Assembly (NCBI GenBank): GCA_026745465.1
Contig: JACYXH010000175.1
Location: 424,501-488,500 of the forward strand
Source of the DNA: Lota lota
Taxonomy: Eukaryota > Chordata > Actinopteri > Gadiformes > Lotidae
Length of the DNA stretch: 64,000 bases
Direction of reading: 5' to 3'
In this document: positions 1-64,000 of the stretch, piece by piece
Layout of the letters: the number at the start of each line of letters is the position of its first letter
Position numbering within the stretch: position 1 is the first letter of the stretch
Position numbers and translations under genes: made by a program
The notes under the pieces: generated by a model
What the model was told of the DNA's origin: nothing
What the model saw: the letters and a program-made list of their open reading frames with translations, nothing else
Databases searched by the model: none

Positions 1-1477
<1,477 letters not shown>

Positions 1478-4400
1478 AAACTTTGGGATGGACGTGTACT
1501 CTGGGACCTTCGCTCTGATTGGAGCAGCCTCCTTCCTCGGGGGCGTGGTCAGGATGACCATCAGCCTGACTGTCATCCTCATCGAATCAACCAATGAGAT
1601 CACATATGGACTGCCAATCATGATAACACTGATGGTAGGTATCAAGACAATATAAATATCTTGCTATAATAAGAGGAGTGTCTGCATGGCTGTCCTTCAA
1701 TTTTCTCGACAACCATTCATCCGATCGACTTCACACTTGGCGGGTGTATTTCTGAAGACCCAAGGAGGTGCAGTGTTGAATGTGAAGTTGTTTGTTGAGC
1801 AATACCGGAGGCCAAGCAATCGACCCATTCCAAACAGGCACGTTTTGAATGTTATAAACGGGCACTGCACTAGTTGCTCTGTATGAGAGAGCATTTCTAG
1901 TATTTAAATTTCTTCAGCTTTTTACATATACATTTTAATATATATCATATATATATTTAAATGATGATGTCTGTTATTGTGATTCCTGCCTATCTAAAGC
2001 ACTCTGAATGACCTTATGCTATAGACATAACAGTAGTGTGTTTACCAATGCTAATAAACTGTCCTTGCCTTGTGTTTCCCAGGTAGCTAAATGGACAGGC
2101 GACTTCTTCAACCATGGTATCTATGACATCCACATCCATCTGAGGGGCGTGCCTCTTCTGGAGTGGGAGACCGAGGTGGAAATGGACAAGTACGGTATAT
2201 TGTGCACTAGTATACTGCCCCCTGCTGTATTGAAAATGCGCAGAAAAGGCTTATAGAATTGTCACTGTGTCAGACATTTTTATTAAAGCTATAGTGTAGG
2301 CATTTATTTTAGAAGCATTTTGTCATATTTGTTTAAATTCTCTTTGCATCCCGACAGCAATCAATAAAATGGATATTTCTTCTACATACTATTTTTCTAC
2401 ATACTATGTACAATTAATTGAGCCTACACTTTAATCCAATGCAATTTGCAGTAAATGTACACCCCCCACCCCCCAACCTCTCTATTAATCTCCACCCTTT
2501 TCTCCCCTGATAGGCTGACGGCCAGTGACATCATGGAGCCCAACCTGACGTATGTGTATCCACACACACGTGTCCAGTCTCTGGTGAGCATCCTGCGCAC
2601 CACGGCCTTCCACGCCTTCCCTGTGGTGACAGAGAACCGGCCCAACGAGAGGGACTTCATGAAGGGAAACATTCTGGTCAGCAACAACATACACTTCAAG
2701 GTAGGACATCTTGGATCCACTTTTGGGTCATTTGATACAGTTGCCAGTTACAGTTACAGTTTATGATCTTTTAGTAATTTAGCTTCCCAACAAATATCGT
2801 TTTTTTCATACTGTACATTTCTACTTTGTGATGGGTTATTGTTAATTACACTAGTATGATCAATTCCTAATTCCTTGTTGGTCGCCTCAGTGCACGAAGC
2901 AGTTGCATCTGTAAACCAACGCGGGGTGATAGAGAGCTGTAGAGAACCCAAAAAGCCTCCACAAGTCTCAGACCTGCATGAGAAGGTGTCACCCAGATCA
3001 TTGCCATATTAAATAAAGTCATTGATTCTCAGAGATAGAAAGCCAAAGCACCTCACCTTCTCCTGAACACACCTCAACCACGTTGTTGAGGTCAGCCTCA
3101 ACACTTATATACTTTGAAATCAAGGCTCAAAACTATTGTTGGTTTGCCTTAGCTTTTTAATTTATATGTATGTCTGCACTGTTGTTTTCATTCTTTTACC
3201 ATCCGGTACTTTAATTTGACATTTCTCTTTAAAATGGTTCCCTTGTAAGGATTGTCCTTTTTTAATGTCTTGATCCTGGCCTTTGTAAAGCACTCTGAAT
3301 GCCCTTGAGTCGGAAGGGTGCAGTCTGAAAAAGAAAAAACCCATTCACAACCAACTTGCAGTCTGGTACTATCCTACTTTCTGGCGTGCAGAAGGCGAAC
3401 ATCGTGACGCGTGCGGGGGAGCAGCGGCGGCGGTGCCAGTCCATGAAGTCGTACCCGTCCAGCGAGCTGAGGAACGTGTGTGATGAGCAGGAGGCCGCCG
3501 CCGACACCGCCGCCGTCGCGGCAATTGGCGCTCAGAACGCCCAGGAGGGGGAGGACATGCTGCAGCAGATGCTGGACCGCAGGTGGGACAGTCCCTAAAG
3601 CAATCAAACTTTATTTATGTCACACTTATGGTGCAAAACAGCGCGATTTATAAGGGAATCGACACGACGAATCGACGAGCGCAATCAATTCTTTTAAAGG
3701 GCAAAGCACACAAAGTCCGCCCCAACGTGGCCGATGGGAAATAATGTGCTAGAATTGTCACGCTAAGCTAACTAAGCTAAACTAAATATGGATGATTTAG
3801 CGCACACACGCAATATCATATCACACATGCAAAGTCCATACTGTCAGTGAGTAACGGTGCTTTACTTCCAGTTTTGTCGTGAAGGTTGTTTTTTCTTAAT
3901 CTTGTCTCCAGGTACGTGCCCTACCCCAACCTGTACCCCGACCAGTCCCCCAGTGAAGAGTGGACCATGGAGGAGCGCTTCAGACCCCTCACCTTCCACG
4001 GCCTGGTCCTGCGCTCGCAGCTGGTCACAGTGCTGCTGAGGGGCGTCTGCTACGCCGAGAACCAGTCGGTAGGTCACGCACATGCATGCACACGTACCGT
4101 ACCCGCAGAAGCGTGCGCATGTTCTCATTCAGTATGTTATTGCATGCATTTATTTTCATATGTTGAACATTGAAGACAATACCGTTTACAAACAGTTTTT
4201 TCCTATTATTAATGCAAACGGTTTGTTCTCTTGTTTTCATTACTTGGGAACACTGAGCTCTTCAGTCTTTGTTTGTGTGACGTGTTCATGTCAAGTTTAG
4301 CGTATGGCCTGAGAAAAGAAATGTTTGCATGGAATCCAAAACGGCGTAAAATAGATGTGTTAACACATTAATACATTGTGGTGTGGACATGGCCAGAAGA

Positions 4401-6237
4401 ATGCTGCTTTCTGAGTATACAAGTCGCTATCCACTCTTGCCCTTCCTGCTGTGTGCCCTTTGACCCCAGAGTGCCACCCAGCCCAGGCTGTCCCACGCGG
4501 AGATGACAGAGGACTACCCCCGCTACCCCGACATCCATGACCTGGACCTGACCTTGCTCAACCCCCGCATGATAGTGGTACGCTCAAGATGCCCTAACCT
4601 CTACCTGCTCTTTAAGGCCCTGTATCTCTTTACATTCAGTAAATCTCCTTAATAACCAAAATGTTTCAACAGTGTTTTCCTGTGTTCACTTCCACAGGAC
4701 ATCGCGCCCTACATGAATCCGTGTCCCTACACTGTGTCCCCCAACACACACGTCTCCCAGGTGTTCAACCTCTTCAGGACCATGGGGCTCAGACACCTGC
4801 CGGTGGTCAACGCTGTGGGGGAGGTGAGTGGTCCTGTCTGGTGGATACCTGGTTATATAAACCCTGTAGGGGGGTGGTCCAGTGTAGACCCTGTAGGGGG
4901 TGGAGGTGAATGGTCCTGTGCTAACCCTGTAGGAGGGATGGGGGGGATGGTCTGGTGCTAATCAGACTTATTATCGTTAATGAAAACTGACTGTAGGGTG
5001 GGTGGTCCTTGTTTTATAAAGACCCTGTAGGGGGGTGGTTCCCATAATGATGAGCCACATCTTAGAAAGGCAGAGATGGGGATGAACGTGTGAAGTGATT
5101 GGTCATGACATGTCCTTTTTAATTTGGATGTGCGGATTAATTTATTAAAGATATGCACATTAATTTATTAGCAATTTATTTTAGAAGCATTTTTTGTCGT
5201 ATTTGTTGACGTTCTCTTTACATCCCAACAGCAATCAATAAATCAAATGCTCTGACAAAAACAATAAAAAATTCAGTATCAGTCGCATGAAATGATTGGA
5301 TAGCCTACCTGTCTGTCTACCTACCTACCTGCGCGCACTGTCATTGACCGGAATCTTCAACAAGGCTAGGCAGACCTATTGCTGAAGCTAGCGAGCTAGT
5401 CATGTGTTTTGGGGGAGTGGCTTTGGAGAGAGGCCTGAACTAAGGTTTTTCTTTTTCAGTGGAATACTTTCAAAATCGAACTAACTCTGACTGGTTTCTC
5501 CAGATTGCCTAACCTAGCTTTAATGAAAGGACATATAAAGATAACAAGGGGAGAGATTTTGTAAGAATGTCAAACAGCCGCTCAAAACTGTATGTGTGTA
5601 AATTCTCGCAACTGTTAAACGCAACTGTTGTACAGTTTAATTAGACCTAAGACGGCTGTGCTTGGAGGCCTAAAGCTCTACCTGGTGTATCAAACTGTGA
5701 ACAACTCAAAAACAATGTCAACATAATGCTACATAAATACAAAATGGCGTAATGGTTACCAACCAGTGACCCTTGCGATGGACCCAGTGGATGTCGTGGT
5801 TCAGGAATATATCTCCTGAATTAAGTTTTTTGTGTATTGATTACATAAACCCGTTAGCTAGAATTGTGAGTGAGTTTCATAGAACAGGTTACACAGAAAC
5901 ATAAATTCTAATGCATATTTACAACAGAATAGAAAATAACAGACAAAGTTATTGCAATATTCTGAGTGAGGGTATACATTATATATTTATTTCTAATCTT
6001 GCTTCACAATCTGCCAAATCTAAGAGAGTGGCCCAATTGTTTCACAAATAAAGCTATAGAGACGGAAGAAAAATAGGAAAGAAATACGCCTTGCGCTATG
6101 ATAACCAACCCTTTCCCCTGTGTAACCTGGCCCTCTTTCCATTTGTTTTCACACAGATCGTTGGGATTATCACCAGACACAATTTAACCCACGAGTTCCT
6201 CCAAGCAAAGCTCCGGCAGCATTACATCACTATCTGA
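1478..6237 (+). CDS. clcn6: Chloride/proton exchanger ClC-6, C-terminal part (gene starts left of the window)
   Basis: Exons: 1478-1634, 2083-2189, 2514-2700, 3392-3582, 3912-4068, 4470-4577, 4698-4823, 6157-6237 (stop TGA). They give about 370 residues, all in phase. ClC-6 is a late-endosomal 2Cl-/H+ exchanger. The first exon encodes the end of the membrane domain ([20 protein letters not shown] and the following helix with [12 protein letters not shown]). Two cytoplasmic CBS domains follow, the first around [20 protein letters not shown] and the second around [20 protein letters not shown], ending near GIITRHNL. The motif [20 protein letters not shown] and the C-terminus ([13 protein letters not shown]) separate ClC-6 from ClC-7. 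An Ala/Glu-rich insert in exon 3392-3582 (after [11 protein letters not shown]) is longer than in the mammalian protein as I remember it. It lies tail to tail with nppa, as in mammals. The 5' exons are outside the window. Confidence 0.97.
2277..2372. repeat. Dispersed repeat, copy 1 (clcn6 intron)
   Basis: The core TTATTTTAGAAGCATTTT, then TTCTCTTTGCATCCCGACAG and AATCAATAAA, recurs with few changes at about 5169-5245 in a later clcn6 intron. It looks like an interspersed teleost element rather than local duplication. Class unknown. Confidence 0.6.
4824..5045. repeat. Imperfect GT/GGG-rich minisatellite starting at a clcn6 splice donor
   Basis: Units of the type GTGAATGGTCCTGTGCTAAC CCTGTAGGGGGG recur four to five times, starting at the donor of exon 4698-4823 (GAG|GTGAGTGGTCCTGT). 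The second unit, near 4900, copies the exon end plus donor (GGAGGTGAATGGTCCTGTG). Confidence 0.7.
5169..5275. repeat. Dispersed repeat, copy 2 (clcn6 intron)
   Basis: Second copy of the element at 2277-2372 (TTATTTTAGAAGCATTTTTT, TTCTCTTTACATCCCAACAG, then CAATCAATAAATCAAATGCT). This copy extends further 3' through a run of CTCTGACAAAAACAATAAAA. Confidence 0.6.
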
Positions 6238-7037
6238 ACACCTGGCCTTGTGCTTTTCCAGATGTTTTCCTGAGCTACTCTCTACACACACACGGTACTT
6301 GTGAACGCGTTAGACATTACCGTTTCCCTATCGTTATGGGGGCTCACGTTATCACACCGCCAGATGACTTTATAGTTCCACTTCACCCATCGAATGACGA
6401 TTGATATTCTATCATTTAATAGCACGACATGTGAAGCATGTTTCTGCATTATTTTATTCTTAGGGGTGCACCACTATTCATATTGGCTTCTGGGTTATCA
6501 ATATAGATATAGGTTATCAATATAGATCAATAGATACTGGTACATATCCTTAATACATTTAATTATCTATACCACATACCACATTCGTTGCATCCCTAAC
6601 GTTATTTTATTTGTATTATAACTGCTTCATTTTAAGCTATCGGTTTTCATGGTTTACTAGCATAGCCAATATTATTGGGGGTAGTTTTCAAATTGACACA
6701 CACACACACACACACACACTAACTGTTCTACCAAAGTGAAGTTATCCTACACTTGAACTTCTCCTTTTGTCTCCTCCCTAATCCTAACTACCTATTTTAC
6801 TAAACATTCCCCCGCGACTAAACATTATAACCTCGTCACTGTAGCACTTTTAATTATAATTTTTTTTTATCTGTAAATATTTTTTTATATTTGCCATGTC
6901 TGTGAAGGGGAATGCAGCTGCACTAAAAGCTTGTGTCACTGTCGCAATGCGGCCTTTTGCAGAGAGGTTTGTCTTTTTATAACAAAATGGGTTCTCAGGA
7001 GTACACTGGACTCTCACCAAGCGGTTTCACCTTGAGA

Positions 7038-7058
7038 CGACCCAGTCAAACTGGGTCG
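7038..7058. other. Perfect 9-bp stem-loop in the putative clcn6 3' UTR
   Basis: CGACCCAGT, loop CAA, ACTGGGTCG. It lies 0.8 kb after the clcn6 stop and before the candidate poly(A) signal. No known element is assigned. Confidence 0.5.
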
Positions 7059-7887
7059 CTGCGCTAATTAGCAGCATGTGTCCTGCTAAGTGTGGCAGTG
7101 GACGAAGTGCTACTTCCTCTGAGATAATGGCAAATGTATTTTTGTTCTCTGTTCAGGGAAAGTGTACACAATGTGTTTACCTGTCTTGAGGGGAGATCAA
7201 GCCATGGTACTTTTTTGTTTTGGTAGTGAATGAGTTTTATGAGTTTATCATACACTTAAAGGGTCATTCAAAGGGGAAACCTTTTGAAGCGTCAAATATT
7301 TAATTGTGAAATAGATCAAATGTAGCATGTTTCCAGGTTGCTTGAAACGTAAAACGTCTACTGCAGGACAAAATTTAAGCAGTTGAAGGTCATTGTGGTG
7401 AATTGTTCTTTTAAAACTAGACTGTAGAGGGGAAATTAACAAAGGAAGTAGGAAAGAAGACATACTGTATGAGTATTCCAGTAAATGACCCTGATGGCAC
7501 ATTTAAGCTTCAAACATTCCTTTTCCTTATGTGTTGCTAATCCTACTTTGTGCTTTATTTAAGATATTTTTTGATTATTATTATTTTTAATAAGTTATAA
7601 AATATAGTTTTGTGTCTTTTAAATGTATCTTTCACACACACACATTTTAAGTACAAACAAACCAACGCAATCCCTGGAAAATGAAAGGTTGAAATACTCT
7701 AGCTCAATGGTCATCCATTATTTTGAATATGACTTGCATTTTATCCGTACTATGTAGTAGTATCTTAGTAGTAAAGTCTCTGGTCGTTACTGTCAAGGGA
7801 TTACAAGACACACAAATTGAAACAGGGAGGCCTTATTCAAATGACTTTTTAGTCTCCATTGTTTGTGGAATACTTGTGTCTTTATAT

Positions 7888-7893
7888 AATAAA
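7888..7893 (+). promoter_or_regulatory. Candidate clcn6 polyadenylation signal
   Basis: AATAAA, 1.65 kb after the clcn6 stop, would give a 3' UTR of about 1.7 kb. Other A-rich hexamers exist further on (8.6-8.8 kb), so the true end is not fixed by sequence alone. Confidence 0.4.
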
Positions 7894-8089
7894 CCTGCCT
7901 TGGAGATTGAGTTGTTGCACTGTACTCGTTGAGGAATGGAAACCAAACAAATAGCTTTTTGCTGTACATTAAAACAAATGCAGAAATCGCTGGCATGTGC
8001 TTTTCTTACACTTGTAGAAGGCTTTTGTCACGCATACAAATGTGTACGTCTTTAATTTATCATTTGCCAAATTGCTAAATGGTGATTGT

Positions 8090-8265
8090 ACATAGTAGAC
8101 ACTTTTATCCAAAGTGACCTACCGTGGATTTATTTTTTGTTAGATTCATGTCATTTGTGAGCAGGGGGGTGTTTGGGCATCTTGCATACAGATGCCTACA
8201 GGTAGACTACAGACATTGGGGATTGAACCCAGAAACGTCAGACAAAGAGACAATGCTGCCCTAAG
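8090..8265 (-). repeat. tRNA-derived SINE (reverse copy)
   Basis: Reads ACTTTTATCCAAAGTGACCT, then GATGCCTACAGGTAGACTAC and ATTGGGGATTGAACCCAGAA. On the minus strand this gives a tRNA B-box-like GGTTCAATCCCC. Shares this layout with copies near 18.85, 30.1, 32.27, 42.4, 42.65 and 49.26 kb. Confidence 0.65.
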
Positions 8266-8639
8266 TAATGTAATGTTTTTATTCTAGAGTTAATTTTTAT
8301 TTATTTATACTAATATATTTATTTATAAAACTGCCATTAAAATAGCATCCTGTGAAAATATTACATCATTGTAGTACTGCAATACTGAGTAGTTAGTTTA
8401 CATATAGTTTACATATAGTTTACATATTCTCTGAACATTCTCTATCAGGTGCAGTGACGTCTGTTCCAGCTAACTATTTTCCACATTAGCCTGGTGCTTG
8501 GAAATTACCCAAGCATTAGGTCCCTGCTAATCAGGTTAATCTTGACCCACAGTCAACACACATTTAAACCCTGAGCCCTCTGCATCAGGCACCTGTCACC
8601 TGCTTCACTGCAGGTGAAAACCGCAGTAAAGTAAACCGA

Positions 8640-8825
8640 TGGTCAGGTATGGTTCAGATTCCTACAAAATTAAAGCATACCTCCAAAGCTCTGTATGGTT
8701 CAGGTTCATACAAAATAAAAGTGCACATCCAGTTGTCCGTATAGTAATGGTTCCTTAAAAATAAAAGTGTGCTCTCAATCATCTGCTTGGTTCAGGTTCC
8801 TACAAAGTAAAAGTGCAGCTCCGAA
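8640..8825. repeat. Degenerate tandem repeat, about 58 bp, four copies
   Basis: Units share GTATGGTTCAGGTTCCTACA followed by AAATAAAAGTGC and a variable spacer. At least two units carry AATAAA, so each could offer a plus-strand poly(A) signal. Confidence 0.65.
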
Positions 8826-9254
8826 GGTCTGAACTCTCCCAGTTGGCTGTGGCTGAGTGGAGGGTTAAAACGGTGGGTTGAGTCTGAATGAGTGTAGAGG
8901 TAATGGGACCTGACAGCGGAGCTCTGCTGGCTCTCATACGCCTCTAAAGTATGGTGACACCTCAGCTGTGATGGCTGCCAGGAGTCATTATACAATCCCC
9001 CCACCACCAAAAAAAATCAATGTCCACACTGCTGTCTGCAAAGCATTTTTCACACCATGAACTGATCACTTGTTGGGTATTAATAGAACGGGCCTATTTC
9101 TGACATTGAGATAATACCACTGTTGCGTAATGCTTCAGGATTTATGTGAGTTGAACAGGTGTTTCTGATTGGTTGTAGTTGATCCATATTTTGGATATTT
9201 GCTGCTCTCAATTTTGACTATTAGCTGAAAGAATGGATTCCGAGGTTTTATGTA

Positions 9255-9260
9255 TTTATT
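9255..9260 (-). promoter_or_regulatory. Candidate nppa polyadenylation signal
   Basis: AATAAA on the minus strand, about 250 bases after the nppa stop, a normal 3' UTR length for this family. Confidence 0.5.
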
Positions 9261-9506
9261 TTATATTCAAATGTACAACTCACACAGATTTTTCAGAAAA
9301 CGTCACTGTTTTACATTTGGTTAACTTGAACAATTGTAAATGGAAAAGATGACCAAAACTCATGTAAAAGCGTGTTCTTGAAAGCATGTGTATTGAAATG
9401 TGCCCCCCTCCACCCACATTTGTATTAGTTCTTACAAGCGAATTTGCATAAAGTAGATTTCAGTTGCATTTACTACATGATCTCATTGGAAGCACCTCTC
9501 AATCAT

Positions 9507-11773
9507 TCAGCCTGGAAACAGAACATAGAAACACGTTAGAGACATTATTTTAGTCAAATCATGATTTTGATGTGTGTCATTAATTTGAATCACTCCTTTC
9601 AAATATATTTAAAGCTGCTATTAGGAAGTCCGGTATATTGCACTACTGTTGTGTTTAAATTGGGTTTTGATTGAGTCTCATGGTTGCCATGCATTTGGCT
9701 CTATAGCAATGGCCAGTTGTCAAACAAATACATGAGACTCAATTCAAACATAATTTAATCACAACAAAGTGTAGGTGAGAAAAATGTGCAGATTGCAGCT
9801 TTAAGTGACAATATGTCAGAATGAATCAAAACAATATCTATTACTCTATTAACATAATTGAAACTGCACTTAATTCCGCCATTTTTTGCAACTCCTGCCG
9901 TTACCTCGTCCGTTGTTGCACCCGAGGCCGCTGGTGTTTCCAACGCGGTCCATCCGGGCCCCGAAGCAGCCTGACGTCCTGCTCCTAGTGGCCATGAGCA
10001 GGTCCTGCAGTCTGCTCCTCTGGTTCGCCGTCCAGCTGTTGCCAACCGCGGGCCCCTGGGGCCTCTCTGGGACCAGGACCCTGTCCGGCCCCTGGTCGGC
10101 CCCGTCGTACTCCTCCTCCACCAGGGTGTTGTCTTCTGGGGCCCCCTCGGCCAGCGTCTCCTCAAAACGCTCCAATAACGACTGATGGGATGAAGTGGAG
10201 AACACATTATTAACTTAATCTAACTATATTCTTCCAATCATCAGTTGTCTCACTGTTAAGAGTGAGGCAAAATAGGCCTGTGGGGTAAAGACAAGTTAAT
10301 GGGATTTGTCTGAAGCATGTTTAAAAAAAAATTGTTTCACATGGACAGTTCCTGAGCTGAAGTCAAGTTTCACCAAAGTATATTTTAATATTTTTCATTA
10401 AACAGATGTAGAGCATTTTAGAAGGCTACAAACACATAAAACAAGTCTAGATGAACCCTAGCATTGCTATTATCTATGTATTTTAGGTGCTCATTGAAGC
10501 ATGCCCTTTGGAAAATATGAACGAGCCCTGTGAAAGTTACACAATTACTCTAATTACAGTTATTAATATGTTGCAGTGCTGTAGGGATAACGTTTTTAAA
10601 CATCTATCATGAATGTCTCCCAGTCAGCCAGTTCCATGCTGCAGTAGTTCTGTCCTTGAGGTGGAAAGAAAGTGCAAAGTTCGTAGTAAAGTTTGAAATA
10701 TTTTCTCTCCCTCAAAATTTGTTTCACCAAAATAATTCTGATAAACTCAATGGTTTCTCTCTTTCACATCTCGCTACAAGAATTTGAAATGGGGTTGTAA
10801 GGTAGATGAGATTGTTGGTATCTTCATCACTAACATGATTCAAGTTAATTCTTAATATATGCATTTCTCAGGGTGATGTAACTAGAGTGAGGGACATGTG
10901 AGTGAACACAGTTTGTGGGGAGGGGAAAGAGAAGTAGCCTTCTGGATAATATCCCGGCACTCCTTGAGAAAGTCGCTTTTGACTGCCAACAATGTGGTGT
11001 GGCTTTTGAGCTGACATCACTACACGAGAGAATGCATGAAGGCCATTCTATCTCCTGTATATCTATGAAAGGAAAGTTGAGGTCATTACCCTTTATAACC
11101 AAATTGTCGCGTTAACGATTTGAATCACTGATTATGTTAATAATTAATGTTTCTAAAGCTACTGTTTTATACTGGTTTCTACAGCATAATTTACTTTACG
11201 GAATTCAGTTATGTTGGATTTTCCCACATGTTAAAAGCAACATAGATCCAGTATTTGCTGAAGGGTTTAAACCTACTGACATTTCTGTAAAGAAATCCTA
11301 CTTTAGTGTAACTTCTCATAAATTATTAAAGATAAGGATTTAAGGACGAAATACTTAACTCAATAAGTACAAACAATGGTTGGGATTTTTTTTAAACAAA
11401 TAACGTACCATAAAAGTACCATGAAATGTTTCTTTAAATTGAAATTCTACCTTAATTCAATCTTAATTTACAATCTAATTATATACTAACAGGTAGCTTT
11501 TTCAGAGTTCGGTTTTGGAATAATCCCTTCTTGTGAATTATTTCTGTCTTTATCTATGGATTTGCACAACCGTCTACAAACCAAGCTTCACCCCTATTGA
11601 AAGAAAACATTTACACACCATAAAATCCAAGTCCTCATAAGTCTGGACCCTGGTCTTACCTTGAGCTGGGCCAGGTCCCCAGTAGAGTATGGTCTGGCCA
11701 GCACATGTCCCCGGGTCCCCAGTCTCAGCTGACACAGCAGGGCCAGCAGGCCCCACAGGACCGCTCTCTTCAT
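9507..11773 (-). CDS. nppa: Atrial natriuretic peptide precursor (ANP)
   Basis: Three exons on the minus strand: 11773-11660 (38 codons), 10181-9905 (92 codons plus one base) and 9511-9507 (two bases plus TGA), giving 131 residues. Exon 1 encodes a signal peptide ([20 protein letters not shown]) and ends LAQLK with GTAAGA after it. The intron falls before [10 protein letters not shown], the family's usual place. The hormone ring is [17 protein letters not shown] (residues 110-126), followed by NNGRG. The donor CGAG|GTAACG joins a strong acceptor (TGTTCTGTTTCCAG|GCTGA), so the tail ends in Gly after Arg, a probable amidation signal as known for eel ANP. Position next to clcn6 and opposite strand match mammalian NPPA. 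VNP is the main alternative, but its long tail appears only if intron 2 is read through. ANP is released by heart muscle and acts via NPR-A-type guanylyl cyclases. Confidence 0.88.
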
Positions 11774-11826
11774 GGTTTAGTCCTGGTCCACTGGCTTGTC
11801 TGGCCAGCACCGCTGTCACGAGCCAC

Positions 11827-11939
11827 TGTATACCGTCCCCAAAAGGTGTTTTGTTGTGCATCATTTTGGAAATTGTCTCGAGCGCATTCCAACACCTTCC
11901 GAGCGATAAGCCATGCCAGTCACATGTCTTTTTTAAGTG
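11827..11939 (-). promoter_or_regulatory. nppa proximal promoter with candidate cardiac sites
   Basis: Within 170 bp of the nppa ATG there are: a weak TATA-like GTATAC (about 11828-11833), T-box half-sites AGGTGT (11844-11849) and ACACCT (11893-11898), an M-CAT/TEAD site CATTCC (11885-11890), a GATA core (GATAAG, 11905-11910) and an NKX2-5-like TTAAGTG (11933-11939). These factor families are known regulators of Nppa. Binding here is inferred only from the motifs. Confidence 0.45.
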
Positions 11940-12104
11940 CCGAAGGTTGGTGGGTGTGTGTGTTCATCAATTGTGTATGTCTCTGTCTTTGGCAGTGTGA
12001 CCGGTTGCAGCTGGTTACCCAGCTCCTTGTGCCGTCGCTACATACCATAGTAGGCTGTGGTCTGCTAAGGGAGGGGGTAGGGCTTATGTTGTTGTTATTG
12101 TGTA

Positions 12105-12335
12105 GTTATATCGTCATTGTGTTGGTAACATCTTCATTATATCAGTTCCATCTACATTGTATCGTGATATCGTCATTGTATCGATAATATCTTCATTATA
12201 GTGGTTCCATTGTGATTTAATCGTCATATCATCATTGTATCAGTAATATCTTCATTTTATCTGTAATATATTCAATGAATCAATTATATCGTCATTTAAT
12301 CGGCAATATCTTCATTTTATCGGTGATTTGATTTT
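12105..12335. repeat. Degenerate AT-rich minisatellite upstream of nppa
   Basis: About seven units of roughly 30-34 bp of the type ATCGTCATTGTATCGGTAAT followed by ATCTTCATTATATC. Confidence 0.65.
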
Positions 12336-12665
12336 ATATCAAAGATTTCAGCAATGAATACAGTTTTTGTTTTGTGGTTTTAGTTCGTTCAATTTAAGTG
12401 TTCACGTTTTTGTGAACTTGCATACATTTATTGAGTTGCATATAAAGACACCAGGGTTCAATACGTTCTCCTCTCTTTATATGCAGGTGAATTTATAGTT
12501 CCATTTAATAATAATAGTTTATTTAGGTAAGAATTGGTTACAGAAATGTGTTTTAATGTAGTATTTTAGTTGCCAGAGTAAGCTGGTTATTCAGTATGAT
12601 TTGAAACTATCCCTAAGAATATTAAAGTACACTGTTGTAACACAGGCTTAGGCCAGCAGTGTTAA

Positions 12666-12824
<159 letters not shown>

Positions 12825-13357
12825 TATATTAACTACTAAAATTATATTTATTTATTATGCTTGGGGTACATTTATTAATATTTAGAATGTACTATGTATT
12901 TGATTTCATTAGAGATACAATTAGAAATTTGACGTAATTTCCTTCCACTTATCATAGCCTAATCCCCACATATCGGAGAAACTCGACCTACTCTCGCGTT
13001 ATTAACACGTAGTTTGGGGTTAGAAGATGGATCGGGGCAGAGCCGGAATCTTTACTATCGTTGGGATCTGTTCGCTGTCCATGGTGCTGAAACCTTGGAT
13101 CGCCGTTCTTTTCCTTACAGACTATTGCTCATAGCCATTACTGTTGACCCGAGAATTTACTCACATATGCCTATTATTTCATATATGAATCCACGTCTCT
13201 TCGTTTTCTGTATCAACTTTTACGCATTTAAAGTGCGTTTGTATTATAGCCTATTCTTTTTCATTCTTCATCGTAAATAGTGCAGCCTGTTTTGCAAAAA
13301 GGGAAACCCCAAAAACAACAACAACAACAACAACAGTATAATGCTTCAATGTAAACA

Positions 13358-13363
13358 TTTATT
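13358..13363 (-). promoter_or_regulatory. Candidate nppb polyadenylation signal; AU-rich 3' UTR
   Basis: AATAAA on the minus strand, about 170 bases after the stop. Between stop and signal the minus strand carries AUUUA pentamers (around 13455-13470), and more lie in intron 2 near 13640-13655. AUUUA elements characterise BNP transcripts. Confidence 0.5.
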
Positions 13364-13534
13364 AAATCATTTAGCAGTAGGCATATATCAAGGGCATTCA
13401 GACATCGTTACACATACATATAGACTTTGAAGTTAGGACAAACAAGTAATAATAAATATAATTAAATAAATATGCTATGAATAAAAATAGGCTATTCTTT
13501 GATGGAGAGCTTGCAGGTTTTTCATTGTAAGACA

Positions 13535-14272
13535 TCATATTGTCCTTGAACCTGCAACAGAACAGAAAACACTTTTCGGTTATTTTCCATTTCTGAATTG
13601 AAAAATGTGGAAAAGTTTTCAAAGTTGATCACCAAAATGTAAGGAAAATAAATGAATAAATAATGTGATTGAATAGCCTACACTGGCTATCCTAAATCGT
13701 AAAATGCATAGACGTTATATAAACGAGTCAAGCAAAAAGATCACCCAGCCAGCTTACTGAATCTGCTGGCGGTGTTGCAGCCCAGGGAACTCATGGATCC
13801 GATCCGGTCCATTCTCCCGCCGAAGCAGTTGGACGACTTCCTGCTGGAGTCGTTGTTCCGGACGGACCTCAAGTTCTTCGCCGAGAGGAACTCCCTGATG
13901 GCGGCCTCGTCCAGCCTCGCCTGGAACTCTTCCTCCTCACTGTCCGGCTTCGCGGGCATTTCGACGTCCAGGGCGTCCTCCCTCTCGACGGGGAGCTGTT
14001 CCATCCTGGTCTCTGCCGGTAGAGACTCCTCTAGTCTGCGGAGTAGCATCTGCAATTCAAGACAGAGTGCATTATATAAAAATATAAATAAAGATATCAA
14101 ATAAAAGATATGCGAATCCAACAGCAGTAGTAACACGAGGACAACGTTGTAGGCTTACCTTTAAGAGGTCAACGTCATTACCGCCCAGGCCGGTGTTGAC
14201 GGGATGCGATCTTAACACCTGCAGGTTGACGAGTAGACCGAGGCAGAACAGTGAGAGATGAGACAGTTGCAT
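13535..14272 (-). CDS. nppb: B-type natriuretic peptide precursor (BNP)
   Basis: Minus-strand exons 14272-14159 (38 codons), 14049-13758 (97 codons plus one base) and 13551-13535 (ends TGA) give 140 residues. Exon 1 begins MQLSHLSLFCLGLLVNLQVL (signal peptide) and ends DVDLLK before GTAAGC. Exon 2 starts MLLRRLEESLP. The ring is CFGGRMDRIGSMSSLGC (residues 113-129). Upstream, RSVR in NLRSVRNNDSS is a furin-type site. The donor TTCA|GTAAGC joins an acceptor with a good pyrimidine tract (TTCTGTTCTGTTGCAG), making the tail NTASRFSSRTI. The downstream minus strand holds several AUUUA motifs, typical of BNP mRNA instability elements. Order next to nppa supports nppb. BNP is a ventricular/atrial hormone signalling through receptor guanylyl cyclases. 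The tail encoded by exon 3 is the least certain part. Confidence 0.88.
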
Positions 14273-14352
14273 GTTGTCTTCGGTTAGTTTCTCTTTCCTT
14301 TGTGTCTTTGCTCGGAGGCTGTCTTAGTTTCTGACCCTCGGTGAGCATGGTT

Positions 14353-14360
14353 CTTTTATA
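14353..14360 (-). promoter_or_regulatory. nppb TATA box
   Basis: TATAAAAG on the minus strand, 80 bases before the nppb ATG, implying a 5' UTR of about 50 bases. Confidence 0.8.
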
Positions 14361-14401
14361 CTGAGGTTTGACATCCTCAGCTATGGGAGGAATTGTGCTC
14401 G

Positions 14402-14426
14402 CATTCCTGACACCTGCTTCTGATAA
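14402..14426 (-). promoter_or_regulatory. nppb cardiac enhancer-like cluster
   Basis: Plus-strand reading: CATTCC (M-CAT/TEAD, 14402-14407), TGACACCT (T-box half-site, 14408-14415) and TGATAA (GATA, 14421-14426) packed in 25 bp, about 45-65 bp upstream of the TATA box. GATA and M-CAT sites near the TATA box are established features of mammalian BNP promoters. Confidence 0.55.
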
Positions 14427-16033
14427 CGCGGGCACCGTCGGAAACGACTCCTTTTAAAGCTTCGACAGTGTGAGAGGATCCATAGCGATGACATAGTGAC
14501 TTACTGATTGGTGAATACTCTGCTTCAATGAGATATGTTTTGCTTTAGAATAATACGTGCACGCTCCATGAGTGTGACATTGTTTTACGACGTTAAGTGG
14601 CGGCGACGTGTTTGGTAAACACGTGTGGTCAAGCGAAGTGGCACGTATGTTATATTATTTGTGGCCACGCGCACGGTGAAGTCATCCACTCATCCCCGAG
14701 TTCCCGCTCTTGGTTCAGAATGCGCTCGAGACTGAGCTGGGTCGTTAGCGGGTCGGCCCCCGCACGTATGCTGCTGTTTACGTCCCTGTTTACCGGGCGA
14801 ATTAAACGCGGGCTGTGCATTGGTCGAGAGCTCATTTATTCGGCCTACTTCTTTTTTTTTTTTACGTTGTCTGCTTATTGTCCTGCTATAAATATAGACC
14901 TACATATTTCATTTCATATTGTAATATGTGTATTATTGCTACTTTGGGTAACACTACGCCTGTATTAAGTTCATTTAAACGTTACATTGTTCTCAATTCT
15001 CTCGCTTATTTCAGTTTGGCCATGTATTTGGATGCAGTTCTTTGAACTGTGTGGATTCTAGATATTATGCTAGGCATCATTTATTGTATCTAATATGTGA
15101 GTACTGTTGTGTTATAATAGAGGCGTTTTCGAGGTTGGATGTAGGTCTTTATGCAAATATGCAGACGGTTCAGAGAAGCTATAGGCCAACTAACTTTTCA
15201 CCTCGAAATAATTAACACTTTACCTCCTATTACAAGTGGCAGATGACAAGGAAAAAGAATACCAACCCAAATTGAGTTTTATTCATAAAATGTTAAAACA
15301 AGAAAATAAAAATTCTCATTAGCCTACAAGACGTATTTTAATTCATGAATAATAAATTAGGCTATGTATTATATTATATACAGTAATTTGATGTTTAGTT
15401 AGCGAATAAAACGTTCTAACGTCTGTAATATCCGTGCGTAAAGGGCCTTTTACGCACGCACAGTTTAGGGTCTCTTTGTGTTCCTTTCACGAACGTTGCG
15501 TTTTATTATTGTTTTTACAAAGTCAACGTACGGTTATAACGATTATTTTGGTGCGGATTAAATATCCGGTCACCGTGTGAAGTGGCCTGTATCTGTTCCA
15601 TGCTGAGACAAAAGTGGCTAATCCTCGCAGTACGTGCCAGACCATTTCATCGCGGTGATGCAATGGTAGAGCACCTCTTGGTTTAACACCTCTCGTAGGA
15701 GGTTCCCGGCAGCTCTCTCCCGAGGTATCTCCAGCTCCATCATGAGAAGGGAGGCATGTTACTTTGTCGCTCATTCGGCGGCAGGTCGAGTCATTTGCAT
15801 GCGTCTTTTATGTATTCTTCATCAATAAATTCCCAAATTGCTGATATGTAGAAAACGTATACAAAAGAAGTATAAAACTCAACCGTGGTAGACCTACGCA
15901 GTCACTTTGAGGAAGCGTGTAGGATACCCTATGTGCAAACTAATAAAGTTCATCCAAATTGTTCAACTCTCACTTTCCCGTCCAATCGTTGTTCTAAAGT
16001 CAATGGAGGCTCTTCGGCGTTTTATTAAAACAC

Positions 16034-16117
<84 letters not shown>

Positions 16118-16801
16118 AGGGCTATTAAAATGGAATTCGTCTCCGCTGTAACGTCGTCATCAAGGTAACGTAAACCCAATTCACACATTATTATTCTTTG
16201 GATTTTGGAGAGAATTCACATTTATTTTTATTTTAACCCTAAAAAGTGCGAGCCACAATGACAATGTCGTTGTGACTAAGTGACCAGTAAACACACACAT
16301 GCACATATAAGTTGAAGTATACTTTCAAGACTAATTAACAATGGAGTGACAAATCGTTGTGTTTTAGATAGGCCTTAGGACTTAACCTGGCCGGAATGAC
16401 CGAAACTCACTGAAACAGGAGCTGCAAATATGGATGTAGTGTTTTATAAGTCATATTATAAATAAAATAAAAACCTTCATAAACATTAGGCCTATTTTAA
16501 ATAAGTAATACAAAAGTAACAAAGAATAAGTGTACTCACACATTGCAATATTATGCAAAATATGTATTTCACATCATAACAGACGATGATTCAGGTCTTA
16601 CAAGAAAATAAATAAATACATTTATAATAACAGCTAGTCTTTAATCTTAAATATTGAATGAAAATAAGGGAAATCATGTTTCCCAATGAAACAATTAAAT
16701 ATCCACATATGCAAACGGTCAGGCTTCAATAACGTGCACGACTAACGCCCCTTGTAAACTTATCGATGAACGCATCGAGTATCGATCCACTTCCACGTCC
16801 A

Positions 16802-16838
<37 letters not shown>

Positions 16839-16968
16839 TTGCCGTAGCCTGCGACTCTGCCACACCTGTTGAGACATTACAAAGGTGTTTAGACAACAAA
16901 ACCAAAAATAAACGCAAATTGACCAATCCGTCCGCCAGTTTGTCGTTTCCAGCGCGGTGTCTTCTTAC
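14427..16968. other. nppb-CNP-3 intergenic DNA and CNP-3 3' UTR
   Basis: No coding exon recognised. Contains a (GA)n tract at 16037-16113, a (TC)n patch at 16803-16838, and an AT-rich stretch (16200-16720) with minus-strand AUUUA motifs and AATAAA (16221-16226), probably CNP-3 3' UTR. Confidence 0.6.
16037..16113. repeat. (GA)n microsatellite
   Basis: About 38 GA units. Confidence 0.97.
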
Positions 16969-16978
16969 CTCCGGCCGT

Positions 16979-17483
16979 TCAGCAGCCCAGTCCGCTGAAG
17001 GATCCGATTCTTTCCAACCGGACACCAAAGCAGCTCCGAAGCCCACCTTTCTTGTAACGGTTCCACGAGCGCTTGGAAGTACTCACGATGTCCTTGAGGA
17101 AACGTACGATGGCGTTTTCTTTATCTTCCAGCGCGGAATTAGTCGCGTCCTCCGAGTCCCAAGGTTGCTCCGGCCCCGCGGCATCGAACACGGACTTTTG
17201 TGCGTTCGCACCTTTTCCCGCAGCCCCGGTTTCTTCCTGCGTATAATACGGCGCATTACTTTCCTCTTCCAAAAGTTGCGTCAAACTCTGAAAACATAAC
17301 GAGAAAAACAATGAGTTACAATACATGATGGCATAATATTAATAGACCAGTTATTTAAAAAACAAAAACAACAATGAAATAACTTACCTGGAGATTGGAG
17401 ACTGGTTTTGCAGTTCCGAAAGAAAATAATAAAATTGCGGATAAACAGCAAAACCATGCATGAGAAATCATCTTCATGCGCAT
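16979..17483 (-). CDS. cnp3: C-type natriuretic peptide 3 precursor (CNP-3)
   Basis: Minus-strand exons 17483-17388 (32 codons) and 17287-16979 (102 codons plus TGA) give 134 residues. Exon 1 encodes the signal peptide (MRMKMISHAWFCCLSAILLF). The first ATG of three in the same frame was taken. Exon 2 starts SLTQLLEEES. The ring CFGVRLERIGSFSGLGC (residues 118-134) ends at the last Cys with an immediate stop, the defining mark of CNPs. Dibasic KK before GGLRSCFG predicts a 22-residue hormone, as in CNP-22. A donor (GGAG|GTAAGA, last exon base 16969) ten bases past the stop suggests a 3' UTR intron, with a possible acceptor near 16875. CNP-3 is the lineage thought to have given rise to ANP, BNP and VNP by tandem duplication, and linkage with them fits. 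The ring has Glu where Asp is usual (LERIG). Confidence 0.92.
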
Positions 17484-17537
17484 TTCTTTCCGTTTGTAGA
17501 CAGTGGCTTGGTTCTGGAGTCAGTGTACTCTGTGCTC

Positions 17538-17545
17538 TTTTTATA
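17538..17545 (-). promoter_or_regulatory. CNP-3 TATA box
   Basis: TATAAAAA on the minus strand, 55 bases before the chosen ATG, close but compatible with a short 5' UTR of about 25-30 bases. Confidence 0.65.
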
Positions 17546-18839
17546 TCCACGACATTTCGTCCCCATGTTGTGAAAAATCAGCAAAGCGTGACAAATCTTC
17601 CCCTGGCCCGTGTGGGCGTGGAGTTAATCTCAGTCCACGCTTCACCTCAATTGACATGTGGATAGTGATTGGATGCTTTGGCAGCTATTACTACGGACAC
17701 TTCATTTCTACATTCAATTGGAAATGTCACGCTCCGATTCCATGCAGGCCTATTCTACTATTATCGTAGTAGATCTACCAAACAACGTCGACATTATTTG
17801 TTTATTTGTTTATTAATAGGATTAGCTGATGCCATGGCAGTCAGCTAATCTTCCTTTACACTACATTACATTACATTTCTTTAGAGTTACAAGTTCATAC
17901 CACATATTTAAATAACTATCCATATCAAAGTCAATGGTTTTTAAATAAAGAAATGTCATTCATTGGCCTATCAAGCTTGTCATTAGCCGGTAGCCAGATG
18001 CTTGAGGACAAATGCAACATTTCTAAAAACCATTGTTCATGGGTGTTTCCTACGTTACATAAAGGACTGATATCTCATCTTGACCTATACTGTTTTAATA
18101 CATTATACAATGCAGACCTGTGAGTTGGGTCCTGTTAAGCTGCGTTTTTGTTTTGTAGAGTTAATCAGGTATTGGGTCCATATATGTATACACAAAAATA
18201 ATCGACTAGCCTATTATGTTATACCTATGTCATGTGCATGGAAATCTTATGAAATGGATATTTAATCGTGATATTATTATTATTAAGCACTATTGTACAG
18301 AATGATATTGTGCTTGAATCCTGAACATTGACATTGAAGAGTCCCAGCCGTACCACTGACATCACACATGGGAGGGCCCACCCAGATAGCTCGATTGGCC
18401 CACCAGTTGGTACAGCCCAGGTGCAGGTACCGGCGGGTCGATTTTCAGAACGGCTTGTAATGGCCAATCAACATCCCACCTGGTCGTTAAAGTAGGGCCC
18501 TTTAATCAGCAGATACATTCCCCATTCGCCTTTCTCACAACGCAGCACCTTAGGTTGATGCATTATAAGTAGACCGTCGCCTATAGACGTGTCAGGTTAA
18601 TAAGCTAATAGACTCCTGGTCAGGCCAGCGCTGGCCTCAATGACTGCTGCTGCTTCCTAATGAGGGGGAACCACTTACCTTTGACATGATTGACAGTTTG
18701 GTCATCACACTCGCGAGTTGTAGTCATTTTGAAAAAAGCAAGGTTCCCTTGAGTGCCCTTTTTGTGTGAAGGATGCTATAAATGAACTTGCCTTGCCTAT
18801 TAGGTATAATAGGTAAGAAATACGAATACCCTTGCAGAT

Positions 18840-19018
18840 TTTTTCTCATTTTTACCCAAAGTGACTTACAGTTGGAGATACATGTCCTTAATGAGCATGT
18901 AGGGTTATATATCTTGCTCACGGATGCCTACAGGTAGACTGCAGTCATTGGGTTTTCCGAGCCCAGAACCTTTCGCCTGTGAGTCAAACTCCCTAACGAC
19001 TAGACCCACCTGCCCCCT
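18840..19018 (-). repeat. tRNA-derived SINE (reverse copy)
   Basis: Carries ACCCAAAGTGACTTACAGTT, then GATGCCTACAGGTAGACTGC, CAGAACCTTTCGCCTGTGAG and AACGACTAGACCCACCTGCC. The minus strand has tRNA-like A and B box regions. Same family as at 8.1, 42.4 and 49.3 kb. Confidence 0.7.
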
Positions 19019-19240
19019 CACGAAGAGCTGTTGGAGTCAAGTTAGAAGCAGTTTAGTTCTCTCTGTGCTGTTCACCTCTAGAGTGCCGAGAGTCAGTTGG
19101 ACATGATAGACCTTGAGCGGGGGAGTAGGAGGGATAGGGAGGCTAATTGACCGGCCCCTGATCGGGGCCGCTAACAGCTGCCAGCGTTAGCGGCTAATGG
19201 CTCCTCATTTGGCCCTTGGCCCCTCCTGCTCAGGTGTCGG

Positions 19241-19348
19241 GACACACACAGACAATCACATACACCACACACACCCACACACATACAGACACACAAACTC
19301 ACATACACACATATGCGCAAACACACACACACACACATATGCGCGCGT

Positions 19349-19390
<42 letters not shown>

Positions 19391-19464
19391 GCACACACAC
19401 ACACTCACATACACACACACATAAACACACAGACATGCACACACACAAACACACACATATGCAC

Positions 19465-19512
<48 letters not shown>
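19241..19512. repeat. Compound (CA)n microsatellite block
   Basis: About 270 bp of CA-rich sequence with ATATGCGC interruptions, ending in a pure (CA)n run at about 19469-19512. Confidence 0.97.
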
Positions 19513-19514
<2 letters not shown>

Positions 19515-20660
19515 AACAGAAATGTCCATGCCATGGATATGTTACTGGGTCTTTGACGAAACCAGATTTTCTACCACTGGATGTTTAGAAGTTTACACAA
19601 CATGTAACAAGTTTACATAACATGTAAATAAAATGCAAAACTTAATAAATCAAACACAAATGTATGTATATTTACCTGTATGTCCATAGTAACTTTATTA
19701 CCAGCTCTGGGTTGCTGTGCCCAGACTTTTCTAATGGTGAGTAAATATGTCTTTATTTGCATGGTGTGTTGGTTGGTATAATGGGCAAAATGCATCTCTT
19801 GTAATATTTAACCAACAGTTTAACCAGAAAGAACGAGTTTGTGTGACCAGTTGATATCATAGTCATGTATGATAGGATGATAGTCATATCTGCCCAGAGT
19901 CTTTCCTGTATTTCGAGCTGGGTTCTCCCTCCACACCTCTTCTCCCCAGATCCTCCTCCACACTCTCCTTGGTGAGTAACACTACCTGGAGGACGTCTCC
20001 ATCCAGTATGTGTCGTCGATCAGTGTGCACCCGTGACCAATGACACATCCGCCTCCGACACTCTTAATAATCTAACAATAAATCTTGCTTGCTATACGCT
20101 CCCGCAACGATTTCCACGCCAGGGGGGCGATGGCGAAGTGACGTATGCAGGGAATGTAATGCCTGATAAGGGATGGCACGAAGAGAAGGGGGGCGGGGGA
20201 TGTAAACGGAGAGCTGGTCACAGATGTCCTCGTCCTAAACGCTCCTGTCCACCATGTTCTGTCACTTCCTGTCTGGCGGTTTTGTTTATCTAAAGGACAT
20301 TGCATAGAGAAGATAGCTATAGTGCGGAGCTTTATGTTGATTTGTTTTAATCGCTTCATTTGAACCAATATCTCCTTTTGTCTGAACACAGTTGGTCATC
20401 CACACATGTCTAAACTTTGCAGATTATTGATTGACAGTTTAAAAATATCTTTGTCAGTTAACTCAGAATTATAACGAATTGTAATACTCAGAATACAGCC
20501 TTGCCGGGGGAAATGTTAAAAGTAGTTTATATTTGTGACAAATCTTTTCATATTGGAGATCATTTCGTTTGATAAGGGGTTTGTTCTCCTGATGTTTACA
20601 CATTCTGGGTTAGGGGAAGTTTGAATGAAAGAGAAGACGGCAGACATCCCTCATACTGTT

Positions 20661-20704
20661 AGGTCAAACATGACATCACATCTGATGTCATATTTAATGG
20701 ACAT
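20661..20704. repeat. 44-bp dispersed duplication, copy 1
   Basis: Starts AGGTCAAACATGACATCACA and ends TATTTAATGGACAT. It differs at one of 44 positions from 22640-22683. Confidence 0.85.
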
Positions 20705-21117
20705 GACCCTACAAACTACACTACAGAAAGCTCTCAGGTAGATAGTCAAGGTTTCTTGCTAACCTTTTGAAATGTATTTTGTTGTGCCTGTTTTTTTGTG
20801 GCATTCTTCATTGGTTTTAGGACGGCATGGCTGCATGCCTGCACTCATTGTGTGCTAAACTTTAACATATGGCCTCACCTCCTCCTCCTCCTTCCTTTCA
20901 TCTTATCTCCTGGTATCTTGGCTGTTTCTCGTCTTTCAGCACAATGCCTCGAATTCTTTTGCAAAACACACATTGAATTCCTGTGTTACAAATAATTATA
21001 AATTCTTTCTTCTTTGTGGACCATTATGCCAATTATATTATTATTGTTATTATTATTATTATTTTATTTTTATTTTTATGCCTAGCTCCTATTTTCTGGA
21101 GTCAACATCACAGTATT

Positions 21118-21290
21118 TTATTTGACCTTTAACAAGACAGGTTAAGAGGTTAAGTCTCATTGAGGCCGACCTCTTTTCCAAGAGACCAGATGAGCAGCAG
21201 CAGTACACATGTATAAAACAACACAGACAATACAGCCAAATACCATTATAGTACATACACAATGACACGCATGGAAGTGAGACTGTGGTC
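21118..21290. repeat. Teleost interspersed repeat fragment
   Basis: TTTGACCTTTAACAAGACAG, TCTCATTGAGG and CTCTTTTCCAAGAGACCAGA, followed by ATAAAACAACACAGACAATA, resemble a common fish interspersed repeat. Class uncertain. Confidence 0.5.
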
Positions 21291-22639
21291 AACCAGCCAT
21301 GCTTCTCTCTGTCTCGGCTTCATCCAATAACCTTGGCCTGGATACACAGTGCTGCTACCTGACAGTGATACAGCGATGCTACACTACAGGGCCCAAGGTC
21401 TATGCAGGAAAGGCTCCACTCTGTTTGTCTCTATGGCCCCGTTGGATCTCCAGGGACAGACTCTATCTGGACACACACAGTTATGCACAGCGTATCTACT
21501 TTAAGTGTCCCGGTCAACCAAAGGGTATTTTAAATTGAAAAATGTGTCTTAATAAACATCAAACTAAAAGCTGTGACACTGAGTGTGACACACTACGTTC
21601 AACTCAACTAAATTCAAGTAAAATGGTTCTGTAAAATCAATGCATGTGTAGGCCTTGCATGGCTTTGTCTACCATTGTCTGACTTGTTTGAATGGACGAT
21701 CATCCAGCACACTTGTCATAGGTGGATTGTGTCATGATCACAATATGCATATGAATGTTATAATTGAGTATTTCAGGTATGAAATCAGATTGAAGGTATT
21801 GCTTTTCCTCTGTCCTTTAACAAACATGGAATTAGGGAAAATTTTGAGTGCACGTCTTTCTTCAAAAATGTATTTAGACAAAAAATGTGCAAGCAGACAG
21901 TTCGTTTGTGTTATGCTCCAGCAGTAGGAATCCTAAAGTAAAAGCTTATCCCAAATCAGAAACGTAACCACTGTTGACTGACGTTATGTCTCCAATCTCC
22001 ATCCACCCAGCAATGATAAGCAGTTTTCAATTTCAACGTAATCCAGGCCTCAACGGTATTATCATCAGTTGGAATTCCATCTCCACACCGTTCGTCCAGC
22101 AAGACAGCAGGAACCAGAACCGGAAGCCCTTATTTGGTCATACATTGGGGGTAGGGAACCTACGTGTGCCCTAGGAGGCACCCTGGGGTCCAGACCTCAC
22201 TCAGTCTCGCTGGCTGAGGTTCCCACGCCGTGGTGGTGGTAGGTCATGTCTTCCTGTGGCCGTGTGGAAACACATCGGGGCGAGCGTGATCTAAATGTAA
22301 CCCTCTCCAGTCGCCACCTTCACCTGATAAGACCCTTTTTACACATTCAGGGACACGGCCGCATATATTTAGCCTGAGCTAATGCTATTTTTAACACGGG
22401 ACACTGAAATAAACCCCCACAAGTATGTGAGTATTTTGCACTCGTGTCATCCTCGAGATATTGCGAGGAAAGTCCTAGGAAATATATTTACTGTTATTAT
22501 AAGTAATAGTACTATGATATTAGTAATACCTATGTAAGAAACATAGCACTGTCAACCCGCTTTGGAGGAACAACACAGTATTTGGATCATTTATTAACTG
22601 ATTTCCCATCTATAGTATGAAATCCTTCATGCTCTCAGC

Positions 22640-22683
22640 AGGTCAAACATGACATCACATCTGATGTTATATTTAATGGACAT
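22640..22683. repeat. 44-bp dispersed duplication, copy 2
   Basis: Copy of 20661-20704 with one C-to-T difference. Contains the inverted core ACATCACATCTGATGT. Confidence 0.85.
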
Positions 22684-23989
22684 AATGTATGATCCTACGC
22701 ACACGCACACACACACGCAAACACACACACACATGCACGCGCACACACACACAGTACTGTAACAAAACATAAAATGTATTTGTTGTTTGGTTGTTATTCA
22801 TTAACACAAGAAATAGGGTATTCGTTACCACAAGGCCAGAGTAGGTCTTTTTCCAATCCTTCATTGTGTGTTTCCATGACGCTAAGGCCCTTTGAACCTG
22901 GGTCAGGCCCGCTGGTCAGCTCATTAGGTCAATTAATCCCTACAATCTTAAAGAATAATGTAAACATTTTCCCTCTTTCAAGGCACAAAGCACTGTATGC
23001 TCTTTGTTTTAAAATAATTTCCAATCCTGATGATTCATATTTTCTTTTACAGGATAGGCCTATTATTAAAAGCAGCCCGGAACCAAACCAAATCCTCCAT
23101 CTCAGTACACACCTCTAATTATGCCTCTGAGCCATAATGAAGGCAGAAATTGAAACCGCCATTTAGTGTGTCATTAAAACCTCTTTAGTGCCCGCCCCCC
23201 CCCCTCCCCCTCACCTCCCGTCGAGTCCTGACAGATATGAATGGTGGGACCGCGGGTATCGACACCCCGTTGTCCCCGGCGACGCCGCTTCTACCGTCAC
23301 ACAGCTAATCTTTCAAGTCATTATTTTCTTTTAAGCTGGCTTCGGCGCCAGGCTTTAGACAAAAGCAAAACAACAACTTTTTTTGTCTTGTTTCTTTTAT
23401 GTTTCTTTAAATGAAGGTGTCATTTGTATCTCGGGGAGGAGACGAGAAACCAAACGCTAACGCTTTTGTTTTTTTCTTACCTGATAATAAAGTGCAAACT
23501 AGGTCATTATGGCCTGTATTTAGCTGTCTCTACTTCTGGTGTAATAATAAAAATGCTCACGTACTTACACAAGTACTGTGCAACAAGTAGTGTAACAACA
23601 TGTACTTAATGTGTAATAATGTTATGGAACAGCATGTTGACAGTCACAACATCGTTTGATGTATGGGTGTAAGCGTGTAGGGTGGGGGTGAAAGATGGGC
23701 ACTAGAGTGGGTGCCATGTGTAGGGCATTAGCCTATTCCCAACCTGTGAACAACACAGTGCCATGTGTAAACAAGGAGTGATGATGCCACCCTGACTACA
23801 CACCACATTGACACATTACTTATTCTTGTCCATGTAATGCCATCCACTGGTTTATTAGGAATTACGAGTTCCTATTAGGCTGTTCCACTGCCTAACCCTA
23901 CCTGAATTAAACAGGGCACAGTGCCCATGTGTAAGCCACAAGGGCACTGTGATGCCCAACGCCGACTCCTGACTAGACCACCACATTCG

Positions 23990-24330
23990 ACCACATTACT
24001 CCTATTCTCTCCTCCCTCCACTGGCTTCCAATAACTGCCACGCCCGATTTTTCGGTGCTGCTGCTGAAGAATTAGACCCTGCATGGTGTAGAACCATCCT
24101 AGAGATTCCCTAGTGTCCTTAGTTGTGACTCAGATGCCTTCTTTAAATGAGAATTCAGCAGGAAATAGAGTGTTCTCTTATCGAGCGCACTATCTGTGGA
24201 AGAGTCTGCCACCTGTAACCAGGGGAGCTGACTCTCCTAGGAGTTCCCCTCAGGTCTCAGTGCAGTAACTGAGATTAAGGAGTCTACAAATATAATATAC
24301 TTTATTTGACTTGACTTTAAATGAAAAGTA
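23990..24330 (+). repeat. LINE 3'-end-like fragment
   Basis: CCTCCACTGGCTTCCAATAA translates as the LHWLP-type block found near the end of fish LINE reverse transcriptases. The following CTGTGGAAGAGTCTGCCACC and ATACTTTATTTGACTTGACT fit a LINE tail. Broken, with no long reading frame. Confidence 0.45.
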
Positions 24331-24529
24331 TTAATTAATATGTTATTATTTGACATTAGACTTATTATTATTGGGAGTAAAAGCCTCATTAGTGGAAGTA
24401 TTAGGAAATGTAGTAGCACTAGTACGGTTGGGTATATAAATAGTCCATGGACAAGCGATATACTACATTGCACTACTCCCCTACTAGTGTGTATAGGTAT
24501 GAGATCAGGTGGAGATTGAGGAAGACATT

Positions 24530-24740
24530 AGTGAGGGAGAGAGAGAGACATGGAATGGGAGAGAGAGACCAAGGGAGGGAGAGAGAGACATGGGATAGGA
24601 GAGACAGAGGGAGGGGGGGAGAGAGAGACATGGGATGGGTGAGCAAGACAGCGGGAGGGAGAGAGAGAGAGAGACATGGGAAGGGAGAGAAATACATAGT
24701 GAAAGAGAGAGAGACGGAGACAGAGAGACAAAGGGAGAAA
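24530..24740. repeat. GA-rich simple repeat
   Basis: Imperfect (GAGA)n with ACATGGGATGGGAGA-type interspersed units. A further (GA)n run lies at 24832-24854. Confidence 0.9.
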
Positions 24741-25556
24741 GAGAAAAACTAGATCTGGGCAAGGCATGAGGAGCCTGAGTGCTCCCTAATCACCAATACG
24801 GCGGTGTCGTGGGCCTGTCTGTATCCTCTGAGAGAGAGAGAGAGAGAGAGAGAGAACATGGTCTTTGTAATATGTATATATCATGAGAGAGAGAGAGTTA
24901 GAGGTAGAAAGAGATAATTTCAACCAAGCTATCAACAATGTGTAAGGAGCGAGTGAGTAATATATAATTAGATAGGGAGAGAAGCCCTGCTTTACTTTGG
25001 CAATGTTCATTGCCAATAAAGCTCAGTTGAATTGAATGGAGAGAGTAGACATGGTGTTGGTACAAGGCATTGGATCCAATATAATATTGACCCATAGATA
25101 ACTATGATTTATTTCCTGAAACCACTTCTGATGGCTTTTCTTTTGTTTGGTTTTTCTAGTCTTCGTGTATCTCTCCTTGGTCATTCTCTGCCTGGCATCC
25201 TTATGAGGTGGTATACTAAATTAACCACCTAGCAAGGTTCTTAATATCCTGCATCCATACCTAATTAACCTTATTTATTAATTTACTATACTGGTATACA
25301 CTTTGCCCCCAGTTCTCATGGCAATCTGTTAACTTTGTGCATCTGAAAATGGTTAGTGAAAAACAAATGTAATTTATTCATAAAACATGGACAGCTAGCA
25401 GTTTGTGGAGGTAATCTACCGTAGCGCTCATTACAACAATATAGCTACTGGAGAAATGTATTTCTTCTGCTGTTCCTCCATTTTAGAATAAGCCAGCGCT
25501 TGTCATTCTGTTGATTTCTTACAATGGTCTTCTTTATTGTCGTTTATATCCGACAG

Positions 25557-25665
25557 TAGCATGTTTATTAAAGTGTTGGATGAGAGAATAGCTCTTATCC
25601 TACATCCAACACTAGCATGTTTATTGAACTGTTGGATGAGAGAATAGCTCTGATTCTCCATTAAA
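25557..25665. repeat. 56-bp tandem duplication
   Basis: Two head-to-tail copies starting TAGCATGTTTATT and containing GTTGGATGAGAGAATAGCTC, at 25557 and 25613. Confidence 0.85.
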
Positions 25666-26197
25666 CATTTTGTATTACACCTTGATTACATAACTATGAT
25701 ATCATCCAATCATTGTTTCCTATCAAATATTTTTATTGTGAAAATGCTAATTTGATCCAGAGATTCATTTCGTATGCCCAGTCAAGTGTTGTGCAGGAGG
25801 GGGTGTTTCTATTATCTGGGGTCAAAGATGACAGCTGCGTGACGTAGGCGGGGGGGGGGACTTTAATTGTCGTAAATAACACAAGTCCCCGGTCATGTGA
25901 CCAGGCCCTTTGTTAAATGTCATCCCTCATCATGTGGTTAAACTGGCGGGCCATTGAAAACATCAAGCACCATTTACGGCCCTGCTGAGTAGAACACAGC
26001 CTGTTTGTTTGAAGGGAAGTAAATACACTCAGAGTCTATGCTATGTCCGAGGCGGACATTTTGAACCCTGTGAGTGTAACCATCACAGGGTTCAGGGGCA
26101 GGGATGGGGGCAGCCGTCGTAGCCAAGACGACCAGGGCTGAAAAGCTGCTACTCACATGGCTTTACTTCGAAAACCCCAAAATAATTGAAAGTTACA

Positions 26198-26350
26198 CAC
26201 ACTCACTCTCTCACACACAAACACACACACACACACACACACACATTATCTCGCTCTCTCTCTTTCTCTCAATCGCGCACACGGCAGTCACACGCACACA
26301 CGCCAAACACACACACACGCACACACACACACACACACACACAAACACGC
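26198..26350. repeat. (CA)n-rich microsatellite block
   Basis: CA runs separated by a CT-rich patch. A (GT)n run also lies at 26694-26756. Confidence 0.9.
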
Positions 26351-26715
26351 AAGCTCACAACGCTATGCATATGTGTGTGGAGGGACTCCACATGCATCGG
26401 TTGCATCCAGACTGGTTATGGCCGGTTTTGTCAGGACTGACCACTTCGTGATATTCTGATAGCAGAGTGACAGCAGCACAGCTCCAGGAATCTGAGGAAT
26501 GTTCTCCATCTCTTCCTTGTCTCTCTGACCCCCACTGACCCCCCCTGACCCCCCTAGATGTCATAGACTCCGTGATAACATAATAGCTCTGAATATGGAG
26601 CTGTTAGTTCATGCATAAGTGGGACAAAAATATGGAAACACATGATGGTTTATTTTGCGGCTATGTAAATGATTATTACTTCTGGTGCGTGCGTGTGTGT
26701 GTGTTTGTGTGTGTT

Positions 26716-26753
<38 letters not shown>

Positions 26754-27762
26754 TGTGCCAAATCTATACAGTCTGATTACAGTACATGGTTAAGGAAACA
26801 TTGCCAAATACAGAGAACCTTACATTTATCTGCTGAATTCAAATGATAAGTCCTGTCAGTGTTAGCTTTTCTTATAAACAGACAGTTAAGTAGTTTGATA
26901 TTATATCTATCTTTCATCTTGTATGATCCTTTATTCTTATGTCCATTGTATGCAATTGTATGTATGTATGTAAGTATATCAATGAAATAATAAATGTTAT
27001 GATATATCATGCAACATTGAAGGTATAGTAGAGAGTACACAAAAAGAAATATAATTAATATTTTTGTCATGGCTTTTATTTACCCATAGATTTACCAAGT
27101 TATTCACTTGGCAAAATACAGAATACACATCAGTTAGATGAGTTAGATAATTATTAAACTTCACAAATCAAAGGACTCAGACTTAATATACTATAATATA
27201 TTAAATTATTATTATTAAGTATCAATAAATAATAAACTACATCTAATATTTGTATTATTAAATGTTCCTGTAAATATGCTACATCATCAAATCATTATAT
27301 AATTATGAAAAATCGTTGTGTTATTCAGCAGTATAGATAGCTACTTTTCTACTTGACCTAATGACACAACTGATAAAACAAGAGAATTTGTGTTACTTAA
27401 TGCTAAATGGTGTTAATATCATGAGAATATCACATTTTGATTGAATACTTGAAGTACATTGAATAAATATTATGGTTTTTCATTTCATGGCATTTCAATA
27501 ATGTTGTCTTATTTGGAACCATATAAACCAGACAGAGAAGTTGTTGCTAAAATTATCAAATGTTAAATATTGATATTGTCTTCTTTGTAACTTAGAAATC
27601 AAACCACTGAGCGCAGAGAGTGTCATTAAGGAAACACTATTGAGAAAAAAAAACATGGAGAACCATACTGGAGGTGACCGCCTTGAAAACATTCTAGCTC
27701 GTAATCACAGAACAATAAACAGGGAACTAGCGCCATCCGCTGGCCGCGTTCAGCACCTGCAG

Positions 27763-29403
27763 TCACATGTGTGGAATGGAGCCAGGCAACAGGTCGGGCT
27801 TGTCCCCTCCACGGGCCCTGGCCTCGCCAAGCGCCGGGCTCTCGTCTCCACCCTGGAGCCCGCCGACCATGGAGCCCAGGGTATTGTAGCTGTGTCCTCT
27901 GACCCCGCCGCCGCAGTGCTCTACCTGGGCCGAGACGCAGAGGCCAGGCCCGTCGTTGGGCTGCTGTGGAGGGATGTGGGTGGTGATGGAGGAGACGATA
28001 GACTTGGGGCTGGAGGGGTTCTCACTCAGGCTGTTGACTGTCAGTGAAGACTGGGGGCCGGAGGAGGGGGTCCAGGGGGTGGATCGTGAGTAGAGGGGGT
28101 AAGGAGAGATTCATGGTTGGTTGAGCAGCAATTACAATTGTATGTTTGTTAGATAGCTCTCTGCCTCACTTGTACTTTTCTTTGGATAAAAGTACTAAAT
28201 ATAAAACTAAATAAAATAGAACTGTACTTAATGTAAATTACTCAGAATTATACAACGGCATATTCTACATCTGTTCAACATGAGGTGATGAGTTGTGGTG
28301 TTGATAAGTGTTATTATACTCACATTAGCCACAGAACCCTGGCTGTTTGCTACTGTTTTCTTCTTCCGGGCCAAGTTGGGGTTCCAGTGGCAGACCAGGC
28401 TGTCGTTCTGGACGCTGTAGTTCTTGTGACCAATCAGCCAGTAGGTGTTCATCTTACCTTTCCCCTGAACGGAGCAGGTGTGAGTTCAACTAGGGCTTAC
28501 GAGTGTTTGAATGAAACAAGACACATTCTATAACGGAAGCATGTACACGAGTAGAGTGTGGCTCATCAACCAGACCTGATCGTAGCCTAGCCTATACGCT
28601 AGAACAGAGATAAAGCTAGCAGAGTCGATATCAGTTTAATGAATTGCTGTGAGCATGTTCAAGTCCTTTGTTAAAATGTGCCTGTGGGAGTATGTGTGGA
28701 TGATGGCTGGTTTAAGCAGCCTTACCTGGCCCGAGTCAGACTGATCGGGCCGGGTGAGGCTGCCTAAACCATCATCCACACACACTCCCACAGTGCCATA
28801 CAAATGAAGTTGATTATTATTGTTGTGTGTCAAGTAAAGTCTCGAGTAAGGGGAACAGCAGGAATCTTTCGTCGTCAACCCGAAAGCCAACATGACCCGC
28901 ACCAAAATGGAATTGTTACGTGAACCGTTTACGTCGAGCGGGGCAGCCGCCGGAAGCCCCCTCACCTTGACCTCGATCTCCCCTCGGAGCTGCAGCTCGT
29001 AGGCGTTGTCCTTCATCAGGGCCAGGTAGGTGGCGGAGCTGGTGTGGATCTTCTGGGCTGGTGATCAGGAGCCACACAATACACACGCTTTCTGCTACCA
29101 TCATGTTATTTTCTTTCATTTCAATTGTATTCTACATTTTCCTGTTGTTTTTGTTTTCCTCAGACATTTCCCATCTGCTCTCTGGCGCTTTAAAGACAAT
29201 TGTTGCAACTTGGTTGAACCCAGTCCAAATGTCAAAGGAGTTGAGCTGAACATTCTTAATGAGTCGTTTTTATTATATGTAATAATACAATAAAGTTGAA
29301 CTAAATGGAATAATACAGACGTTTGTATTGCCATTTCGGAGGGTTGAGTCAGGCGTATTTATACGTATGTTTTGAGTGTAAGGCATGGCTAAGGGCTTGT
29401 TTG

Positions 29404-29476
<73 letters not shown>

Positions 29477-29584
29477 ACCTACGCAGGCTGGTGGACTCCA
29501 TCCTAGAGGCTGTGTTGACCGTATCACCGAACAGACAATAGCGCGGCATCTTGTAGCCCACGATACCTGCCACGCATGGACCTG

Positions 29585-29618
<34 letters not shown>

Positions 29619-31942
29619 GGGAACGGTGACGCCAACAAAGAGAGGTAAGCATTTATATAATGGAAAAGAGAGAGAAACTGAGAGGAGAGAGAGATGTTGT
29701 CTGTGTGTGTGTATGTGTGTGTGTGTGTGTGTGTGTGTATTTGATAGGGATGGTCATATAGATACTCATTATGAAAGACCCCTCCTTCAACATAATGTTG
29801 AAGGACATCAGTGTTGGCAGAAGATTGTAGATTGGATGTGTGTTTTGTTATTTTGCATCCACACAAGGCTGTTCGTTTGTTATCTAGATACCTAAAAAGA
29901 GCCTATATTCTCTAGGTTCTCGCTACATCCTAACTCATTTAGAACTGGTTCATTCTGGTAGCCCCAAAACAATTAGTCATTTACGTTCATTATAAATATG
30001 TATATATATTTAAACACATTGTGCCATCAAAGAAATGTAGAATATAAATTGATTAAGAAAGAGAAGAGATATCTATGGGGGTGGATAAGGGGGGCAGAAG
30101 AGTGTAGCGGCTAGGATGTGGTGTTTGTCTCCTAGTCAAAAGGTTCTGGGTTTGATCTCCAATGTTCACTGCCTACCTGTAGCCGTCCTTGAGCAAAGAT
30201 ACCTAACCCCTACCTGCTCCTAAATCACATGTATTTAAATTCACTACAAATCCACTAAGTCAGAATGAAGCGTATGTTAGATTAATGAATAGTGGTAATA
30301 ATTGTAGGGCTGCATGGGTGTAGCTCACCTGTGTGGATGCCTGCGCGGAGCTGTAGTCTCTGGTTGGGCATGTGAGGGATGGTGACCTGCCGGACTGCAG
30401 CCAGAAGGTCCAGAGACATCTTGGCTATCTCATCCGCATGCTTGTCCCCGTTCCTCTCAGGCAGCCCACTGACCACCATGTAGGCATCTCCAATGGTCTC
30501 CACCTTGGGTCAACCACATAATATCCACCATATCATTATCACCTCAGGTCAACCACAACATTATCCAACTTATCATTATCCCCTTGGGTCAACCAAACAG
30601 TATCCACCACAACATTATCTACCTTATTATTATCACCTTTGCTTAACCACAACAATATTCACCATATCATTATCACCTGAGGTCAACCACAACATTATCA
30701 TTATCCTGATGGTATCCACCTCGGGTCAACCACAACATTATCCAACTGATCATCGTCACCTCAGATCAACGTTGTACCTTGTAGACGTCATAGGAGTTGA
30801 TGCGCGTGTCGAAGCACATATACAGGCTGTTGAGCATCTCCACCACCTGCAGTGGGTTGCAGGATGCAGAGATGGTGGTGAAGCCCACGATGTCGGAGAA
30901 GAAGATGGTAACCTGTAGAAAGATGTACAAAATAAATAGAGCGGCGATGCAGAGGATAAGACAGACCAAGACAGTCTGATTAATATAGCATTAGTCAATC
31001 AGTATTCTGAAGGCTTGAACCAACATTCATAGTCTGTTTCCATTAGTATCCCTTCGTTAGTAGTGGTATAAGCAATTCGAATTTAGTGGCATCTAGAGGA
31101 ACCAACTTGGCAGAAGGACGCATTTTTTTATAAATGTCATAATCGCTATCTTACTTGTAAGCATTGACCTATATTTTTACAGACTAAATATCTCAATATA
31201 ATTTATAAATCTATCAAAAAACCTCATCACTCAACGCTATTGTAGACAATTATATCATTTTGGAATACCTACTGGCACCTTAGAGGCTAGTACAAGCCAC
31301 CGTAGCATCGCCTACGTCGTTGGAAATGGAGGGTTGGGTTATTTAGTTCAGTTGCAATCTACATCTCACCGTTAAATGCCACTAAATCCTACACAATGCA
31401 CCATCCTACAAACTGCAGTAAACTGTCTATTGGAAATTGCACTATACAGCATTTTCTGTGCACCATGTCTTTCTTCTGAAACATTTTACTTCTGTTACTA
31501 TAGCGGTTACTGCTTTAGGTTTTCTTTCCATAACTCGAAATCTGTAACATCTGTGTATCCAGAAAATAATATCAGTGTGAAATGTGCTCACAAAGAGAGC
31601 TTGGAACAGCTGCTTGAAACCTCTTCAATGAGCCAAACGCAATTTTCACCCATATATCCTGTTTTATCTCCTGATGAATATGGAATAGGATAATTACGGG
31701 CAATTACGCAGACAATGGCAACAAAGCTAGCAAATAAGGATCAGGCTAATCTAGTATGTTGCCCAGATCTTGCAAGATAAGCTTTTCACTCCAACATTAA
31801 CAAGCATTTTTAATATGGAAATGTTTGGATCAAGACAACATTGTTATATATTGCTCCAGGTAAAATCACACGCCTGGGGATTACTTCAAACTGTCTGCCA
31901 AACAGTTTGCAATCCCTTCATTCTACCCATCGTTCCATTCAA

Positions 31943-31990
<48 letters not shown>

Positions 31991-34040
31991 TGTGTGTGTC
32001 TGTGTCTGTGTGTCTGTGTGTGTCAGCTTGTGTTTATCTTTTTGTTCATTTCCCATTACGTTGGTTCAGTCTTCAAAAAGGATGTGCTATCAGAACAAGA
32101 AATGTAGAAATGAAAACAGAATTGCCATCTTCCTTCCTTTTTTTCTTCTACCCCATCAAGCCCAAGCCTTACCATTCAACAAGCAAAGCCTTCTAACCGT
32201 GGATGTCATCAACACCATTTTATTTTCCCATACAAAACACATCCCAGTTTGCCTGTAGGCTACCATTCTATATCAGCGTGATGGTGTTGGACTCCCAGCC
32301 GAAAGGTTCCGGGTTCGAACCCTTAATGTCTGCAGTATACCTGTAGGCATCCTCGAGCAAGAGGCCCTAACCCAGCTGCTCATTAAATGCATCGACCATG
32401 GATACCCAGCGGCACGGACCTTGTCGTAGCTCTCCGCCTCCACGTGCTTCTGCTGACGGAGCTGCTTGGCCACCGACTTGGGCAGCATCTGGTGGAGCAG
32501 GTCCTCGGCCAGCCGCCTCTGGCACCGCAGGTCCTCCGTCTTCTCCCTCAGGCTCCGGGCGTAGTTCTGGATCCACTCGGTCATCTGCTTGAAGGACACC
32601 AGCGCCACGGGGTAGATGAGGCAGGCCATGGCCAGCAGGCACACCCTCATGCTCAGCCCCGAGAACACCTCGCGGGACGCCCGCCGCAGGGCGGGCACGG
32701 ACCCCTCCAGGAGGCACTCGTGGGTGTCCCTCAGGGCGTGGAGACCCGCGGCGGGGAGCAGGGGAGGGGAGGTGGGATCGCCGGTGGGTCCGGACGTCTC
32801 CCAGGAGTCGTTGAGGAGGTCGGTTAGGTTAGGCCTGAGGTCCACGTTCTTCAGCCAGCAGTCGCTCAGTGTCTCTGACATGACCCTGGCGAAACCCAGG
32901 TGACTGAGCGTGGTGGTCCACTTGTGGCGGAAGTCCTCCGTCTGGGTCTTCATGGGAGGGAGGTGGGCCACCTGGTGGTTGAGCTCTATGAATGCCTGCA
33001 GGAGTCTAGAGGACAGCACGTCTCTCCAGGCCGAATATTGTTTGGCCATTAATATGTTCTGCTCTGCCGTTCCCCACATGTCGAGGAGTCTGGAGATCAC
33101 CAGGGAAAAGGCCAGTGTACCGTTTTCATACATGTTCTCTTCCTTCCATGTGGCGTTCTGAAGCTCTTGGACGTCGTTGTAAACGTCTTTACAAAAAAGC
33201 GTCAGCTCCTCGCCACAGGAAAGACCGTGTCTGTTGGTAAGACCGGACATGTCATCGCAGAGACCGTAAAATGCGGGTACAATTATTTCAGAGAAGGTAA
33301 TTGCTTCCGACGTTTCATTGCTAAGGTTTTTTATCCATAGACTTCTCATAGCTTGGAGTTTAGCCACAAGTTGCAGTATAGCCATCGACCTGCACGAGGT
33401 CAGTTCATCGTAGGCAGCTTCTGTGGTGTGCAACAGATCAAAGTTGGAGTTGAGGTCAACAGAGACAGATCCTAGCAGGGCAGCGAAAGAGAGAAGGCAA
33501 GCTGCCAAAATGCGACGGACCGAGCGACTGCTGCAAGAACTGGCCAATATGGAACACCTGCGAGGGATGAATACAATGTTTACAATTCATTTTAAATTCA
33601 AGTTCATCCATAGCCTTACACTGTTACAATAGACAAGGACACTTAGTAGCCTGGTATACAACAGTATATTTTGATATTTATACCAAAACAAGCCTGTATG
33701 CTATAATATAGGCCTTATAATAATAATGCATTTATAACTGAACCCAAGCGAAATACTCGTTTTCCCTCGATGAGACCACACCATTTGGCCTGTATGGCCT
33801 ATATAAAATGTATATAACCTCTTTAGCTATTTTAAAACACATACAAACAACTTATTTTTAGATGTAAAAAAAGAAAACACACCTGCAAAATTCACACTCG
33901 CCATCGCCCTCCGTCCTGGGGCCAACTCGCCTCCTCTTGTTCCTCTTGCTCTGGATTTTGGAAAGCGTTCCTTTTAAAGAAGCCGAGGACAAAGTCCCAG
34001 ATGCGAAACATTCTTTTTTCATGAACTTCAACGATGACAT
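27763..34040 (-). CDS. Two-pass membrane guanylyl cyclase with NIT-like extracellular region
   Basis: Minus-strand exons: 34040-33883, 33557-32420, 30912-30778, 30503-30329, 29581-29483, 29057-28966, 28464-28324, 28050-27763 (TGA); 741 residues, all phases consistent. A basic cytoplasmic N-tail (KRNKRRR near residue 36) precedes membrane segment 1 (about 69-88). The extracellular region (about 89-355) has six Cys and sequons such as NETS, NATW and NGT. Segment 2 is about 356-374. A coiled linker ([12 protein letters not shown]) leads to the class III cyclase domain (433-600), with metal Asp439 (FFSDIVGFT) and Asp483, guanine-selecting Glu479 (VETIGDAYM) and Cys551 (MPRYCLFGD), and catalytic Asn558/Arg562 (NTASRMES). 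The C-tail is Ser/Pro/Gly-rich. Expected reaction: GTP to cGMP. There is no ANF-receptor ligand domain and no kinase-homology domain, unlike natriuretic-peptide receptors. The NIT assignment rests on topology and helical character and is an inference. The start ATG has a weak context. Confidence 0.88.
28682..28793. other. Long near-perfect inverted repeat in a cyclase intron
   Basis: Left arm 28682-28734 (starts CTGTGGGAGTATGTGTGGAT) pairs with right arm 28745-28793 (ends ACACACACTCCCACAG) around a loop of about 10 bases, with few mismatches. Either strand would fold to a roughly 45-bp hairpin. Confidence 0.85.
29406..29474. repeat. (GT)n microsatellite 3' of the 99-bp cyclase exon
   Basis: About 34 GT units. 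In the minus-strand transcript this is an (AC)n run starting a few bases after the donor GTAGGT. Confidence 0.97.
29586..29617. repeat. (CA)n microsatellite 5' of the 99-bp cyclase exon
   Basis: 16 CA units. In the transcript this is a (GU)n run ending four bases before the acceptor (GTTCAG). A further GT run lies at 29699-29738. Confidence 0.97.
30090..30260 (+). repeat. tRNA-derived SINE
   Basis: TAGCGGCTAGGATGTGGTGT, GGTTCTGGGTTTGATCTCCA (B-box-like), then CCTACCTGTAGCCGTCCTTG and ACCCCTACCTGCTCC. Forward copy of the family. Confidence 0.75.
30508..30777. repeat. Minisatellite filling a cyclase intron, including its splice-junction sequence
   Basis: The 274-bp intron between cyclase exons 3 and 4 consists largely of 6-7 copies of a roughly 40-bp unit of the type TCAACCACAACATTATCCAC plus CATTATCACCT(C/T)GGG. 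On the coding strand each unit reads GGTTGACCC(A/G)AGGTGG, resembling the intron's own acceptor, GGTTGACCCAAG|GTGG. Confidence 0.8.
31946..32025. repeat. (GT)n microsatellite
   Basis: GT run with TGTGTC interruptions, in the cyclase intron between exons 2 and 3. Confidence 0.95.
32262..32395 (+). repeat. tRNA-derived SINE next to a cyclase donor
   Basis: GATGGTGTTGGACTCCCAGC, then GGTTCCGGGTTCGAACCC (a near-canonical Pol III B box), CCTGTAGGCATCCTCGAGCA and CCCTAACCCAGCTGC. Ends about 25 bp inside the intron following cyclase exon 2. Confidence 0.8.
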
Positions 34041-36166
34041 GGGACTGTTGATCTACAGGGCAGGTTCTAGTCTCATGTAGGGGGCCCGGGGGAACGAGCA
34101 GCGCCGATGAACATGTATTCCCATTAAGAAGCAGCGGTCCTGACCAGTTGCGCGCACTGAGGCGGGTTGGGCTCATTATGGTTCATTTCTGCCGGGGGTT
34201 GTGGGCTGTGTCGGAGAGGCGTGATTCAGGCCTACATTGTTTTGAAGACAATAGTAGCGTAGGCCTTTATCTAGAATTGATCATATGGAAAAATGTATGT
34301 ATCCTAACATGACATATGCGTGTTGCTGGCGCTTTTCACGTAATATTGTTAATTTGGATATGTCAATAGGCTACACATGCAATCATAAGGTAATTTTGTT
34401 TACCGATAGAGATACATTGATTATTTTAGGTATCAATGGTCCAGGCCCGCTGAAGTGTAGTCCTATGGCACGGAATGGGTCTCCGGGCGCACACAACCAC
34501 ACATGCCTACAATCGCAACCTTAACGCAAAAATTCTTTCATTTCTGACTTTTATAAAATGTTAATGATTAATAATGAACACTTAACATGCCCTATCTGTA
34601 TCACACGTCACATTTAAATAATTTGGTCCGATTTGTGCATCCATCTCAGCGTTTTACGACGCGTAAAAGTCACGGGTGTTACAGACCAATTGCTATTCAA
34701 TCAACGATTCACTTTATTTTAGGGAATACACACAATGGTCGACATTTTCTTTTCCTAATTTTGCCATTTCCAGCAGCAACTTATCAGACAGACAGCTTCA
34801 GGGAAGAAACAGACGTAGCCTCACTACTCTACGTTAGTGTTGGGTTTAGCGAATGTTGTTGGGTTGGGTGTTAGATAACAGCACAGGAGTATCACCAGGA
34901 GTACATCACATTCAAAATCATATCTTTATTGGTTAAACACCACTGCATATGATCAGATTCAGATTTAGACCCACAAATATGCAGATACATCAGATAGCAT
35001 TAATTACATATTCACACATTTTAACAGAACAGTTCAATGTTCAATTAAACTTGGTGTAGTTGGAAAAGTCCTTTGGTATCACATTACCAGATGCTATATC
35101 AGAGCAGTATTGTCTGACTGCAGGTATGATCAAAATAAATTACATAAGGCACATTCAGTAGTACAAAACAAAGGAATAGATTTGTAAAGCCCTTAAATAC
35201 CTATAAGAAACAATGTGAATGTGGTGAATCAGTAAGCAAACATAAATCATAAAATCACTCAAAAACTTAGTTAAACAATACAGAAAAGGTGACTATTGAT
35301 GTGAAAAGTTAACATGCGCTAACAAACGCTGGTAAACACTTAATGAGACACACATGCAAGCACAAGTATTCAACCCCCACAAAGTAGGGGTTGTCAATTT
35401 AACCTGAAACCAAACTAACCTGCTTACATGAGTGTCATGTAGTCTACGTTTTTCTCAATTCCGTCTACAAAATGACTGGATTGTGGACTAGACATTTAGT
35501 AAGAGAAGGCAGTAACCTACCCTGACCCTTTCCAAATATGATCAATTGTGGACTTTCATATCAACAAACAGTTAAAATTGTAACAAACTGTCTACCAAAA
35601 CGATGCAAATATGTAAAGAACATTCCCAGAGAAAGTAAACATTTATTTTTAAAACTAATTCTTCATGTTCACTGGCTACGAATGATCATCCTTATATCCA
35701 GTCCCAACAATTTCCCATTACAACAATCAAGTGTCTATGAAACCCTTCAATGGTTTTGTTTTCATATATGACGTACACCATGGCCCATTGGATCTCAATG
35801 GATATCAGAGTATTGGTTTTAAACGTCTTCCACCTCCATATTGACTGAAGCTCACTAGTAATGCTCACTATCCCGATGGTGGCCAGCGTCCTTCACACGG
35901 AAGGGTCGTCCTACGGAAACCAATAGAATCACGGTGAACACCGGCGCGTCGGCCATTTTGTGGCTACAAAATGGCCGACAGCTCTGCACGTTTCATTACT
36001 TCCCCCAACAAAGGCAACCTGAAAGCATATCAATAAGGGCTGTCTTAAAGGTTCCACGACCCACAGCTTGACCAACAACCACCGATCTAAAATGTATTCC
36101 CAGAGGTACAGGGGTGGCGGGGAGGCCATCTGCAGTACCTGGGGACCCACGAGCTAGGGTCTCCTG
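34041..36166. other. Cyclase promoter region and kiaa2013 3' UTR
   Basis: No coding exon seen. The cyclase start lies at the left end. AATAAA on the minus strand at 34925-34930 could end the kiaa2013 transcript (3' UTR about 1.2 kb). Confidence 0.55.
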
Positions 36167-39100
36167 CTAAGCTGCAACCTCCTCATTACTGCTGGCGTCC
36201 TGGTGAGGGATGGAGGGTTGAGGGTTAGTACAAGCAACTCATGCAAGGCAAAGCAACCGGCATGGACAACAGCATCCCTGGAAGACTCCCACACAGTCTA
36301 CAGTGGTTATTGGAAGCAGAAGAAGCATGCAGAGTAATTGAAGAACGGGCAAAGGCCTCCTCTGACTGTGAGCTCGTCATGTGTGTGAGTGAGTGAGCAG
36401 AGCATCAGATCCGTTCAGGGCAGTGGTTCTCAACCTTGGGGTCGGGGCCCCACACAGGGTCGCCTGATATGCATCTGGGGTCACGGGAGACTGCAGACTT
36501 ATAAGTTATAGATGACTACTTTTTTTATAAAGTAATAATTTCAAAAGGGTTATAAGAGGTGTTATAACTCACGTATTCAAACAGTGTGGTGCAATGAGAC
36601 GGTACGTTCACTGGGACAATGACATTACCGGTTGCTGCTGACTGGTTTGAAAGATAAACAGACTATTTTTCATCCAAGACCTAAAAATGAGGTCAAAGGG
36701 CAAAAAAAAGTCTGGGAACCACAGGTTTGGGGGAAGAAGGAGAGAAGCAAAGCTGTGTGTTGTGTCAGTTTAATCAGGAGTGAATCAATAGAAAACACCA
36801 GCCAAAACAAGAGGACAAGAAAATAGCACAGAAAAAACATTACAGATGACGGATAGCAGATAGTCCTTTCAAAAACTTTTCAGAATGTCCCCCCCCCCCC
36901 CCAACAAGCTGTGTTTTACACAAGACATTTAAAGGAAACGTGTGACTTTACATTGTCAAACAAAGAAGTATTTGTTTAATGTATTTTCTTAGTGTCACCA
37001 TCAACAGATAAAAAGGTATTTTCAATTCAAGCTGCTCGCTAAAATAAACTTATTCTGGGAAATAAATAGAAAGAATTATCACACAAATATTGGCCAAACT
37101 GTTTGACAATTGAAGGCACCAGGAAATGTTTAAATAAAACTTAAACTTTGCTCGCCTAGTTCTAGGAAAGGGTTATTTAGGTATGCATCAGTTTATCTGG
37201 ATCAATGAAAACGCTACATATACATTAAAGTTAGATTCATTTTGATCGGCTGTGTAAACAAAAATTCAAGGAAAAAATGGTTTCCACTGTATGCAAATCT
37301 TACATCAAGGACGGTCAACTCCTGGTACTTTCAATGCAAACTAAGTTATAAGTTTGTTCTCAGAGATGAATACACATCTCAAAAGATAGTGGTTTCAGTG
37401 ATATCTTACTGTAGCCTCTTTCGCACACAGAATCCCTCCATCCCCTCGACTGAGGAGACGAGAAAATGGCGAGGGGGCCACTGAAGAGACGCCGCCAAAC
37501 TCCAGAACAACCAAACAAAACAGCAGGGAAAGGTCCACAGACGGGGAGAACCCGATAGCAGGAGAGAGCCCACACCTTGATAAAAGGAAAACAGGAGGAC
37601 CAGCAGGACCGGTAGAGGCGAAATAGAAAAGTCTTTGCCACCACAAGCAGGACATGGGACACGAATGAGCGGCCAGTGTGTTTTCCCCAGCAGAGGGTGT
37701 GGCTGTGTGTTTGTGGCCTATACCTTGCTCCGGAAGAGGGGCTTGGCGCCCGGGCCGCAGTACTCGTTGTAGATGAGCTTGAAGAGGAAGAGGTGGAAGA
37801 GGGTGATGAGCGACGCCACGCTGAACCAGAAGAGGAACGGCAGCCCTGGGTACCGGTTGGCCATGTGCTCCTCGTGGGCCAAGATGGCCTTGAGGTGCAG
37901 GGTCTGCCGGAGGTCCTGCAGGTGCCTCAGGTCCGTGGAGATGTAGAGCAGCGGCGTGATGGGCTGCGTCACCATCACAGGGAACGTGTGCCCTTTGACC
38001 TCTGAGGTCAGCTCCACGGGCTCGTTGAGGCAGCCCGCCTCGCAGGCGTACAGCTTCACCGGCTTCTCCTGGGGCTTCACCGACACGTGCAGGAAGGGCT
38101 TCCCCACGGCGTCCAGCAGCACGGCCAGGTTGATGAGGTCCTGGTTGTAGTGGATGCCCCGCAGCGCGTAGCTGTTGTGCAGCACGTCGGGGTCGGCCTG
38201 GAACTGCAGGTGGTTCTCGGTGAACTGGAGGCCGCCGAAGCTCAGCACCATGCCCTGCATGATGCCGTGGGCGCCGGCCGCCACCAGCACCTTGCAGCCA
38301 CGCTTCTGCAGCGTGAGGGTCCACAGCGTGGCCAGCTGCAGGATCTGCGCCACGCTGCCCACGTGCTCGGGCCACAGGTTCTCGGCATGCATGGTGGCGT
38401 GCCCGCTGAAGCAGTGGTCGGCGTAGTTGAGGCTGGACTCCAGGGCGGCGCGCTCCTCCTCGCCCAGCCGCCGGTCCAGCAGGGGGGCGGCCGTGCTGGA
38501 TAGGATGTAGTAGAGGGTGGTGTTGACCGTGCGGCTGGAGGGAGTGTGGGCGTCCGTGATCTTCCTCATCTCCACCCCTGAGGAGGAACAGAGGTGAAAC
38601 GGTTATGTCAACAGGTGACTGGGAGGCCTAGGCCTAATATGAGCCTTTAGCAAGGAAACGACAGCTCAGTTTGCACTAGCATATTACCAAGCAAAGAGGG
38701 GCAGGTAGAGTTAAAATTAGACTAGACAAACGGGATTTCTGAAAATGATTATTATAGAAAATAATAGATATAGAATAGAATATTATAGATTATCTCAAAT
38801 AGCTCTGTTCCAACAATGGATTCCCTCACTGCGCATATTGACACTAATAGCGATGATTACTACAATCTTTCTAGAGATGGTGCTCAAAGAAACCTTACAT
38901 AATGGCTATTGTCGTGTATGACAAAGTTAGAGAGTAGTTTGCCAACTGACCGGAGATGAAGAGCTCCAGCCAGGCCTGCTGGTGGTCCAGAACCAGCTTG
39001 TCCACGTCGGCCCTAAGCAGCTCCCCCAGCTCCTTCCTGGCTCCGTCCCTCAGCCGGCCGAAGGTCTCCTCCACCTTGGACGTCTCCACAGGCTCCGAGG

Positions 39101-39908
39101 TCCACACCACCGACAGCACGTTTTCCCGGGTGTCCGACTTTGCCGCCACCTGGATGCGCCCGGACAGATTTGTGGTCGCCACGACGACCAGCAGCACGTG
39201 GTTCTTCTGGAACGGCACACGTCCGGACGAGATCACCACCTCCTTGTCCTCCAGCTTCTCCACGGCGGAGGAGAACCTGCTGCCGAAGGGGGGCGCCTCG
39301 ACAGCCACCTCCAGCGTGGCGCTGCGCTCCGACGGGTTGCTGACGTGGATGCGCTGCAGGTAGACGTTGGGCCGGCTGCGGTGGGCGATGAACTCCTCCC
39401 GGACGGTAAGGCAGTCCCGGGCCAACTGCAGGGTGGCGGGCAAGAGGCAGCGAACAGAGAGGACGGAGCCCTTCCGGAACCACAGCATGGTGGCCCGCGC
39501 CTCGGCCCGCTTCCCTGGCAGATTGACGGCTACCACGGGGGAGTACTCCGTCTGGTGGACCGGAGCCGAGCCGGCCAGGGGGGAGGAGGCCACCCACAGT
39601 TTGTTAGAGTCAATGTCGACCAAAATGTGGCCGTTACCTGATACAAAGGGTGTGTCCACGCTCTCCTGAGGTGTGCTGTAGATCCCCTCTCCTCGCTCGA
39701 CCAGCGACCTCCACCTGTGGATCTCGTTCTGTAGGCACTGGCCCGCCACTCCACCGGACTTAGCCGAACTACTGAAAAACCTCAAGCCGCGGTCTTCGCC
39801 CAGGTACCAGTAGAAGATCAGGAACACCAAGAGTCCGATGAGGAGTCGTCTTGCCCAGCTGCTCGACAGCAAGCCCGGCAGACACTTTAACCTTTGCTGG
39901 AGCCACAT
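36167..39908 (-). CDS. kiaa2013: KIAA2013 homologue, membrane glycoprotein of unknown function
   Basis: Minus-strand exons 39908-38951, 38577-37724 and 36199-36167 (TAG); 614 residues against about 634 in human. The ATG at 39908 starts MWLQQRLKCLPGLLSSSWAR, matching the human start; the open frame extends 20 codons upstream without support. Membrane segments lie at about residues 20-38 (RRLLIGLLVFLIFYWYLG) and near the C-terminus (PFLFWFSVASLITLFHLFLF). The large intervening region contains conserved blocks such as NYADHCFSGHATMHAENLWP and HNSYALRGIHYNQDLINLAV. The last exon adds only DASSNEEVAA. The acceptors TCTGTTCCTCCTCAG|GGGTG and CCATCCCTCACCAG|GAC are strong. The topology suggests a secretory-pathway protein with a long lumenal domain; no reaction is known to me. 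It is head to head with plod1, 1.1 kb apart. Confidence 0.95.
36421..36724. mobile_element. Non-autonomous hAT-type element
   Basis: Ends CAGTGGTTCTCAACCTTGGG and GTCTGGGAACCACAG are inverted and typical of hAT termini. Flanking octamers GTTCAGGG and GTTTGGGG could be a decayed 8-bp target duplication (6 of 8 equal). No transposase frame. Lies in the last kiaa2013 intron. Confidence 0.6.
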
Positions 39909-40732
39909 TGTGCGTTGGAATGTTGGACTCCTCGGAACTTCCTCAGTTTGCAAATACCGCACTGACAATACGTTGCGCCTACACTTCTACACTGCACTAG
40001 TTTATGCAAATCCCCAACGAACCTTTGCTATCAAACGTGAACCATGCTAACCATGATAATCTGCCATCTGTGGTATAAATGAGCACGTAATCATGGTTTA
40101 TGCAAGCTGTGCACACAGCAAACCTGACAGATAGGCTTTGTTATGTTAAGGTTAGCTTACGTTAGCTGGCAAAGTGAAGTAGCTCCGATTAAACTTTTGA
40201 CTTTTTTCTTACATCGTGACTTTGTTACGACTTTTGATTGATGCTGTCAATGTCAATCACATTCATAAACAGGTCACCATATGCTCGATCCTACGCGAAG
40301 ATACATGTTTCGTCGTTGAAATATATGTTTTTTCTTCTCTGTTTGCAAACATCCAATATTTCGTCGACATTTCTGGTTAAACTGCCGTAAAGGGGTCGAC
40401 ATGGCAACGACCGTAAATGTAGTGAAGACTGTTTTACGACAGTGTTATGTATCTTGCGCATGTGCTTTATACAGATTCACGATCACGCAGTCGTACATGT
40501 TATTCTGTCAACAGTTTATGAATAGTCGAGTGATTGTATTTAATAACTGTAGTTATAAAGGCATAAAAAAACAGAGTCATATGTATTCATAACCAAACGT
40601 TCTCTTGAGATGAGTATTATTTTATTAACCGTCATTATTATAATAATTTCACTGTTCCCTGTTCAAGTTTGACTGTTGATTATTACGATATGTACCTAAA
40701 TACTGTGTGTGTGTGCGCGCGCGCTCACGCAC

Positions 40733-40815
<83 letters not shown>

Positions 40816-41030
40816 AGGAAGAGAGGGAGGGAGGGAGGCAGGGAGAGGTGGGAGGGAGGGAGAGGTGGGCTGGGACTGAGGGACAGATTGAGAATCCAGG
40901 GGGACGTGGGTTAAACAAGCAACTTCTGAGTCGTACCAAATCTCTTCTTCCCACAGACCCGGACACTACTGTCTAGAACAAGCTAATATCCATTACACCA
41001 ACTAGTGGGATAATATTGGTCTTGATAACA
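39909..41030. promoter_or_regulatory. Divergent kiaa2013 / plod1 promoter interval
   Basis: 1.1 kb between opposite start codons. Holds a (GA)n run at 40735-40809 followed by a GGGA-rich stretch to about 40870. No clear TATA box for either gene was seen. Confidence 0.6.
40735..40809. repeat. (GA)n microsatellite in the divergent promoter
   Basis: About 37 GA units, preceded by GCGCGCGC. Confidence 0.97.
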
Positions 41031-44000
41031 ATGAAAATAGTAATCCTCTCGGCGTTTTGTGCATTTTTCTGTTTTACCCATTTGCATCTGACAAGCTCCG
41101 AAGAGCAGAAAACTCCAGAAGGTATGCGCAAAATATCCTGTACTACAGATGTCATAGACCTACATGCATGCTATTTCTTTAACTGCTTTATTAGACCTGG
41201 GGTCTTCTGATTGTGTTCACGCTTCATTCAGTAGTAGGTAGAATAGTTAAGTTCTGTCGGGAAGTTTCACTGTCCGGTCGAGAAGGTTCCTTCGAACATG
41301 CCGCTGACGTGGACGGTCCTGCCTGTCTCAATGCTGTATTCAAGAAATTGGTAGTTAGCGGCGGTATTATTATTACTACGCGAGAACAAGTCGACTACGC
41401 ATGGGAGAACTGATACTGTTCACATGAAAACTGATTACATCTATTTTGTAGCCTACCCGTGCAAACATTTCCATGAACTGATTTGGCAGTAGCACTTATG
41501 TCCAGTCATTCACGTTCCTCGTTTAGTTAACCGATTCTCACATCATTATATAACTACGTTGGAACCGAATAAAATGTCAATTTGTCAGATAAAATATGTG
41601 CTCATATGGTTGACTTTCCATTAATAACTATTTCGAGCTCAACCAACGTTGGTGTTTATACGCTCTAAATAATGATGATCGTTTAGAGTAGGCTGCCTTA
41701 TTGTTAAGTTCCTACCATTTTCAAAACAATTAAAAACGACATGCATCGTCTAGTTGTCCACACGATTTAACAGCTATAACTTGGACTGACCTATTGCACG
41801 TCGATGACCCCTGATAGGGGAAGTAAAGATTATCCTAATTCAGCACATAACCGTTGTCTTTCTTTCCCTTTACTATCTCACAAATGGCTCGTCTTCCTAA
41901 AGACCTCCTAGTTTTGACAGTCGCCACCGCAGAGACAGATGGCTTCAGCCGTTTCCTGAGGTCTGCAAAGCACTTCAACTACACTGTCAAGGTAAGGGCA
42001 AATACCTGCAAGTAGATTGACGTTTATCTGAAAGTTGAATTCCTCCTCTAATGCTTTGGCTATAGGGCGAAATGACAAGGTTGATGGTAAACCACTGATA
42101 AAAATCTGATAGTCCTTCAGGCCATGGTTTAAAGTCGACCTGAAGAAAAGAGGTGGTGTTAAGTTGTCTTCTGTGCTCTGTGGGGGTAAAAGGTGCTGGG
42201 TCGCGGGGCGAAATGGCAAGGGGGGGACTACATGGCCCCTGGAGGAGGTCAGAGGATACGCCTCCTCAAGGAAGCTCTGGAGGAGATGAAGGTGCAGGAG
42301 CAGACCATCCTATTCGTGGACAGGTAGGTCTCCTAGTTCTCCTGGTGCTGCAGGCTGGATGATTATATAGTAATTTAGCCGTAGAGAAACCTTTTAGATA
42401 CATGTCATTAATATGCAGGTAGGGGCTATACATCTTCAAAATGATGCCTACAGATTAAGCTGCAGACACTGGTGTTTGAACCCAGTACATTTAGACTGAA
42501 AGTCAAACTCTAACCACTATACTGTCCTGCTCATCTAAAACAGTGGAAACTACTATTTAAAGACTATGTAATAGATGCCTCTCTCCCATAAAACACTGAG
42601 CATGAACAAAGACTTTACTGACACTGAACAAGGAGCTAGTAGGGGTTAGAGCATGTTGCTCAAGTATGCCTACGGCAAGTCTGTAGATATTTGGGTTTAA
42701 ACCCAGGACTAGTCGACTTGGAGTCAACCCCCCTAGCCACTAGACTATCCTGCCCACATGCTCGTGTCTCTGTCGCAACTCATTCATGGTTATTATGATC
42801 AGGGAATAGATGCATGATAACTGAAAAGCGTTTCTCCCTTTCAGTGCCTTTCCTATGACTGATGCCAGACGTGCCATAGGTGCTAGCTAAACGCTACAAT
42901 AAGGAACAGTGGCACCTCATTATATGGAGCCACCTTTCCTATCAAATTGTAATTGGCTTCACATAGCCGAGCCCTGCAATGGCTCTGTACAGTTTCCCAT
43001 AGTTATCACTGCTCCTCGTTTCTCCTCAGCTATGATGTGGTGTTTGCCTCTGGGCCCAAGGAGCTGCTCAAGAAGTTCAAGCAGACCGGGCACAGGGTGG
43101 TGTTCTCCTCTGAGACCCTCATCTGGCCCGACAGACACCTGGAGGACAAGCACCCGTCTGTCCGGGAGGGAAACCGCTTCCTGGGGTCGGGAGGTAGGTC
43201 CACTGGTGGGGGTGGGGATGGAGGTGGTGGTGATGGTGGGGTCCGAAGGTAGGTCCGCTGGTGGGGGTGGGGGTGGGTGGTGGTGGTGGTGGTGGAGATG
43301 GAGATAGTGGTTGTGGTGGTGGAGTCGGGAGGTAGGTCCGTTGGTGGTGGTGGTGATGGAGGTGGTGATGGAGATGGTGGTGGAGGTGTTGGTGGGTTAG
43401 CCGTTTTTCTTGGTAATATAGAAATATACTGGGACAGCACCAGAATCAGAACCAGAATAGCATCAAGTGTTTGTTTCACCAATGATAGTGTTTTACCTAA
43501 TGCTTGATTGTTCAGTAACCATTTAGAAACAAATTGTAACTACAAATATTGTAGAAATACAAACTGTTGTGTATTTCTGTTTAAACAGATGTGCACATTA
43601 TACATGTGTTGTACATTGTCTTTGAATAAACCAATACCTTGTCAGTATGTTTGTCGGTCAGTTGGTTTTTGTCAATGTGTCAGTGTTGGTAACCATAAAG
43701 GAAAAAAATAGCTTAGCTTGGAGTTTTTAATGATATGCTGCATATTCCCTTGAAGGAGTTTACAGTGTCTTTTTATAGGCTGGAAATAGCAGGCTTTCCT
43801 CTGGGCAGGAAAACGGCACTGAAGGCACAGAGACCAGCTTTTCATTACCTGACAGGGTCCAGTTTGATAAATATCACATCATTTTAGTTTTACTGATTAA
43901 ATAATAATCATAATTTTTTCATGTGGTTTGAATAAGGTAATCTGTATACACTGTGTCATTATGTCATGTGTGTGTGCCATAACACGTTTTTGAACATACA

Positions 44001-45014
44001 TTGTGTTCAATTATTCACATCAAAGATGGCCAGTGTAACCTCTGGTATGGCCACTGTTATCTGACCAAGGTAGTGGAATGTGTTGCCATGGTAGCTTGTT
44101 AAACTATTTGATATTGGCTGGTGCCAATTTGGTCAGACTTTACAAAGCAGCATTACAATGTCTCTTGACCCTTCTCTGTCTTCAGGTTTCATTGGCTACC
44201 TTCCTAATGTCAAGGAGATGGTTGCTGATTGGACAGGAGAAGACCACGACAGTGACCAGCTGTTCTTCACTAACATCTATATCAACCCAGAAAAAAGGGT
44301 ATGCATACTTATTAAACTTATTAATATGGTATAATAAACGGTATAAATATACAAAACTAGTTTTGTGAAGTATCTCACAACATTGTTTTACCTTCCCCGT
44401 TTCAGAAATCCATAAATATCACACTGGACAGCAAATGCAGATTGTTCCAAAACCTCAATGGAGCCCTTGGTAAGTGCTTTTACACACAGAAGCCAGAAAC
44501 ACAACACTTTAGCACACACTAAAATATCTGCTATGACTGTTATTTTCCTTTTACACTAGAACTTGGTTGTATTGCTAATGACTGTAAAACACTATTTACT
44601 AACAGTGTTGTAACCTCATCTTAAAGATATTGACTGGATCGCTTACTGCTTACAACTATGAGCATATGATTGCTGTTTAAAAAGCTCAAGGCAAGACATA
44701 CTCTTTCAGAATCACAGCTAACATATTTACACAGACTTTAACATTTGCCGCTGACATATTTACTTAGCCTTTAGCAATTAAAGCTAATGTGTGAGAAACA
44801 AATAAAGCAATATAGATCCCTGGCTAAGAGATTGCTAGCCTGTTTGGAACAATGCTATTAAGACTAGCCCGAGGCCACCTTTCTGTAATTGTTCTGCTGA
44901 GATAAGCTACTTTTCCTGGCTGGGGAAACCAAGGTTGTTATTTATTATTTATTCCCCAGGTGGTAGGGAACAGTTAATGGCTGTGGTGTAGAGATGAAGG
45001 AGAGAGAGAATGAG

Positions 45015-45052
<38 letters not shown>

Positions 45053-48000
45053 CTGCTGCCACTTCCTTCACAGGGTTGCCATTGGTTGGTTGCCCCCAAG
45101 CTGAGACATGGGGGCAAACATTGCAGAAACATGTTTTGATAAAAGAAAAAGTGGGAAGGACTTATCGTTGATTGTCATTGTTAATGAGCACTGCAAGTTT
45201 AGGCATGATTATCCTCCGAGAGCTCTTTCGCTCCGTCTCTCTTTCCCTCTTTTCTTACTCTCCTTCACTCTGTTTGTTTAACTGCTTCCCCCCTTGCTCT
45301 CCTTTGCCGCCTTAGTCAGGAATGTATAGTTTGCAAGAGAAAGAGAGTGAGAGAGAGAGACAGAAGGATCTCTTTTACACAGAGATCCCGCAATATTACA
45401 GTAAAGAAGATCCAGCGTTGAGCTGGTTCTGCTTTCTACACAGAACCCACTAAAGCCAGCGGATTTAAGGCAGAACAACAAGGCCCCCCCTTGTTTGTAC
45501 CTTTCATACAGAAGGCGAGGAGGAATAATGTTCCGCGGCTTGAACAGACTGTAACAGACCGCTAGTGCGTTACAAGGCAAAAGAGGGGGACCTAGAGCCA
45601 GAGAGACACACTGAGAGAAGGAGGGAGAGAGAGGGGAGCAGAGAGAGGGATATTGTGTGAGAGAGAGAGAAGGGGGGGGGGGGGGCACAGAAAGAGAGAG
45701 ACGGATATGTGCCTGAGGTCACGTAGCCTGATGAAATGAAAAAAAAAAGTGAGAGGAGTAAAGAAGGAGGGAGAAGGGGAGGAAGCAGGAAGGCTGGTGA
45801 GCTAACAATTTTCCATGCCTCCCCCAGATGTGTTGGAGAGAGCCAAGCTTTGCTGTAAAGAACAGCTGTATTGTGTGAGCGGGTGTCGCTTAATCCTTAA
45901 TCCTAAAGGAACACTGGACTTCCTTCGACTTTAATACTACCATTTGTTGCTTTATCTTTATCATAGCTTGTCACTTTTATTTTGACAGTACTTCAATTAC
46001 ACCAGCATAGTTGCGTTTAGGTCAAAAAATGTACAATTAGATGAAGTGAATAACGACAGTTATGAGGTTTGATATTAACTGTATGTGTTGGATATTTTAA
46101 ATTGGTTATTAATTAATAGAAAGTCTGTGTGTATGTGTGTGCTTGCTTGTTGTTTTTTGTGTATGTGTGTGTGCTCGTGTGTGTGCGTGGTTGCTGTTGC
46201 ACGTGTGTGTGTGTGTGTGTGTAGATGAGGTGGTGCTGAAGTTTGAGGACAGCCGGGTACGGGCCAGGAATGTGCTGTACGACACACTTCCTGTCATCAT
46301 CCATGGCAACGGACCCACCAAGGTAGCCTCATTTTAATAGAGTTAGGAACTAACCAGTATAAAATGAATGAATGAGCTTAAGTAGTAAAAGGAGTCATTT
46401 ATATCAGTTGAATCAGTCATATTCCCAGCCAAAAAGGTATTGGGTTAGATCCCCAATGTTGGATAAAAACATCTGCTAAATGACATCATTGTGTCCCCAG
46501 CTGCAGGTCAACTACCTGGGCAACTACATTCCCAAGGTGTGGACCTTCGAGACCGGCTGCACTGTCTGTCACCAGGACCTGAGACCTCTCACTGGGATCC
46601 AGGTGAGCCAACTCTGAACCACCTGTGATGTGCAATCTCACTTTCTTAGAGAGCGTGTACAGCATGCATTACCCGCCTAGCAACAGATGAGGTCATACTT
46701 AATGAGCCCCTCTGTGTGGTGATAGTGTTATAAATGCCTAGCCTGACCCACACTAGCTGTCCTTAAATGAGAGCATCACTTAGTGACGTTTTCTGGAAAG
46801 ATACACGGATGGAAAGTCTCCTGGATGATTCTATCTGTGCTGTCTTTGTTCTGCTTGTGTTTACACAAAAAAAAAACAGGACTGTGTTTACTATACTACC
46901 CATCATGACGGCACTTTACACTACCTTGCACTCTCTGCTTGGATGCCAGATGCATTTTCTTGTACTTTTACTGTTCAACGACAAAAAGGAAAAATCCAAT
47001 TCAATAAAGACACAGACCATTCCACTTGGAAAGACATTAAACCACCACAGATTGTGTTAGTGAGATGTAAAGTTGAGTGGACCTGCTTAAATGGCAGAAC
47101 CTAAATGGCAACAGCAGTTTGATTCAGAACATTGTTTTGTTTGTCTCTGGTTGTGTTTGTGTCTCCAGGAGAGTGAATTTCCGCTGGTGATGATTGGTAT
47201 CTTCATTCAGCAGCCCACCCCCTTTGTCACCGTCTTCTTTGAACGCCTACTGAATCTCCAGTACCCCAAGAACAGACTTAAACTCTTCATATACAACCAG
47301 GTGAGGGTTGAATGCCTGAGGTAACTCCACTCAAGCTATGCGAATGATTAACCTTCACCACCATCTGCAAGATGTATAATAGCATATTAATAGCATAATT
47401 AGCTTTTTGCAGACATGGAAAATTAAGATATCCGAAGTTAGTATTGTGCTGTGAAGTGTGAGTGATCAAGGTACACTACACTGCACTACACCCCACTACA
47501 CCTCACTACACTACACTACACAAAATGTATTAAATCAACCATGAGATAGCTATCAGGCTAATGCCATCCGTTTATCTATCCTCCACCATCATCCTTCTCG
47601 TTTGTTTAGCGTTGGGTGCGATAGTATTGCACTGCAGGGTTCAGTGATCCTAAACTACCGGGTTTGGCGACCTACCAGGAAGCAGAGGGGCTGGTGGTGG
47701 GTGGGGTCTACAGTAGTGTGCAACCGTGGCTCGTGTGGGAATCAACCATACCAGGAATGGGACCATTTTTTTCCTTGATCAAACGTGTGCTAGCTTGCAT
47801 TGTTTACATTCATCGTCGGCCAGGAATGTGGCAGCTAATAGCTAACCTACTAAGGGCCCGTGGAACCACTGCTGGTCATATGTACAGACACAGCCTTGAT
47901 TTACACTACAGAGATAATGGATAGTAGCCGCTAAGGTCAGGATATGTAGAAAATGGTGAACTAAAATGAGAAATAATTCATAATAAAGTGACTTCGGGAG

Positions 48001-51000
48001 GTGGAGAAATGCTGGAGAATGTTCCCACATACTGTTGTGTTGTAGTGGTACTCTAGTTATCCCTAATAAAGGTATCATTACTGGACGTATACAACACATA
48101 CCTATACAATTCAAATCATAGACCTTTGGTGACAGCTGGTGTAGCCGACCTGGGTTTAGACTGCAGGTTAAGCAGACAGCTGGGGGTGCTGGGGAGCTGA
48201 GGTTAAGAGGGACAGCATGGTGCCAAGCAGCAGACAGACCCAGAGGAATGCAGGGTCACAGGCAGATCGTTTTATCTATTTTAGGCACGCTTCAGCAGAC
48301 CTGGTTGAGTGGGATATACAAAGTGTTTATTTATTATATATTCCTACATTAAAGGGTCTCAAAAACAGCATATAACATTACATTATGGTCTGGAGACTCC
48401 TTATCTCGGATCCAGCAGTCCTACTATGTTATAACACCTTGTTTCCTGTTTCAGTACGGAGTTGGGGACAAGGAGATTTGAGGGGAATTTCCAATCAGGC
48501 ACTTTCAGATCCCCAATTGGTCGAAAGAAATATGAAGCGAAAGAAAGTGAAACGCCCTTTTCACCCAGATTAGTGCTTGTCTGCTTTCAGACTTTAGATT
48601 TATATAAATCTAAAGTCTTATTTGTGTGACTAGGAGACACCCAATAGAAAGCATTGTGTATGTGATCTCACAGAGGACTATGGAAACTATGGTACTGTTG
48701 GTCAAGCAAGCTGAGATACTTATATAGTACAAATAACTTAGCCTAGTAAGCTATTTTATTTTATTTTTGGACATATGTCAGCCATTTAGTTTTGGACATC
48801 GAGACCACAATCACTTCACAGGTCCTACCATATGCAAATATGTGATAGTATTAAGTTACTGAGGTCACGCAGATGTTTTTGAGACTCTTTACTTACACAG
48901 CAGACCTTTCGAGGAGAGGTCAAACCGTGACTGAAAGGGTTAAAGAGCAGAGCTGGGTTCTTATGCACTTCAAAACACAGCTCTATGGCACAACACTTCG
49001 TAAAGCACATCACACACAACACTTCTTAAGAGCTTAGAGCCTGGTTTGTTTTAATGGTCTACATTTTGCCCACACAGCACTTTGTACTTCCTCCAGCTTT
49101 TAATCGTAAATTTAGAATTTGCTGATGTTGAATCATAAAATCAATCGTTACATTCATAGTATATGAACGTTTTTCCAAAAGAATTGCTATAATATCACTG
49201 GAAGGTCAGCATCAACATTCCTTATGATTATTAATATACATAGTATATATTATACTGTTTAGTCGTTTTAGCAGATGATTTTATCCAAAGACAACGTACA
49301 GTGAATTCACATATATGTCATCTTTAGCAAGATGCCCTAACCCTATACCTGGTAGAAGGATACGGCATCTTGCTAGAGATTTCCTACAGGTTAGACTGCA
49401 GACCTTGGGGAATTAACCCAGTACTTAACATAGGCTAACATAATAGGCAAATAATAAACATGACTATACCTCTTCCTCTACCAGGAGAGCCACCACCAGA
49501 AACAGGTGGACTCCTTTCTGAAGAGCCATGGCAATCTGTACCAGGACGTCAAGCTGGTGAGCCCAGAGGGAGCAGATACCAACAGCGTCTCCTCGCGCAA
49601 CCTTGGCCTGTGAGTTGTTTTTTTATATATTAATATATTTTATTCATGGCCGTTTTGTGCCTTGGATGGCACAGTGAAGACAGACAGGAGAGTGGGGTTG
49701 ATGAAGAGAGGATAAGACATGTAGCACAGGACTGAAGGTAGGAATCAAACTTGCTAAATGTGGATAGCGCACTTGCGGGTTGAGCCACTGAAGCCTCCTA
49801 CCCACTAGGTGACTTTTAAAGTTGGGGCAGACTTCGGCAGTACCCACTAATGACCGGGCTTGACGATCAGTCTTGCCTTGCTGTCGGGTTGTTGGTCCAC
49901 CCTAGGCGACTGGGGACATGTGCGTTCCACACATGAGGACTCTACCTTCAGGTTCTCCGCGCCTTCTCTGAAAACTCGCCCAAAAACCCCAAAATATATG
50001 TGTTTATCTGTGTGTTTATTACAGTGTGTGTTCCTTTCATTGGGGATTCATTATATTTAGTTTGACCATACATTTTCTGCAGCAGCGATTCTGTAGGAAC
50101 GCACTGCTGCAAATATGTCAGGTCTATTCTTCAAAAGTCAAAGTAAAAACAGAAATAGCATAAACTGTACAAATGGAATATGGATGTATCGACACCTTTA
50201 TCAACTAAATGTCTTGTTGCTCTTGTAGTTATGCAGCAGTTGAAGCCATTTCAAATTACAAGGAAGAAAATCATGGGTTTATGTCTGATTGTCAACATTT
50301 AAATCCACATATCTGAGTCATCTGTTACAAGGGACGGGCCGTTTGTTTCTTTCCAATGGCTATTGCCACCGTACTCGCACAATTCAGTCTCAGTCCCCCC
50401 CCCACACTACGCGAGTCAGGCCCGATAATATCAAACCGGTTTGAAAAGATCTTTGCCCTGCCGACTCTACTGGAGGGCGGTCCACCCACACTACACGGCA
50501 TTCAGAGCCGACTTCAGCCCCGATTGAATGTATGCCATATCAATGCTGTTAGAATGTGTTTTTCGTGACGTGTGTATTCTGTCCTTATTCCAGAGATTTG
50601 TGTCGACAAGACAAAGAGTGTAAATATTTCTTCAGCTTGGACGGCGAAGTGGTCCTGAAGAACAAGGACACGCTCAAAATACTCATCGAACAAAACCTGT
50701 GAGTATATATACCAATTCATCGGAATGTCCCTAATGTGCTTAATTCATCTGTAGTAAGCAACTATTTATTACTAAACACTTTGTTTAGTTTAGTTTAGTT
50801 CTAAAGGAAGGTATTTGTGTCAAATGCAGAATGGGTTTAAAATAGTAAAGTATATTGTTGTTACTGTAACAAAAAACAGTTACTAATTGTAAGGGTCCTT
50901 TAGCACTACATAACCATTTATACCACACATCTTTTTTTACACAATAAGCAAGAATTGATATATAATATTTTTTATTTACTTCACTTACTTACTTCTAATG

Positions 51001-54000
51001 ACTTAGGATTTTCCCCATGGCAAGAATTGAAATATATAAATGTTTTACTTACTTCATGTACTTGTTAAGAATGAGCATTTTCCCCATTGGGAACATGGAA
51101 GGGGAAGTATTGAAGTAAAAACAGATGATACCAAACATTAGTGGTGATGCTCCCCTGTACCTAACCTCTCCTGGGTGTTCTCTCTGTATCTACCCAGGCC
51201 CATCGTGGCTCCCATGATCACGAGGGCCGGCCGGCTGTGGAGTAACTTCTGGGGCGCGCTCAGTGCTGACGGCTTCTACGCCCGCTCCGAGGACTACGTA
51301 GACATTGTCCAGGGACGCAGGGTGTAGGTTATCATGTTGACATCCTAGCTGAGGGAAACAAAACGTTTTAGTGTACTGTGTAAAGATAGCCTGTTCACTC
51401 TGTAAACAGAGTTAAGCTAAATTTGTGGTCGCCGTGATGCACCGTTTGTGAAGTGCGTGGACAGTCCCTGCACGGCCATGGCATTTATAGTCGCGGTTTG
51501 GCCGTGACATTGGTGTGGACAACGCAGTCCACACGTCATTTTTGGTTGGCGCCGGCTCACACAGTTTGCGCACTGCGACTATAAATTTGGTTTACGTAGT
51601 GTATCGTTAGCGTATAGTGTATGTCCAGTGTAACAATGTATCCTGTACTGTGAACATCTGCGCTGCAGTGTGTGTGTTAGTGCGTAGTGTAAGCCCGGTG
51701 TAAATACTGTGCTGTGGCTGCAGGGGAGTGTGGAACGTGCCCTACATCTCCAGTGTGTACCTGGTGAAGGCGGACGTCCTACGCTCCGATATCTCAGACT
51801 ACGGCCTGTTCAGCTCAGACACACAGGATGCGGACATGGCCTTCTGCACCAGTGTTCGCAGCAAGGTTGGATATGAATCATTCCTTGTGTTGTTTTTCTT
51901 GTAGTTTAATAGGACTAGGACTTAATACACCTGTTTTTTCTAATCATAGTCAAGTTGTATTGTCCAATGTGCAGTATACTACAGCAGGAAAAGCAGGAAA
52001 GGTAGTCTAGGTATACAATAAGATATCAAATATTGTATGAAAATGTGCAGGTACAAATATTTACAAGACATTCTGTACAACAAAAAATGCCGTTGCTAAT
52101 GCAGAAAAATATTTACCAGCACGTATTGGCGGAATCATTTATATATTTTAAATCGTATTTTCACCCATACAACTTTACCAACCCTTGCACCTGATGTGTC
52201 GTCCTCCATTGAATCTCAGGGGGTTTTCCTGTACGTTACCAACATGCACTCGTTTGGGCGCATCCTGTCTGTGGAAAACTACCAGACTGGGCACCTCCAC
52301 AATGACCTCTGGCAGATCTTCGAGAACCCTGTGGTAAGATTCATCTCACAAAGACACATTTTCATAAAGATTACCTCTTTTCTTTTGTTTGTGTACGTTT
52401 TTTCCGTTGAGATTCCATACGTTGAAATGAACCAATTTAACTATCATTTCCTCAGGACTTCGAAGAGCGGTACATCCATGAGAATTACTCCCTCATCATG
52501 AGAAACAAGCTGATTGAAACTGTGAGTCACTATAAATTAAGACTAACTCCAAATAAAGAGTAACTTCAAAGTAAAGGCCACTGAAATATTAACACTTAGC
52601 TACCATTGTTAAGCCATTAGTCTAGTGCAGCGGTTCCCAGCCTTTGACTTTAGGTGTACTACTAAATTGTCATTCAGACCTTTCTTGGACCACCTCATAT
52701 GCAAATAGTAAAAAAATTATAATTACACATGCAGTGGTTGAGCAGAGAGTGCCAGTGCCCCCTTTATACCCAATTATGACCGCAAGCAGCAATGCTGCTT
52801 ATGCTTTCCAGTGTGTTTATACAGCAAACACAAATTAACACAAAACATATGATGGTTTGCACAAAGCAACACTATTTTTGAAGTAATAACAACCCATAAT
52901 AGTTTATTTACTGACAAATATTTGTGATATATTTATTTTCAATTATCTCTATTATTTTGTTATTATTGTATCATTTGTCTATTTGTTTGACTCCCCGCGA
53001 AAGGTCCTTCTCATTAATGACATGTATCCAAAACAAAATTCACTGCCAGTCGCTTTGGATAAAAATCGGTGAAATTACCAAAAGCGAAATTATGTCAAAT
53101 AATCTTTAGTATCTCAAAATTACAGTTGGGCAAACATTACCTGTTAAGCAGCTGCATATACAATATTTAAGTTTTTGATGAAAGTGTTTTATGTGTGCTT
53201 CTTCCAGCCCTGCCCTGATGTCTACTGGTTCCCCATGTTCTCGGAGGTGGCCTGCGACCACTTTGTGCAGGAGATGGAACACTTTGGGCAGTGGTCTGGG
53301 GGCAGTACCGTGGTATGTATTAATACACCATCAGGATCAGACACCAAGTCATTGGGTAAATCGTGTATACCAGAATAGTGGAGTCAAGCAAGAGGATTAG
53401 AAGGAAGGCTTTTGTTTTGTTTAGCCAGCCAGTCCATATCTTAAACCAATCAAATAAGCAGTTGATTGGATTATAGTAGAGGTTAAATCTATGCTGATGG
53501 GGACATTTTCGATCAGCCATATATTGTTGAAATCTCTGAAAACCTCAGTGAAAAAGCTGGTAAAGACCCACAGCTCCAAAAAGAAAATAGGGAAAGAAAG
53601 GAAGGACATATGTCTATATTTACACAATGTCATAAATATCATCTACATATTCATATCCATAACACCCAACTTACTTCTTACTTACTAGTGCTTTAAAATG
53701 GCCCTTTTCCTCTGAACACGTCATTATGTGTATTTGGTGTTTTGCTGTAAACTTCGCCAACTCTGTGGTGGGCACTTAAAGACTGACCATTACAGCAGCT
53801 TCACATTTTATCACAGCCACGTGGGCAATGATTTAATCACAGATTTCTGCACAAACCAAGCCGATTTATTTTTAAAGAAAGCAACCCATACCTTTTCTAA
53901 TGTGAGTGGAATGCTTTTGTCCTGAAGACGTTCAGCAGCTGAATGCATCGGTTTCACTCAGGGACGCACAACCGAGGATTTAACCAAAGATTGCAGGTTA

Positions 54001-57000
54001 TATCAAAGCAGATGCTCCTTTTTAAAGTGACTTTTACTTTTATTTAAATTGATTGGACTGCTTTTGTCCTGAATTTAGCCACTTCTAATCATAGTGTCTG
54101 CTTTGTTTTTGTTATTTGCTATCGTTACATGTCTGCACGATGATCGGTGTGGGGTTGTGGTGATAATGATCGGTGTGGCGTTGTGGTGATTGGTGTGGCT
54201 TTGTGGTTATGATGATCGGTGTGGCGTTGTGGTTATCGGTGTGGTGATTATGATCAGTGTGGCGTTAGGGTTATAACCTAGCTAACCCTGGAATGAGAGA
54301 TCCCACTTCTGTGTTCCTTCTCAAGCTTCCTTCCCTTTAGATGGTTAGGGTTGGTGCGGGGGTTGTATAACATGGGCCTGTGAAGCCCTTTGAGGCTGTA
54401 ACTGTGATAAAGGGCTATACAATTACAATTAATTTGACTTGAGCAGCTGAATTCATCAGTTTGAGTTATTTTGGTCAGCTCAGTTCAAAGTAAAATAGCA
54501 AGAAAAAACTAAAAGATAGTCATACTAATAACGAAAATGACATACAAACTTGTCCTGGCAAAGTTCAGCATCTGAACCCATCTTTCGTCCGTCTGCATCT
54601 TCCAGGACAATAGGATCCAGGGGGGTTATGAGAACGTGCCCACCATCGACATCCACATGAACCAGGTGGGCTACGAGAAGGAGTGGCACAAGCTGCTGCT
54701 GGACTACGTTGCTCCCATCACAGAGAAGCTATTCCCTGGGTACTACACCAAGGTAAGGCCTGGGAGCTAGTGGACGGAAGCGCCATTTCATATCTTTTAA
54801 GGATGATGGTTGTTAATTTAGAAAGTTAGGAAACTCTGTTCATTCAACAAAAAACAAAAAAAATCAATCAATACATTTAATAACACAGGAAATAATGTAT
54901 ATTTATATATAATCTAAATCTAAACCTAATAATATAATATTTTGGTTACATTTCAATTAATTTCTAACACATTATGCAATGCCATATTCATACCAGTATA
55001 CTGATATGAATAGTCAAAAATGTTCACGATTTATAAAGACACATTTAGGTAATTTTTTGTCTTACATGAATGTATATTGATAATTATTGGATCTAAACTA
55101 TTTACAGCAAAAATGCAATCTATCAATATTTGCATATATATATATATAATTCATTCCTAACTGGTGTATGATGATGCATATTATGTGGCCAGATGTGTTA
55201 CTCTGTACTGAACCCCCCTGCTCCTCCTCCTACTCCTCCTCCTCATGTCTCCCCTCATCAGTGTAACTCTACCATGAACTTTGTGGTGAGGTACAAACCT
55301 GACGAGCAGCCCCTGCTCCGCCCTCACCACGACGCCTCCACTTTCACTATTAACGTAGCGCTCAACACCAAAGACGTTGACTACCAGGTAAATGGTGGGC
55401 CGGCCCGTAGCGGTAACCGGCCTTCACGAGACGGGACGTACTGTAGCCCAACCTGTAGTCCATCCGTCCTGTCCCTTTTTTCCTTCTCTTCTCTCTGTCT
55501 TCCCGGGGAGAGTGAATGCTGGTGTGATGAGGCAGAGAAAAGGGGGGGGGGCGTCGAGGTTAAACTGAAACGCGAAGACACAAACACTCAGACCCACACA
55601 AACAAACAAACACACACACACCCCTCTCCCCAACCACATAGCGGTTCCTACGATACACTCGCATGACTCTTTTCTTCCCCTCTGTGTGTTTGTGTTTGCA
55701 GGCTCAGTTTGACTTGGCTTTTGTAGTTAGATATAAGCCAGACGAGCAACCTTCTTTAAGGCCGCACCACGATGCCTCGACATTCACTATAAATCTTGCA
55801 CTCAATCAAGTGGGCCTTGATTACCAGGTGAGTGGTTGTGTGTGTGTACAGGGATCCCCTGACATAAACAGTTTGACGTAAGATCATAATCATATTTTAT
55901 AGGAGAGCAATGGACCTGGGGTTCAGGTTCTGGTTCTGGTAGAATAAAGTAGTTACAAATAAAACACAAGCAAAGAAAAAACGGACAAGGTAAGGTGAGA
56001 GGACATTGATAACCTTTGGACTTTTCTCATGCATAACAGTATTTTAAAGAGTTCTACACACTACACTACTTTATAAAGTTTGCTGTCATCTATTGGTTAA
56101 AAAATGGTTATCGCTGGTACACTAAATTGGCTTAATGTAGGTATGGGTGTTTTTATCCTATAGATGGAAGATGCTTAACATTTGTACACCATTTGTGCAA
56201 ATAATAGCAATTGTATGACCTTGACACCTGTATAAATATGCAGAAGTAATATAAATGAATAAATATGATACCACAAATATATTTATATAAAGAATAAGTA
56301 TAATAATAAAGCATAGGTAGGGAATTTTCTATATTGAAGCTAAATGCAAAGCATGGTGCTTGAATGTTGTTTACAAATATCCAATGACAAAATATGACTA
56401 AATAGCATGTTTAAATGTGTCATTTCATGACATTTCATGTACATTCATTCAGTTAACTCTGTGTTTGTCATTCTGCTCTGCATGTCAAAGACATTACACT
56501 CCAGAGATTTGTTCGTGTGAATCTGTCGTGTCCTTCTCCCTCTTGTAAAATGATAAATTGTAGCATGTGTGATGATATTTAAGAAATGTAATATCAATGT
56601 AATTATCTATGCTCATTGTCTCCAAGCTACCATTAACTGTGCTAGAATATTATTTCAATCCTTGAACCCAAGTTATTTAGTAAGTCAACGATATGAGATC
56701 TAGATCTAAATATTTCAAGGAAATATAAGTTATATTAGGTGTCCTTTATCCAGCATTGTGTACTAAAACGTTATGTAAACTATAATATGAAAATGCCATC
56801 ACAGCCATCACTTTTTCAAATTATTCGAGATTATGACTCGTCAACCAAGAAAATTTATTTCTGTCGAACTCTGGTCTGTGGAGTAAAATCAGATATCGTA
56901 TAAAAATGATGGCTACAGTATACCAAAGCCATATATGGTTCTGATTCCAACAGTACAGCCTGATCTAAATTCCCTTGTTTCGTTTGTGTTTCCCTGTTAT

Positions 57001-57171
57001 TCTGCTGACCGGCAGGGTGGGGGTTGTCGATTCATCCGCTACAACTGTTCGGTTGAAGCGCCCCGAAAAGGCTGGGCCCTCATGCACCCTGGCCGGCTCA
57101 CCCACTACCATGAGGGGCTCCCCACCACCGGGGGCGTCCGATACATCGCCGTCTCCTTTGTGGACCCCTGA
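41031..57171 (+). CDS. plod1: Procollagen-lysine, 2-oxoglutarate 5-dioxygenase 1 (lysyl hydroxylase 1)
   Basis: Exons: 41031-41121, 41903-41991, 42193-42323, 43030-43193, 44186-44298, 44406-44469, 46225-46322, 46501-46602, 47169-47300, 49485-49609, 50594-50698, 51198-51323, 51724-51865, 52220-52333, 52456-52521, 53208-53312, 54606-54752, then 55262-55387 or 55702-55827, and 57016-57171; 731 residues (human 727). The signal peptide ([20 protein letters not shown]) directs it to the ER lumen, where it hydroxylates collagen lysines using Fe2+, 2-oxoglutarate, O2 and ascorbate. The N-terminal glycosyltransferase-like region has FVDSYDVVF. The C-terminal dioxygenase has His660 and Asp662 (RPHHDAST), His712 ([11 protein letters not shown]) and Arg722 (GVRYIAVSF). 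The ATG at 41031 is the first that gives the signal peptide. All phases agree. The duplicated exon 18 is described separately. Confidence 0.96.
42400..42540 (-). repeat. tRNA-derived SINE (reverse copy, plod1 intron 3)
   Basis: GATGCCTACAGATTAAGCTG, GGTGTTTGAACCCAGTAC, CTCTAACCACTATACTGTCC. Same family as at 18.9 kb. Confidence 0.7.
42640..42757 (-). repeat. tRNA-derived SINE (second reverse copy, plod1 intron 3)
   Basis: TGCTCAAGTATGCCTACGGC, TTTGGGTTTAAACCCAGGAC, CCTAGCCACTAGACTATCCT. Adjacent to the previous copy in the same orientation. Confidence 0.7.
43185..43410. repeat. GGT-rich minisatellite containing copies of the plod1 exon 4 donor
   Basis: GGTGGT-type sequence in which GGAGGTAGGTCC (true donor after 43193) recurs as GAAGGTAGGTCC (after 43248) and GGAGGTAGGTCC (after 43331). 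Unit spacing 55 and 83 bp. Confidence 0.85.
45016..45051. repeat. Poly(C)36 tract
   Basis: Uninterrupted C run in plod1 intron 6, 1.2 kb before exon 7. Confidence 0.97.
46120..46222. repeat. (GT)n-rich tract abutting the plod1 exon 7 acceptor
   Basis: A GT run of 10 units (46203-46222) is followed directly by the acceptor AG at 46223-46224. Further GT-rich sequence lies upstream. Confidence 0.9.
49255..49430 (-). repeat. tRNA-derived SINE (reverse copy, plod1 intron 9)
   Basis: TTTTAGCAGATGATTTTATC, CAAGATGCCCTAACCCTA, TACAGGTTAGACTGCAGACC. Same family as other copies. Confidence 0.6.
50370..50530. repeat. Shared repeat, copy in plod1 intron 10
   Basis: CAGTCTCAGTCCCCCCCCCA, CGAGTCAGGCCCGATAATAT and CACACTACACGGCATTCAGA match the segment at 58590-58710. 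Confidence 0.7.
54125..54270. repeat. Degenerate minisatellite in plod1 intron 16
   Basis: Units of the type GATCGGTGTGGCGTTGTGGT with TGATAAT spacers, about six copies. Confidence 0.75.
54275..54445 (+). repeat. LINE-tail-like repeat
   Basis: GTGAAGCCCTTTGAGGCTGT then AACTGTGATAAAGGGCTATA and AATTAATTTGACTTGA form the recurrent tail of teleost LINE/SINE elements. Confidence 0.55.
55262..55387 (+). CDS. plod1: plod1 alternative exon 18a (catalytic His-x-Asp, variant form)
   Basis: 126 bp, phase 0 at both ends, acceptor CTCCCCTCATCAG, donor GTAAAT. It encodes 42 residues beginning [17 protein letters not shown] and containing [16 protein letters not shown], ending DVDYQ. It shares 30 of 42 residues with exon 18b. 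It adds a Cys and an N-glycosylation sequon (NST) absent from 18b. Its opening (MNFVVRY) is closer to what I recall of PLOD2/PLOD3 than of PLOD1. GC-rich codons. Iron ligands and neighbours are intact, so it looks functional and not decayed. Confidence 0.85.
55702..55827 (+). CDS. plod1: plod1 alternative exon 18b (catalytic His-x-Asp, PLOD1-like form)
   Basis: 126 bp, phase 0 at both ends, acceptor TGTGTTTGCAG, donor GTGAGT. It encodes [20 protein letters not shown] then [20 protein letters not shown] and YQ, almost as in human PLOD1. It lies 314 bp after exon 18a and has the same length. Codons are more AT-rich than in 18a, so the pair is an old duplication kept by selection. Joining both would stay in frame but duplicate the active-site strand. 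Confidence 0.92.
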
Positions 57172-60100
57172 TCTGAGCTGTTAGCAGAACTCATCCGGTG
57201 CAACTCTGCAGAAGTCTCCCTTTGGTGCTAATACCCATGATGAAGTTTAGACGTAGGTAAACAACGAGATACAGTAAGATAAAAAAATATGTACTTTGCC
57301 ACAGCAGTGGTGATTGGTTAAGATGGCGAAGTTTAGGTATAAAGTTTGAAATGGTTACCTTTAGGTTAAGTTTAAGTGTAAAGCTCATAATATTTAAGTT
57401 TAGGAATTAGCTTAAATGTAGCTTTGGTAAGGGTCATGGTCTAGGGAGAGGCATCATGGGAAATCCCACCGGAGAAGTCTGTATCGTTACACGCAGAAGG
57501 TGTCAGTGGAGGCAAAGTTTACACCACTTTTGCCTTAGATTTGCTTTGAATTGTCCCCCTCTAGTAGTGTCTGTGAATATGTATTTGTGATCGAAAAAAA
57601 CTGCAGTTGGGATGAGCCCAGAGTGTGTATATGTGTTTTGTGTTCGGAAGTTTCCAAGACCAAAGTGTGCTGAGTGAGACCTCTGGCTGAATTTCTCTCA
57701 GGAAATTAATTTAAAATAATTTAATTAATAATTGAACGATACAACACTTTCTAATAATTGTCCTGATGATTTGAGTTTGATAATAAGTTAACAGCGGCTT
57801 TCAGTATTATAGTCAATCATTTCTGTAATTCAGTCTCCTCATTTCAGCACATGTACTCCAAAGGTCCTGAGCAAGTTATTCTGTCATGGTATCTTTATTT
57901 ATTTTTTTATATGTGTGACGATATGCCAGATATCCGTGTTATCCGTGTGCAATATCCAGGACCCGCTAATGTGGAAATCAGATAACCGATTTCTCCTATT
58001 TATCATAGACTCAGACATCCACTGAGTTGTGAAAAGTCCTTAAGCCTTTTTAAATTGTTCTTACGTAAAGTCTACCCCCCCCCCCCCCCCCCCCCCCCCA
58101 TCCTGCATTGTTAATAAAAATGTCACCTTATGAATGGTGCGTTCCTATTAACTTTTGTAAACGTTCAGACTGTATACGTTTCTACAGGTGCATATGTCCG
58201 CACTGATTAAAAGAATAATTCAAGTATAGACACTCTGATTTGATATTAAAGAAGCTAATTGTTGATATCATGGTCAGTCTCATTCTTAATAAATAAAACC
58301 GTCCATCCTAATCAGAAAGTACATGGAGATCCGAACCCAGACTCTTTTGCATACTTGCTTTGGACAAAAACATTGACTCAATAAATACTTAAGACTCAGA
58401 ACTTAGAATAGAACTCCATGATATATGTAATTGTCACATCTTTAAATCCTATTATGAACTACTATATCATTATTTGATATAATTGTAATTGAATAAATTA
58501 TATTTGACTGCATTTTTGTGTTTATACACATGACTACAAAATAAATCATTTTTCTATGTTGCATAGTAAACAATGACACTGTTACTTTCAGTCTCAGTTC
58601 CCCCACACGAGTCGGGCCTGATAATATCGAACCGGGTTCAAAACCCCGAAGAGCCTTGTCTTGAGAGCCCCCACACTACACGGACAATCAGCCGATTTCA
58701 TCCCCGATCACCCCCCTTATTTCAGGATGTATTTCATATCCTAAATTATTTATTTCATAGGCATATTTCTTTCTGTATGTATTTATGTATTTAATATTGA
58801 GTTAAAGGCATTCAGTAGTCACTACACTAACTGTCCAATTGGTGGCAGACGTACACAACTCTAGATCTGTCAAAGCATTTCGAGCTTCAACTGCACGAAG
58901 AAGACCAGGAAGCAGCGCCAGCCAGGCTGAAGACTAAAGTCTATGCTTAAGACATAATACCGCGACTTGCTAAATTAATTCGTTTCTGTCATTCACATAT
59001 TGGTTTTCTTTACTTGCGTATCGAGTCACTGTCCGTGCCGCAAACGTAACGTCAATGTACGCCAGCGTGTCGTGAGCAATCTTGCGAATGCCCTCTCCAA
59101 TTGTGATATGTAACATACGTGTGAAACAACTGAACCGAATCCATAACGTCCAACTAAGGACAGTGTTTGAAAGACCACCATGCAAGGACGTTGTGTGTAA
59201 ACCAGTTCTTCCATCCACGGTAAGCAACGGTCCTGAATGACTTGTGAAGGATGAGCTAGTCACGAACTGGATAACAGGAAGTAGCTTAGGAGGTGGGAGG
59301 TTAGCTGGTTAGCTTAGCCGTTAGCTTGCTGTCGGGCTTAACGTTGTGCCTGCCTCCTGTCATGCCCCTTCTGCCGTGCCCCGGACAGTACTTTATCTAC
59401 TCGGTTACATAACAACCGTGGATCCCGTTTTTGACATTCTCACGTCGTAGATAAACTGTGAACTAGCCGTGACAAAAGGATATCGGTAATCGTTTTTGAG
59501 ATGACAGTTCAGTTACTTTTTGACAGTAGGCATGCCCTTCATACCAGTTTATGTTGATCTCAAGCAGATTTGATTTAGTGTGACATATCGGCTGTTCTTA
59601 TTTAAGCTTTTCACTTGTGCTCTGTTTTAAATGTGGACTACCTGAGATCTACTGTGGTTTGATTAAAGGACATCAGTCTAGTGTCAAGCTACAAACTGTG
59701 TGAACTTAGAATTGTGTGAAAGGTCATAGTGTGGACGAGGGGCTACACGCAATGTCTGCATTGTGTTAAGACACCCCAGCCTCACTCACTGTCTACCTAG
59801 GGATCACACCTATTTTCTGTGTAAGGGCTGACCGTAGAAAGAAAAGGTAAGCTTCCATACAAAAATCATAACCTTTGTAGCTGTCATTCTAGTTAGATAT
59901 GCTGACTGGATGGATATGGCGCGTATGACTAATGTACCTGTGTATTCCTCAGAAATATTGTTTTGAACTTGCGTCATCGGTCACACAATTTCAACGTGTA
60001 TTTGTTCTTGCTATGTGACAATATATTCACAGTTGTGTGTGTAAAAGTGGAATGACCGTGTACAAGATCCAGGAGTCTTGCTTACATTTAAAATGATCTG

Positions 60101-61804
60101 GGCAATATTCTTTAGCCTGATATTGAAGAAATTGCACTGCCTCATTGCCATTACTGTTGACATGTTACCTCATCATGAAGAATGGATATTTTTTTTATCC
60201 AATATGTTGTTATTTTTATTGTATTATGGCATTCGTTTCAGTGGTGCTACGACATGCATACCACTAACTAGAAACTGCCAGTGAACAGTGAACGGGACCA
60301 GTGACTGTTTAGCGTAACCTAAGGTTTTATAAGCAGCTTGCTGGTTTTGATGATAAAAAAAACCTTTTTAGATCTAGCTGTTTGTAGCGTCATGGTTTCA
60401 TGCTGACTAAATATTAGAGAGGGACACCGGACACTTTGTCACACGTCCCAGAGACGACAGAGATCTCGGTATGCTTGTCATTTGGCAGGGCTTTGAGGTA
60501 GCACTGCACGTAGGACCGTGTGTCTCTGGCCTGTCTACAGTGAAATATGGCTGAGAAGCAGTGTGTGACATTTCAGCCCAGGGTTGACACACTGTGCACC
60601 AAACTTCAGGTCACCAGTTTATTTATTTTTGGTACAAGTGGGCCCTCTAATCAGTGTAATTTCACAATGTGTGTGCCCTGCTCACCTCAACCAGCCTGAC
60701 CTCATATGTAATATGAGCAGTTAGGAATACTCTTTACTTACTTTTAAACTTAAACTGACTGATATTATATTTTCAGTTTGTTCCATTGATGTTGTTTTGT
60801 GGAGGGGAATTGTCAGCCAAATTATTTTAGATGTTTAATAATTGTTATCAATCACAATTCTTCTTACCTTACAACAACCAAAGGCAGCTCTAAAACGTTC
60901 ATATGGTACATAATGTCAAATAAAGCCTACACAACTCTTTGAAGGTTTTCCTAATAATGTGACACGACACAGATGAGCCTAGTGTGCTGGCCAACAAGAG
61001 CAAGAGCACACCGCCTCTCTATTTCCTGGGGCTTTAACAAAGACGAACTCTCCTTGCATGCGTGCATGCTCTCTCTGGCAGGCTGTTTGTTTGAACCGGG
61101 GATCCAGAATCATCCCTTGGGGGCTTGTGAATGCATTGTCCTCCTGTCCTCATGACTACTGCTGCTGGTCCTGCCACCTTGCTTTTCAAGCAGACACATT
61201 CCTACATTTTAGAATAGGGCGAGTAGCGATCCAATCAGTTTGAGTCAACAGGAGATAGTTGACGGACAGTAGAACACACCTTGGAATTGGAACCTCTGGA
61301 TTCGGTATAACTACCCCCCAAAGGGATGATGTCATCAACATTGTCTTTGAACATCTCTTGTCATCTACTTGCAGTTTAATTTTGTAATGACCTTATCAAA
61401 ATATGGGGGTGAGACCCGTCCACTGTGTTACTGTTGGCTTACTGTTAGTCGATTCAGATGGCTTTTAAAAAGCTTTTTTTTAATGTATGACCATGTGGGT
61501 ATTGAGTCATCCTGTTGGTCATAAACTCTTACATTGATGTCATATCTTATGCTAATATCAGGCGAGTTTCCAATACCAGTATGGCCAGTATGCCTTTCTA
61601 TTGTGTTCCTCTGAGATAACCAGTTCCTACTTCCTCTTCCACTCACTTGTACTGTGTTCAGTATTCAGGTGGAGGGACAAGGCTGCTGTGTTGTTTATTT
61701 TAGTCTCTCTTTCTCTGTCTCTCTCTGGTCTTCCTCTCTTGTGTCTCTTTGTCTCTGTCTGTCTCCATCTCTCTCTGTCTCTTCCTGTCTCCACCTCCAG
61801 TGTC
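57172..61804. other. plod1 3' UTR and mfn2 5' region
   Basis: plod1 3' UTR probably runs to AATAAA at 58113-58118, just after a poly(C) run at about 58076-58099. Possible non-coding mfn2 exons end at donors CCACG|GTAAGC (59219) and GAAAAG|GTAAGC (59846), but no promoter motif fixes them. Otherwise no coding exon seen. Confidence 0.55.
58590..58710. repeat. Shared repeat, copy downstream of plod1
   Basis: CAGTCTCAGTTCCCCCACAC, CGAGTCGGGCCTGATAATAT and CACACTACACGGACAATCAG match 50370-50530. Interspersed element of unknown class. Confidence 0.7.
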
Positions 61805-63692
<1,888 letters not shown>

Positions 63693-63794
63693 GTACGTCC
63701 CCAAATGTTCACTCTCTGTTCCTACCAACCAAATAGCACGTACAAGCTTAGCACACTGTACCTCATATGTTCCCTATCAAACACACCACATGTG

Positions 63795-63875
63795 ATGACT
63801 TTATTTGTACAGCACCTTTCAAACACAAAGTCCATTCAGAGTGCTTTACATGGGCAGGAATCACCTTCTGAAGGG
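63795..63875. repeat. Teleost interspersed repeat fragment
   Basis: TTATTTGTACAGCACCTTTC and CATTCAGAGTGCTTTACATG form a common fish repeat motif. Confidence 0.45.
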
Positions 63876-64000
63876 AAATCAATGAAATATTGATTTCATT
63901 GAAACATATATTGAAACAGCAAATGTAGTATAAGTATAGTATAGTATAGTATAAGTATGTTCTTTTGTTTTATTTTACCCCATTTTAGTACATGAGGAAC

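Follow-up and report, generated by a model that had tools for sequence, protein, structure and literature searches.

The lysyl hydroxylase 1 gene (plod1) of Lota lota contains two versions of its exon 18, 18a and 18b, lying next to one another within the 64,000-nucleotide stretch of DNA that we analysed (hereafter the window). We consider it probable that the two are ancient homologous exons of which each transcript would most likely carry one, giving two lysyl hydroxylase 1 (LH1) isoforms that share a catalytic core. That both exons are used in mRNA, and that they exclude one another, we infer. LH1, LH2 and LH3 are usually viewed as three genes with three roles, and if plod1 does have two catalytic exons at its disposal, splicing would let a single gene tune lysine hydroxylation and thereby collagen cross-linking. 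It would also supply a natural pair of enzymes 12 residues apart, mostly in a dimer loop or beside the catalytic strand, and the pair could serve as a test case for the control of LH activity by dimerisation and the capping loop.

Tandem homologous exons in plod1

The window (C175:424501-488500) was examined together with the whole genome assembly (575 Mb, 867 contigs). Within it plod1 spans 41031..57171 on the forward strand (as do all plod1 features below) and has 19 exons, with exon 18 present twice. All exon borders could be placed at GT-AG sites, with a provisional human LH1 sequence as the guide, and the spliced model runs from ATG to stop, yielding 731 amino acids and a single terminal stop with either exon 18, in keeping with the earlier suggestion that one gene could make two isoforms. 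The acceptor of exon 3, at 42193 (GGGGGTAAAAG), has the lowest pyrimidine fraction of the 19 plod1 acceptors (0.44) and therefore the true border may differ from the model. The 18b-form protein contains the PLOD glycosyltransferase-like domain (GT_PLOD, PF25342, 3.4e-111) and the C-terminal 2OG-Fe(II) oxygenase domain (2OG-FeII_Oxy, PF03171, 1.5e-12), and alignment to LH3 places the H-x-D...H iron triad and the 2-oxoglutarate (2-OG) tyrosine in both isoforms. Exon 18b, previously described as PLOD1-like, is indeed identical to the provisional human LH1 at 37 of 42 residues and to human LH3 at 30 of 42. Orthology to PLOD1 rather than PLOD2 or PLOD3 is further supported by the separate plod2- and plod3-like loci of this genome and by the neighbouring genes, namely mfn2 on the downstream side (matched to mitofusin-2 in the PDB, E 5e-17) and on the upstream side a DUF2152 gene, which we take to be KIAA2013; the gene order is presumably that of the human PLOD1 neighbourhood.

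Other features of the window lie outside plod1. Three natriuretic-peptide coding stretches (ANP family, PF00212) follow in a row on the reverse strand (9870-10211, 13741-14151 and 16979-17335), and the third stops at the ring cysteine, presumably the habit of C-type peptides; teleosts have a natriuretic-peptide gene cluster. A guanylate-cyclase-like gene (29349-33586, reverse strand) includes an open stretch of 437 residues, towards whose end an HNOBA match falls marginally short of the curated cut-off (23.3 versus 23.4 bits); sequence farther along is cyclase-like, as judged by eye. Shortly after an mfn2 coding stretch at 61862-61984 comes a TCTG tetranucleotide array of 906 bases and 225 copies (62028-62933), with long open stretches in all three forward frames.

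Exon 18a (55262..55387) and exon 18b (55702..55827, the LH1-type copy) are exactly where the sequence-only reading had put two adjacent 126-bp exons of phase 0-0 with good splice sites. Both are 126 nt long, GT-AG and in phase 0-0, an AG precedes each, and their donors are CAG/GTAAAT (18a) and CAG/GTGAGT (18b). Between them is a normal intron of 314 nt (55388..55701), and on either side lie exon 17 (54606..54752, 147 nt, phase 0-0) and exon 19 (57016..57171), the latter containing the stop codon and, as the alignment indicates, the third iron ligand. Adjacent, homologous, equal in length and frame and with intact splice sites, the pair is by its anatomy a case of tandem homologous exons, a known kind of arrangement in the parts of the literature we cite (PMC9741552, PMC6071210).

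The reported agreement at 30 of 42 residues was confirmed by direct comparison. The 12 differences occupy exon positions 1-6, 18, 32 and 36-39; the earlier description, which named the six opening residues and the AxxxxD loop, is correct but omits positions 18 and 32. Nineteen of the 30 identical residues are encoded by different codons, and the base differences (45 in total) are distributed as 12, 8 and 25 over the three codon positions. The synonymous difference (pS = 23.5/27.5 = 0.855) is saturated and beyond correction, and dN is 0.26. When the same 45 changes were placed randomly on 18a, none of 20000 trials retained at least 30 residues together with an open frame. The synonymous saturation, the dN and these simulations indicate that 18a and 18b have long been maintained as protein-coding exons, which agrees with the old duplication under selection that had been proposed from strong protein identity despite different codons; with the branch lengths given below, pS and dN point to protein-level constraint on both copies. 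In a tblastn search of the window with the provisional human LH1, exon 18 was the only one with a second strong match (E 1e-13), all remaining extra matches having E 0.46 or weaker. Chance similarity of 18a is ruled out by this match and by the simulations, as is decay as a full account of 18a by the open frame, the good borders and a modest branch. A common origin was not seen in the intron flanks of the two exons (local scores of 14 and 12, as against maxima of 16 and 15 in shuffles). GC3 is 0.43 in exon 18b and 0.71 in 18a; the other plod1 exons range from 0.52 to 0.84, except the first (0.43).

Age and origin of exon 18a

Genome scans with 18a or 18b as query led to the same exon-18-like places, at least four in number: 18a, 18b, one on contig C637 and one on contig C536. 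Flanking exons show that the latter two belong to PLOD genes, and exon comparisons with LH3 and with a provisional LH2 suggest that the C637 gene is plod3-like and the C536 gene plod2-like. Each 9.9-kb paralog stretch has just one exon 18, of 126 nt, flanked by exons 17 and 19 (other matches at E 0.15 or above), and the search for a comparable pair in these genes, as had been recommended, thus returned one copy in each. Ahead of its complete exon 13 (L006 2542 on), the plod3-like locus (L006) also has a partial repeat of that exon's beginning, 30 bases long and with ag/gt borders (L006 2376-2405), apparently a truncated duplication.

Three exon positions (5, 6 and 37) mark the LH1 type. They read L, A, V in 18b and the provisional human LH1, and M, N, K in 18a, in the plod3- and plod2-like exons of this genome and in human LH3 (PDB). 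The provisional human LH2 has L, N, V, agreeing with 18a at position 6 only, and mimivirus L230 has L, A, Y, so that the older state at these positions is not beyond doubt. The earlier statement that 18a opens like PLOD2 and PLOD3 stands for positions 5 and 6 and fails for residues 1-4 (C-N-S-T), which are peculiar to 18a among the eight sequences compared.

The main tree test, in which the plod2 and plod3 of this genome were included, set five trees against one another in eight runs (four models, each with two taxon sets). All eight runs rejected a duplication later than the fish-tetrapod split (p-AU 0.0031-0.0198), and a tandem duplication within PLOD1 before that split had the best likelihood in every one of them. 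An early single run with five trees also gave a low p-AU for a recent duplication (0.027). An earlier set of 20 runs comprised the provisional LH1 and LH2, LH3 from PDB and L230, leaving aside the paralogs of this genome; here recent duplication was rejected at 0.05 in 10 runs, and in none of the four with LH2 as sole outgroup. Free bootstrap support was low (57/100 for 18b, LH1 and L230 against the rest), with L230 drawn to LH1. On the rejections in the main set (8/8, as against 10/20 in the earlier one) we discard the idea of a young duplicate as improbable. The trees suggest that 18a is ancient, with an age beyond the fish-tetrapod split, and since all dating tests draw on 42 residues and on a provisional human LH1 exon, this age is suggestive and not final. 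When the tree was constrained to the tandem topology, 18a lay 0.21 and 18b 0.31 (0.25 + 0.05) away from the node that they share, making 18a the less changed copy. Human LH1 presumably has one exon of the exon 18 kind. A pre-split age means that 18a either disappeared on the way to human LH1 or was acquired early from a sister gene.

The second of these routes, a copy made long ago from plod3 or plod2 into plod1 by ectopic transfer or conversion and still in place as an alternative exon, departs from our preferred explanation in origin only, and we regard it as a genuine possibility of lower probability. The plod3-like exon is nearer to 18a (32/42 residues, 90/126 bases) than 18b is (30/42, 81/126), but 18b matches the plod3-like exon at just as many residues (32/42). 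Trees that place 18a next to or within PLOD3, or next to PLOD2, survived the main test (p-AU 0.09-0.53); in 11 of the 12 five- and six-sequence runs of the earlier set no tree did better than one placing 18a next to LH3, and tandem-in-PLOD1 was best in 1 of 12; the tandem tree was rejected in one run (WAG, without LH2, 0.044); and the best tree of the early single run had 18a outside LH1+LH2. The lack of intron homology seen between the copies also suits a transfer. Against it, the tandem tree had the best likelihood throughout once the paralogs of this genome were included, and 18a displays no special synonymous closeness to them: its pS to the two paralogs is 0.75 and 0.55, as against 0.49 between plod2 and plod3 themselves, which speaks clearly against any recent transfer.

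Place of the swap in the enzyme

By alignment, exon residue 1 corresponds to LH3 646 and residues 22, 24 and 11 to His667, Asp669 and Tyr656, i.e., two iron ligands and the 2-OG tyrosine of LH3 as given in passages of PMC6082870; all three are the same in 18a and 18b. Over exons 17-19 both forms match the LH3 structure 6FXK and its kin (E 1e-74 for the 18b form, 3e-75 for the 18a form). The first six exon residues, all of them swapped, equate to LH3 646-651, and the loop after the strand to LH3 681-684. Should transcripts take one exon or the other, the exchange would alter residues within and immediately behind a loop that runs into the catalytic strand, belongs to the dimer contact and meets the capping loop of the partner (LH3 646-651), together with the post-strand loop (LH3 681-684). 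According to passages of PMC9453210, the LH3 loop 640-650, which connects a helix with the beta core, contributes part of the dimer interface, and in LH3 simulations the capping loop contacts the other monomer at residues 640-646 and 643-648.

Exon 18a also carries an N-S-T sequon at exon residues 2-4 (LH3 647-649, the asparagine being protein residue 640), giving the whole protein five N-x-S/T sequons in the 18a form and four in the 18b form. LH3 differs in having no sequon at 647, and the plod3-like gene of this genome in having a single exon 18. Glycans added near the LH3 dimer interface (T672N, R714N) shift the enzyme to the monomer with loss of LH activity, and the interface mutant L715D behaves like the wild type, again in passages of PMC6082870. 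T672 falls within exon 18, and both of these glycan mutants involve sites other than the 18a sequon. Given the overlap of the swapped residues with LH3 dimer and capping-loop contacts, and given the LH3 glycan mutants, we infer that the choice of 18a may alter dimer pairing or active-site gating, an effect that we favour over direct substrate choice. If the 18a sequon were glycosylated, ordinary dimers could possibly be blocked; glycosylation at this site, beside a folded strand, may fail. It is conceivable, if rather doubtful, that the pair constitutes a splice-controlled switch of dimerisation or glycan addition, in which 18a would predate the fish-tetrapod split, have been lost toward human LH1, exchange the residues of the dimer loop and carry an N-glycan to the interface. 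The gene would then produce the standard LH1 dimer as well as another form, one that differs in its partners or its gating or lacks hydroxylase activity.

Choice between the two exons

Under our preferred explanation, in which transcripts take 18a or 18b, exon 18b would furnish the standard LH1 form and probably the default, since its donor is the highest-scoring in plod1 (12.4, by a simple consensus score built on provisional frequencies). Exon 18a would be a retained alternative with the plod2/plod3-like state at the positions that mark LH1. Its own donor scores 9.2 (seventh of 19), and the difference between the two donors would be in keeping with a quite unlikely alternative, namely that both exons can be spliced but one, most likely 18a, is rarely used and represents a leftover of the old duplication with no present role. 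However, 18a has preserved its catalytic residues and its open frame, its borders agree in frame, and its amino-acid branch is modest although synonymous change is saturated. As regards a possible distant branch point, the AG-free stretches before 18a and 18b (69 and 60 nt) are the third and fourth longest of the 19 acceptors, and a crude branch-site pattern matched once before 18a but nowhere before 18b.

Reading frame does not enforce exclusion, because at 126 nt apiece the inclusion of both exons or of neither preserves it; with both, the C-terminal piece has 184 residues and one terminal stop. Use of one exon at a time is nevertheless most likely, as judged from the sequence, because double inclusion would repeat the iron-binding strand and double skipping would remove it. 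That both exons are routinely joined, so that LH1 is lengthened and its catalytic strand repeated, as the frame and the normal 314-nt intron would permit, is very improbable: two copies of one catalytic beta-helix strand would stand in a row, and no such insertion occurs in the lysyl hydroxylase PDB alignments examined (five for the 18b form, three for the 18a form). An assembly artefact, with 18a or the pair derived from, e.g., a mis-joined paralog, is scarcely credible, as we found nothing in its favour, the plod2- and plod3-like exons 18 lie on other contigs with different sequence, and the window is inside a 6.9-Mb contig.

As a rule of thumb, a spacer of 314 nt is too long for simple steric exclusion. 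We also reject competing RNA structure as a demonstrated mechanism, since neither intron pairing nor the spacer fold was better than in shuffled sequences. None of seven pairings between the introns beat their shuffles: five had z values from -0.71 to 1.09 (at the lowest, -0.71, 21 of 100 shuffles were as low) and the other two 1.53 and 3.83, i.e., weaker than shuffles. The fold of the 314-nt spacer had a z of 0.30, with 58 of 100 shuffles as good.

Within the spacer, motif counts by PTBP-type and hnRNP L-type definitions reveal two candidate regulatory elements, whose functions we can only propose. The first is a pyrimidine cluster rich in UCUU, UUCU, CUCU and UCUC (55467..55501), a putative PTBP-type element with 10 motif counts per 35 nt, second among 19 introns after the 1755-nt intron between exons 6 and 7 (11). 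The second is a CA-rich tract (55587..55621), a putative hnRNP L-type element with 12 counts per 35 nt, the highest of the 19 introns. Exon 18b is in addition flanked by UG runs, one a UG-rich stretch in its 3' splice site region (55681..55698) and the other a UG repeat just past its donor (55834..55847), and the CA tract and these runs form 14-15-nt arms that are 93% complementary, both being simple repeats. UG runs are found as well at the acceptor of exon 7, where the run is longer, and at the exon 18 acceptor of the plod3-like gene; as simple repeats that recur at other acceptors, those near 18b are leads and not specific. Mouse Plod1 is among the exons skipped under TDP-43 gain of function (PMC5983119), and the UG runs around 18b are likewise only a lead toward TDP-43, because the passages of that paper name no Plod1 exon. 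The "exon 18" mentioned there belongs to Sortilin 1, the skipped Plod1 exon being unstated in those passages, and the "exon 18" in the passages of PMC11975878 is a COL1A1 exon.

The plod1 pair resembles, in equal length, phase and adjacency, the tandem duplicated exon substitutions or mutually exclusive exons of which passages of PMC9741552 describe 236 human events and PMC5740500 is a survey. It is also like the events of PMC9741552, as far as its passages describe them, in being apparently ancient and in retaining the frame and the core residues while the surroundings vary; what sets it apart from the human events is its location in plod1 and its dating, by the tree tests, to before the fish-tetrapod split, with human LH1 presumably having a single such exon. 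The string "plod" has a count of zero in the main text of both papers. Among the open-licence literature matches listed, none described a duplicated or mutually exclusive plod1 exon, although fish annotations may already list both isoforms, and the sole splice variant of the PLOD family met there was LH2 exon 13A (LH2a/LH2b), likewise a case of alternative splicing that alters a lysyl hydroxylase. According to passages of PMC8055892, this PLOD2 exon is an omittable cassette of 21 residues in an accessory domain and raises glucosyltransferase activity. Exons 18a and 18b, in contrast, are alternative copies of the catalytic strand, which is not omittable.

Viral, bacterial and archaeal contigs were also scanned for relatives of exons 18 and 19, and one viral-contig locus (L001) was recovered as a distant match, with 59% identity over 29 residues; no fish sequence was among the results, in line with the make-up of these collections. 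All matches in the phage search were below 60% identity, and the named ones among the 20 listed of 167 comprised 2OG oxygenases, hypothetical proteins and a protein resembling prolyl 4-hydroxylase.
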